IMG/VR virus record: IMGVR_UViG_3300037635_002786
Location: 1-43,522 of that record
DNA from: a virus
Length of the DNA stretch: 43,522 bases
Strand: one strand, 5' to 3'
The translations under genes and the position numbers were made by a program. Below, piece by piece: positions 1 through 43,522 of the stretch (its first letter is position 1; the number at the start of each line of letters is the position of its first letter). The notes under the pieces are model-generated. The model did not search any database. It was not told the origin of the DNA and saw nothing but the letters and a program-made list of their open reading frames with translations.

Positions 1-1
1 G

Positions 2-103
2 CGAGTAGCGTTCTACTATCTCGCACAGAAAGCCAACCCAAAGGTAAGAGAGGAAGCGGAGTTCGCAAAAATAATTATAGACAACAAAGAATTATTCTTT
101 TAG
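2..103 (+). CDS. C-terminal end of a gene cut by the window edge (possible MoxR/CobS-type AAA ATPase)
   Basis: Frame 2 is open from the window edge to a TAG at 101-103 and gives 33 residues with a protein-like, charged helical composition (it includes FYYLAQKANPKVREEAEF). The next gene starts 10 bases later behind a GGGGGGGAG ribosome site, as expected inside an operon. The fragment contains no diagnostic motif. The guess of a MoxR/CobS-like ATPase rests only on context: phage genes for a vWA/HExxH protein such as the one at 1107 often follow such an ATPase. That it is the end of a real gene is moderately supported; its function is not shown. Confidence 0.5.
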   Translation, partial: RVAFYYLAQKANPKVREEAEFAKIIIDNKELFF

Positions 104-113
104 GGGGGGAGCT

Positions 114-1076
114 ATGAATATAGGAAATTTTTATGAACAGTGCGTGCAAGTAAGGTTTGAGTCTGGACTACCTGGATTCCAAAAGGTAGACAGGAAGTTG
201 TCTGATGCAGGTGCCGACGCACTGGGCATGGACAAGGGTATGACACAAGGCATGGTCAATTTGGTAGAGCCAAGTGTAACTGCTAGGTTGCGAGCGATAC
301 AAGCCAGAGCCAGAGGCTATATCAAAAGCGAGTGTTGGGTGTGGTCAGATTCTAAGATCAGCGATAGGGGCTACAAAGAAAGTGGTGTACAGTACGTAAT
401 TATGCGTAGCAAGTTACCAGATTTTGAGCAGAAAATAAAAATGCTCAGAAAGGAATTTGAACAAGCGTGTGAGAGTGAGTTGCTAAGTCAATGGCCAAGG
501 ATCAGAGCAGAGGGTGCGATCAAATTGGCTGGCCGACATCAGGAACATTACAACCAAACAACGAAGGAGATACGTGACCAGTGTAGGTGGGAGTGTGAGA
601 TTGTGGCACTGCCGTACATGGAACAGGGACACGATATGGTTGATCAAGCTGTAGAAAATCTCATGCGAGATCAAAAGCAACGAGTCACTAATGTTCTCAA
701 TAGCGTAGCTGAACGTATGCAGGGTGAAGTTACCGATATCATACAGAGGATGGATGACTATCAGTTTACACCTGGAGATAATCGCACAGGCAATACCCTT
801 CCGAAGGAGAAAGGGATCAAGCGACTAGGAAGAATGGCTGATGATGCAGTACATCTGTGCGATACACTGCAGAACGAGGGACTCAAGGATGGTGCAGAAA
901 AGATTCACAAACTTATAGATCACATGAAGGAACTGGGGGATGGTGATCTGCGTGATGCAAGGTCGGCACTGTCGGGAGAGGATGACAGCAAGAGAGAGGA
1001 AGTCAAGAAACAACTGAACGAAATCAAGGATTCAGTAGATACGGGAGTTGAAGCGTTGGACCGGTTCATGTCATAA
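114..1076 (+). CDS. Hypothetical coiled-coil protein between an ATPase candidate and a vWA protein
   Basis: A 320-residue soluble protein with no signal peptide or membrane segment. It is largely helical and charged, with a long coiled-coil-prone stretch from about residue 100 to 215 and a Lys/Glu/Asp-rich C-terminus. The ATG at 114 follows a strong purine-rich ribosome site (GGGGGGGAGCT). It sits directly before a vWA/HExxH gene. This position matches the middle gene of ATPase - DUF3150-like - vWA cassettes seen in some phages and bacteria, but I cannot confirm DUF3150 membership from sequence alone. The stop codon overlaps the 18-bp AT-rich element at 1073-1090. Function unknown. Confidence 0.85.
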   Translation: MNIGNFYEQCVQVRFESGLPGFQKVDRKLSDAGADALGMDKGMTQGMVNLVEPSVTARLRAIQARARGYIKSECWVWSDSKISDRGYKESGVQYVIMRSKLPDFEQKIKMLRKEFEQACESELLSQWPRIRAEGAIKLAGRHQEHYNQTTKEIRDQCRWECEIVALPYMEQGHDMVDQAVENLMRDQKQRVTNVLNSVAERMQGEVTDIIQRMDDYQFTPGDNRTGNTLPKEKGIKRLGRMADDAVHLCDTLQNEGLKDGAEKIHKLIDHMKELGDGDLRDARSALSGEDDSKREEVKKQLNEIKDSVDTGVEALDRFMS

Positions 1077-1090
1077 ATAATTATACTTAG
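1073..1090 (-). promoter_or_regulatory. 18-bp AT-rich element, copy 1 (inverted)
   Basis: The minus strand reads CTAAGTATAATTATTTAT, identical over 18 bases to the plus-strand copy at 2742-2759. The core ATAATTAT is a perfect palindrome. A -10-like hexamer can be read on both strands (TATAAT on minus, TATACT on plus). It overlaps the stop codon of the preceding gene and lies 17 bases before the next ATG. A promoter, an operator or an RNA-processing site are all possible; the repetition is certain, the role is inferred. Confidence 0.5.
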
Positions 1091-1106
1091 CCCGGAGGAT
1101 TTAATT

Positions 1107-2501
1107 ATGAGTTCTAAGCATGAGGAAATGAAAAACAAAATCATCCAAATAAAATCAGAGATGATGCTCACTGATCCAGTTGTTCCAGTTACCCTGGGTG
1201 GGATGCCACTGAAGGAACCATTGGATGGAATGAATTTTCCAGTGATGGCAACCGATGGTCGCAGTATCTTTTATAATACAAGCGGACTTTGGGGTAGGTT
1301 GGACGGACACATAGCGTACATTTTAGTACATGAGGCATCTCATATTCTGCATGGACATCACATTCGTATCATAGAAATCTGTAATAAAGTCCAGAATGGA
1401 TTCTTCAAAGATATAGTGATGACTGAGGAAGAGTGTCATAGGCTGTATAATATTGCGTGTGATTACGTAATCAATGGTGACATCAATAGAGGTGTCAGGT
1501 CACACTCTTTGATACAGGTGCCAGAAGATGTGTTGGTAGATCCCAAGTATTCGGACGGCAGTTGGGATGCAGACAGCGTGTTCATCGACATGGTTCTCAC
1601 GGGCCACGATCCCGATCCCCAACAGGAACAAGAGGGGCAGGGAGAGGGAGAGGGAGAGGGACAGGGAGAGGAAGGAGATGAGAGTGACGGAGAGGGTCAA
1701 AGCGAGAGTCAGTCACAGGGTGGGCAGAGCAACGAAGGTGGCACATACCCAGGGGACTACGGACAAATAATGCCATTGCCCCCAGAGTTGCCACCTAACT
1801 TAGAGACTGATCATAGCCAACAACAGTCACTAGAGAGGGAGATGGAGAGGATACAGCAGATAGCCAATCGTGGTGCAGTACTAGAGAAGGGTATCGGCAA
1901 GGGATCTGGTAGTGGATGGTGCGAGAACATCCTTGGTCACAGCAACGATAGAGTCAAGCCCTTGACTCAGGTGCAAGCGTTTCTCAAGAAGAGTTACTCA
2001 AGTAGTCTGAGTTACCAACGGCCAAACAAAAGATTTCTTCAGTCAGGAAATTATTTACCTGGTCGCTCGAAGAACAACAGCGTTCTTTATACTTGCACAG
2101 ATTCTTCTGCATCAGTGGGAACAGATGAGCATCGAGCATACTTGGGTAACATTGTAAGGATGGCTAAAGATATGCGACTCAACAAAATAAGGATGTCCTA
2201 TGTAGATAGCCGTGTACACATGAACCCCAAGACTAAGGAGCCATGGTTTGATGTGCATCTCAGGGATGGCAGGGGTGCAGATAACTTAACAGCCGAAGTA
2301 TATGGTGGTGGAGGCACCAACTTCGATCCCATCTTTGATTACATCGAAGAGAACAATGTAGACGTAGGGTGCTTGATATACTTCACAGATGGATACGGAT
2401 ATGTCAGCAGATCCACTGTTCGATATCCAGTCTTGTGGGTAACAACAGGCAAGGAACCAAGATTCATCAACAATCAGTTCGGTCAAGTAGTTCACATTTA
2501 A
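1107..2501 (+). CDS. vWA-domain protein with N-terminal HExxH metallopeptidase-like domain
   Basis: A 464-residue protein of two parts. The N-terminal part has HEASHILHGHH (H75, E76, H79), an HExxH zinc site as in the putative metallopeptidase (DUF2201-N-like) domains attached to vWA proteins. A low-complexity Glu/Gly/Gln/Ser linker (about residues 168-210) follows. The C-terminal vWA-like domain has DSSAS (about 331-335), fitting a MIDAS DxSxS, and GGGGTNFDP (about 398-406) with the MIDAS threonine, then a hydrophobic strand ending FTDGYG. Such proteins usually work with MoxR-family ATPases in remodelling complexes. The ribosome site CCGGAGG precedes the ATG. What it acts on in the phage cycle is unknown. 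Domain assignment is good. Confidence 0.9.
   Translation: MSSKHEEMKNKIIQIKSEMMLTDPVVPVTLGGMPLKEPLDGMNFPVMATDGRSIFYNTSGLWGRLDGHIAYILVHEASHILHGHHIRIIEICNKVQNGFFKDIVMTEEECHRLYNIACDYVINGDINRGVRSHSLIQVPEDVLVDPKYSDGSWDADSVFIDMVLTGHDPDPQQEQEGQGEGEGEGQGEEGDESDGEGQSESQSQGGQSNEGGTYPGDYGQIMPLPPELPPNLETDHSQQQSLEREMERIQQIANRGAVLEKGIGKGSGSGWCENILGHSNDRVKPLTQVQAFLKKSYSSSLSYQRPNKRFLQSGNYLPGRSKNNSVLYTCTDSSASVGTDEHRAYLGNIVRMAKDMRLNKIRMSYVDSRVHMNPKTKEPWFDVHLRDGRGADNLTAEVYGGGGTNFDPIFDYIEENNVDVGCLIYFTDGYGYVSRSTVRYPVLWVTTGKEPRFINNQFGQVVHI
1631..1675 (+). repeat. GAGAGG-type purine microsatellite inside the vWA gene
   Basis: Consecutive GAGAGG/GGGAGA units on one strand encode the Gly-Glu linker of the vWA protein. 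The tract opens spurious reading frames on both strands. It is a plausible slippage site and could vary in length between related phages. Confidence 0.7.
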
Positions 2502-2520
2502 ATTTAGAGGAGCTTTAATT

Positions 2521-2745
2521 ATGAACAAACCAATAGATCAAGCATGGCTCGATCAACTCTACCCAAACCGCACACTCAGTAGTGGGACTGCAAGCACTGT
2601 AAAACTCTATTCCGATGAGACAGAGGAACACTTGCTTGTTGACGTGCCACTAGCAGATGACACAATGACTCTCATTTGGAGGGATGCAGAGAAAGAATTG
2701 GAAAGAAAATTAAAACTTTCCCAGTGGTTTAAAAGTAGTGACTAA
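2521..2745 (+). CDS. Small hypothetical protein (74 aa)
   Basis: Encodes 74 residues, acidic in the centre with a Lys-rich C-terminus. GAGGAGC lies 7 bases before the ATG. It sits 19 bases after the vWA gene in the same orientation, so it is probably co-transcribed. No recognisable domain, membrane segment or metal site. The stop codon overlaps the second copy of the 18-bp AT-rich element. Length and placement support a real gene; function unknown. Confidence 0.7.
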   Translation: MNKPIDQAWLDQLYPNRTLSSGTASTVKLYSDETEEHLLVDVPLADDTMTLIWRDAEKELERKLKLSQWFKSSD

Positions 2746-2759
2746 GTATAATTATTTAT
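2742..2759 (+). promoter_or_regulatory. 18-bp AT-rich element, copy 2
   Basis: CTAAGTATAATTATTTAT on the plus strand, exact inverse of copy 1. It contains TATAAT at 2747-2752. No convincing -35 box lies 16-18 bases upstream. It precedes the gene at 2795; between them is a small CCCG-GCTAA-CGGG stem-loop (2768-2780) just before the ribosome site. Confidence 0.55.
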
Positions 2760-2794
2760 TTATAACACCCGGCTAACGGGAGGAGAAAAAACAA

Positions 2795-3004
2795 ATGCCT
2801 AAGTATATAGTTAAGGTGGAGATCACAGAAACCTATAGGGTTGAAGCGAATCATGCGATAGAGGCAGGGGCAAAGGTATACAAGAACCCCTCTATCGAGA
2901 GTGGCACGAAAATCTTTCAGAATCCCTACTTTGGGATGCACACTGACGATTTTCATAACGTGTCACAGTCGGCTCAAGTAACAGACATAAAGGAGGAAGT
3001 ATGA
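2795..3004 (+). CDS. Small hypothetical protein (69 aa)
   Basis: The N-terminal half (KYIVKVEITETYRVEA) looks like alternating beta strands followed by a helix, as in many short phage early proteins. GGGAGGAG precedes the ATG. The stop overlaps the next start as ATGA (3001-3004), indicating translational coupling. No enzymatic motif. Function unknown. Confidence 0.75.
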   Translation: MPKYIVKVEITETYRVEANHAIEAGAKVYKNPSIESGTKIFQNPYFGMHTDDFHNVSQSAQVTDIKEEV

Positions 3005-3258
3005 GTGTACCAACAAAGCAGTATCACTACGAGATGAAAATGAGTCGCAGTGTATTACTAGAAGTGAGGCCAGATGAAGAAATTGCAAAGTTGTACTTTG
3101 ATGTCATTGACCTGCACAACACGATGGCAGGTCATAAGTTTCGTGACGAAAAAAGAAGGCATGCAGGGACAGACAATGAAGACACAGCAGGTGATCTCAT
3201 TGATGACATCCTGTACATAGTTGAAAAATTAGATGCCCGATGCAAGGAGGGAGTATGA
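3001..3258 (+). CDS. Small hypothetical protein (85 aa)
   Basis: Encodes 85 residues, mainly helical and acidic. It overlaps its neighbours by ATGA on both sides (3001-3004 and 3255-3258), so three genes are translationally coupled. The ribosome site AAGGAGGAAGT lies inside the previous gene. The EDTAGDLIDDILYIVE stretch vaguely recalls helical nucleotide-pyrophosphohydrolase folds, but the ExxE and ExxD metal motifs of MazG are absent, so I make no such call. Confidence 0.75.
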   Translation: MSVPTKQYHYEMKMSRSVLLEVRPDEEIAKLYFDVIDLHNTMAGHKFRDEKRRHAGTDNEDTAGDLIDDILYIVEKLDARCKEGV

Positions 3259-3770
3259 CAATACAAGAAAAGATTGAACGTGCTGAGAAGTTGGCTTGGA
3301 TTGTACATCATAATCAAGTAGACAAAAGAGGTGTGCCGTACGTGGATCACGTTAATGATGTTGCGTATCGTGTGCAAGAACTAGGACACGTCTTCCAAAT
3401 AGTAGCAATACTACATGACACAATAGAGGACACCAAGTCCAAGAAACCTCGCAAGAGACTACGGAAAACGATCCGTGATGAGTTCGGAGATGTCATCTAC
3501 GATGCTGTTGTAGCAATTAGTAAGCGTCCCGATGAGGATTACTTTAAGGATTACTTGGTCAGGGTAGCTGACAATCCTATAGCCCTACAGGTCAAGCTCG
3601 CAGACATAGATGCAAATCTTCACAACACATGGAAGATAGAAGATTTGTACACTGAAGATGGGGGTTGGCTTTCTGTTAGGCTGAGAGATAAATACAAGTT
3701 AGCCCTCACAACACTGGGCCAAGTGATAGTAGCGAACACATCAAACAAGGAGGAAGTATGCAATGTGTAA
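3255..3770 (+). CDS. HD-domain protein, SpoT/MESH1-like alarmone hydrolase candidate
   Basis: A 171-residue single-domain protein from the ATG at 3255, chosen because GGAGGGAGT precedes it and it overlaps the upstream stop; an in-frame start at 3240 is possible. Motifs match small HD hydrolases of the RelA/SpoT group: HHNQVDKRGVPYVDHV (H32), ILHDTIEDT (H54, D55, E58, D59) and VKLADIDANL (D117, N121). The length fits stand-alone MESH1-type proteins, which hydrolyse (p)ppGpp with Mn2+ in the cytoplasm. No synthetase domain is present. Lowering host alarmone, or hydrolysing another nucleotide, during infection is a sensible inference. The HD fold is well supported; the substrate is not shown. 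Confidence 0.85.
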   Translation: MTIQEKIERAEKLAWIVHHNQVDKRGVPYVDHVNDVAYRVQELGHVFQIVAILHDTIEDTKSKKPRKRLRKTIRDEFGDVIYDAVVAISKRPDEDYFKDYLVRVADNPIALQVKLADIDANLHNTWKIEDLYTEDGGWLSVRLRDKYKLALTTLGQVIVANTSNKEEVCNV

Positions 3771-3931
3771 TATGTGGGTACGAAATTCTAGGATTTGGAA
3801 ACAACGCATTGCCAGTGAAGGATGGGCAGTGCTGTGGTATGTGCAACGACACTGTTGTGATACCGAAGAGGTTGGCGAATGTATTTGAAATGCAGACAAA
3901 GGAGAATAAAAATGACCAAGAAGAAAAGTAG
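3758..3931 (+). CDS. Small zinc-ribbon-like protein (57 aa)
   Basis: The ATG at 3758 follows AAGGAGGAAGT, and the frame runs to a TAG at 3929-3931. The peptide starts MQCVICGYEI and continues with DGQCCGMCNDTVVIPKRL: a CxxC pair followed by CCxxC, a four-cysteine zinc-ribbon pattern. Short phage proteins of this form, with the phrase NNALPVKDGxCC, recur in environmental phages as far as I recall. It overlaps the HD gene by 13 bases and the next gene by 20, typical of this packed region. Probably nucleic-acid or protein binding; exact role unknown. Confidence 0.8.
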   Translation: MQCVICGYEILGFGNNALPVKDGQCCGMCNDTVVIPKRLANVFEMQTKENKNDQEEK

Positions 3932-4361
3932 AATCTATGCCGTTACAGGATTTGAGATGACCAAGTGGGGCAGGGACTTTGTTGCCACCTCAAAAGAGGA
4001 AGCACGTGCCAAGGCGATGGAGGCTTTGCAACACGATGGATGGGAGTACTGGGATGAATACGAATCAAGCACACAGTTCGAGGCCGTCAAGTCTGAGCCT
4101 TTGACCTTTACTATGTTTGAGCTTACCTATCGAGACCTGGCGATAGACCTTTACAAAAATTCGTTACACAACCAAGATGATTGGGTAGGCAAGGACACGT
4201 TGAGGAGCCTAATAAACCTTGAGAAAGCATACCCAGAATACTATAGTGCTATTAAAGGGAGTGCCAAGATCGACGACAAATGTTGGCGGTTAATCGAACT
4301 AAAAAGAGATCAACAAAGAACATACACTGAGCAAGAACTACGAGATCTAAACATTATTTAG
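3912..4361 (+). CDS. Hypothetical protein (149 aa)
   Basis: The start at 3912 is preferred because GGAGAATAAAA precedes it; an in-frame start at 3879 would sit deep in the previous gene. The N-terminus (IYAVTGFEMTKWGRDFVATSKEEARAKAM) resembles short beta-alpha domains common in phage early proteins. The rest is helical and charged. No catalytic motif or membrane segment. Function unknown. Confidence 0.75.
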   Translation: MTKKKSRIYAVTGFEMTKWGRDFVATSKEEARAKAMEALQHDGWEYWDEYESSTQFEAVKSEPLTFTMFELTYRDLAIDLYKNSLHNQDDWVGKDTLRSLINLEKAYPEYYSAIKGSAKIDDKCWRLIELKRDQQRTYTEQELRDLNII

Positions 4362-4370
4362 GAGGTAGCA

Positions 4371-4673
4371 ATGAGAACTAGGGAAGCACGACAGGTACGG
4401 AAGAAAGCCATAAGGCGTTGCTTTATGAAGGGGCACAGGGTGGGAGTCATCTCCAAGTCGGGGGCGATGGAATTATACTCATGTCTCAACCCGAACTGCT
4501 CACCATCTGTTACGATGGATATTTGGGACAATCCATCCATAGCTAATGGGCCAATGCAACACGTGACTTGTGTCGATAATGCCGGCTGGCTGCGGAACGT
4601 ATATAATTATTATACTTTTCGGCTAGACAAATTGTTTGAGGATCTATCAAGCCAGTATCGAGCAAGGATGTAA
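4371..4673 (+). CDS. Small hypothetical protein (100 aa)
   Basis: A basic N-terminus (RTREARQVRKKAIRR) could contact nucleic acid. YSCLNPNCSP gives a short Cys pair, with other Cys at positions 17 and about 67, so a weak metal site is conceivable. GGAGGTAGC precedes the ATG. It overlaps the next gene by TAATG. The 3' part of the gene contains a variant of the AT-rich element (ATAATTATTATACTT, 4603-4617). Not recognised. Confidence 0.7.
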   Translation: MRTREARQVRKKAIRRCFMKGHRVGVISKSGAMELYSCLNPNCSPSVTMDIWDNPSIANGPMQHVTCVDNAGWLRNVYNYYTFRLDKLFEDLSSQYRARM

Positions 4674-4975
4674 TGGACGACACATACTTTCCCACAGATG
4701 AGGAACTCAACGCTGGGGTAGCGAAACTAATTAATTACAACGCTATGCTCGCACTGATTAACGAGTGCTTGGCTGTGCTAGTCGAAATAGTCAAACTCCA
4801 CGACGATGCTCGTAGCGATCTTCGAGACCCCGAAACGATGACAGAAATAAGAGATAATATTGAACACAATCTTCTGCCACAGATACAACGTATCTTTGAA
4901 ATGGAAGATGATCTCGAAGATGAGATAGGAAAGTTGCAGATGCTAGGAAAGTTTGGTCAGGACAGCATACATTAA
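4673..4975 (+). CDS. Small acidic helical protein (100 aa)
   Basis: Very acidic and almost wholly helical, with an Asp/Glu-rich C-terminal half (EMEDDLEDEIGKLQ), consistent with a short coiled coil or a DNA-mimic-like charge distribution. Its start overlaps the previous stop (TAATG), so it is translationally coupled. It is the last gene of this plus-strand run and is followed by two hairpins. Function unknown. Confidence 0.7.
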   Translation: MDDTYFPTDEELNAGVAKLINYNAMLALINECLAVLVEIVKLHDDARSDLRDPETMTEIRDNIEHNLLPQIQRIFEMEDDLEDEIGKLQMLGKFGQDSIH

Positions 4976-4978
4976 AAA

Positions 4979-5015
4979 CCCCTCAGTGGGAGCGAGGAAG
5001 TCTCCCAGTGAGGGG
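4979..5015 (+). terminator. Imperfect hairpin after the first plus-strand operon
   Basis: CCCCTCAGTGGGAG (4979-4992) pairs with CTCCCAGTGAGGGG (5002-5015) through 13 pairs with one central G-G mismatch and a 9-base loop. No T-run follows directly, so it may be a processing or pause hairpin acting with the next one. Confidence 0.5.
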
Positions 5016-5055
5016 AAGCACTTGAGACCGGAGGAGGAGGTCGTGCTTTTCTTTT
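5016..5055 (+). terminator. Rho-independent-type terminator
   Basis: AAGCAC (5016-5021) pairs with GTGCTT (5043-5048) and an inner GACC pairs with GGTC. TTTTCTTTT follows. Ends the plus-strand run 114-4975. The rest of the gap to 5124 shows no gene or clear signal. Confidence 0.6.
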
Positions 5056-5124
5056 AATTGTGTACGGACAGAGAAGCCGTAGCACATAAAAAATCTATCT
5101 GGTCAACAGTATTTAAACAAGCGT

Positions 5125-6870
5125 TTAGAAAACGTCCCAGTCGTAGTCATCAAGTTCTGGTGATAGATCTTGCCATCGAGTAGTAGTCTTGTCAAAGTGA
5201 AGTGCAGTGTGTCCGTGTTTGCCTATCCAGTTCCATCTCACCTTCCACACGTGTGCTTCTGGTGGCTCTTCATCAGTAGGATGACGCCAGACTGTGAGAC
5301 CGATGTCGGCCTTTGCAAACCAGGCGAATGAACCTGCGATGTCATGGCCAGTAACAACAACCTTACTCTTGGAGCGTCGGTCTTGATGTATCTTCGTTGG
5401 GTGTGCTATAAAAAATACGTGTGCTTCGTGGGACTTCGCCCACTGTTGTACCTTTGTTAACATACTGGAGATGTTGTCGGTCTCTCTGTTTGTTTGGTCA
5501 AGCTCAAGATAATTGTAGGGATCAATGACTAAGCATCTGCAACCCATACGCATGACCGCCGCAGATGCCACCTCAAGTATCTTGTCGATTGTGTTTGGGC
5601 CTTCACGTCTATGATCCATGAAGATGAAGTGATCGTTCACCCAGTTAACGCTGTGATCTTTTTCTTCTTCGGACATACGGCTGGTTGGCCCAGTAAAGAA
5701 TGGTTTGTCGATTAATTTTTGTGATAGCTGTGCGATGTGTAACTCAGGAGGTTTTTCAAATGAACAGTAGACTGTCTTCCATCCTTTTTCTTTTGCCAGG
5801 TTCAAGCATACCTGATCTATCAGGTCGGACTTGCCACTACTGGGGACACCAGTGACCACCGTTAACATACCCAATGGAACTTGCATGAGCTTGTCCAATG
5901 ATGGGATGCCTGTACTAGCACCCCTCATCTCACCATTCTCGTATAAGTTTTGTATAGCATCCTGGTATACACTAGCATCATGCAGTCCTACAGTCGGAAG
6001 CATCTCTGCGTATTCGAGTTGCCCTTCCAGATAGTCAGTGCCACGCTCACTCAACGCTTCGGAGGCATCCTTGTATCCACTTAGATCTATTGTCCACACC
6101 TTGGATCGGCCTATTCTGCGAATGATCTCATCTTCCAGGGCCTTACCTGCTGTGTCTGCATCCGTATTAAGAATGATTCGCTTGGCAGATTCCAGTTGCT
6201 TCTTGGCTCTCCAGATGTATCGGAATTTGTTGTCGTGTTTGGGATCGAATGATCCGTCTTTCACCTTGGCAGGGGCACCATTGGGTATACTGAGAACTGT
6301 TAGACCTTCGGGTAGTTCGCAACTCATCCATGCCAACGCATCAACCTCACCCTCACAGATCAATACATCGTTGCCGTTAACATAGGAGTCTAAATTGAAA
6401 AAATCTTCACACACATTTTCTTGTGAGAACTTTTTGTCATCGTCGGCTGATCGCCACTTGACTGAATTAACAGTGTCCCCGTCTTTGTACTTGAACCCAA
6501 CAGCAGGGACGATCTTACCATTAAATCGGTACGTACCTAGTATCGTGTGTTCTTCGATGATTTCCTCTGCAATATTCCTTCCCTTTAAATAATTATATGC
6601 AGATGTATTTTTTGTTTCGGTGGGTATCGTGATTGGTTTTTGTGTTCTAGGCATAGGTTCCATTCTTGGTAGTCTGTTGTCGTGCATCCAGCCACCTTCA
6701 GTGTCGCAGTGGTGGCAGTGATATTGTACACCCTTGGAGTCAACATTAATTGAGAGAGGTTTATCTTTTGTATTCCTACTGCGAGTGCCCTGACACTCTG
6801 GACATTCTTGCTTGTGCTGTCCGTAACTTAGATTCTGAGCTACCCTTTGGATGTCGGGTGCTATTTGCAT
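5125..6870 (-). CDS. Phage DNA primase-helicase (T7 gp4-like)
   Basis: A 581-residue protein with the domain order of T7 gp4. An N-terminal zinc-binding domain has CPEC (23-26) and CHHC (52-55). A TOPRIM primase core has DVLICEGEVDAL (about 167-178) and NTDADTAG (about 233-240). A RecA/DnaB-type helicase follows, with Walker A GVPSSGKSD (about 341-349), Walker B CLVIDPYNY (about 444-452) and VFFIAHPTK (about 485-493). It would unwind the replication fork and lay RNA primers. It overlaps the upstream RusA-like gene by TAATG on the minus strand, forming a two-gene unit opposite to its neighbours. AGGAGGAG precedes the ATG. All key motifs are present. Confidence 0.95.
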   Translation of the reverse strand: MQIAPDIQRVAQNLSYGQHKQECPECQGTRSRNTKDKPLSINVDSKGVQYHCHHCDTEGGWMHDNRLPRMEPMPRTQKPITIPTETKNTSAYNYLKGRNIAEEIIEEHTILGTYRFNGKIVPAVGFKYKDGDTVNSVKWRSADDDKKFSQENVCEDFFNLDSYVNGNDVLICEGEVDALAWMSCELPEGLTVLSIPNGAPAKVKDGSFDPKHDNKFRYIWRAKKQLESAKRIILNTDADTAGKALEDEIIRRIGRSKVWTIDLSGYKDASEALSERGTDYLEGQLEYAEMLPTVGLHDASVYQDAIQNLYENGEMRGASTGIPSLDKLMQVPLGMLTVVTGVPSSGKSDLIDQVCLNLAKEKGWKTVYCSFEKPPELHIAQLSQKLIDKPFFTGPTSRMSEEEKDHSVNWVNDHFIFMDHRREGPNTIDKILEVASAAVMRMGCRCLVIDPYNYLELDQTNRETDNISSMLTKVQQWAKSHEAHVFFIAHPTKIHQDRRSKSKVVVTGHDIAGSFAWFAKADIGLTVWRHPTDEEPPEAHVWKVRWNWIGKHGHTALHFDKTTTRWQDLSPELDDYDWDVF

Positions 6871-7313
6871 TACTCCTCCTTATCTAAAATCTCTTTCAAC
6901 TTATTAACTACTAACTCTTTATTACTTAACTTGGAGATAGCAATTATGGTTCTAGGTTCTTCTTTATCTAAACCATGTTCAATAGACTTATACTTAACTA
7001 GTCTATCATTTTTATATACTTTATTCTCTAGTAAATCTAGTATAAGACTCTCGTCAAGATCTGGGCGTCGGGTACGGTAGAAGATTTTCATGGCAACAGC
7101 TACGTCTTCCTCGAATATTTCCTTTCGGATGGGGCACTGCATCTCAAAGCCCTTGGCATATTCCAGGGCCTTCTTGCTCTTGATACTTCTAACTTTTTGT
7201 CCGATGCGAACAAGCCTACGAGAGTTGGCCTTTGATGCTGGTTCACCAAGGATCGTTATCGCACACACTTCATCGTCGATAGACTTGCGTTTTGTTGCTC
7301 GTTTTCTTATCAT
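6870..7313 (-). CDS. RusA-like Holliday junction resolvase
   Basis: 147 residues from the ATG at 7313, chosen because GGAG lies 7 bases upstream; the in-frame start at 7343 has no ribosome site. GEPASKANSRR near the N-terminus and RRPDLDESLILDLLENKVYKNDR (D85, D87, D103) match the RusA pattern of an R-x-DLDN-like strand followed by a helix and a Y-x-(D/N)D strand, which supplies the metal-binding acidic residues. One usual Asn is Glu here (DLDE). RusA enzymes dimerise and cut four-way junctions during phage recombination and before packaging. Paired with the primase-helicase on the minus strand. Family call fairly firm. Confidence 0.82.
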   Translation of the reverse strand: MIRKRATKRKSIDDEVCAITILGEPASKANSRRLVRIGQKVRSIKSKKALEYAKGFEMQCPIRKEIFEEDVAVAMKIFYRTRRPDLDESLILDLLENKVYKNDRLVKYKSIEHGLDKEEPRTIIAISKLSNKELVVNKLKEILDKEE

Positions 7314-7379
7314 AGATCGTCTCCGGGAAGAACATACTAACACAAGTATCAGTCGGAGGCAATAACAAAGGAGGAATAT

Positions 7380-7640
7380 TTGTCAGATAAAAAGCGTTAC
7401 AGGGTGTACGAGGGGGTAGGAACCCACGTACCCAAACCAGGCCGTAAGCGAAGGTGGGATGACCTTCCACTGGAAACCATTGGAGTTGGTGACATGATAG
7501 AAATTCCACTGGAAGAGGAAGAGACTGCCAAGCTAATGAGGGCAGTGCGTTCCTATGCGTATCGGACTGGCAAGGAGCAGGAGAAGAAGTACAGTGTAGG
7601 TAAAACAGATTACGGAATCGGAATATGGAGGAGGGAATAA
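7380..7640 (+). CDS. Small conserved phage protein, TTG start (86 aa)
   Basis: AAGGAGGA ends 5 bases before a TTG at 7380; no ATG fits. The gene lies 66 bases from the divergent RusA start, so the gap must hold the promoters of both units. The C-terminal half reads VGDMIEIPLEEEETAKLMRA then AYRTGKEQEKKY and ends GIGIWRRE. This layout (a GD-phi-phi strand, helix, basic strand, I-W-R end) recurs in small phage proteins that I associate with the DUF7303 family. The next gene has the same layout. Function unknown. Confidence 0.75.
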   Translation: MSDKKRYRVYEGVGTHVPKPGRKRRWDDLPLETIGVGDMIEIPLEEEETAKLMRAVRSYAYRTGKEQEKKYSVGKTDYGIGIWRRE

Positions 7641-7939
7641 TGGCTTACGAAATACAGAAGAACGTACCAATGAAGACAATGGTAGGAGTGAATGGCACAT
7701 TTCCACTAGATAAAATGGAAGTGGGTGATATGTTTGAAATTGATTTGGCACTTGAATTTCAACTGGACGAGTGGTTAGATGCCGACTTTGAACGGTTGGA
7801 GAAACTTGCCAGAAACCTGCGAGCGAGTATCTGGCGGAGAGCAAGTGAGATGGGTGTCAAATTACAATTCAGAAGACTAGACAAGCGTGATAAAAATCTA
7901 CAATTACCACCAACGCTAGGTATTTGGAGGGTGGGGTGA
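7640..7939 (+). CDS. Small conserved phage protein, likely paralogue of its neighbour (99 aa)
   Basis: The ATG at 7640 overlaps the upstream TAA (TAATG) with GGAGGAGGG just before it; an in-frame TTG at 7625 is less likely. FPLDKMEVGDMFEIDL and the terminal LGIWRVG mirror LETIGVGDMIEIPL and GIGIWRRE of the upstream protein, with about 20 extra residues between. A tandem duplication followed by divergence is the simplest explanation. Function unknown. Confidence 0.75.
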   Translation: MAYEIQKNVPMKTMVGVNGTFPLDKMEVGDMFEIDLALEFQLDEWLDADFERLEKLARNLRASIWRRASEMGVKLQFRRLDKRDKNLQLPPTLGIWRVG

Positions 7940-8646
7940 AGCTCACTAACAATTTTGACGCACCAATAGAGTTCGTCAAGGCAGTAGAGGATGACAAGTA
8001 CAGCAGGGGAGATGCAGATATCTCTGTAACTTCTCTCATCCAACCACCACAGATCGGTAGGCTGTACGAGAAGCACGATGATGAGTTGTCTACAGATGTA
8101 GATGACAAGATGATCACCTGGTTAGGCACCGTTGTTCACAATGCACTGGAAGAATATGCTGAAGGTGTAGCAGAGGAAAGGCTTTACGCTGAGTACGATG
8201 GGCTACGGATATCAGGTGCGATAGACTTGGTAAGGGAAGGCGGTCATGTGACCGACTATAAGTTCAGCAAGACAGGTGCCGTGCAATACGGATTGAAGCC
8301 TGAGTGGGAAGCCCAGATGAATCTCTACGCCTGGTTACTTAGGCAAAATGATAGAGAGGTTCAGAGCCTACAAATCGTTGTGATCTGCAAAGACCATAAC
8401 AAGCTGTACGTAGGCAAAAGAAAAAACTACCCAGCTAGTATTATTAATTCTTTACCAGTCCCGCTTTGGCCAGAGAACAGGCTAGAGCGATACCTCGCTG
8501 AGAGAGTGGAGATACACACAGCAGAGGATGATGTAAGATGTACCGAAGAGGAACGATGGTGGAACGCAAGGAACCAAGAGTACATGAGATGCGAACACTA
8601 CTGTGGTGTTGCAGATTTCTGTACACAATTTCAAGGAGGAGTGTAG
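7936..8646 (+). CDS. PD-(D/E)XK exonuclease, RecB/Cas4-like
   Basis: 236 residues from a GTG at 7936, preceded by GGAGGG and overlapping the upstream stop as GTGA. The core reads GTVVHNALEEY (H68), SGAIDLV (D97), VTDYKFSK (D107, K109) and EWEAQMNLYAWLL (Q127, Y131), in the order seen in RecB-family nucleases. The C-terminus has C202, C219, C223 and C229; the cluster MRCEHYCGVADFC recalls the iron-sulphur cysteines of Cas4/AddB-type enzymes, but no N-terminal Cys is present. It lies two genes before a single-strand annealing protein, so it probably resects DNA ends for phage recombination. Confidence 0.85.
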   Translation: MKLTNNFDAPIEFVKAVEDDKYSRGDADISVTSLIQPPQIGRLYEKHDDELSTDVDDKMITWLGTVVHNALEEYAEGVAEERLYAEYDGLRISGAIDLVREGGHVTDYKFSKTGAVQYGLKPEWEAQMNLYAWLLRQNDREVQSLQIVVICKDHNKLYVGKRKNYPASIINSLPVPLWPENRLERYLAERVEIHTAEDDVRCTEEERWWNARNQEYMRCEHYCGVADFCTQFQGGV

Positions 8647-8647
8647 G

Positions 8648-9079
8648 ATGATTAATGAAAACGGTGTATCTGTAGATGGGCGACCACCTATAGAGGCAGA
8701 GATAGCCTTTACCGAAGAGCACCTCAAGAGCCTGGATAATGGGGAATTACAAGAGATGATGGGCTATCATCATGGTCATAGGGCTTTATCTTTTTTCGAG
8801 TGCTTGTGGCCCCAGGCAAGGGTGGCAGATTACTTGGGCTGTTCGGAGGCCACTTTGTTGAATTGGAGGACTGATGGCTATGGTCCAAAATTTTATAAGT
8901 TTGGAGAATGTTTTAACAGTGGGCCAATCAGATACAACAGCTTTGAGGTAGAACAGTGGCGACGAGATATGGAAGGACGGCCAGTATTTAAAAACCTCAA
9001 GGCCGCCCAAAGATATATTGACAAATTATGGATACAAAACAAAAGAGGAGAACATACAAATGGCCAAGCTAACGTATAA
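8648..9079 (+). CDS. Helix-turn-helix (excisionase/AlpA-like) DNA-binding protein
   Basis: 143 residues from the ATG at 8648, with AAGGAGGAGT upstream. Residues 57-106 (ARVADYLGCSEATLLNWRTD, then GYGPKFYKFGE and RYNSFEVEQWRRD) follow the MerR/excisionase HTH_17 layout: recognition helix, wing with P-x-F-x-K-hydrophobic-G, and a Y-x-xx-(V/E)-x-x-W helix. It lies inside the recombination operon, so a regulator or recombination directionality-type DNA binder are both possible; no integrase is present here. It overlaps the next gene by 20 bases. Confidence 0.75.
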   Translation: MINENGVSVDGRPPIEAEIAFTEEHLKSLDNGELQEMMGYHHGHRALSFFECLWPQARVADYLGCSEATLLNWRTDGYGPKFYKFGECFNSGPIRYNSFEVEQWRRDMEGRPVFKNLKAAQRYIDKLWIQNKRGEHTNGQANV

Positions 9080-9779
9080 AAAAGTCTACGACACGCTGTC
9101 GCAGATCAATGTAAATGAACATACTGAGGAGAAGATGGGGCTAACGTACCTGAGTTGGTCTCAAGCTGTCAGGATTTTCACAGAGAATTTTCCTGAGTGG
9201 AGCCTGAAGTGGCATGGAGCTAATGATGCCAATGGGGTTCTGCGTGATGTCGTTTACTACGAAGGTGGCACAGCTTCAGTGACCTGCTCTGTTGCTATCC
9301 CTGATGGGGATGGTGGGGAACTGAAGAAAGAAATGTGGTTGCCCATCACAGACCACAGGAACCAAGCAATCGTCCACCCTGACAGCATGGCAATCAACAC
9401 GGCTAAGATGCGTTGCCTGACAAAGAACCTAGCCATGTGGGGCTTGGGCTTATATGTGTACAGTGGGCTTGATGATATCTTCTATGAGGCACCCTCAAAG
9501 GCTACGGCTAATGGGGTTAGCAAGCCAAAGAAAAAGCCTAGCTCAAAGAAACCTGTTCAAACAAACAAGAAGGCTGATGATCAGGTAGATGAAAAGATCG
9601 TGATCTTAAAGAAGACGATCAACGATCTAGCTAAAGGTGGATGGAGTATTGAGGACAAGGATTTGCAAAGCGACATTAAGAAAGCTATTACTGATCGTAA
9701 TGCAAATAAGGTAGTAACATTAACAGAGAACATACAAGCGTTAGGACAACAAGCACTTCAACTTTCGGAGGAAAAATAG
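9060..9779 (+). CDS. DUF1071-type single-strand DNA annealing protein (Sak-like)
   Basis: 239 residues from the ATG at 9060 (AGAGGAGAACATACAA before it). LTYLSWSQAVRIFTENFPEW, LPITDHRNQAIVHPDSM, INTAKMRCLTKNLAMWGLGL and YVYSGLDD match the DUF1071 family of phage annealing proteins in the RecT/Rad52-like group. A Lys-rich linker (about 160-180) and a helical tail follow. It would coat exposed single strands and anneal complementary DNA, working with the upstream exonuclease and the downstream SSB-like protein. Family recognised from motif memory. Confidence 0.8.
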   Translation: MAKLTYKKVYDTLSQINVNEHTEEKMGLTYLSWSQAVRIFTENFPEWSLKWHGANDANGVLRDVVYYEGGTASVTCSVAIPDGDGGELKKEMWLPITDHRNQAIVHPDSMAINTAKMRCLTKNLAMWGLGLYVYSGLDDIFYEAPSKATANGVSKPKKKPSSKKPVQTNKKADDQVDEKIVILKKTINDLAKGGWSIEDKDLQSDIKKAITDRNANKVVTLTENIQALGQQALQLSEEK

Positions 9780-10085
9780 ATGGCGATAGATTACAAGAAT
9801 CAACCCAAGGTAGACTTTGCAGTATTTCCAAACAAGTACGCAAAGACAGATAGGCATCCAGCAGAAGTAGGCAAGATTGAATTTACAAGAGAGTTTATGA
9901 AAGTCATGGTGGATGAGGTTAGAGAAGGACGTATGCCCATATTAAAAGTCGCAATGTGGAACAGGGTATCGAAGGCAGGGGCACCGTACAAGAACTTCCG
10001 CTTAGAGTTAGAACACAAGCGAGAAGATGCACCTGTACAGAAAACAGAGGAGAAGAAAGATGACGGACTCGACCTCCCCTTCTAG
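9780..10085 (+). CDS. SSB-like small protein with acidic C-terminal tip
   Basis: The ATG directly abuts the stop of the annealing gene. The protein is 101 residues. A beta-rich body (KIEFTREFMKVMVDEV, ILKVAMWNRVSKAGAPYKNFRLELE) is followed by a charged linker and ends DDGLDLPF. That end matches the acidic tip of bacterial SSBs, which binds repair proteins. Body length is short for a full OB fold but similar to other phage SSB-like proteins. Together with its neighbours this makes an exonuclease - annealase - SSB module. Function inferred from tail and context. Confidence 0.65.
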   Translation: MAIDYKNQPKVDFAVFPNKYAKTDRHPAEVGKIEFTREFMKVMVDEVREGRMPILKVAMWNRVSKAGAPYKNFRLELEHKREDAPVQKTEEKKDDGLDLPF

Positions 10086-10266
10086 GCGACAAACCTCTTT
10101 GCGTTTATCTCAAGAGTTGTACGAAACCTGTCGTATAGAGGCTGATACGAGAGGCATAAGTATTAACCAACTTGTAATACACTGCATAGAGTCATACCTG
10201 AAATCAGCAGTGCCCTGCGAAAAGGTCCAACTAGGTGTGAGATGGTGGGAAAAAAAAGAAGTTTAA
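10060..10266 (+). CDS. Ribbon-helix-helix protein (Arc/MetJ-like)
   Basis: 68 residues from the ATG at 10060, with GAGGAGAAGAA upstream; it overlaps the SSB-like gene by 26 bases. RRQTSLRLSQELYETCRIEA followed by DTRGISINQLVIHCIESYL is the RHH pattern: a short strand carrying alternating DNA-contact residues, then two helices. Such proteins dimerise and act as repressors. The AT-rich palindromic element 7 bases after its stop would suit a dimeric regulator, so it is a candidate binding partner; that link is inference. Confidence 0.75.
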   Translation: MTDSTSPSRRQTSLRLSQELYETCRIEADTRGISINQLVIHCIESYLKSAVPCEKVQLGVRWWEKKEV

Positions 10267-10272
10267 GTTGAG

Positions 10273-10290
10273 CTAAGTATAATTATTTAA
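10273..10290 (+). promoter_or_regulatory. 18-bp AT-rich element, copy 3
   Basis: CTAAGTATAATTATTTAA, 17 of 18 bases identical to the copies at 1073 and 2742. TATAAT lies at 10278-10283. It stands at the head of a 143-base gap without a gene, before the membrane peptide and methyltransferase genes. Confidence 0.5.
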
Positions 10291-10296
10291 CAGAAG

Positions 10297-10378
10297 GGGC
10301 TAGTGCCGGATCTTGGAACGTCTGGCCTAGCTTAAACAACCAAGACTCAATCCCTGTTGGACTGGTCCTCACAACAGG
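10297..10378 (+). other. Structured untranslated stretch (possible leader RNA)
   Basis: Two stems are visible. GCTAG-t-GCC (10299-10307) pairs with GGC-CTAGC (10324-10331) in 8 pairs with one bulge and a 16-base loop. CCTGTTG (10353-10359) pairs with CAACAGG (10372-10378) in 7 pairs. They lie between the AT-rich element and the ribosome site of the membrane peptide. No T-run follows, so they do not look like a terminator, and I see no tRNA cloverleaf or known riboswitch core. A leader RNA regulating the downstream genes is possible. Confidence 0.35.
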
Positions 10379-10409
10379 TGGTGCCCTTCGCAGTGAAAGG
10401 AGGAGTTCG

Positions 10410-10511
10410 ATGGATTTCCAACTGACTAGGTGGACATTCTACGCAATGTTTATCGTAGGTATAATAGTGTGGTGTTGGATCATTTTGTTAGACAGCAGTA
10501 ACCGCAGATGA
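10410..10511 (+). CDS. 33-residue single-span membrane peptide
   Basis: AAGGAGGAGTTCG precedes an ATG at 10410. The frame encodes a short polar start (MDFQLTRW), one hydrophobic helix (TFYAMFIVGIIVWCWIILL) and a DSSNRR tail: a one-pass membrane peptide. Its TGA overlaps the methyltransferase start as ATGA, so translation is coupled. The excellent ribosome site and coupling argue that it is real. Membrane-acting host takeover or superinfection exclusion are possible roles; none is shown. Confidence 0.6.
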   Translation: MDFQLTRWTFYAMFIVGIIVWCWIILLDSSNRR

Positions 10512-11491
10512 ATGAAGTTAAGATCCTCACGGGCGAGTGCAGAAAATCTTTACAGACACTTGAACCGCAGAGCATCAACACCTGTGTCACTAGCCCACCC
10601 TACTGGGGCTTACGAGACTACGGCACAGGTACGTGGGAAGGTGGAGACCCTGACTGTCCACACATGAGACTGACAAAGATTAGTAAAGACACTAGCACTG
10701 GGCACAGAGGTATGTACGATCAGGGCAGTGTGGTAGGTGACGCCATATACAAGTCATCGTGTCCTCAATGTGGAGCGACACGTAAAGACGAACAGCTTGG
10801 ACTAGAAGATACACCTGAAGAATACGCAGAAAATCTTGTGTCAGTTTTCAGAGAGGTCAGACGTGTACTAAGAGATGATGGTACTGTCTGGTTAAATCTA
10901 GGAGACAGCTACAGTGGTAGTGGTAAGGGGCCTCCAGGTAACCTTAACAAAGACTACCACCATTTAGAACACGCACACAGCAAGATTGTTCCTGATGGCT
11001 TGAAGCCAAAAGATCTAGTGGGTATACCATGGCGTGTAGCTTTCGCATTACAAGCAGATGGTTGGTATCTAAGACAGGATATTATCTGGCACAAGCCTAA
11101 CCCAATGCCGGAATCTGTCAAAGACCGATGCACTAAGGCACACGAATATATATTTCTACTTAGTAAGAATAAAACCTATCACTTCGATCCCAAAGGAATT
11201 GAAGAGAGGGTGAATCACGACACAAGGAACAAGCGAACTGTATGGACTGTGAACGTAGACTCATACAGAGAAGCTCACTTTGCTACCTACCCACCCGAAC
11301 TCATACGGCCATGTATCATGGCAGGGTGCCCAGAAGGTGGTACAGTTCTCGATCCCTTCGCAGGTAGTGGGACGACAGGAATGGTGTCGGCACACAATGA
11401 TCGCAACGCTGTGCTGTGTGAGATTAACCCAGAATATGTAGAAATTATTCGCAAAAGGATGGACTCAGATATGTTCATTGCGTTAGTATAG
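10508..11491 (+). CDS. Site-specific DNA methyltransferase (N4-cytosine/N6-adenine, beta-type order)
   Basis: 327 residues. Catalytic motif IV TSPPYW (28-33) near the N-terminus and the AdoMet-binding motif I DPFAGSGTTG (about 282-291) near the C-terminus give the beta-class motif order of CcrM/N4-type enzymes. TSPPYW favours N4-cytosine or N6-adenine. An insert with two cysteine pairs (GGDPDCPHM and SSCPQCGA) may bind zinc. It would modify phage DNA, most simply protecting it against host restriction. The following gene has nuclease-like features. The recognition site is unknown. Confidence 0.93.
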   Translation: MNEVKILTGECRKSLQTLEPQSINTCVTSPPYWGLRDYGTGTWEGGDPDCPHMRLTKISKDTSTGHRGMYDQGSVVGDAIYKSSCPQCGATRKDEQLGLEDTPEEYAENLVSVFREVRRVLRDDGTVWLNLGDSYSGSGKGPPGNLNKDYHHLEHAHSKIVPDGLKPKDLVGIPWRVAFALQADGWYLRQDIIWHKPNPMPESVKDRCTKAHEYIFLLSKNKTYHFDPKGIEERVNHDTRNKRTVWTVNVDSYREAHFATYPPELIRPCIMAGCPEGGTVLDPFAGSGTTGMVSAHNDRNAVLCEINPEYVEIIRKRMDSDMFIALV

Positions 11492-11493
11492 AT

Positions 11494-12027
11494 ATGTTAC
11501 AACAGCAAAAGGGGATAACCGTTTCGCTGTCGGATCAAGAGGTGCAAAAGGCTAGGGAGTTTGCTCGCAGTAAGGCAGTTGCAAAGCTGACGGAGAAAGA
11601 CCACCAGATCGACAACAGAAGTGAGGTCAAGCGATCTTTCACAGGCATGACTGGAGAGATGGCAGTCGAGAAACTATTGGGCCGATCTTTTGTAGACTGG
11701 ACAGTCGGTCACTCAGGTAACTACGACCATCCAGACCTTGATCCAATCGGAGTTAAGCTAGGTGTGAAGACTGTGACTAAGGGTCTACACCATGCAATAA
11801 ATATAGACAACACGTATGACCAAATACTTGTTGTAAAGATAGATGATAATACGTATGAGGTTTGTGGGCTGGCCAGTGCTGAAGTTCTGAACAAGTACCA
11901 GGACGCAAGCCTCATTAAAGATAAGCGTATGATAGAGCGTAAGACAGGATTTGTAGGGTATGACCATCTCATACCAGCAGAATTTATTAACGAGTACATT
12001 GATTGTATCTATGGAGAATTATGTTAA
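11494..12027 (+). CDS. Putative PD-(D/E)XK-fold nuclease-like protein
   Basis: 177 residues, starting 2 bases after the methyltransferase stop. A helix with a conserved-looking acid (TGMTGEMAVEKLLG, E55) is followed by an acid (HPDLDPIG, D81/D83), then a GVKLGVKTV strand (K88/K92) and a hydrophobic strand (DQILVVKI). This resembles restriction-endonuclease-like folds built as E...D...xxK. The classic (D/E)xK is not exact. Being paired with a methyltransferase suggests a restriction-modification-like couple or a processing nuclease. Assignment is tentative. Confidence 0.5.
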   Translation: MLQQQKGITVSLSDQEVQKAREFARSKAVAKLTEKDHQIDNRSEVKRSFTGMTGEMAVEKLLGRSFVDWTVGHSGNYDHPDLDPIGVKLGVKTVTKGLHHAINIDNTYDQILVVKIDDNTYEVCGLASAEVLNKYQDASLIKDKRMIERKTGFVGYDHLIPAEFINEYIDCIYGELC

Positions 12028-12269
12028 AAGCTGATGGGTTAGATGACGCAGTAATCGGAAAGACATATGACGTAGCTGTTCAAGAGTTTCGCCTGGTCTA
12101 CAGTGTAGATAAGTGTATCAAGATCTTAATGGATCGTGACGGCATGAGTCATACCGAAGCCAGGGAATACTTGGAGCATAATACCTTGTGTGCATACGTT
12201 GATCAGGGCCAGCCGATCTTTGTAGACTCTGAATGCTTTGATGAGATTGAGGACCTCTATGACGAGTAA
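12021..12269 (+). CDS. Conserved phage hypothetical protein (82 aa)
   Basis: The ATG at 12021 has GGAGAATT before it and overlaps the upstream stop. The body VYSVDKCIKILMDRDGMSHTEAREYLEHN followed by AYVDQGQPIFVD is a pattern I recall from many phage genomes (KCIxxLMxRDGMxxEEAxEYxEYN), without known function. Acidic C-terminus. Overlaps the next gene by 11 bases. Confidence 0.8.
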   Translation: MLKADGLDDAVIGKTYDVAVQEFRLVYSVDKCIKILMDRDGMSHTEAREYLEHNTLCAYVDQGQPIFVDSECFDEIEDLYDE

Positions 12270-12594
12270 GTCTGAACGAAAGAAAAAAAGATTTAAGAAA
12301 CATTTTTATAGTGTTGAGCGAGTAAGGTTCATAGCTAGTCACCCTTGCGAGCTAACTGGAAAGCTGTGCAGTATCCATAACGCACACATGAAATCACGGG
12401 GAGCAGGGGGAACATATAAGCACGTCGTGCCCCTGCATTTCCTGGCACATAAGGACTTCGATGAGATGGGGAAAGAAAAGTTTGAAAAGAAATACGGAAG
12501 AACTAAACAATCTGTAAGAGACAGAGCAGAGTATTATCATGAACAGTGGAAGGTATACTGTCATCAAAGTCGAGGTTATAGCCTCGCATACTAG
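12259..12594 (+). CDS. HNH-like nuclease (DUF968/Ref-related)
   Basis: 111 residues from the ATG at 12259 (GAGG 6 bases before). A strongly basic N-terminus is followed by HPCELTGKLCSIHNAHMKSRGAGG, then VVPLHFLAHKDFDEMGKEKFEKKYG. This fits the DUF968/HNH layout: Cys pair, H-x-x-H near a GxGG turn, then PL-x-x-x-H and H...G. Members include recombination-dependent nucleases. Position at the end of the early operon fits a recombination or DNA-processing role. Some metal ligands are not certain. Confidence 0.65.
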   Translation: MTSKSERKKKRFKKHFYSVERVRFIASHPCELTGKLCSIHNAHMKSRGAGGTYKHVVPLHFLAHKDFDEMGKEKFEKKYGRTKQSVRDRAEYYHEQWKVYCHQSRGYSLAY

Positions 12595-12602
12595 GAGGGG
12601 TA

Positions 12603-12848
12603 ATGATTGATTTAGAAAAAGTAATTAATTGGTTTTGTTTGCTCACTGCGGTATGGCTTGTCGGATGGCTTTCGCATCTAGCAACAATGAAAGCTGTAAG
12701 CAAAGAGATCAACACACTGGTTCCCACTCATATGCCGGCCCCTGTGGTGCATGAGAATACGATACCATTCCCAGGCATAAAGAGGATGAGTCAGCTAGAC
12801 AGCATAGCTTTCTGTCATGCCTTAATCACAAGAACTTCTAACGATTAA
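12603..12848 (+). CDS. Small membrane protein (81 aa)
   Basis: One clear membrane segment near the N-terminus (NWFCLLTAVWLVGWLSHLA, about 9-27), then a hydrophilic tail with Pro-rich stretches. AGGAGGGGTA precedes the ATG. Its stop abuts the next small gene. No domain recognised; a host-membrane role is inferred only from topology. Confidence 0.65.
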   Translation: MIDLEKVINWFCLLTAVWLVGWLSHLATMKAVSKEINTLVPTHMPAPVVHENTIPFPGIKRMSQLDSIAFCHALITRTSND

Positions 12849-13001
12849 ATGAAACAGGTTGAGTTTGTTTGTAAGCATTGTGGTCACCGCCAGATCTTAA
12901 CAGACTGGGACACCTGTGCGTACTGCAGTAAGCCTATCGACAAGTCGGTGAAGAAGCCCTCTAATCGTCAAGAACAAGCAGAGCAATGCCACCACCAATG
13001 A
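12849..13001 (+). CDS. Small zinc-ribbon protein (50 aa)
   Basis: The ATG at 12849 follows the previous TAA directly. The peptide begins MKQVEFVCKHCGHRQ and continues WDTCAYCSKPI: two CxxC knuckles as in zinc ribbons. The last 41 bases overlap the end of the convergent spanin-candidate gene. A short protein, but the paired CxxC motifs and tight spacing support it. It may bind DNA or RNA polymerase; untested. Confidence 0.6.
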   Translation: MKQVEFVCKHCGHRQILTDWDTCAYCSKPIDKSVKKPSNRQEQAEQCHHQ

Positions 13002-13584
13002 TCGCATACGGAACCCCTGCTCTTATCTTGCTGAACAGGCTACCCTTGGCGACCTTCTCCCATGCATCCGACTCAGCATTCAGGGCAGTGATCTCAGCCC
13101 TGAGTGCTTGGTTGACCTGTTGTTCCCGTACCCACATCGAATCAATCACCGCAACTCTACGCCACAGCATGAGATTTTCAGCCTCTAAAGTTTCTACCTG
13201 ATCCTGGTAAGCTGAGACCTCTCGATCATGGTCTTCTTGGATCTGGTCAAAGACAGGTTTTAAGCCCTCGTAAGACTCCAAACTATCCCGAAGTATTGCC
13301 ATGTTGTCCGTGAAGCTCTCAGATGCTTCTAAAGCCCTCTCAACAGCATCGGCACGTACCTCAGAAATGGAGTCGTGAGCGTAGTCCAGGCTATCTCGTA
13401 GTACCTCGTAGTCTTGGGTAGCTTTTTCGAGGGACACCTCAAGCTCTTTTCTTTCTACCTCTAGTATTCGTACTCGTTCTTCTGCAATGAGTGCATCCGT
13501 CTTCGCATCTCCGACATAACTGTATGCCAATCCCAGGAGTACAAGGACTCCACCCAGTGTCAGCATTTCTTTTGATCGAATCAT
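12961..13584 (-). CDS. Membrane-anchored coiled-coil protein, spanin-like candidate
   Basis: 207 residues. An N-terminal membrane segment (LTLGGVLVLLGLAYSYVG, about 9-26) is followed by a long coiled coil (about 35-170) rich in Glu, Leu and Asp, and a second hydrophobic helix (AGVPYAIIGGGIALLVL) at the C-terminus. A membrane anchor plus periplasmic-type coiled coil suits Rz-like inner spanins or fused spanins that join the two membranes of Gram-negative hosts at lysis. The endolysin and holin lie 7 kb upstream in the same transcription direction. The start lies just after a strong terminator, so it likely has its own promoter. Confidence 0.6.
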   Translation of the reverse strand: MIRSKEMLTLGGVLVLLGLAYSYVGDAKTDALIAEERVRILEVERKELEVSLEKATQDYEVLRDSLDYAHDSISEVRADAVERALEASESFTDNMAILRDSLESYEGLKPVFDQIQEDHDREVSAYQDQVETLEAENLMLWRRVAVIDSMWVREQQVNQALRAEITALNAESDAWEKVAKGSLFSKIRAGVPYAIIGGGIALLVLDD

Positions 13585-13605
13585 CTACTTACCCCGTGAT
13601 TTCTA

Positions 13606-13626
13606 AAAACCCCCTACGGGGGTTTT
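13606..13626. terminator. Bidirectional terminator
   Basis: AAAACCCCC (13606-13614), loop TAC, GGGGGTTTT (13618-13626): a perfect 9-pair stem. T-runs follow on both strands (TTTTCTGT on plus; TTTTTAG on minus). It separates the winged-helix gene from the spanin-candidate gene. Confidence 0.8.
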
Positions 13627-13690
13627 CTGTAATTATATATTTCTGTGTGCTATCACCGAAATTTCTGTATGTACGTAAAATAATTATCTT
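13624..13690 (-). promoter_or_regulatory. Probable regulatory gap with TTTCTGT repeats and a TATAAT box
   Basis: Three direct TTTCTGT repeats lie at 13624-13630, 13640-13646 and 13662-13668. On the minus strand TATAAT occurs at about 13631-13637, with only a weak -35 candidate (TTCGGT). A relative of the AT-rich element (minus strand GAAGATAATTATTTTA) overlaps 13675-13690. Together these suggest control of the minus-strand gene starting at 13584. Confidence 0.35.
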
Positions 13691-13986
13691 CAGCCGGCAG
13701 GATTGTTTCCGTCTTCTTCGGACGGGCGAATCTTGTAGGCAGTTACGTGTCTCCAGATTCTCTTACCACTGATTCCTGTGGCCCTAGTTTTCACCATCTT
13801 GTTGGTGCATTCTAAGCGTCCCTCATCTTCCAAGATGTCGAGCCTCTGGTACACTGCATTGTCGGACATCTGCAATAGCTTCTTTAGTTCCTTCAACGTG
13901 TATACATTTTCTTGGTCACGTTTTCTGCCAGCTTCAAAAGCCTTCTCAATTTCTTGTATAATTTGCTCTGATGTTAACTGATTCAT
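13690..13986 (-). CDS. Winged-helix DNA-binding protein (98 aa)
   Basis: Residues about 28-80 (YTLKELKKLLQMSDNAVYQRLDILEDEGRLECTN, then a basic wing GISGKRIWRHVTAYKI) follow the winged-helix pattern of small transcription regulators: helix, recognition helix with xxAVYQRLDxLExEGRL, then beta wing. Its start overlaps the phosphoesterase stop as ATGA. It sits between lysis-region genes and a terminator, so it may control late or lysis expression. Confidence 0.75.
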   Translation of the reverse strand: MNQLTSEQIIQEIEKAFEAGRKRDQENVYTLKELKKLLQMSDNAVYQRLDILEDEGRLECTNKMVKTRATGISGKRIWRHVTAYKIRPSEEDGNNPAG

Positions 13987-14870
13987 ACCTCTCCCTTGAT
14001 TGGGGTTTCTCTGGAAACATTCGACAGCAAAGGCCGTACTTCAATATCTCCATCATCGCTAATAATGACAACCAATAATCCAATGCTGGCCATGTTTTCT
14101 ACAGCTATCCTGTGTACCCACTCAGTAGCTAACTGAAACGCTGGTGTACTGATCATTCGAGTGACACCTCGATGGTCATAGCCACTGTCCATGTACTGGT
14201 GATTGTGACTGCGTATTCCAATGTCGGCTGGCCTCTTCTCATCCCACGCCTTTTCGAGGTTGCCTCTTTTCATTTCCTGCCACATCTCTAGTGCGGCTTC
14301 GGCCCACGCATCGAAAGCGTATAAGCGACTGTAACCAGCCCTGGTGTTCGCTCGCTGTCCCATCCTACCATGATGGCTTATCGAGAGCCTAACGTCCCCT
14401 ATGTCCAGCCTACGCCTATAGCTGGAGTACATCCCACTATCAGGATCTAGCTCTACGGGCCACCCTTGACTGTGTAGTGCCCGTGCAATCCCTTCCTCTG
14501 ACTCTGCAGATCTACCTACGTGAGAGGGAGTTCCTCTCATCACGTGGACCTGCTTTGGCTTGAGTGCCAGTGGTACTCCTAGACATTCCAAGGCTGTACG
14601 TATGTGGATACCTGTCAGTGGCGATGCAATCTGTGGTGTTCGGTGGTGATCTCCATCAATCATGTCACCGTTCAGTACAAGGTGCAATGTCTTCCTTCGT
14701 GCTAAACTCTTGACTGTATCCCAGTGATTTTCCCATTCTTGCCATAGCCATTTCTGAGCATCGGATGGCTCATACCAACCACCGTCATCCAGTTCAATCC
14801 CAGTGGATGGGCACAAGCCTATTGTTGATCCACAGTGCAGGTCACTAGCGACTGCTATGACTGTAGACAT
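13983..14870 (-). CDS. Calcineurin-like metallophosphoesterase
   Basis: 295 residues. SDLHCGS (D10, H12), NGDMIDGDHH (G68-D69, D72, H75), ISHHGRMG and RSHNHQY are the DxH, GDxxD, HH and GHxH-like motifs of the superfamily. The usual GNHD/E block reads GTPSHVG (113-119), so a metal-bridging Asn appears replaced while a His is kept. The two-metal core would cleave phosphoesters of nucleic acid, nucleotides or cell-surface polymers. GGAGGAGACAT precedes the ATG. Position near lysis genes is unusual for a replication nuclease. Superfamily firm, substrate unknown. Confidence 0.85.
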   Translation of the reverse strand: MSTVIAVASDLHCGSTIGLCPSTGIELDDGGWYEPSDAQKWLWQEWENHWDTVKSLARRKTLHLVLNGDMIDGDHHRTPQIASPLTGIHIRTALECLGVPLALKPKQVHVMRGTPSHVGRSAESEEGIARALHSQGWPVELDPDSGMYSSYRRRLDIGDVRLSISHHGRMGQRANTRAGYSRLYAFDAWAEAALEMWQEMKRGNLEKAWDEKRPADIGIRSHNHQYMDSGYDHRGVTRMISTPAFQLATEWVHRIAVENMASIGLLVVIISDDGDIEVRPLLSNVSRETPIKGEV

Positions 14871-14881
14871 ATGTCTCCTCC

Positions 14882-15166
14882 TTACCGATCTTCTCCACCT
14901 AGTTCTAGCCTGACCTTTAGTAAGGCCAGTTCTCTTTCGAGTAAGTGAATCTGTTCAGTTAAATTATTTAGTCGTTCCGTCAACAATCCAGAAGTTCCTA
15001 TATATTTTCTCTGTCTGTCTGCTATATCTTCTATCAAAACAGTATTAGCTACGTCCCGATTTTCCATATCACGAAACCTTGCACCTGCATACCAGGTAGC
15101 CACCAGTATGCTGATTGCAAACCCAATACTAACTGCAGGTAATGACGTTTGTTTAGTGATGGCCAT
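14882..15166 (-). CDS. Small membrane protein with coiled coil (94 aa)
   Basis: One membrane span near the N-terminus (VSIGFAISILVATWYAGA) then a coiled coil (ADRQRKYIGTSGLLTERL ... LERELALLKVRL). Layout resembles phage holin-associated or spanin-like small proteins, and also cell-entry membrane proteins. The start overlaps the stop of the preceding gene (TAATG). A lysis role is plausible from location but not shown. Confidence 0.7.
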   Translation of the reverse strand: MAITKQTSLPAVSIGFAISILVATWYAGARFRDMENRDVANTVLIEDIADRQRKYIGTSGLLTERLNNLTEQIHLLERELALLKVRLELGGEDR

Positions 15167-16200
15167 TATCTAATTGGACTCCCTGCCTCTATGCTTCTTA
15201 ACATTTCGTCTATCAGACTACCTGCTTCAGCGGAGCTTGAGCTTGGCCCCATTGGGGGTATGACTGGCAAGCTGTCTGAATCATCTATAGGTAAATCTCC
15301 ACTCCCTAACGGTGTAGCCGCTAATGCTTGGTCAGTCATCACACTTAAACCAGGTATTAAAGCTAACAAAGATTTTAGCCCACCTCCTGCGAACTTCTTC
15401 CTGGCAAATTCTCGTAACCGTCCTGGTACCCCTTCCCAACCTGGTCCAAATCCTATTCCTTTGGAGTCTCGAAGCTTGGGACCATATTTATAGTCCATTT
15501 CTTTTCGCCATAACTTAGAAGCGGACTCGCTTGCGTCCTTCACCCTATCACGGTGCATAGCCGTTACCGCTTCGCCAAAGGCGGGAGAACCCCCCTTCCA
15601 TCTGGACACCCCTGAAGGACGAGATACATTCCTACCCCCTGTGACGCTCGTGCCTCCTTCCTGTGTCAAGGAGCGAAGGCCACCTCGCAGGTTAACCGTC
15701 GGTGCAGGGTCTTTTAAGTCTTTGATTCTCCTAAACTCACGCATGAGGTTTTTATCTCGCACAGCCTCCCCAGTGAAATCTTCTATAGCCTTTCTGAGGG
15801 CCACATCCACCTCTCCCTCTGGAACGGATGACAGATCGAAGGGCACCCTTTTAGGCACTGTTCGGCCATAACGCCAATCAGATTCGTCTGGTAGCTGACC
15901 CGTGAGAAGGTCTTGATGGCGTTCATGTGCCTCCCTCAGAATGCTTTCTATACGAGGTTGCAACAACTCCATAATGTTTTCGTCCTGCCTAGCCTCTATT
16001 GCACTCAGCAGTGCCTTGCGAAAGGGTCCACCTAATGGATTCTCAATAGCCCTCGGACCCGTACCTATAGGCGTATACAAATTGCTTGGCATTCTCCCTT
16101 TCAGCTTTTCCAGTTCTCCTAGACCCATGTCTGCTAACGGAGCCGTGTCCCTCCACTTAGTTGGGCCACCTGCTTGTAATCCCATTATACCCTTATACAT
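15166..16200 (-). CDS. Virion protein candidate with GIMGLQ leader (344 aa)
   Basis: The ATG at 16200 is chosen because AAGGA lies 7 bases before it and the product then begins MYKGIMGLQAGG, almost the same as the 30893-32116 protein (MRGIMGLQRGG). An in-frame start at 16233 would add 11 residues and hide the shared leader. The rest is basic and helical with a hydrophobic segment LLALIPGLSVMTDQALAA (about 275-295) and an acidic Ser/Pro-rich tail. No enzyme domain recognised. The leader and neighbours suggest packaging in the virion. Confidence 0.75.
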   Translation of the reverse strand: MYKGIMGLQAGGPTKWRDTAPLADMGLGELEKLKGRMPSNLYTPIGTGPRAIENPLGGPFRKALLSAIEARQDENIMELLQPRIESILREAHERHQDLLTGQLPDESDWRYGRTVPKRVPFDLSSVPEGEVDVALRKAIEDFTGEAVRDKNLMREFRRIKDLKDPAPTVNLRGGLRSLTQEGGTSVTGGRNVSRPSGVSRWKGGSPAFGEAVTAMHRDRVKDASESASKLWRKEMDYKYGPKLRDSKGIGFGPGWEGVPGRLREFARKKFAGGGLKSLLALIPGLSVMTDQALAATPLGSGDLPIDDSDSLPVIPPMGPSSSSAEAGSLIDEMLRSIEAGSPIR

Positions 16201-16216
16201 CTTACTGTCCTTTTTT

Positions 16217-18799
16217 CTATGGTTTCGACTCAAACTTCAGTCCATATCTTTTTATCCAATCCTTTACATATCTGTTGTTCCATCCCAAGAGCGTTGCGGC
16301 CTTGTCTACATCGTTGCCACTTTCGGCCATGGCCAACGCTACTCGTTCTCGTAGGGACTTACCTTCAAATAGTTTTCTCCTTCTTTCCATCTCAAGGGCT
16401 TCTTGTCTTATCCCTTCTGACTTCTCTTTTGCCTTCCTTTTTTCAATCGTCTTTATAGCAGTAGCCTCCCCTCTAGGTGATGGACGAATAGCTTCTCTAA
16501 CTTTTCTTCTTCTGGCTACCTTTTTGGCTGTTCGACCTTCTTCTAAATATTTACTTAGGTATTTAATTTGTTCTGACGGAGGTAATTTCTGAAACCTTTC
16601 TAAAAATTCCGTGAAGGGAATAGCCTCTCGTACCACCTCTAAAAGTTCAGGCTGAACACGTCCAGTTCGTGATAAAGATCCTTGAGGGATTTGTCTAATC
16701 CTTGGCTTGTTAAAACCTAGCTCAGTATACATCTTACTCAGACCCTTTTGTACACTATCTATATTGTAGTTTTGGAATTGACCTGTCTTTGCTAGACGGG
16801 CCACGCTATACTTCATTTGATAATTACCTGCCCTAGCAAGTTTATTGTATGCATCTAAGTCCCAGCCCTCACGGGCCATCCACTCTTCGGGGTTTATATC
16901 ACTGACTTTTTTCCAAACACTACCATCATCATGTGCCTCAATTCTTACTAAAATCTTTTCCTTGCCGCTTCCCTTAACCTCTACAAGATCACCGACATTA
17001 TAATCTTTATTTATACTTCCTCGACTTGTACCAGTCCTATCCCCACTCTTAATTAAATCCATGGTGGACTTACCTTTAAATTGAGGCTGCATATTCAATC
17101 CATATTGCCCATCTTTATAGTTCATTGGCATTACTTTAGAGTGGACCTTCGGAGGTATAACCTGCACACCCTTTCTACCTACTCGCATTATTCCAGTAGA
17201 CGGCAGATCTTCGAGACCTTCCAAGATGTTCTTGACAACTTGCCGTGGTGCTACTGGTTTCTCCTCCATAAATCCACGAGACTTACCTTCCAAGGCTTCG
17301 TCAAGAATACGCTCCTGTTGCTCTGCTTCAATCTTACTCTCTTTTGCCCAATCAACTTTTTCTTTTTTGACAAATGGCAGGGGTTCAAGTCCCCGTTCTT
17401 CCCGTACTTTGTCTCGAATACCACGTACCAGGCGTTGTTGGAGTTTATTTAGATTTTGCGGGTCTGCATTCGCAGCCTCCACCAAGGAGTCGTACTCTGA
17501 AGGTAATAGTTTACGGCCCTTCATTGACCCCATCATACGAGCAAAATGAGATTGGCCAAGGAGAGTTTTCCGTTCAGGGACACCTTCTGTAAATATTTTA
17601 TGGTATTCTTCGCCATGGTTTTTTAGTATATAATCTGCTTCGTCGTTAAATATTTTTATCTTCTGTTCGGGAGTAAGGTTTGGGTTGGCTTTTAGGCGTT
17701 CAATAAAACTTTGATTAGGTAGTAGTTGTCTGTTAATCCTAGTGTCAACTCCCACGCCGCCCTTAACAAAAAACTTTCTCATGTAACCAGGTAGCGTTTG
17801 CCGTTCGCTGGCCGGTAATTCTACCTCATAGGAACCAGGAGACCCTGCCCTCATATCAGGATCTGTCATAAAGCTTACTGCTTTCTCTTCTTTTATTATA
17901 TTTTCCTTTATTTCTTTCTCGATCCTAGCTTCTGCTTCTTTAGCTTTATCTATCTGTCGTTGGCCAAAGTAACTACCCTCTTTAATAGTTTCACTTTGTA
18001 TTGCCCCACGCCTTCCGCCCTCTTCCACGGCTCTTTCAATTTTATTTTTGTCCTCTACGAACCCTTCTCTTATAGCCCTCCACTCTGGGTGGTTCCGCAA
18101 TTCTCTGGGTATATTTTTTTGTCTCGCCCCAGTCTTAAGATTCATAAATTCATTTCCATCAGGAAGCCATTGCCAACCCAGTGCGGTTTCTATCTCTTTT
18201 CTTTTATCATCTCTAAGCCAAGCAGCTACAAGGTCTTCCTTCTCTTGCTGGGCACGCAGTGGGTTCAACTCTTTGGGGCCTAAACCAAGATCCTCAGACT
18301 CCTTCATCATTTTCCTTAACTGAGGTGTCAAGAGTTCAGGTTCTTCTATCTTGGTCTTTGGATACCCCCAGTGTTCATAATCACGTTTCGTTAATGGAAT
18401 TTTTCCTGTTACGTCACGTCCAGAGGGGTCTGGCTTGTCATACTTTTCTGGAAATTTCTTACGAGGACGCCCTCCACTCTTGCCCTTCTCAATAGGGCCA
18501 TACTTCTGTAAGTCCGACAGGGCTTGGCGTCCCCGTCGGGTAGCGAGGCCAGATATAATAGGAAGTAACCCCAGAATACCAAACCCTGATCTTGCAACTT
18601 CCTCCCCAGGAACTCCTTTGCCTTTGAGTAAAGACCTTAAAATATTTATACCACCTAGCCCTATATCAAAGACATCCTGTCCAAAACTTGTAGCAGGATT
18701 AAGTGCGACACCTAGTGCCAATAACGAATTTGAATAATCCGTTGCCTTATCTAACGCCGTGTCCGCACGTGACGTTAAGTCTTTGATACCGTTAGACAT
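16217..18799 (-). CDS. Large virion-associated protein with ASCH-like domain and Fis-type HTH tail (860 aa)
   Basis: Starts MSNGIKDL, the shared leader. The N-terminal 90 residues are hydrophobic in two stretches (SLLALGVALNPATSFG, GILGLLPIISGLA). At about 575-640, STMDLIKSGDRTGTSRG followed by YNVGDLVEVKGSGKEKILVRI resembles ASCH/PUA-like domains (K-S/T...G-x-K/R-T...R, then VGD-hydrophobic-V-hydrophobic), which bind RNA or modified bases. The last 45 residues (ERVALAMAESGNDVDKAATL, then LGWNNRYVKDWIKRYGL) match a Fis/NtrC C-terminal HTH. Probably DNA- or RNA-binding, and perhaps ejected with the genome. Domain calls moderate. Confidence 0.75.
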   Translation of the reverse strand: MSNGIKDLTSRADTALDKATDYSNSLLALGVALNPATSFGQDVFDIGLGGINILRSLLKGKGVPGEEVARSGFGILGLLPIISGLATRRGRQALSDLQKYGPIEKGKSGGRPRKKFPEKYDKPDPSGRDVTGKIPLTKRDYEHWGYPKTKIEEPELLTPQLRKMMKESEDLGLGPKELNPLRAQQEKEDLVAAWLRDDKRKEIETALGWQWLPDGNEFMNLKTGARQKNIPRELRNHPEWRAIREGFVEDKNKIERAVEEGGRRGAIQSETIKEGSYFGQRQIDKAKEAEARIEKEIKENIIKEEKAVSFMTDPDMRAGSPGSYEVELPASERQTLPGYMRKFFVKGGVGVDTRINRQLLPNQSFIERLKANPNLTPEQKIKIFNDEADYILKNHGEEYHKIFTEGVPERKTLLGQSHFARMMGSMKGRKLLPSEYDSLVEAANADPQNLNKLQQRLVRGIRDKVREERGLEPLPFVKKEKVDWAKESKIEAEQQERILDEALEGKSRGFMEEKPVAPRQVVKNILEGLEDLPSTGIMRVGRKGVQVIPPKVHSKVMPMNYKDGQYGLNMQPQFKGKSTMDLIKSGDRTGTSRGSINKDYNVGDLVEVKGSGKEKILVRIEAHDDGSVWKKVSDINPEEWMAREGWDLDAYNKLARAGNYQMKYSVARLAKTGQFQNYNIDSVQKGLSKMYTELGFNKPRIRQIPQGSLSRTGRVQPELLEVVREAIPFTEFLERFQKLPPSEQIKYLSKYLEEGRTAKKVARRRKVREAIRPSPRGEATAIKTIEKRKAKEKSEGIRQEALEMERRRKLFEGKSLRERVALAMAESGNDVDKAATLLGWNNRYVKDWIKRYGLKFESKP

Positions 18800-19314
18800 T
18801 AATTATCCCTGCCCATTTTTATCTGCCTTAAAATTTCATCTTCACCAGTACCTAGCTCATCTGCTGCCGTCAACTGATCAAACGCAAGGCCAATAGCCGG
18901 CCCAAGAAGAAAAGGAACTTTCTTCATTATGCTTCTAATTCCTTGCCACTTCACCTTATCTGCCATTGGTTTCATCACGTATCTACCGTCACGATTTAGC
19001 GTCCAAGGGCTTCCACGACCAGTGACGGGCTTCCCTGCTGCATGGTATTCTGCTCGCTGGGCTACGGCATCATATATTTTCTGCCTTTCTGGAGTCCGCT
19101 TCGGCATCTCCGGCATATTTCGGGGCCTATAAGACATGATGCCCCTTGTATTTTTTGGTTTACGTGAACCTTGTTGCCATTCACTAATGGACTCATCAAA
19201 TTCTGAGTCAGTCAATCCATAAACAGATTTAGCCCAATCCCTCAAATGCTCCGTAACCCTTGGAGTTAATGTACGGGTATAATTTGGATCTAAGTCCTTG
19301 ATACCGTTAGCCAT
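18799..19314 (-). CDS. Virion protein candidate with leader and duplicated C-terminal segment (171 aa)
   Basis: Begins MANGIKDL; its first 24 bases match the start of the next gene at 21 positions. The basic central part has no domain I recognise. The end (AIGLAFDQLTAADELGTGED followed by EILRQIK) is nearly identical to the end of the 40752-41300 protein. RBS TAGGAGGTGGGAGAT. Role unknown; the hydrophobic stretch FLLGPAIGLAF before the shared end could be membrane-active. Confidence 0.75.
   Translation of the reverse strand: MANGIKDLDPNYTRTLTPRVTEHLRDWAKSVYGLTDSEFDESISEWQQGSRKPKNTRGIMSYRPRNMPEMPKRTPERQKIYDAVAQRAEYHAAGKPVTGRGSPWTLNRDGRYVMKPMADKVKWQGIRSIMKKVPFLLGPAIGLAFDQLTAADELGTGEDEILRQIKMGRDN
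18856..18898 (-). repeat. 43-bp dispersed repeat, copy 1
   Basis: Matches 40860-40902 at 41 of 43 positions in the same orientation. Both copies encode the GLAFDQLTAADELG-type segment. The two mismatches imply recent copying or gene conversion between genes 22 kb apart. Confidence 0.85.
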
Positions 19315-20261
19315 TATCTCCCACCTCTACGTTTTTTAAGAAGTAGCTTGTCCCTGTATAACAACGGAATTGCTTGGGGAATTACAATACTCGCCACTCC
19401 CTTAGCAATATCTGTTGCTGACGCATCGCTTAACGCATCTTTTGCTTGTTCAATTATGTTGCCCCCTTCAGTAGGGCGGATGGTTGTCGTGTTGCCATGA
19501 GTCAATATATTGATCGGATGATTTTTATATATGTCTCGCTCAAGCAGATTGTCTACCATTAATTTTAAATGAGGGGGAACCTGTTCTATATCCGCATCTG
19601 GATCTAAGGCGTGTGTTCTCTGTAAATATTGTACTGCTCCAGCAAAAGCATCAGCATATAACTGATCAGGTTGCCCTTGATAACGAGCTACTCTTTCCAT
19701 CTCGCCTGTCTTTGGGTTACGGCTTTCGTAGAAACCACCTTCAGGCATCTCTGCGGTCAGCCGGTATTGTTCGAGTGCGTCTGATATTTGCTTTCTTTCT
19801 TCAAACCCTTCTCTGTCATCGAACGACCGCCTAAAATCGTCATGATGCCCAAACTCATGAGCTAACGTCCGCCTTCCTGAAAGATAACGGTCAGATTCAG
19901 GATCGAACTCACCTCTTGGAAAATATTCATCGTACATAACAATTTTGTCTGGGCTTCCCCGTTGTGCATACGCCCTAGCCGCTTCTGGGGTATGCACATC
20001 GTCCTCTTGATATGGACGAAACGCTACCTGCACAGGGCCACGATCTTCTCGTTGCACCATAGCTTGTAGGCTGTCAGCAAGTCCCATCATCTCTGATGGC
20101 ACATTAAAGTGACTTGAAGCATGGCTAGTAAGCTCAGTCTCTTCTGCTTCTGGACCCTTTTTTGTAAGTGCGTCTATTACTTTTGTAATAATACTCGAAG
20201 GGTCTTTTGGACGCAGTCTCCTGGGCTTGTCTGGGTTCAAACCTCTAATACCGTTAGCCAT
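19314..20261 (-). CDS. HExxH zinc metalloprotease with virion leader (315 aa)
   Basis: Starts MANGIRGL, the shared leader. HEFGHHDD (H135, E136, H139) is a complete zincin site preceded by RRTLA, as in peptidases that open with a buried helix. YADAFAGAVQYL (about 201-212) may supply the third ligand (D203), as in families with a D/E in an AD-x-FA helix. A hydrophobic segment (IAKGVASIVIPQAIPLLY) and Lys/Arg-rich end follow. It overlaps the endolysin gene by 8 bases. It could cleave virion proteins at assembly or host proteins after ejection. Active-site call strong; substrate unknown. Confidence 0.82.
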   Translation of the reverse strand: MANGIRGLNPDKPRRLRPKDPSSIITKVIDALTKKGPEAEETELTSHASSHFNVPSEMMGLADSLQAMVQREDRGPVQVAFRPYQEDDVHTPEAARAYAQRGSPDKIVMYDEYFPRGEFDPESDRYLSGRRTLAHEFGHHDDFRRSFDDREGFEERKQISDALEQYRLTAEMPEGGFYESRNPKTGEMERVARYQGQPDQLYADAFAGAVQYLQRTHALDPDADIEQVPPHLKLMVDNLLERDIYKNHPINILTHGNTTTIRPTEGGNIIEQAKDALSDASATDIAKGVASIVIPQAIPLLYRDKLLLKKRRGGR

Positions 20262-20736
20262 TAGTGCCCCACCTCGCAGGAGATGGGCGTGCCATCATGC
20301 CCCTGCAGTCAACGTGTGTAAATGAATTGTATCTCCCGATACCCAATAGATCTGCTTGAGGATGTGTCTCTAGTAGGTCGGCCACCTCCTTGGGTGTCTT
20401 TCCTTTCTTGGTAACATCACAAGCTCCCAACGTAAGGTGCATTGAGTTGGGCACCCCACCGATTACTTCGTTGTATTCCCTGTCACGATACCAGGAATTA
20501 ATTAACACGGGTGCAATACCTTCTGCTTCCCGTAGCCATTCTAGTATTGAGATCAGCTTAAATGCATTCTCCAATAGGTGAAGAGATGGTGCCGTAAGTT
20601 CGACACCATGAGCAGTTCTGCCGACGTCACATATTTCTAGCGGAGAAAAATTATTTATTTCTCGTGCTGCTAACCGGCTTCCGCATACTTCTATCCAATC
20701 AGATTTCGTCATCTTCCCTAAACTTTGGATTGTCAT
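20254..20736 (-). CDS. Endolysin, M15-family peptidase
   Basis: 160 residues. SWYRDREYNEVIGG (R84), NSMHLTLGACDV (H100, D107) and SFTHVDCRG (H141, D143) are the zinc ligands and catalytic surroundings of M15 (VanY/peptidase M15_3-like) enzymes, which cleave peptide links in peptidoglycan. No signal peptide, so it needs the holin encoded just upstream. The start is uncertain: 20736 and an in-frame ATG at 20712 both lack a good ribosome site, and the shorter one would overlap the holin gene less. Length and motifs fit a single-domain lysin. Confidence 0.9.
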   Translation of the reverse strand: MTIQSLGKMTKSDWIEVCGSRLAAREINNFSPLEICDVGRTAHGVELTAPSLHLLENAFKLISILEWLREAEGIAPVLINSWYRDREYNEVIGGVPNSMHLTLGACDVTKKGKTPKEVADLLETHPQADLLGIGRYNSFTHVDCRGMMARPSPARWGTNG

Positions 20737-21022
20737 CCCTAAACTTGGGTCTCTTAGGCTGTCTCACAGCAGAGCCTATACCCTTTGCAACACCCGATAT
20801 TTGCGGCCCTACATATTGTGCTATTCGAGGCCCAGCCGTCCATGTAAGTAAACCAGTGAACACTGTACCAAGCAAGGCATAGGCCGCATTCGGAACGTCA
20901 CCCCACAATGCAGAATCAAATACAATTATCACACCTGAGAAGATCAGACAGCACACTAGTAGTGTCCGTGCCGCACTGAGCTTTCCCTTCTCGTCTGATA
21001 GTAGCTGTTTAAATATATCCAT
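20699..21022 (-). CDS. Holin-like membrane protein (107 aa)
   Basis: The ATG at 21022 has AAGGA 9 bases before it, leaves no overlap with the giant gene, and yields MDIFKQLLSDEKGKLSAART. Two hydrophobic stretches (LLVCCLIFSGVIIVF; ALLGTVFTGLLTWTAG) are followed by a very charged end (KRPKFRDDNPKFREDDEI) that contains a repeated KFR(D/E)D. Length, two spans, charged tail and overlap with the endolysin fit a holin. An in-frame start at 21067 is possible. Confidence 0.72.
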   Translation of the reverse strand: MDIFKQLLSDEKGKLSAARTLLVCCLIFSGVIIVFDSALWGDVPNAAYALLGTVFTGLLTWTAGPRIAQYVGPQISGVAKGIGSAVRQPKRPKFRDDNPKFREDDEI

Positions 21023-21038
21023 ACGTTGTATTCCTTGC

Positions 21039-24000
21039 TTAAGGGAGAAACGATGGCCCTCGACCACCCGTTTCTTCTGTAAGTTCTTTGATTATCTTAT
21101 TTGCCTCATTGAACCATCTTATGCGTTCCTGTCGCAAGTCTTCTTTTCCTTCCGCCCGCTTCTTCTGGCCTTCTACTCCCTCGTACTCTCCTAAAATATC
21201 CAAGTTTCGCATAGATTGTTCCTCAGTCCTCAGTTCAAGCAACCGTTGTGCAATATCCTGTAATCCAGAATACGCATCTATTTCTAGTTCATGCTTATCG
21301 TAGTACTCCCGTGCCTGTTCTTCTGTAAACTGCCTGGATTCTACCATCGCATTATGATTCCTAGCAATCTGACCTACTTTTTCTAGCCATCCATAAACAC
21401 TTTCCTGATCGCCTCCTATGCCCTTATCGCTCATCCACATATTTTGACCCCAGTTGTCTTGCCAATCATCCTTGTCGTACTTGGTGCCTATCGTGGATAT
21501 GCCATGCTGTTCCATAGCTAACTTCTCTGCTGTTTCTTTAAGAAACATACCTATTGGTCCTATGGATGCTGAGATAGCGTATGCGACTTTATCAGGACTA
21601 GACAATGGAGTCTCACGTAAAAATGGAATCTGGTTAGCGATCCCTGCCATCCCTCTTGCCATTGGATCAGTGCCTGGACCCTGCTGAAGTATTGGTTGAA
21701 GTTGGTCACTATAGTAATCTACGATAGGTTGCTCTCTATATCTGTCTTCATTTCTTAACATATCATAAACAGGCGACAAAACTTGAGGTAGTAAAGGATA
21801 CCTGAAACCCTTTCTTATCGCATCAAAAGATTCTCTGGTAGCATCCTTCCAGCCATGACCTTCATCCAAGACTGCTTGTGTTATTTGTTGGGGAATAACT
21901 GTAGTTACTATCCCTAGTTCATGGGGCATAGGGTATCTCATATAGGTGCCATCACCTATAGGAATCAGCATATACTGTGAACGCTGTATTGGAGATAGAC
22001 GACTGAACTCCTCATCATCATCGTTCAGTAAGTAAAGCAACGATGCCACAGTTCCATGGACCATCATCCTAGCCCAAATCTTAGCACGATCCCGCTTCCA
22101 AAAAGGAAGAGCGTCCCACTCTGTACGAGTATACCCATAGTGTCCCGTCGTTGGGACATTTGTTGTATCACCCCTAAAGACAGTTCTCCAGGAAACACTT
22201 GCTCCCTGTAAAGCTCCATTAATAAATGGAGCTACGGCCGCCCACAACCTAACAAGAGGGCTACCCCCTGCTGTACCATAATTTATTTGTTCTATTGCAG
22301 AACGCTGGGCAGTTTCCCTATTCCCCGTCTTAGCCAGTTGCATCTGGAAGACTGCCTTTCTACCAGAAAGCTCTACATGGGACGATATAGTCCCCATCAT
22401 GTGCCATGCTAAAGGCACCCACTGCAATGGATTAACTACTTCTTTGAGTCCCCACCTATCGGGACTCATATAATCTATGGATGCCTTTAACGCCTTACTA
22501 GCTAGAGATAAAGGCTTCTTCGATTCGGCCATTTCTTTCATCAAACTTCCTTCAAAACTATCAGCTAGTGGGTCTCTAGTACTTTTTGCTTCTGTATAAT
22601 CAAAGCCAAAATCTCCCCCATGGTTTCTCACGAACATGACCGTATCGCTTGCTTTGTCCTTATCAATTAACGCCCCACTCGTGATCAAAGTTGGATCAGC
22701 GACGTTATTCAAAAGTTCCATGAAAAAGTTGACGCCCCCGTCACTAAACCCATGAAAGAACATACCTAGCATACCATCTCTCTGTAGGTTTCGTTCTATA
22801 AACCCTATGGATCTAGTCACCAGTTGCCGTACTGCATCCGAAGGAAACCTTAACATCTTCCAGTACCAACTATCCTTAACAGGCTCTGGCCCTTGACCAG
22901 CTATTACATTCCACAGTCTTTCTGGGCTGAACCCTATCTGCATGGCGGCCCTTACCACAGCTTTGTCATCCACCTCATAGATTTTTTCAATACCCTGCTG
23001 TTTCACACGTATATATCTATCTGGATTTGCTATAGCCGTGCTTCTTGAAACCTTGCCCGTTACATCCCTAGCCCTTCCCAGTGTTTCTTCATCACGTACA
23101 GCCCGATTTACCCAAATATTATTTGCTGAATCACGCAATACAGCCATTGCATTCATTGCATTATTTGCGAACAAGTCATCATGTATAGGTGACTCACTGG
23201 CCTTTCGACTCCTAGAAAGCAGATCATCACTAATTACCCTGGTGACATCCATCTGTCCATCTTCTAAAAATTCAGGAGCGATATACCTTGGGATATAGGG
23301 CATCTCTGTCAATATATCATACCTTTGCTTCGTGATCAGTTCAGCATTATAAGCTGTCTTTAAACTGTGATTTGTAAACTCATTAAGAACATCCCAAAAC
23401 TTTACAACTGGACTATTAATTTTTTCCGTGTGTAATATAAGGGCGTCTAGCTTTGCTTCGTAATCATTAGCACTCAGCCTGTCTCCTACTTTTTTCTTTG
23501 GAGGAATCGTATCGCCTTCTTTATAAACTGCGTCGGGGTCAACTTTTTTTGTTATTTTATTTATGTTTCTTTTGTCTGATCTATAACGACTTATATCCCT
23601 TTCCTTTTGTATTTTCTGTTCAGGCGTAACAGCCTCTCTCTTTAGCCAATAGTCATGTCGCCTCTTTTGCCATTGCAATGATTTGCCCAACCCGTAAAGA
23701 GTGGCTACCATCTGATCTTTCGGGGCACCATCTATAATTGCGAATATTGCATTCAGACCAGGAATCCTGTCCATGCCATATTTTTTCTTTAGCAAATCAC
23801 TTCGGACAGGTATAACCCTAAACATCCCCCTCTCTGCAGTTTCTCCTGTAAAGGTTACAGGACCATCATTCATCAAAGACTTAACATAATTACCAATATT
23901 ATCAGCTACACTTTTTGCCCACAGCGTATCAGACAAAGCAGGAATCGCTGTCATATCCAAGGCTTCGGCAACCTCTTTATTTAAGCGGGCGATAGGCTCG

Positions 24001-27000
24001 TTCGCATTAAACATAGCCTGTATTATTTTTTTATTAAACTTAGGTTCTAATTGTTTCTCAATATCTTTTCGGAAAATTCTCACAGCATCTGCAGGGCTAT
24101 CACCCCTACCCATAGACTCCCCAATAACCTCAAGAACCTTATCGAATGGTTCCTGCCCTTCGATATTCTGTGCGTCAGCTAGTTTTATAGTTTGTTCATC
24201 GAATATAGTCTGTCTTGCAAAGAACCTTGTATACTCAGAAGGCATAACATAAGGCTCTGCCCTGCCTTCTAAGATGTCTAAGGTATGGCTTAGAATTTCA
24301 GCCTGATCATCAGGTGAGCGTCCCAATTCTTCCGCCAATTCGCTTCTAACCTCTGTTAGGATTGCAGGAAATTCCGTGCCCCAAATACCCTTATCCTGAT
24401 TGTGCGTAATCGTAGATTCACCTGTATCTATTAATGCTTGTTGCGTCTCAGGATTTTGTCTGAACGACTCCAAAACTAATCGTTTCATTAATGGTATACT
24501 GTTTGCAGGATCTACCCTTTTACCTCTTATCTTAACTCCTTCCTTCCAATTCTTATTATATGTATCCGCATCAAAGGAGCCTGACTTTAATGTTTGATAG
24601 GCGTGTTCAACACTTACATATTTTCTTCCGTCTATTTCAAAGGGCCTTGATGCCAAGTTGCTTAGAGATGCATTTTCACCACTACCATACCAAACATTTA
24701 TTGGACCTAAGTCCAGTTCAAGCTGTTTACCTACTAAAGGAATTACTGTTCTATTCCCTTCTGATAACATTCTATAATGCTCTGCTTTGTCACTGAGTCT
24801 TTTAATCTCATCTGGAGGAAGAGGCACACTTTGCTGAATCATATTTCTGCGAGAAAGTATTCTCTTAGAAATAGCATCGACCTTCGCCTGTTCCATCTTT
24901 CGGTCTGCCTCATTCGTAGTGCTATCCCTTAAAGCTATAGCAGTCCGATACTCCTCCACTTCAGCATTGTTGGCATATCTCATCAGCCGTACTGCCCCAA
25001 CAGGAAGACCAGGTATCAATTCTTTTTCGTCAGACAACAAGCCTCGTTCAGCCCTAGCTCTTTGAGCAAGCTGGCCTGTTGACATATTCGTATAGATCTG
25101 CCAAATACTACCAATCTCTGCCTTCTGTACAGCCCTGGCTATGCCTCCAAACAAGCCCTCAGTATTAGTATAGATCTTGTCCATTGCATTAGACATAATT
25201 TTTTTCTGTACTGGAGCAAAGTCCTTGTTGGAAATCATCTCAGCAAAATAGTCTGATACAGCGTGCATAAGTGCGTCCTCTAAATTTGGGGCCACACCAT
25301 CCTTGTTAGTCATTTCAATCATCTTTGCTTCTAACCAAGTAAGGCCCCTACTAGCAGCCTCTGCATTTATAAAATCAGGTACAGTAGTATTAGCAACAAG
25401 CTTACCTGCCTGTTGTAATTCTGTTTCATTAAAGACTGTTCTCTGTATCGCATCAAAGATTTGAGGTCTAGCAATATTCCGCATGATCTCTGGACCTAAC
25501 GTCTTGATATCAATACGAGGATCTAGCGACGAGACATTATAAATAATTTCGGTAATAGGGCCGACCTCTCTTAACGCAACTGCTGCATCACCCATATCCC
25601 TACCTGCTATAAGCACATCGCTTAGTATTGAAAACTCACTATCTGCGTCAGCAACAATCCGTATCTTTACATCCTCCTGAAAATCCAAGGAGTTAACTAC
25701 ATCCTTTATATAACCTTCTATCTCCCGTAATTTCTTACCAGTAACTTCTATGACTGCCTGTCTCAACTGTTGCGAACCAGGATTCATTGTAGAAGGAATG
25801 GCACCCTTTAAGATAAGATCCTTGTATACTTCTCTAGCTGTTGCAGACTCAGACATTAACTCTGCAACAGGTTGCCTTCTTAAAATGGAACGAGTGCCGT
25901 GACCCAAAAGACCCAAGTTATCTAGCTGTCGCATACCGAAACTATCGGCAAGATACGGTGCCAGCATATCCAGGAACTGCCTCGTAGTTACCGGCTTAAG
26001 ATTTTTATTCCTCTTCTCTGTTTTTTCGTTGTACTCATCCGTCATTATCCTAACTTTTTGAGAGTGTTCCTTGTCTCTCAAAATATCTTTTATCATTTCA
26101 GGCTTAGACTCAGAGGCCCAGTAAGCATCTGCAGTTATTTCGGTGCCTGTTTCAGTATCAAGCCTTACCGTATTTTCATCTGCTACAAGAATCTTTGATT
26201 CCAGCACCCTTGCAATAGCTTCACCAAACACACCCTTATCAAACGTCTCACTGCCCAAGGCTAACTCTACCTCATCAGATAATTGAGATATGTCTTTGTC
26301 GAGCCTGGGAAGAGGCACCTCAAAAGCAACAGGTGCCTCTCTATCTGCCAGTTTAACGTCCCTATTTAATGCTGCCATTTGACTAACTATTTCATCAACG
26401 TGTGCATCCAGTGCTGGATCTTCATACATATCCATAAGATAGTTTTCTTTCCTAATACGTACCTTTGGAATACGTGCCAGACTGAAATAGATTAGTGCCT
26501 TCTGAGCAGGGGTTGCCTTGCTCCACTGATCTACTGCTGCGAGATCACGCAACAGCCTACGAAACGGCAAGCTGTTTACTCCCGTACCACCAGCATAGGC
26601 CACCTTTTTAATCTTTCCCTCAAGATCCTTAAGGCTTCCGTCTCCTCGTAAAAAATAATTTTTTGAGCGAAGAAGATTTATTATATCTTTATCTGTAACA
26701 GCATTCTCAGGGTTCTTGGCAATTTTTTTTCTAACACCGTCCACCAACTCACGAGTTTCCTCGTTAAGGGTCGCTAAGATTGGGGGGGTCGCAAGGCGGT
26801 TACGTTCCTCAAGGTCAACGTCTGCATCTATTCTATCTGCCAGCACCTCACTAAACACCGTATTTCTCTTTGGCTTGCTTGCAACCAATAGGTCAACAAT
26901 ACGCTTGGCATCCTGTGCAGGGATATTACTAGAAAATATTTTATTTGATAAACTACCCTGTAACTGGGCCTCTTGCTGAGATGCTTGTCTTTCTATCTGA

Positions 27001-29444
27001 CGCATTTGGTCTGGCCTAATATCTTCTTCTCGTGCAATCTTTTCATCTCGCATCAACCGAGTAAGAATATCTTTCTCTATCTTGCTTACTTTCACATTCG
27101 CAAATCCACCATCTATCTCTTGATCATGGTCAACTGAATACTTCCGCACCAACTCAGTTTTTTCAAGTAAACGATTTATTTGATCTATAGTATTAGAGGC
27201 ATCTATATCATGCTGTGCCAAGCTATTCGTCATACCAGATAGCCAGAAACTAAGTTGTTCTGGGGTTGCGAATCCAAGTTCTTTTGCAACTTTTTGCTGT
27301 AACTTCTCATCATTCAAAAGTATATCTGATGCATTCTTAAGCTGGTTATTCAAAAAGTTTATATGAAGTCTTTTATCTGTGTTATCTAAAGCTTCTCCTT
27401 CTTCCTGAAGCTGATTGTCACCAAGAAAAATATTTTCCATATTGGAAAGTGTTGCTTCTGGATCAGAGCCTCCAATAGGATTTTCTGTATAGAGTGTCTC
27501 ATGTCTTTTTTGCAAGCCTTCCCTGCTTTGAGCAACTACCTCTAACTCTTTGGTAGCGTCAGTCATTTTCATTTCAGGTCTAAAGACACCAATATTTAAC
27601 GCTAACGCCCTAGCAATTTGAGAAGGACTAAAGCTCGCATTGTCGCTCGCAGCTTTAGTTTTGTCTATCTTTACGGGAATAGAAACTTGTTCATCTATAA
27701 ACTCTATTCTTTCTTCATCTAAGTTGGTGTCTACATCCTGTGAGCTTCTGCCTCCATGAATACCAAGTATTTCTTCCAAAGCAAAACTACCCTCAAGGCC
27801 ACCCTCACTTCCCATTGCATACACCCACTCAGAATTACTAACTTCTTCTAGTGCATCTACCTCTATGGCATTGAGTGATCGTGCACTGTCGATCTCTTTT
27901 ATGCGAGATTCCTTTTTATCCTGGTATTGCTCAGACGCTGTAAGTCCCCCATTGTCATAATTATGTCTTTGTGCATTACCAAGTATTTCCTCGATACCTT
28001 GCATTCGCTTAGATGCTTCTTCACGAATCAAAGCTATAACCTGGTTTTGTTCTTCGCCTTCTATAGACGGATCAGCTATTACAGATTGCTCTAAGGTTTT
28101 GTAATATCTTTGAAATCTATTGTACTCTCTTTCAAGACTTTTAAAGTCTGTGTGGGAACTTTGTAAACCCTGTAATATGGTTTCATTTGTGGGTATGTCC
28201 ATATTTTTTTCTATGTTTTCCCAGACTGCAATTACTTCTTCTGACACTCCTTTCTCACGTAGTCTTTGTCCAACATTTTGAACATACTCTTCTCTATTTG
28301 AAAGACTATAACCGTGATCCCTTTCAAATCGTCTAAGCTCTACTTCTGCTGAAGCATCACTATTTCTATCACCGCCTGAACCATGTTTACCAGGCAACAT
28401 AGCTCGCACCAACGAAGCTATAGCACCTGCTGCACCACCCACTACAAACTCTTGTTCAGCTTCTTTAGCCCAGTTCTCAAACGCTTGAGGATCATAGGCT
28501 TTTGCAACCAATGTTTGTGCTACTCCTGCGGTTGCTTCCTGTGTTCCTTCTCCCAGTCCACCTCTCAATGCAGATCCTATCGGGGCAAGCCGTCCAGGTA
28601 ATGCCCTTTGAACAGGCCAAAATTTTCGATTAAACCCATATCTACCAATCTTAAGTGGCAAAACTTCAGTAAGGCCAATAACTCCACCAGCAGTAATGGC
28701 AGACAGTTCAGACATCCAAGGAAGATCCCTGCCCGATCTACGCTCATATTCATGGAATCTATCTGCCTGGGTTTCAAAGCCCATCCCTGCACCCATCGCC
28801 AAACTAGCCAAACCTACAGTTCCTAAGACTGGAAGAGAAACAACAGCACCTGGTACAGCTAATGCGGCTAAACCAGCTACACCAGCAAAGGCACCAAGCT
28901 GGCCCATAGCACCAGAGATTGCAGTACCCATTCTTCCTTGATACCGTGGATCGGCCTCTAAACCAGGAAGTACTCCTCTATCAATAATATCTTTTAATGT
29001 TTCTTCAAACGGCAACTCAATATCCGGTGTAGCCCAATTCAAAAAACCCTTTAAACCACGTAAAGGTGTAGTCAATAATTCCCTAACAGGGGCTTTTGCC
29101 ACATCCTTGGCATAGCCTGGGTCTTCTTTGAGTGCCTTCAGAAAGTCCAGAGGATTGTACGAGGCTCCAACACGCTCTACAGTATCTAATGGATTGTGCT
29201 GTTGTAAGATATATCCTGGTAAACCACCACTTCGCTGGAAAGGCTGTAGTGTTTTAAGCCAATCGATATCCTGTGGTTGCTGCGTATTAATTAATTGTCT
29301 TAAATCTAAGGAATCGGGCGTGCTACCACTTACAATATTGTTATAATCTGCTTCAGGTATTTCCTGTGTAGTCCCATCGCTAAGATAAAGGGTACGCATA
29401 CGTTGTTGTCCAGGCTTCTGTAATCCAAAAATGCCATTAGACAT
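21039..29444 (-). CDS. Giant 2801-residue polyvalent virion protein with NADAR domain
   Basis: Starts MSNGIFGLQ, the shared leader. Residues about 165-225 are strongly hydrophobic and Gly/Ala-rich (possible membrane insertion). Residues about 1290-1400 look like a zincin that lost its site: LGPEIMRNIARPQIF stands where HExxH would be, and DALMHAVSDYFAEM where the downstream acidic helix would be. Residues about 1578-1698 match NADAR (YbiA-like): NVWYGSGENASLSNLASRPF, YVSVEHAYQTLKSG, KRLVLESFRQNPETQQALID and NQDKGIWGTEF. The last 600 residues (RTEWDALPFWKRDRAKIWAR, IGDGTYMRYPMPHELG) resemble LPD38, common at the end of large phage polyvalent proteins. Most likely an ejected internal virion protein. 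Confidence 0.88.
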   Translation of the reverse strand: MSNGIFGLQKPGQQRMRTLYLSDGTTQEIPEADYNNIVSGSTPDSLDLRQLINTQQPQDIDWLKTLQPFQRSGGLPGYILQQHNPLDTVERVGASYNPLDFLKALKEDPGYAKDVAKAPVRELLTTPLRGLKGFLNWATPDIELPFEETLKDIIDRGVLPGLEADPRYQGRMGTAISGAMGQLGAFAGVAGLAALAVPGAVVSLPVLGTVGLASLAMGAGMGFETQADRFHEYERRSGRDLPWMSELSAITAGGVIGLTEVLPLKIGRYGFNRKFWPVQRALPGRLAPIGSALRGGLGEGTQEATAGVAQTLVAKAYDPQAFENWAKEAEQEFVVGGAAGAIASLVRAMLPGKHGSGGDRNSDASAEVELRRFERDHGYSLSNREEYVQNVGQRLREKGVSEEVIAVWENIEKNMDIPTNETILQGLQSSHTDFKSLEREYNRFQRYYKTLEQSVIADPSIEGEEQNQVIALIREEASKRMQGIEEILGNAQRHNYDNGGLTASEQYQDKKESRIKEIDSARSLNAIEVDALEEVSNSEWVYAMGSEGGLEGSFALEEILGIHGGRSSQDVDTNLDEERIEFIDEQVSIPVKIDKTKAASDNASFSPSQIARALALNIGVFRPEMKMTDATKELEVVAQSREGLQKRHETLYTENPIGGSDPEATLSNMENIFLGDNQLQEEGEALDNTDKRLHINFLNNQLKNASDILLNDEKLQQKVAKELGFATPEQLSFWLSGMTNSLAQHDIDASNTIDQINRLLEKTELVRKYSVDHDQEIDGGFANVKVSKIEKDILTRLMRDEKIAREEDIRPDQMRQIERQASQQEAQLQGSLSNKIFSSNIPAQDAKRIVDLLVASKPKRNTVFSEVLADRIDADVDLEERNRLATPPILATLNEETRELVDGVRKKIAKNPENAVTDKDIINLLRSKNYFLRGDGSLKDLEGKIKKVAYAGGTGVNSLPFRRLLRDLAAVDQWSKATPAQKALIYFSLARIPKVRIRKENYLMDMYEDPALDAHVDEIVSQMAALNRDVKLADREAPVAFEVPLPRLDKDISQLSDEVELALGSETFDKGVFGEAIARVLESKILVADENTVRLDTETGTEITADAYWASESKPEMIKDILRDKEHSQKVRIMTDEYNEKTEKRNKNLKPVTTRQFLDMLAPYLADSFGMRQLDNLGLLGHGTRSILRRQPVAELMSESATAREVYKDLILKGAIPSTMNPGSQQLRQAVIEVTGKKLREIEGYIKDVVNSLDFQEDVKIRIVADADSEFSILSDVLIAGRDMGDAAVALREVGPITEIIYNVSSLDPRIDIKTLGPEIMRNIARPQIFDAIQRTVFNETELQQAGKLVANTTVPDFINAEAASRGLTWLEAKMIEMTNKDGVAPNLEDALMHAVSDYFAEMISNKDFAPVQKKIMSNAMDKIYTNTEGLFGGIARAVQKAEIGSIWQIYTNMSTGQLAQRARAERGLLSDEKELIPGLPVGAVRLMRYANNAEVEEYRTAIALRDSTTNEADRKMEQAKVDAISKRILSRRNMIQQSVPLPPDEIKRLSDKAEHYRMLSEGNRTVIPLVGKQLELDLGPINVWYGSGENASLSNLASRPFEIDGRKYVSVEHAYQTLKSGSFDADTYNKNWKEGVKIRGKRVDPANSIPLMKRLVLESFRQNPETQQALIDTGESTITHNQDKGIWGTEFPAILTEVRSELAEELGRSPDDQAEILSHTLDILEGRAEPYVMPSEYTRFFARQTIFDEQTIKLADAQNIEGQEPFDKVLEVIGESMGRGDSPADAVRIFRKDIEKQLEPKFNKKIIQAMFNANEPIARLNKEVAEALDMTAIPALSDTLWAKSVADNIGNYVKSLMNDGPVTFTGETAERGMFRVIPVRSDLLKKKYGMDRIPGLNAIFAIIDGAPKDQMVATLYGLGKSLQWQKRRHDYWLKREAVTPEQKIQKERDISRYRSDKRNINKITKKVDPDAVYKEGDTIPPKKKVGDRLSANDYEAKLDALILHTEKINSPVVKFWDVLNEFTNHSLKTAYNAELITKQRYDILTEMPYIPRYIAPEFLEDGQMDVTRVISDDLLSRSRKASESPIHDDLFANNAMNAMAVLRDSANNIWVNRAVRDEETLGRARDVTGKVSRSTAIANPDRYIRVKQQGIEKIYEVDDKAVVRAAMQIGFSPERLWNVIAGQGPEPVKDSWYWKMLRFPSDAVRQLVTRSIGFIERNLQRDGMLGMFFHGFSDGGVNFFMELLNNVADPTLITSGALIDKDKASDTVMFVRNHGGDFGFDYTEAKSTRDPLADSFEGSLMKEMAESKKPLSLASKALKASIDYMSPDRWGLKEVVNPLQWVPLAWHMMGTISSHVELSGRKAVFQMQLAKTGNRETAQRSAIEQINYGTAGGSPLVRLWAAVAPFINGALQGASVSWRTVFRGDTTNVPTTGHYGYTRTEWDALPFWKRDRAKIWARMMVHGTVASLLYLLNDDDEEFSRLSPIQRSQYMLIPIGDGTYMRYPMPHELGIVTTVIPQQITQAVLDEGHGWKDATRESFDAIRKGFRYPLLPQVLSPVYDMLRNEDRYREQPIVDYYSDQLQPILQQGPGTDPMARGMAGIANQIPFLRETPLSSPDKVAYAISASIGPIGMFLKETAEKLAMEQHGISTIGTKYDKDDWQDNWGQNMWMSDKGIGGDQESVYGWLEKVGQIARNHNAMVESRQFTEEQAREYYDKHELEIDAYSGLQDIAQRLLELRTEEQSMRNLDILGEYEGVEGQKKRAEGKEDLRQERIRWFNEANKIIKELTEETGGRGPSFLP

Positions 29445-29447
29445 AAT

Positions 29448-30890
29448 TTAATATCTAGGCTCGTCAGCCACTGAAGAACGCATATTTGCATTAAAGATTA
29501 CATCAACCATATCAACCAGCCTACCTAATTCATCTTCAACAATCTCTTCATTTTTGCCAGTTAAACTTGTCGCAAGTATTCTTAAATCACTTATAATAGA
29601 AGCCAGGGAAGCCGGAGTTACCCGTTTTCCTGCTTCAATAGTGGCTCGAACTTCTTCTGCACGTTGTAAAAGTTCCGCCGCCTTTATCTGATCGGCTCGG
29701 TCAGCAGTTATCATTGCCTGTTTCAGTCCAGCCTCTAACTCAAACAATGACTGCCTACTACGATTTGCAGCCTCATCAAACGAGGTTAACCTACCTGTAT
29801 CAATTAGTCCCTGCAGGTCTGCTATTTCTCCTCGCTGTTCTCCCTTGCGTTTCCATATAGCTGATATAGAGTCACCGTAATCATCTTTCAGCAGTAGATT
29901 GTTTATGAATGCTTGTGTTTTCATATCTTCTATCTCTTGAGCATGACTTCCTCTTAAGAGTCCTAACTCCTCTTCCTGTCTTCCAAAGATTTCTTCACGT
30001 GCCAATCTTCTGTCCCTTTCTTCGGGAGTTTCCTCTTGTCGTCTTTTTTCTTCGTCGGCAATTAAACTTAAAAGACCCGTTGCACTCCCTGCACCTTCAC
30101 TCGGTGTCATTAAATCAATTATTGCATTTTCAAATCTATCCATATAGTTGCCAGAAGGATCTTCAGTATTTTGTCTACCATATCTTCTTATGAATTGTGC
30201 TGGTAATCGCCCTGCATACTGACGCCAAACTTCATCATCACTCATTCCTGTTTCAGGTGATTCTATAGGTTCCTGAACAATACGACGTCCCATCCAATCC
30301 CGTTCTACCTTATCTGACTCGTCAGCATCATTCTCAAACAAGGCTCTCACTTCACTAGCTTCTGGGGAGCGTAATTTTCCCGCAAAAGGCTCCATATCTG
30401 CACTAGTTGTAAAAGGTGCAGGGACTGATCCAACTGCATTTGCGATATCCATAAGATCCCCCATCCATTCATAACCTGCCGGCATATTATCTCTAAAATC
30501 ATAAATATTAGGATTGAATGCTTCAGGATCGTCACCTTCAAAATGAGTATCTATTCCATGTACATGGGGAGCAATATTACCACCAGAATGATAGCCTGGA
30601 ATTATACCGCCCTGGGCAAACTGACCTATATCTGTCGGCATTTCGCCCATTTCTCCTGGCATGACCGGCTGTTGCATACCTTCCTGCATACCCTGCAACT
30701 TCTGGTCTCTAATAGTATTAGTATTAACCTGTGGTTTTGTATCAGGATTTCTTGAGGCAACCTCAATTAAAACAGGTGCCTCCATTAATTCCAATTCCTT
30801 CATCATCTCAGGATTTTGCAGGAGCTTTTGCAAGTACTCATTAGTTACACCGCTTAATAATTCGCTTTGTTGATGTAGACTGAGTGCCAT
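29448..30890 (-). CDS. Internal virion protein with GGIIPGYHSGG motif (480 aa)
   Basis: The N-terminus is helical (LLQNPEMMKELELMEAPVLI) followed by a Gln/Met-rich linker and GGIIPGYHSGG (94-104), a layout common in internal virion proteins of environmental podoviruses as I recall them. The remaining part is helical and charged (about 270-440, coiled coil). Starts 2 bases from the neighbouring gene's control region. It lacks the N-terminal GIxGL leader of its neighbours. Structural role inferred. Confidence 0.75.
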   Translation of the reverse strand: MALSLHQQSELLSGVTNEYLQKLLQNPEMMKELELMEAPVLIEVASRNPDTKPQVNTNTIRDQKLQGMQEGMQQPVMPGEMGEMPTDIGQFAQGGIIPGYHSGGNIAPHVHGIDTHFEGDDPEAFNPNIYDFRDNMPAGYEWMGDLMDIANAVGSVPAPFTTSADMEPFAGKLRSPEASEVRALFENDADESDKVERDWMGRRIVQEPIESPETGMSDDEVWRQYAGRLPAQFIRRYGRQNTEDPSGNYMDRFENAIIDLMTPSEGAGSATGLLSLIADEEKRRQEETPEERDRRLAREEIFGRQEEELGLLRGSHAQEIEDMKTQAFINNLLLKDDYGDSISAIWKRKGEQRGEIADLQGLIDTGRLTSFDEAANRSRQSLFELEAGLKQAMITADRADQIKAAELLQRAEEVRATIEAGKRVTPASLASIISDLRILATSLTGKNEEIVEDELGRLVDMVDVIFNANMRSSVADEPRY

Positions 30891-30892
30891 GA

Positions 30893-32116
30893 TTATCTCC
30901 TCATCCCTCTAAGGAATTGACTATACATCGGACCCACTATACCCCCATGTCTCTGGCCTGGTATATTTTGTGTTGTCTGGGAACCAGTAACATCAGCCGT
31001 AGTTTTAGCCCAATCAGTCGGCTGTTCTCCATAGCTTGTCTGAGTCACTCCTCCCTTATAAGGCATCTTACTCATAGCTTGAGTTTGCCAGTCTATATTT
31101 TTCCGTTCCTGATCTAGGCGATTCTGGAAATCCTGATATCCAACATCTAAGGACTTCTGTTGTAGGTCACGACGCTGTTGTCCAACCATACCCAAGTCAC
31201 CCAGCCTCTGCCTTTGCTGTGCTTGCTGTTGTCCCCCAAGGGTAGTCTGTGCTTGCCCTGCCCCTAGTGCGGCCTGTCTATCAGCTTGTAGGGCTTGCTG
31301 TGCAGACTCAAACGCCTTTTGTTGTCCAGTACCAATGATGTCCGCCGCTTGCTGTGAGGTATCCATGGCTTGTTGCTGTTGCATCACGCCTTGGCGATAG
31401 CCTCCAAACGCTCCTGATCCCGCAGCCTGTGATCCAATATTTTGCATTTGCTGTTGATTAAACTGAGCCAACTGTCTCAACTGAGGGTCTGTTACATTCT
31501 GTGTGTACTGACTCATATACGGATCTAAGCTACCTGCTGTTGACTGTTGTTGTCCTGCAGTCTGTAGGCTTGTTTGTGCATCAATAGTGCCCTGTGGACC
31601 CTGGCCAGTAGAATAGGCTTCTGTTGCTTGCTGTGCTGCGATTTCCTGTGGAGTAAATCCTGCAAGTCTTTGCCCTCCGTAAGGAGTATACTCACGAGAT
31701 CCTTCATCTACTACACGATCTGTAAGATCTGCCCATTGCTGTTCGGTCTGTACAGGCACACCATAGTCATAAGTCTGTACTGATGAGGGAGTCGGACCAC
31801 CATCCTCATACCCAGGAATAATACCACCAGATGCTCTACCCCTTAAATAGTTAGCCAAGTCTATCCACCAAGGTTTATCTTCTAACATAGGGCGTTCACC
31901 ACGCTGTACGCCAAGAGAGTCAAGCCATATCATATTTTCTAACCATCTATCTCTTTCGGTTGGTTCTGGAAATTCATGTCCTGCCATTTCCAATAGCATA
32001 CGAGTAGTCCTATCGGGATCTCTCATCTGTTGCCGATACCGAAATTCCGCCCTAGCTGAATCAGATTGATCTGGATATACTTGACCGCCACGTTGTAACC
32101 CCATTATACCACGCAT
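30893..32116 (-). CDS. Gln-rich internal virion protein with leader and GGIIPGYEDGG motif (407 aa)
   Basis: Starts MRGIMGLQRGG. GGIIPGYEDGG occurs at 97-107, and RHGGIVGPMY near the end. The central part is a Gln/Ala-rich helical region; SQAAGSGAFGGYRQGVMQQQ and IIGTGQQKAFESAQQALQAD are signatures I associate with core/internal virion proteins of short-tailed marine phages. It carries both shared signals, leader and internal motif, linking the two groups. Probably part of an ejected core. Confidence 0.78.
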   Translation of the reverse strand: MRGIMGLQRGGQVYPDQSDSARAEFRYRQQMRDPDRTTRMLLEMAGHEFPEPTERDRWLENMIWLDSLGVQRGERPMLEDKPWWIDLANYLRGRASGGIIPGYEDGGPTPSSVQTYDYGVPVQTEQQWADLTDRVVDEGSREYTPYGGQRLAGFTPQEIAAQQATEAYSTGQGPQGTIDAQTSLQTAGQQQSTAGSLDPYMSQYTQNVTDPQLRQLAQFNQQQMQNIGSQAAGSGAFGGYRQGVMQQQQAMDTSQQAADIIGTGQQKAFESAQQALQADRQAALGAGQAQTTLGGQQQAQQRQRLGDLGMVGQQRRDLQQKSLDVGYQDFQNRLDQERKNIDWQTQAMSKMPYKGGVTQTSYGEQPTDWAKTTADVTGSQTTQNIPGQRHGGIVGPMYSQFLRGMRR

Positions 32117-32140
32117 AATTTTCTCACAGGTTTAATTCTT

Positions 32141-34183
32141 TTATATGACTCTATCTAAATTATTTGTAAAGCTATTCCAGACTTCTTCACCTGGCGGTGT
32201 GTCTGGAGGAATTGCTTCTGCTGCTTCTACCATATCTTCAGGATCAGATTTTAGAGTCTGATTCGCAGTTATAATAAATTCATTAGGAGCTAATGCCGCT
32301 ACGACATCAACTGGCCCACCATTTTCTAGCCTATCCTGAAAATCTTCTTCTACTAAATCGTCCTTACTTACAGCAACCCTATCGTCTACGGCACCGCTAC
32401 TTTCCATACCACCATCTGCAAACTCTGGTATATATCCCTTAGTTACGATACCACCAGTATTCATTTGCTGTGTACCCCCAACTTGTTGTATCATCGCCGC
32501 CATTTCCTGTGGATACTGTTGTGCTAAGATTTGTAAAATCTCATTAGATTCCATAGATGGATTCATTAATGCTTCTCTAACAATTTCCATCAACTCTGGA
32601 GGCATCGTTCCTGTCATACCACCTTCTTGGTATCCAGGTATCATTCCACCTTTTGCTACCGTAGCAACAGGTGTTCTATCTATAGGAGGTTGTTCCAGCC
32701 TATTAACTAGATCTGCATACCGTGAACCTGCTTCTGGACTGCCAAGAGGAGCAAACGGATCGGCTCCATGCTCTATACTTCCACCAGTTGTACGTGCAGT
32801 TTCTGGCATAAATCCTGCTCTATATCCTTCAGCAGTAGGTCTCAAATCTCTTGGATCTGCTGCCCTCTCAGACGTTCCTGGCATTATAGGTTTTTTAAAG
32901 GTAGGATACTCATATCCTGGCCCCATATCTGTGCCATGCCCAGACTCTCCAGTATATAAAAATTCAACAGGATCTGGAGCTTCTCCTTTTTCATCTTTAA
33001 ATCCCTCTGGAGCTTCACCACCACCGTCGGGATCTGGCTCTGCACCTACTGGATTTTCAAGTAACGGATCTGGCCCTTCTAGCTGTCTGCGGGTTTCTTC
33101 TGCTATTTTTCTAGCTCGTTCATCAATCTGTGCTTGCGTAGGATTAGGTCCAAGATCTGGCCCATAAGGATTTTCATTTACTGGGGGTACCGTAGGAGTT
33201 GAGCTAATAGTGTCGTCTGTAAATGCAGTAGTCCTTCCAATATCTCCTATATCAACTTCTCCTTCTCCTTCCCCCTCTGCACCTGGTGCGGGCATTATAG
33301 GACTAGATTTTAAAGCTTCAAGGCGTTGCCTTTCAAGACGATCTCTTTCTCTTTGTGCAGCCATTTCTTGTTGTGCACGTCTATCACGCATCTCTTGAGC
33401 TTCTTTCGCTCTAAGTTCACTTAATCTACGATCACGTTCTGGATCTGCGAATCTATAATCATGTCCATACATCCCTGGCTCATCATACTCTCCACCATTT
33501 TCATAACCAGGAAGGATTCCACCATTTACCATTCTTACCAAAGTGTTTGCATAACCCTGCCTACTACTATCTATAGGGACAGCACTGGCAGTCCTGCCTT
33601 CACCCCCTCCAGTTGCCGGCATTATAATATCGGGATTCATTCTGCCAAATTGATTTAGTATATCTGCTTGAGTTTGATTATCTAAGCTACCTATTAATGT
33701 CATTAGAGTACGATTTTTAGGATCAGTATAATAATCTACTCCACCCTTAAAGACATCCGTTAGGCTTTTAGGGTTCTTCCACAAGCTTCCTAAACCAAAT
33801 TCATTTTCATCAAAACTTTTTGACAATTCAGAAACTTCAACTGAATCACCACCATATTTCGCTCTAGCTTCATTAAGTAGATCCTGTTGTTCTTCAAGAC
33901 CAGGCACTCCTGACGCCTTGGCCATTCCTGCCTTTAGTGCCTGATCAAACATCAAATTCTTGGCTCCGCCCACCAATGACTGCTTCCAGCTTTTGCCTTC
34001 CAGTTTGTCCTTAAGAATACCTGCTGGTACACCTATGTAGGGATTCATATAGCTCAATGCCTGTGGACCCACATCCTTAAGAAGGTCGAATAGGCCCCCT
34101 GTTAGTCCCCCAAAAAATCCACCTACTCCATAATGGGGCAATCTAGTGATTCCGCCACCTCTATAACTTGGATACCTATTCAT
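32141..34183 (-). CDS. Internal virion protein with several GGI-PGY motifs (680 aa)
   Basis: Begins MNRYPSYRGGGITRLPHYGV. A hydrophobic Gly-rich segment (GVGGFFGGLTGGLFDLL) and ALSYMNPYIGVPAGILKDKL recall N-termini of phage internal proteins. The middle is Pro/Glu/Gly-rich and probably disordered. GGILPGYENGG (about 221-231), GGMIPGYQEGG (about 510-520) and a variant GGIVTKGYIPEFADGG (about 575-590) repeat the motif of its neighbours. The end contains NEFIITANQTLKSDPEDM. No enzymatic motif. Structural or ejected role inferred from company. Confidence 0.75.
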   Translation of the reverse strand: MNRYPSYRGGGITRLPHYGVGGFFGGLTGGLFDLLKDVGPQALSYMNPYIGVPAGILKDKLEGKSWKQSLVGGAKNLMFDQALKAGMAKASGVPGLEEQQDLLNEARAKYGGDSVEVSELSKSFDENEFGLGSLWKNPKSLTDVFKGGVDYYTDPKNRTLMTLIGSLDNQTQADILNQFGRMNPDIIMPATGGGEGRTASAVPIDSSRQGYANTLVRMVNGGILPGYENGGEYDEPGMYGHDYRFADPERDRRLSELRAKEAQEMRDRRAQQEMAAQRERDRLERQRLEALKSSPIMPAPGAEGEGEGEVDIGDIGRTTAFTDDTISSTPTVPPVNENPYGPDLGPNPTQAQIDERARKIAEETRRQLEGPDPLLENPVGAEPDPDGGGEAPEGFKDEKGEAPDPVEFLYTGESGHGTDMGPGYEYPTFKKPIMPGTSERAADPRDLRPTAEGYRAGFMPETARTTGGSIEHGADPFAPLGSPEAGSRYADLVNRLEQPPIDRTPVATVAKGGMIPGYQEGGMTGTMPPELMEIVREALMNPSMESNEILQILAQQYPQEMAAMIQQVGGTQQMNTGGIVTKGYIPEFADGGMESSGAVDDRVAVSKDDLVEEDFQDRLENGGPVDVVAALAPNEFIITANQTLKSDPEDMVEAAEAIPPDTPPGEEVWNSFTNNLDRVI

Positions 34184-34184
34184 A

Positions 34185-34514
34185 TTAACTCGTCTCTACA
34201 CCAAAGATGCTAAACGACATACTGCCCGAACTGGCGTATACCGTAACTACATCATCATCACTTAAGGTCATACCTATAATCAAAAATGCAGAATCATTCG
34301 CTGCTACAGACTTGTCATAATATATATATTGTTTCTGCTCTATAGCGGCTCCCATGGGGCGAACAGCCAATCTAAAGGTAACGGCACTACCTGTTTGATT
34401 ACAGACTACTATAGAGCTAACAGTAGTTTGTGTATCTTCTGGCACGGAGTATAAGTCCGTGTTTGTTGTAGCCGATGGAGCTAGTTGCCCCAGTACTTTA
34501 AAGCTATCAGCCAT
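34185..34514 (-). CDS. Small beta-rich structural protein (109 aa)
   Basis: All-beta sequence: KVLGQLAPSATTNTDLYSVP, TVSSIVVCNQTGSAVTFRLA, KQYIYYDKSV, and a final SMSFSIFGVE. This is a recurring small phage virion protein, probably a tail or fibre accessory domain (immunoglobulin- or jelly-roll-like). Its start overlaps the end of the next gene. Exact position in the particle unknown. Confidence 0.75.
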   Translation of the reverse strand: MADSFKVLGQLAPSATTNTDLYSVPEDTQTTVSSIVVCNQTGSAVTFRLAVRPMGAAIEQKQYIYYDKSVAANDSAFLIIGMTLSDDDVVTVYASSGSMSFSIFGVETS

Positions 34515-34710
34515 TACTAGCTCCTAGCAATAAGAACTGGTATTTACGTAATGCCAAAGAAGCATCCTTATCAATGTATTGTTTTTGTGCATTCATGTCC
34601 GTGCTAACATCTTCAAAGTTTTGCTCTATAGTTCTTCGAGAAATACCTTCGTCATGTTGTTGATATTCAGGAGGTGCTACGTTTAGTGCCCTGTACTGTT
34701 TAATGGTCAT
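34507..34710 (-). CDS. Small hypothetical virion-region protein (67 aa)
   Basis: YRALNVAPPEYQQHDEGISR followed by a helical DVSTDMNAQKQYIDKD stretch and a short hydrophobic end (YQFLLLGASNG). It overlaps the tail hub gene by ATGA. Short helical proteins of this form commonly lie between tail genes in related phages. Function unknown. Confidence 0.65.
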   Translation of the reverse strand: MTIKQYRALNVAPPEYQQHDEGISRRTIEQNFEDVSTDMNAQKQYIDKDASLALRKYQFLLLGASNG

Positions 34711-37103
34711 CTTTTGCCGTCCGTTCTAGCGTCTAACCTCACGTCACCTACACGCCACCCGTACCCCGAACCTGTACTTTGTACCTTCATAGATATCTGC
34801 CTAGCTCTACCACGTATATGAGCTTGCTCAGTTGACGATGTTATTGTCGCAGAAGCAAGTGCAGACTGTGCTGATGCAGGATAGTCATGTCCGTTGATAC
34901 TAAGCGTTACCTCACTACCAGAATCACCATCCCTAAATTTAATATCAGGTATCAATTTCTTAAGAAACCAAAACTGATCACCCTCTCCAAGATCCATGTC
35001 GGCAGTTTCTATATAAGCTGTTAAAGCTGTGCCGTCATCGTCGTGCCCATTTTCATGGTTGTATATAACATTTGGATAAAGCCCTGTAGCTAGGCTTCCA
35101 CCACCAGTTTCTGAAGAAGTAGCTAAGTCTCCCAACGTAATCGTATATGAATCTGCGTTAACTACGGACGCTACAGTGTGTTCATTATTTAAAACTGTAG
35201 CTGTAATACCGCCAACGGCAGATACATCTTTCAGTATAATCTTATCATCTACTCGTAAATCATGCCCTGTATCAGAAATTGTAATAGTGCCCGAAGTATT
35301 CGTTGTGGTAAAAGCATCCGCCAAAGATTTCTTGCGAATAGAAGTAGCAATCGGATAATCTTTTGTTGCTCCATGCACCCAAGCCGCACGAACTATCGTT
35401 CCCGTATACCACACATTTTCTTCGTAATTATAGATTACATACTTATCATTTTCTCCATCTCCAGATTCAGATGGATATACCCACCATACTTCTGAAAAAT
35501 CTGGATTAGATCCTGCAAAAACCTTATGTCTTTGCGAATGATCAAAGTCATCGAAAACGGTACTTAATACAGGGCACGGCAATCGTTGTACAGATCCAGC
35601 ATAAATATAGAACTCTCCACGATCCATAAAGTATACACTTCCTGATGCGGCTACCGCCGCACTGGGAGAAGCCATAGACATTCCTTTAGCTACTTCAGTA
35701 AAGGAAAAATAGAATGGAGATCCAATATACCTCATACTTACTATACCATTATCAGTCCAAATAAGAATCTCCTGCCTGTATGTTATACCACCTATAATCT
35801 CAGATCCTTGAGATAGCTCCTGACCACCAGCACTATTAGTAGAAAGCGGTTGCCATTGTGATGCATTTTCAGAGCTAGACCATCGAACAAACAAAGGATT
35901 AATACTCGTTGATCCTATAGGGTTACATCCAAGACAGATCACGTGTCGAGCAACATCGGATATCATAACTTGTATAGCAGCTACTGGTGTATAATAAGCA
36001 CCTGCCTGATAAACTACTTGTACAGCACTGCCCCCGCCTGATGCATCACCCGTTGCATCTGCACCACCAATATCAAACGTAAGAGTTGTTTTAGTTGGAA
36101 CAGTAGCAACAGTAAACTCTGAGTTAAAACGTGACTCTGCAATACCTCCTATAGCCCCAGAAGCACCTGAAATAGTAAATGTATCTCCAACGCCAGCCCC
36201 ATGACCAAAATTATCAGTTACAGTTACAGATGTAGTACCGTTTGCTGTAGTAATAGGATTAGCTGCAAGTGTAATTGTTCTACGGGTTACTTCACTTAAT
36301 TTTTTAGCACGAGTACTTACACCATCTCCATCAGTACTTATGGTTTCATCCCAATAATAAACATCACCCTGCCTGACATTAGCTAACATATCATCGCCAA
36401 AATTAACAATAGACCAAACACGTAGCTGTCCAGACTGGCCAACGCTTGTTAGTGAGCCATAAGTTCCTATGCCCCACGTACCGGCTCCCCATCCTGACCC
36501 AGAAACATAAGTATCAAGACCACAATTAATTTGAAATGCGGCCGTAACACTAGAGCCACCTATAGCGGTATCAGTAGAGGTAGCTTTAGCTGCAGCTAGA
36601 ATACGAAACTTTGTAGAAGGATCACTATTGTCTGGGGCACCTAATGCAAAAATTCTATGTTCAGTATTAACCTGTGGTGCTGTTATGCCATCAAGAGCAT
36701 CCGATCCAGCAAGGGTTACATAATCACCAATAACAGCATCATGTGCAGATGCACACGTAACTGTTAATACAGCAGTACCACTAACTTCTGCTATAGGATC
36801 TGTGCCCAGCGAAACAGTCTTGCGTATTGGGGTAATATCATAGTACGCATCACCCCGATTCACATATAGCTTAAGGCTTGTGCCAACACCTATATAAGCA
36901 TTTCCACTATTTGTTACCCAGTCGTGTAGCCTTCTTGCAGTTCCCATAAAAGTAGACAATACATATTTTGTCCACCCACCTATTTTTTCAGCAAAACCTT
37001 TACGAAAACGTACCTTGTCAGCATCATACCAGGTGCCTTCGGCACTGTACCTAGTACCATCCGTGTATAATCCTGGCTGGGGTTTAATTTTTGCTAATGG
37101 CAT
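34707..37103 (-). CDS. Tail hub/stabilisation-like protein (798 aa)
   Basis: The N-terminus KIKPQPGLYTDGTRYSAEGT followed by WYDADKVRFRKGFAEKIGGW is the opening of a common short-tailed phage protein that I relate to P22 gp10-like stabilisation or T7 gp12-like tail nozzle proteins. The rest is beta-rich with three inserted similar domains (for example ITISDTGHDLRVDDKIILKD; VTVTDNFGHGAGVGDTFTIS; LTVTCASAHDAVIGDYVTLA), each about 80 residues. Such proteins form the tail tube end. Family relation moderately sure. Confidence 0.8.
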   Translation of the reverse strand: MPLAKIKPQPGLYTDGTRYSAEGTWYDADKVRFRKGFAEKIGGWTKYVLSTFMGTARRLHDWVTNSGNAYIGVGTSLKLYVNRGDAYYDITPIRKTVSLGTDPIAEVSGTAVLTVTCASAHDAVIGDYVTLAGSDALDGITAPQVNTEHRIFALGAPDNSDPSTKFRILAAAKATSTDTAIGGSSVTAAFQINCGLDTYVSGSGWGAGTWGIGTYGSLTSVGQSGQLRVWSIVNFGDDMLANVRQGDVYYWDETISTDGDGVSTRAKKLSEVTRRTITLAANPITTANGTTSVTVTDNFGHGAGVGDTFTISGASGAIGGIAESRFNSEFTVATVPTKTTLTFDIGGADATGDASGGGSAVQVVYQAGAYYTPVAAIQVMISDVARHVICLGCNPIGSTSINPLFVRWSSSENASQWQPLSTNSAGGQELSQGSEIIGGITYRQEILIWTDNGIVSMRYIGSPFYFSFTEVAKGMSMASPSAAVAASGSVYFMDRGEFYIYAGSVQRLPCPVLSTVFDDFDHSQRHKVFAGSNPDFSEVWWVYPSESGDGENDKYVIYNYEENVWYTGTIVRAAWVHGATKDYPIATSIRKKSLADAFTTTNTSGTITISDTGHDLRVDDKIILKDVSAVGGITATVLNNEHTVASVVNADSYTITLGDLATSSETGGGSLATGLYPNVIYNHENGHDDDGTALTAYIETADMDLGEGDQFWFLKKLIPDIKFRDGDSGSEVTLSINGHDYPASAQSALASATITSSTEQAHIRGRARQISMKVQSTGSGYGWRVGDVRLDARTDGKR

Positions 37104-37119
37104 ATAAGTATTCCTATCA

Positions 37120-37332
37120 TTATTTGCTAGATATTCTTTCCTTAAGATTCGCTGTCTCAGCTTCTATAGATGCCAGACGTTCTCCATGTGTATCTACCTT
37201 TGATCCAATACGATTTACAGTACGCTCTATCTGAGCGAGGGACTGTCTAGTCCCATTTAATCCAGCTTTAACTCCGCCATAAGCGGCCCCTGCTGCAGCT
37301 GGTATAGCGAGCAGAGATACTAAATTCATCAT
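37120..37332 (-). CDS. Small membrane/coiled-coil protein (70-74 aa)
   Basis: One Ala/Gly-rich hydrophobic segment (LVSLLAIPAAAGAAYGGV) and a coiled coil (LAQIERTVNRIGSKVDTHGERL). GGAAAG lies 4 bases before the ATG at 37332 and 7 before the next ATG (37329), so these are preferred to the ATG at 37344, which has no ribosome site. Located between fibre and hub genes. Possibly a virion or membrane accessory protein. Confidence 0.65.
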   Translation of the reverse strand: MMNLVSLLAIPAAAGAAYGGVKAGLNGTRQSLAQIERTVNRIGSKVDTHGERLASIEAETANLKERISSK

Positions 37333-37346
37333 TTCACTTTCCATTT

Positions 37347-39236
37347 TTAACTGGTTCGCTTTAGTGGTTCAAGGATTGGACGGCCATCACTGTCTGTCCA
37401 ATCAGTACCAGACTCCTTCATGTGTTCATCTTGTCTTTCAGCTACGACCATCCAGCTAATTGTGTCGGTGCTGTTTGTATCCTCACAACTGATAATCAGT
37501 GTTGACCCTGATACCGATCCCTTGAGTGCCGACCATCCATCTTCGTTCTGCAAAAAGACTTGTGGGTCACGGCAGAGTAGTTCCCAAGTGCCGTCTGTCA
37601 ATCCAACCGATTCGTCCAGATCCACGCTGGCACTTCCACCAGAAAGAGCGACAGAACCTCTATAAATCAAATCTGCCCTTGGACTCTCTGTAAATGAATG
37701 TACGAGGTCGTGCGTATCTGTCATTGACGGCAGTGGATGTGGAATCTTGAAAGATCCAGATCCCTTCGACAAGGCACCAGTAACATAGACTGTACCGCCA
37801 TAGGGTTGTAGCACGAGATCTCTGGTGGCATCCTCGCTACTAAAGACCCCCTGTATATATGGATCGGCCCCACTAGTCACTCCTAAAGCATAGCCAGCAC
37901 CAGTGCCAGTCTTGCTCTGTATAAATAAGCCAGCATTAGATACAGAGTCAGCGAGTTCCGTTGCTCCAGAACTTGCCGCTCCCTTTATTACTGTTGCTGT
38001 ACTTCCGTCTGAGGAAACACTGTCGCAAGCAATGTCTCCGACGTTAGTGATATTGGCATCATTAAAGGAACTTGCACCAAAGGTATTGGAGGCTGCAGTA
38101 GATGTGATCCCTCCACTAGCAGTAACTGCTCCCGTAAGAGTAGATGTTCCCGTTGCTGTAAAATTGTCATTAACGGTTGTTTCTGATGTAGTATGGCCGA
38201 TTGAAATTGGGACTCCAGATGTTGCAGTACCCACAGTAATACCGTTTGAGGTATTAGAATTGTCTATATTTAGTGTAGATGTAGAATCCAATGAAATGTT
38301 TGAGCCATCTACGACCAGTGTTCCATCTATATCTGTATTATCTAAATCGGTAGTACCGTCCACACTTAGTCCTGCAGCACCCGCTAAGATTAAGTCATCG
38401 GCAGATTCATCCCATAACATATAAGCACTGGCCGTAGCTCCGAAGAACTTTACATCATATCCAGTATCATCGACACCAACCGTAACCGTTGAATCAATCT
38501 GTACTGCACCGTCGATATCTACTGCATCTAAATTAGTAGTGCCGTCAACATCTAAGTCACCCGCTAAGTCAATTCCTGCGGCACCTGCTAAGACTAAATC
38601 ATCTGTAGAGGTATCCCATAGCATGTAAGCACTGGCTGTATCACCGAAGAACTTGACATCATATCCTGTGTCATCAACACCAACTGTAACTGTTGAGTCG
38701 ATCTGTACTGCACCATCAATGTCTACTGCGTCTAGGTTGGTAGTGCCGTCTACGTCCAAAGCACCGTTAAAGTCTACATTACCAGCTACAGTGAGTGTGC
38801 TACTCAATTCTAAGTCAGCAAATGCATCTGTCATAGCTGCACCAGCACCAGCACCATCACCATAAATTACAGCGACGTTACCATTTCCTATCGTAACAGT
38901 GCTACCAGTTCCCTGCTTCATAATAATATTCTGAGAACCGCTAGTAGCATTTTCAATAATCCAAACTTTCTTAATCGTGTTTGGGCCTATTGTAATAGTA
39001 CAGGCTGAGTCCAATGTACCTGTATACTTTACATAAAATGCTCTGCCTTCATCTGCTGCACCATCTGCTATAGTAGTCGTGTGAGTATCAGCATTAGTAG
39101 TAATACCTTCTGTGCCATACCCAAAAGCATCTGCTATTAACTCTAAGTTAGTATTTGTAGTTGTTCCCCAGGTTCCTGACCCATCACCTGTAGCCATCTC
39201 GTTCAATCGTAAATTATTTACATATGTGCTTGACAT
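37347..39236 (-). CDS. Tail fibre protein with tandem repeats (629 aa)
   Basis: The N-terminus (MATGDGSGTWGTTTNTNLEL) is a frequent start of short-tailed phage fibres. The middle is a repetitive beta-helix-like region, including two 68-residue units (LDVDGTTNLDAVDIDGAVQI ... YDVKFFG(D/A)TASAYMLWD). The C-terminal 140 residues (LVHSFTESPRADLIYRGSVA; WSALKGSVSGSTLIISCEDT; TISWMVVAERQDEHM) are a conserved fibre end in several phages and may be a trimerisation or chaperone-like head. It probably binds the host surface. Confidence 0.85.
   Translation of the reverse strand: MSSTYVNNLRLNEMATGDGSGTWGTTTNTNLELIADAFGYGTEGITTNADTHTTTIADGAADEGRAFYVKYTGTLDSACTITIGPNTIKKVWIIENATSGSQNIIMKQGTGSTVTIGNGNVAVIYGDGAGAGAAMTDAFADLELSSTLTVAGNVDFNGALDVDGTTNLDAVDIDGAVQIDSTVTVGVDDTGYDVKFFGDTASAYMLWDTSTDDLVLAGAAGIDLAGDLDVDGTTNLDAVDIDGAVQIDSTVTVGVDDTGYDVKFFGATASAYMLWDESADDLILAGAAGLSVDGTTDLDNTDIDGTLVVDGSNISLDSTSTLNIDNSNTSNGITVGTATSGVPISIGHTTSETTVNDNFTATGTSTLTGAVTASGGITSTAASNTFGASSFNDANITNVGDIACDSVSSDGSTATVIKGAASSGATELADSVSNAGLFIQSKTGTGAGYALGVTSGADPYIQGVFSSEDATRDLVLQPYGGTVYVTGALSKGSGSFKIPHPLPSMTDTHDLVHSFTESPRADLIYRGSVALSGGSASVDLDESVGLTDGTWELLCRDPQVFLQNEDGWSALKGSVSGSTLIISCEDTNSTDTISWMVVAERQDEHMKESGTDWTDSDGRPILEPLKRTS
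38371..38770 (-). repeat. 204-bp tandem repeat in the fibre gene
   Basis: Two neighbouring units, about 38371-38574 and from 38575, align in frame with mostly silent differences. They encode near-identical 68-residue segments. Such units are prone to recombination and length change. Confidence 0.85.
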
Positions 39237-39261
39237 TATATTTTCCTAGCTAAAAATAATT

Positions 39262-40026
39262 TTATGTTGGAACATCATCCCATCCTGGGGTTTGTGAATC
39301 ACTTATATCAGACCAACTTGGAGTTTGCGAGTCACTGACATCAGACCATCCTGGGGTTTGTGCATCATTAACACTAGACCAAGAAGGTGTCTGTGAATCG
39401 CTAACTGCTGTCCAGTTTGGCGTCTGTGAGCCATCTATAACACTCCATATATTTACACTGCTTATTCCTGTCGTACCAACTACACCTATCGCATCTATCT
39501 CGACTGATCCAATAAAGGTCACACTTCCCAGTGCACTTGTCCCAGCCAACCCAGTAACATCAACGTTGCCATCACCTGCTACCGTTACTGAACTCAGCCC
39601 ACTAGTTGCAGCAATTCCCGTAACAGATATTGATACGTCTACAGTTACTGCTACCGAGCCTAGTGCACTTGTTCCAGCCAAGCCTGTTACCGAAAGATTC
39701 GCATCTCCCGAAACACTAACCGACCCTACTGCACTTGTCCCAGCTATTCCCGTCAAAGTAACATTTGCTGTACCTGTTACCGTAACGCTTCCGACACTAC
39801 CTGTTGCACTTACTCCCGTAGGAGCAACATTTGCATCTGCAGTTACTGATACTGAACCTACTGCACCTGTACCAGCCAGTCCTGTAGCTGTAACATTTGA
39901 ATCACCTGTAACTGTTACAGAACCTACTGCACTTGTACCTGCTAAACCTGTTACTTCAACAGGTATAGCTTCACCCCACGTGCCAGAACCCCATGTAGAC
40001 CGGCCCCAGCCTGTTACATTAGCCAT
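39262..40026 (-). CDS. Two-part repeat fibre protein (254 aa)
   Basis: Starts NVTGWGRSTWGSGTWGEAIP, a Trp/Gly cap seen in small fibre proteins. About seven and a half 22-residue units of the form VTGLAGTSAVGSVTVTGDSN follow (about 23-193). Then come five and a half 11-residue units WSDVSDSQTPS (about 194-254). Beta-strand-rich Ser/Thr/Gly units suggest a slender fibre shaft or decoration. No catalytic motif. Genuine because repeats stay in frame while the reverse strand is open only by composition. Confidence 0.8.
   Translation of the reverse strand: MANVTGWGRSTWGSGTWGEAIPVEVTGLAGTSAVGSVTVTGDSNVTATGLAGTGAVGSVSVTADANVAPTGVSATGSVGSVTVTGTANVTLTGIAGTSAVGSVSVSGDANLSVTGLAGTSALGSVAVTVDVSISVTGIAATSGLSSVTVAGDGNVDVTGLAGTSALGSVTFIGSVEIDAIGVVGTTGISSVNIWSVIDGSQTPNWTAVSDSQTPSWSSVNDAQTPGWSDVSDSQTPSWSDISDSQTPGWDDVPT
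39270..39446 (-). repeat. 33-bp tandem repeats (11-residue WxxVxDxQTPx units)
   Basis: Five units and a partial one, including WTAVSDSQTPS, WSSVNDAQTPG, WSDVSDSQTPS and WSDISDSQTPG. The regular Trp spacing could form stacked turns at the fibre end. Confidence 0.8.
39447..39960 (-). repeat. 66-bp tandem repeats (22-residue units)
   Basis: Seven full units and a partial one, each reading V-x-x-TG-(L/I)-AGTSA-(V/L)-GSV-x-V with moderate base divergence. They suggest growth of the shaft by duplication. Confidence 0.8.
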
Positions 40027-40027
40027 A

Positions 40028-40471
40028 CTAGGCTATACGAATTATCGCATTACTCGCATCTGCCGCAGGAAAGGCAACCGTAAACGTACCAGCGGTAGCT
40101 GTCTTTAATGCACCAAAGTCTAAAATAACGACAGACGCATCACCTGAATGACTATCATTAAAGATCATTGCACCCATAGCCGAAAACGTAGCAGTAGACC
40201 ATGAAGTATCTGCAAAGTCGGTAAAGGCAGTCGTGCTACTTGTTGTAGGATCTACACGAGTTAGTGAATTTCCTTTTGCAGTATAGGCAGATCCTGCATC
40301 ATTAGTAATCTCATTAGAACTGGTATACGCTGTAGTGGCGGCAGTGAATGACGCACTGTCTGTATACAAAGCCATCCTAAAGGTATTACCACCTGAATTT
40401 TTAAAGTTGTGACCAGCTTCCATCAATTCTTTTTTAAAAGAGGTGCACATAAAATTTCCTGAAAATGCCAT
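40028..40471 (-). CDS. Structural/tail protein (147 aa)
   Basis: SFKKELMEAGHNFKNSGGNTFRMALYTDSA begins a beta-rich protein. FSAMGAMIFND, VVILDFGALKTATAGTFTVAFP and the final AIIRIA fit a widespread small phage virion protein found beside fibre genes. No signal peptide or enzyme motif. Placement suggests a tail-associated role. Confidence 0.75.
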   Translation of the reverse strand: MAFSGNFMCTSFKKELMEAGHNFKNSGGNTFRMALYTDSASFTAATTAYTSSNEITNDAGSAYTAKGNSLTRVDPTTSSTTAFTDFADTSWSTATFSAMGAMIFNDSHSGDASVVILDFGALKTATAGTFTVAFPAADASNAIIRIA

Positions 40472-40752
40472 TATAGTTTCTCCACTGAGTTGGCTAAATC
40501 ATTATGACCTGCTGACCTCAACAGGGTAATGACCTTAGAGCGATCTTCTTTTATTGCTTCCCATATAAAATACTGTACTGCCTTATGAATATAAGCCTTA
40601 AACTCTTTTGCTTGTTCAGCAATAGTAGGATGAGCATTTTTCCCTACAGAAATAATTATATCTGACGCTCTTTCCGCCCAATGACTTGGACCAAGATTAC
40701 TATGCTCACTTGTAGTCACCTTCACATCTCCGACTTCACCAAGATTTAGCAT
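40471..40752 (-). CDS. Conserved small helical phage protein (93 aa)
   Basis: LNLGEVGDVKVTTSEHSNLG leads into helices (WAERASDIIISVGKNAHPTI; FKAYIHKAVQYFIWEAIKED; LLRSAGHNDLANSVEKL). It matches a family of small helical proteins in marine phages that I recall near tail completion genes. The opening GEVGDVKVTT echoes the end (GKVGSVKVTT) of the 41929-42264 protein. Function unknown. Confidence 0.7.
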   Translation of the reverse strand: MLNLGEVGDVKVTTSEHSNLGPSHWAERASDIIISVGKNAHPTIAEQAKEFKAYIHKAVQYFIWEAIKEDRSKVITLLRSAGHNDLANSVEKL

Positions 40753-41300
40753 TAGTCATGTCCTAGTAGTGCATTATAATACTGCATCATCTCTTCTTCT
40801 GTTAAGTCACCAGTGTCTCCCTGCATCTGTCTTAGAAATTCATCCTCTCCAGCACCTAACTCATCTGCTGCTGTCAACTGATCAAACGCAAGGCCAAGAG
40901 CCGCAGGAATGGGTCCAAGAATAGATAACATCTTAAGAATACCACTACCTACTTTTCCTTTAGGGACTAGACTTTCAATTCCCTTGGCCTTATCTAACAA
41001 TGGCCGACGCTTAGAATTTTGTGCGTGCCAAAGTAAATCTTCAATCTTCCCCGATTTTCCAAACGTGCTTAATGATCGTGCATCCTCTGCATCAAACATC
41101 TGCTTTATATGATCTCTTTGTAGTTTCTTGCCTTTTGGCTCCATATATCTCCGAACATATCCTGGATCTTCAAAATAGTCGTCCAAACTATCATAGCGAT
41201 ACTCATTAGCCCGTTCCCACCATTCTGTGTTGAAATCCGACCAACTGTCTTCTCTTCTTTTTAGCATCTCTTTTAAAAATTCTAGTCTATCGGGGTCCAT
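40752..41300 (-). CDS. Virion-region protein with the shared GLAFDQLTAADELG end (182 aa)
   Basis: Strongly charged helical N-terminal half (LEFLKEMLKRREDSWSDF; YDSLDDYFEDPGYVRRYM), then a hydrophobic segment SGILKMLSILGPIPAALGLA, and an end almost identical to that of the 18799-19314 protein. It starts MDPDRLEF, without the NGI leader. The shared end may be a targeting or assembly signal, or a membrane-active tip. Overlaps neighbours by 1 base on each side. Confidence 0.75.
   Translation of the reverse strand: MDPDRLEFLKEMLKRREDSWSDFNTEWWERANEYRYDSLDDYFEDPGYVRRYMEPKGKKLQRDHIKQMFDAEDARSLSTFGKSGKIEDLLWHAQNSKRRPLLDKAKGIESLVPKGKVGSGILKMLSILGPIPAALGLAFDQLTAADELGAGEDEFLRQMQGDTGDLTEEEMMQYYNALLGHD
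40860..40902 (-). repeat. 43-bp dispersed repeat, copy 2
   Basis: 41 of 43 bases match 18856-18898; see that entry. The copies lie in genes of otherwise unrelated sequence. Confidence 0.85.
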
Positions 41301-41932
41301 TAGTTATCTCCTATTCTTATTGTACCACTTCTGTATTCGTCTCTAGTCATTCTGCCTTCTGCCTGTGACTTAAGCAGTTGTAATGCTTCCTGATACCTTT
41401 GCTGGTATAGTTGCATCATGTCTGCATCGCCCTTCATATAGGTATAGGCTTCGACTAGTGCCCCGTATAAAAGAACCGTATCCGCATTTGTTCCTAGCCA
41501 AGATGTAGTAGAGCTAACTATAGAAGCTGGCTGATAGTAATAATGAAGCTCTGCTACATAGTCTGCATCTGGAGTTGGACCTACAATAAACGTATCAACA
41601 TCAAAGGTGCCATAGTATTTTGGCGTTCCCTCTGTAGATGCATTTGGATATGTAGATCGTATAAAATTAACATCCTTATTTATCAAAAATATTTGGTTGC
41701 TTGAACTAGTAATCGCTAAAGATAAAGGAACCAAGAAATCACTAGGCATTGCTAAGTATGCATTACCATCTGTTAATGTACCTGCCACATTCTTACGATT
41801 AACTGGCAAATTGACGGATCGATAGATCCTTTGCTCTGCCTGTTTAATAAATGTAGGAATCGCAGCACTGAAATCAGTTCCAGTATTTTCAGCATAATCC
41901 TTAATCGCCGCTGTCAATTCAGTATAGTTCAT
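41300..41932 (-). CDS. Head-tail adaptor/completion-type protein (210 aa)
   Basis: TAAIKDYAENTGTDFSAAIP, FIKQAEQRIYRSVNLP, NAYLAMPSDFLVPLSL and LHYYYQPASI, then LLYGALVEAYTYMKGDADMM and YQEALQLLKSQAEG form the layout of a widespread phage adaptor-type protein (T7 gp11/P22 gp4-like helical bundle with beta insert). It overlaps the next gene by ATGA. Likely part of the portal-tail junction. Confidence 0.78.
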   Translation of the reverse strand: MNYTELTAAIKDYAENTGTDFSAAIPTFIKQAEQRIYRSVNLPVNRKNVAGTLTDGNAYLAMPSDFLVPLSLAITSSSNQIFLINKDVNFIRSTYPNASTEGTPKYYGTFDVDTFIVGPTPDADYVAELHYYYQPASIVSSTTSWLGTNADTVLLYGALVEAYTYMKGDADMMQLYQQRYQEALQLLKSQAEGRMTRDEYRSGTIRIGDN

Positions 41933-42264
41933 GTGGTCACCTTCACGCTTCCTACCTTTCCATGTGCTACAATATTTCCTGCACCACCACCATTACCATT
42001 ACCTACTGGATCAAATGCAAACATTTCCCTGCTAGTATCCTGTGCTATATCTGGCCGTGCATTTCTTAACGCTTCTGGGTCAGCATAGTCTCCAAGTCTT
42101 CCTAAAAAGTTTTGAGGTTGATCTTCATCTAGCATATCTTTGCCCACCATCAAGCCTGTCATGCGACCTGCTTTAATTTGAGGCACTAAATCCTTGATCT
42201 TATACCGAAACCCTGTACGATCACAAAATCCAAACGCATACTTTGCATTAGCAAACCGTGCCAT
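41929..42264 (-). CDS. Small conserved structural-region protein (111 aa)
   Basis: FANAKYAFGFCDRTGFRYKI and LMVGKDMLDEDQPQNFLGRL followed by DPEALRNARPD match a widespread phage family. As I recall it, that family usually has a four-Cys zinc site (CDxCG ... VCxxCWDxDxPQ). Here only one Cys remains and the second pair reads VGKDML, so zinc binding is probably lost. The end GKVGSVKVTT recurs at the start of the 40471-40752 protein. Confidence 0.72.
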   Translation of the reverse strand: MARFANAKYAFGFCDRTGFRYKIKDLVPQIKAGRMTGLMVGKDMLDEDQPQNFLGRLGDYADPEALRNARPDIAQDTSREMFAFDPVGNGNGGGAGNIVAHGKVGSVKVTT

Positions 42265-42938
42265 TAATAACCCCCTGGCACAAAGTGTACGGAAGCACGA
42301 TCACGATCTTCCTGTTCAGCTAGACCCCACTGGAACTCATACTCTTGCTTAAGTAGTGGGGCACGTACAAAAGCATCTGGATATTTCTGCGATATTTGAT
42401 AAGCTAGTCCTGCAACAAGGCAGGGAAGAAAGCGAGCAGGAATATCTGGGTTAGTTGACCCTACAGTTCCAGTATCTTGAATACGACGTATACGCTGATA
42501 GACCAGAGTGTAGTCTTTATCAGGAGTCGGCCATAGATATGCTACAGGTGCTGTAGCTTGCTTGTCTATATAAATATTGACGGGCCTTCCTTCTGATAGC
42601 TTGTTAGGAATAGTAGAGTATTGAGACACACTAAACCTAGACAACGGCTGATCATTTTGAGAGGTGCCCGTTCCTGTGCGAATCCAATGTTCTATTAAAT
42701 CCACTGTATCCGCAGGAAGTGTAACCGAACTGGTACCATCTGAGGCAGTTGCAGTTCCCTGTTCCACCGTCCAGAAGTTCAGGCCACGATTGGCCCACTC
42801 TAAACTCAATAGATTTAAGGATCTGCGTGCTGTTTCAATATCATATCCAGTTCTAGCTTGAAGCCCACATCTCTCGAAGGCTTCTTCTATCACTTCTGAA
42901 ATCTCTAAATTAAATGTTGCAGTACCTGAAGTAGCCAC
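42264..42938 (-). CDS. Tail adaptor protein, P22 gp4/T7 gp11-like (224 aa)
   Basis: LEISEVIEEAFERCGLQART, ARRSLNLLSLEWANRGLNFW, SVTLPADTVDLIEHWIR and the final LKQEYEFQWGLAEQEDRDRA are typical of the helical-bundle adaptor that docks below the portal ring in short-tailed phages. Beta strands in the middle (AYLWPTPDKDYTLVYQRI) fit the insert domain. It starts directly after the basic protein gene. Family call good. Confidence 0.85.
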   Translation of the reverse strand: MATSGTATFNLEISEVIEEAFERCGLQARTGYDIETARRSLNLLSLEWANRGLNFWTVEQGTATASDGTSSVTLPADTVDLIEHWIRTGTGTSQNDQPLSRFSVSQYSTIPNKLSEGRPVNIYIDKQATAPVAYLWPTPDKDYTLVYQRIRRIQDTGTVGSTNPDIPARFLPCLVAGLAYQISQKYPDAFVRAPLLKQEYEFQWGLAEQEDRDRASVHFVPGGY

Positions 42939-43135
42939 TACTTACCTACCTTTTTCATAGCCTGTTTATGGGCCTGAGTAAACGTCGCACCGCCTCTCAT
43001 CTCTTTTCTCATGTATGCCATATGTTTTGGTGTATGATGCTTTGCGTGCTTAATAAGTGTTTGTTTCTGTCTTTCCGTAAGTTCTTTTCTTTTTCTTCTA
43101 GTCGTTTTCTTTTTAGCTTTCTTTTTAGAAGCCAT
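42938..43135 (-). CDS. Small Lys-rich protein (65 aa)
   Basis: The ATG at 43135 overlaps the upstream stop (TAATG) and GGAAGAG lies 6 bases before it, so it is preferred to the in-frame ATG at 43150. MASKKKAKKKTTRRKRKEL is followed by KHHTPKHMAYMRKEMRGGAT and FTQAHKQAMKKVGK. Very basic; probably binds DNA or acidic virion surfaces. Similar small basic proteins occur between portal/capsid and tail genes in marine phages. Confidence 0.72.
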   Translation of the reverse strand: MASKKKAKKKTTRRKRKELTERQKQTLIKHAKHHTPKHMAYMRKEMRGGATFTQAHKQAMKKVGK

Positions 43136-43389
43136 TAATTCTCTTCCCACTTATCTCGTGCTAACTCGCTATGTCTTTGAACACCTGGGCACTTGTGACT
43201 ACCAGTGCCAATGATGCCCCTAGACCTCAAGTTAGAGAGTGCTTGTGTGCCCATAACTCTACCACCCTTGGCCTTACCTTCATAGCTTAACCCAATAGCT
43301 ATGGCCTGTTTAGGACTTGTCACTCTCCTGCCCGATCCAGATCGTAGCGTTCCCGCCTTGAACTTGGACATTACGTCTTTCATTGGCAT
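43135..43389 (-). CDS. Small conserved phage protein, DUF6496-like (84 aa)
   Basis: DVMSKFKAGTLRSGSGRRVT followed by SPKQAIAIGLSYEGKAKGG matches the short family with KFKxGxLxSGSGxxVTxxKQAIAIAxSE that I know as DUF6496. The rest (MGTQALSNLRSRGIIGTGSH) is not recognised. It overlaps both neighbours by one base. Function unknown. Confidence 0.75.
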   Translation of the reverse strand: MPMKDVMSKFKAGTLRSGSGRRVTSPKQAIAIGLSYEGKAKGGRVMGTQALSNLRSRGIIGTGSHKCPGVQRHSELARDKWEEN

Positions 43390-43522
43390 TATTCGTAGCT
43401 CTTAGTCATCTTCAGCATGATCGCATACCGATCTCCACTACCAGCCCCTGTAGTGGTAAACATTATATCGCCAGTTGGACTGGACGCATTATTGACTAGG
43501 GGTCCAGCAGATCTAAAGTCGA
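43389..43522 (-). CDS. C-terminal end of a structural protein gene cut by the window edge
   Basis: The minus-strand frame is open from the window edge to TAA at 43389-43391. It encodes DFRSAGPLVNNASSPTGDIM followed by FTTTGAGSGDRYAIMLKMTK and SYE. NNASxPTGDIxFTTTG...GDxY is an end I recall from a widespread small phage structural protein. The next ATG overlaps its stop (TAATG), as elsewhere in this operon. The start lies outside the window. Confidence 0.72.
   Translation of the reverse strand, partial: DFRSAGPLVNNASSPTGDIMFTTTGAGSGDRYAIMLKMTKSYE

Follow-up and report, generated by a model that had tools for sequence, protein, structure and literature searches.

The closest described relatives of the domain reported here are T4 gp30.3 and YbiA of the YbiA/NADAR superfamily, both of which are small, free-standing proteins. 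In the NADARs studied so far, the distal ribose and the phosphates are held by a Glu-Lys pair with a spacing of seven residues, and close to the ribose there is a third residue, which is Glu in the YbiA type, Asp in the BC4488/DarT1 type and His in the phage type (PMC11543638, PMC11125620). T4 gp30.3, a phage-type NADAR, hydrolyses guanine-linked ADP-ribose in vitro (PMC11125620). Phage NADARs have been described as typically standalone and argued to act mainly on soluble ADP-ribose derivatives, and their packaging into virions was already proposed as possible in the abstract of the same paper (PMC9503650). Polyvalent proteins, known since Iyer et al. (2017, PMC5512222), are late-gene polypeptides that each unite several domains. 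That paper, whose main text does not contain the word NADAR, places LPD38 (large polyvalent protein associated domain 38) exclusively in polyvalent proteins of the phage type, and these are presumed to be injected. T7 and N4 have three ejection proteins, the largest being the last to enter (background in PMC12633501), the N4 virion RNA polymerase gp50 is packaged and ejected (PMC12633501), and gp50 of crAss001 has been detected in virions by mass spectrometry (PMC10172136). Our literature search, which covered openly accessible main texts, found no report of a NADAR inside virion RNA polymerases, LPD38 giants or polyvalent giants.

The window analysed here, that is the whole stretch of 43,522 nucleotides, is a 43.5-kb phage fragment (an IMG/VR virus record). 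It bears a giant ORF of 2801 codons at 21039-29444 (minus strand), which is open throughout, as the earlier note had read it. Its main features and its downstream neighbour are as follows.

21039-29444, minus strand: giant ORF, probable polyvalent/ejection protein of 2801 aa with LPD38 and NADAR, third gene of a conserved cassette
28788-28910, minus strand: long hydrophobic stretch near the N terminus (residues 179-219, hydropathy scan), a possible membrane segment
24327-24701, minus strand: NADAR domain, residues ~1582-1706 (Pfam/PHROG; AF2 model with pLDDT 90; fold match to 8bau, 2b3w and 8bat)
21153-23435, minus strand: conserved C-terminal module, residues ~2004-2764 (blastp to LPD38 loci), common to LPD38 giants of 1900-3770 aa
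21501-22016, minus strand: LPD38 domain (Pfam PF18857, E-value = 7e-22; 1.2e-24 in a second search)
20254-20736, minus strand: endolysin (PHROG 894), just downstream of the giant

Comparison of the whole protein with all Pfam families led to two domains, NADAR at residues 1590-1692 and LPD38 at residues 2477-2647. The giant thus unites at least two unrelated domains, an LPD included, in one large polypeptide, and the genes around it (ejection protein, tail fibre, virion structural proteins, endolysin) are of the virion/late type, as is characteristic of polyvalent proteins of the LPD38 type. The AF2 model of the C-terminal LPD38 module is mostly helical and of low confidence (pLDDT 61). No virion RNA polymerase domain was detected in the giant by Pfam or by a profile search for the N4-type enzyme, and an N4-type RNA polymerase was ruled out for the window, where it had no match. 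Elsewhere in the window, an 860-aa protein at 16217-18799 (minus strand) matches a NADAR-bearing giant of another contig (L086) over residues ~557-678 (E-value = 3e-10), a segment that may be ASCH-like, to judge from its appearance. A metallopeptidase/VWA-like DUF2201 protein is located at 1107-2501 (plus strand), adjoining an unannotated 320-aa ORF at 114-1076.

Upstream of the giant two further genes complete the cassette.

30893-32116, minus strand: DNA ejection protein of 407 aa (PHROG 4287), first gene of the cassette, with homologues upstream of 11 other LPD38 giants
29448-30890, minus strand: middle gene of the cassette, 480 aa, between the ejection protein and the giant, conserved in position

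A profile scan of IMG/VR for LPD38, of which the best 80 loci were kept, showed that residues ~2004-2764 of the giant match the C-terminal part of LPD38 giants, most of them 1900-3770 aa long (the few shorter ORFs are cut by contig ends), while the part upstream is not common to them. A search of IMG/VR with the giant's C terminus as a single sequence led to no close relatives, and an alignment was needed in order to find them. The order of an ejection protein, a gene of 400-592 aa and an LPD38 giant is repeated in all 11 other loci with a recognised first gene. In the window, the middle gene shares its position, but no detectable homology, with the middle genes of the other LPD38 loci, and a candidate relationship by descent was rejected, the match not being significant; the ejection protein had no match in INPHARED. 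Contig L015 is 99.8% identical over 27660-40698 of the window and confirms the upstream cassette together with ~595 N-terminal residues of the giant, but does not extend to NADAR. Among 16 LPD38 giants, the cargo domains include ddrB-ParB, zeta toxin, InPase, ART-PolyVal, PBECR1, RadC and helicases. NADAR is present in none of the best 80 LPD38 relatives, and consequently the exact pairing of NADAR with LPD38 rests on one record. As the product of the last of three genes, the window's giant may be comparable to the largest protein of the T7 gp14-15-16 and N4 ejection cassettes, a likeness of gene order. Together, gene order and LPD38 indicate that the giant is probably an ejected virion protein; the earlier note had inferred a virion protein, and this reading is now well supported, albeit indirectly.

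Concerning the NADAR assignment, the Pfam NADAR model (PF08719) matches residues 1590-1692 with an E-value of 1.1e-4 when the whole protein is compared with all Pfam families, and with an E-value of 5.9e-8 in a single-family search of the record. The score of 23-28 bits lies below the curated cut-off of 35.1, which is a database threshold and not a defining feature of the biology; T4-like phage NADARs have a separate Pfam model (Phage_30_3), and close relatives of the window's NADAR likewise score low. Because of this low raw score the assignment was tested further by profile, model and fold comparison. PHROG 1017 matches the same segment (E-value = 2.2e-9), tblastn matches it to the NADAR of a crAss-like phage, annotated as DUF1768 in GenBank (E-value = 4e-14), and relatives in IMG/VR are 55-57% identical to it. 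A profile built from a 46-sequence alignment of such IMG/VR relatives gave two credible matches only among the PDB sequences, namely YbiA (2b3w, E-value = 5.9e-9) and a Phytophthora NADAR (8bau, E-value = 7.6e-4). The profile was needed for this, as phmmer with the single domain found only YbiA in the PDB (E-value = 0.02); a single-domain search of bacterial genomes (GTDB) found no relative. The AlphaFold model of the segment has a mean pLDDT of 90.3 and a pTM of 0.85. In Foldseek the top three places went to the three solved NADARs, YbiA alone being below an E-value of 0.001, and VIA-align gave Z-scores of 13.2 (8bau), 13.0 (YbiA, 2b3w) and 7.9 (8bat), the next chain reaching 2.5. On profile and model grounds, residues ~1582-1706 of the giant are assigned as a NADAR domain with the YbiA fold. 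This bears out the NADAR claim of the earlier note on all of these lines (Pfam, PHROG, PDB profile, AlphaFold model and fold match), including the comparison of a predicted structure with YbiA/NADAR structures that it had called for; the motifs it quoted are located at residues 1593-1692, and its coordinates, 24350-24712 (residues ~1578-1698), agree to ~10 residues with the folded domain at ~24327-24701.

Three positions of the catalytic site were examined.

24606-24608, minus strand: Glu1613, catalytic (E43/E88 of studied NADARs), invariant in the 46-row alignment, T4 gp30.3 and YbiA (role: PMC11543638)
24585-24587, minus strand: Lys1620, phosphate-binding (K50/K95), invariant in the 46-row alignment (role: PMC11543638)
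24402-24404, minus strand: His1681, invariant, which marks phage-type NADARs in place of Glu/Asp (PMC11543638, PMC11125620)

Glu1613 and Lys1620 are seven residues apart, as in the E43/K50 type, and His1681 aligns with the His of T4 gp30.3 at the third position, where E, D or, in phages, H is found. All three are kept in the 45 embedded and 32 standalone relatives that align over these positions. The earlier note had named the absence of the family's catalytic residues as evidence against its claim; all three tested positions are intact, and the enzyme domain within the giant is apparently intact as judged from the alignment and the model. The window's NADAR has the same fold (Z of 13) and the same E, K and H positions as T4 gp30.3 and YbiA and is 21% identical to each of them in the alignment, but it is a domain of a 2801-aa virion-cassette protein, in contrast to those small proteins and to the standalone form typical of phage NADARs.

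We also scanned IMG/VR with a NADAR profile and kept the best 80 loci. In 44 of them NADAR is embedded, meaning that the ORF which contains it measures 600 aa or more; these ORFs range from 672 to more than 6000 aa (median ~2750), the longest being open at the contig end. Another 34 are free-standing (among them L036 and L037, which read as 38-aa ORFs and are frame-interrupted), and the remaining two are fragments. With NADAR masked, the 45 giants, the window's included, sort into ~20 groups that lack overall similarity to one another, and blastp links the window's giant to none of the other 44. Specifically, a giant of at least 3285 aa (L002) contains NADAR, a SLOG-like cpYpsA domain and DUF4326, and NADAR alone, at 53% identity, is significantly common to it and the window's giant. 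SLOG accompanies NADAR in the L085 giant and DUF4326 does so in the L023 giant. The NADAR giant of L065 (2645-13051), with L070 in the same backbone group, carries an AlkB-like 2OG oxygenase and an SF1 helicase, a domain set that suggests a nucleic-acid repair package. Partners such as SLOG, DUF4326, the AlkB-like oxygenase and the helicase are in line with roles in ADP-ribose or nucleic-acid repair. In the best NADAR tree (134 columns) at least six changes between embedded and free forms are required, compared with ~26 when labels are shuffled, and well-supported branches force one only; the number of independent fusions was for this reason judged from the unrelated backbones and not from the tree. 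Embedded NADARs cluster on the tree, which suggests exchange of NADAR between giants. By sequence, what appears to be the same NADAR enzyme is thus present inside about 20 unrelated giant phage proteins, known injected RNA polymerases among them.

Delivery into the host has its firmest basis in two cases among these giants, those of L024 and of a crAss-like phage. The 3937-aa protein of L024 (6365-18178) has NADAR at residues 1221-1317 and four virion RNA polymerase domains at 1797-2541. Its polymerase part matches gp50 of coliphage N4 (E-value = 3e-136) and also aligns with many Schitoviridae-type records. L039 is a second contig with NADAR and an N4-type virion RNA polymerase, L069 is a weaker case, and the PHROG 2220 family is established upstream of L024, L027, L040 and L079 alike. 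The window's giant would resemble gp50 of the Schitoviridae, to whose polymerase L024 fuses NADAR, in a suggested role as giant last ejection protein, but no RNA polymerase domain could be detected in it. In the crAss-like phage cr126_1 (MT774391.1, 5509-12717; L012), a 2402-aa protein contains NADAR at residues ~54-201. The orthologous proteins of Kolpuevirus 'frurule', cr106_1 and DAC15, at 75-87% identity, lack a stretch that corresponds almost exactly to residues ~39-208, which reveals NADAR as a clean insertion of ~165 residues in cr126_1. Homology to crAss001 gp50 extends along most of the cr126_1 giant (30% identity over 1342 aa, E-value = 1e-138); this backbone is unrelated to that of the window's giant, and the genetic context differs. 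In phages cr130_1 and cr131_1, NADAR is found close to the C-terminal end of other giants related to gp50. Reading TAG as Gln leaves the frames of cr130_1 (NC_055901.1, 13777-31182, 5801 aa) and cr131_1 (NC_055902.1, 61111-65316, 1401 aa) open, while under table 11 the NADAR segment of cr130_1 has an in-frame stop. The N4-type, crAss gp50-type and LPD38 cases show that NADAR has been built into no fewer than three unrelated types of giant, which, to judge from their relatives, are or are likely to be ejected.

The reading that we favour, at a probability of about two in three, is that of an ejected LPD38 giant carrying a phage-type NADAR as enzymatic cargo that de-ADP-ribosylates from the start of infection. 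Its computed basis consists of the fold, the catalytic residues, the gene order and the recurrence in unrelated ejected giants; from these we infer the packaging and ejection of the window's giant, the activity of its NADAR, the substrate and an anti-defence role. The giant would be an ejection protein of a tailed, probably short-tailed phage, carried in the head and released into the host along with the DNA, with the folded NADAR set between a variable N-terminal part and the conserved LPD38 C-terminal module. In the cytoplasm, NADAR would hydrolyse the N-glycosidic bond that joins ADP-ribose to a base (guanine in DNA or RNA), or act on a related ADP-ribose derivative. De-ADP-ribosylation would then be available from the first moments of infection and, if the giant is ejected, NADAR would act before any gene is expressed. 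More tentatively, and at somewhat less than even odds, many unrelated phages may have independently fused a de-ADP-ribosylating enzyme into their first-injected giants, virion RNA polymerases included, so as to clear the incoming DNA or the first transcripts of ADP-ribose during entry and ahead of any phage gene expression; this would represent a virion-borne, pre-emptive counter to ADP-ribosylation defence.

Regarding the target, a DarT-type modification of DNA and soluble ADP-ribose derivatives carry about equal weight, and either one taken singly is doubtful. As an anti-DarT1-like antitoxin, NADAR would strip the incoming phage DNA of ADP-ribose attached to its guanines by a host toxin. Enzymes of this family undo the ADP-ribosylation of guanine, and in vitro the T4 NADAR, which has the same His, works on DNA modified in this way (PMC11543638, PMC11125620); moreover, the catalytic residues are conserved and delivery with the DNA would put the enzyme where it is needed. 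DarT1-NADAR toxin-antitoxin operons would be comparable in enzyme family and in vitro family chemistry, but they have a linked DarT and a catalytic Asp (D171 type), whereas the window's NADAR has His1681 and the DarT family (PF14487) has no match at E-value ≤ 1 in the record, itself a fragment. Additionally, neither T4 gp30.3 nor YbiA protected E. coli from DarT1 in vivo (PMC11125620). What stands of the anti-DarT idea of the earlier note is a NADAR with three intact catalytic positions in a probably ejected giant, with homologues in packaged-type giants, while DarT is no more than a possible target. Degradation of soluble NAD-derived signals or toxins (cyclic ADP-ribose variants, ADP-ribose-1''-phosphate) from TIR, SIR2 or RES-type defences has been proposed for phage NADARs generally (PMC9503650). 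The SLOG and DUF4326 partners of related NADAR giants agree with this, but the window's giant has neither, and the NADARs tested so far hydrolyse guanine-linked ADP-ribose. We know of no tests of NADARs on cyclic ADP-ribose variants or ADP-ribose-1''-phosphate.

Protection or repair of RNA or protein during take-over, for instance by reversing the ART of the phage itself or of a co-infecting one, appears improbable: ARTs are common cargo of LPD38 giants and other polyvalent proteins (PMC5512222), but no polyvalent ART was detected in the record (the contig being a fragment). It is still harder to credit that the giant is a late product with a structural or scaffolding function that never leaves the cell or head, its NADAR being inactive or vestigial. 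As ejection and activity are probable rather than certain here, some room is left for this explanation; nevertheless, the catalytic triad is invariant in all embedded relatives that align there, the order of the ejection cassette is conserved and homologous NADARs are found inside packaged RNA polymerases. Finally, an artefact of metagenome assembly joining NADAR to the giant has a next to negligible probability. The exact architecture is known from a single record and the GC content is 0.399 in the NADAR segment versus 0.423 in the ORF, but the flanking 1 kb on either side has 0.394 and 0.422, the ORF is open throughout, and this class of architecture is found in dozens of contigs, including eight near-identical loci (L080, L082-L085, L087-L089).

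The phage genes that counter ADP-ribosylation defence are mostly pictured as early-expressed. If injected, NADAR would act before transcription. Its recurrence in N4-type RNA polymerases, crAss-type RNA polymerases and LPD38 giants suggests that its presence at entry is strongly selected. Phage cr126_1 itself is uncultured, but the cultured Bacteroides phages DAC15 and frurule hold natural insertion-free counterparts of its giant and so open the question to a direct test. Apart from its impact on defence, such cargo would also partly explain the unexplained bulk of giant ejection proteins.
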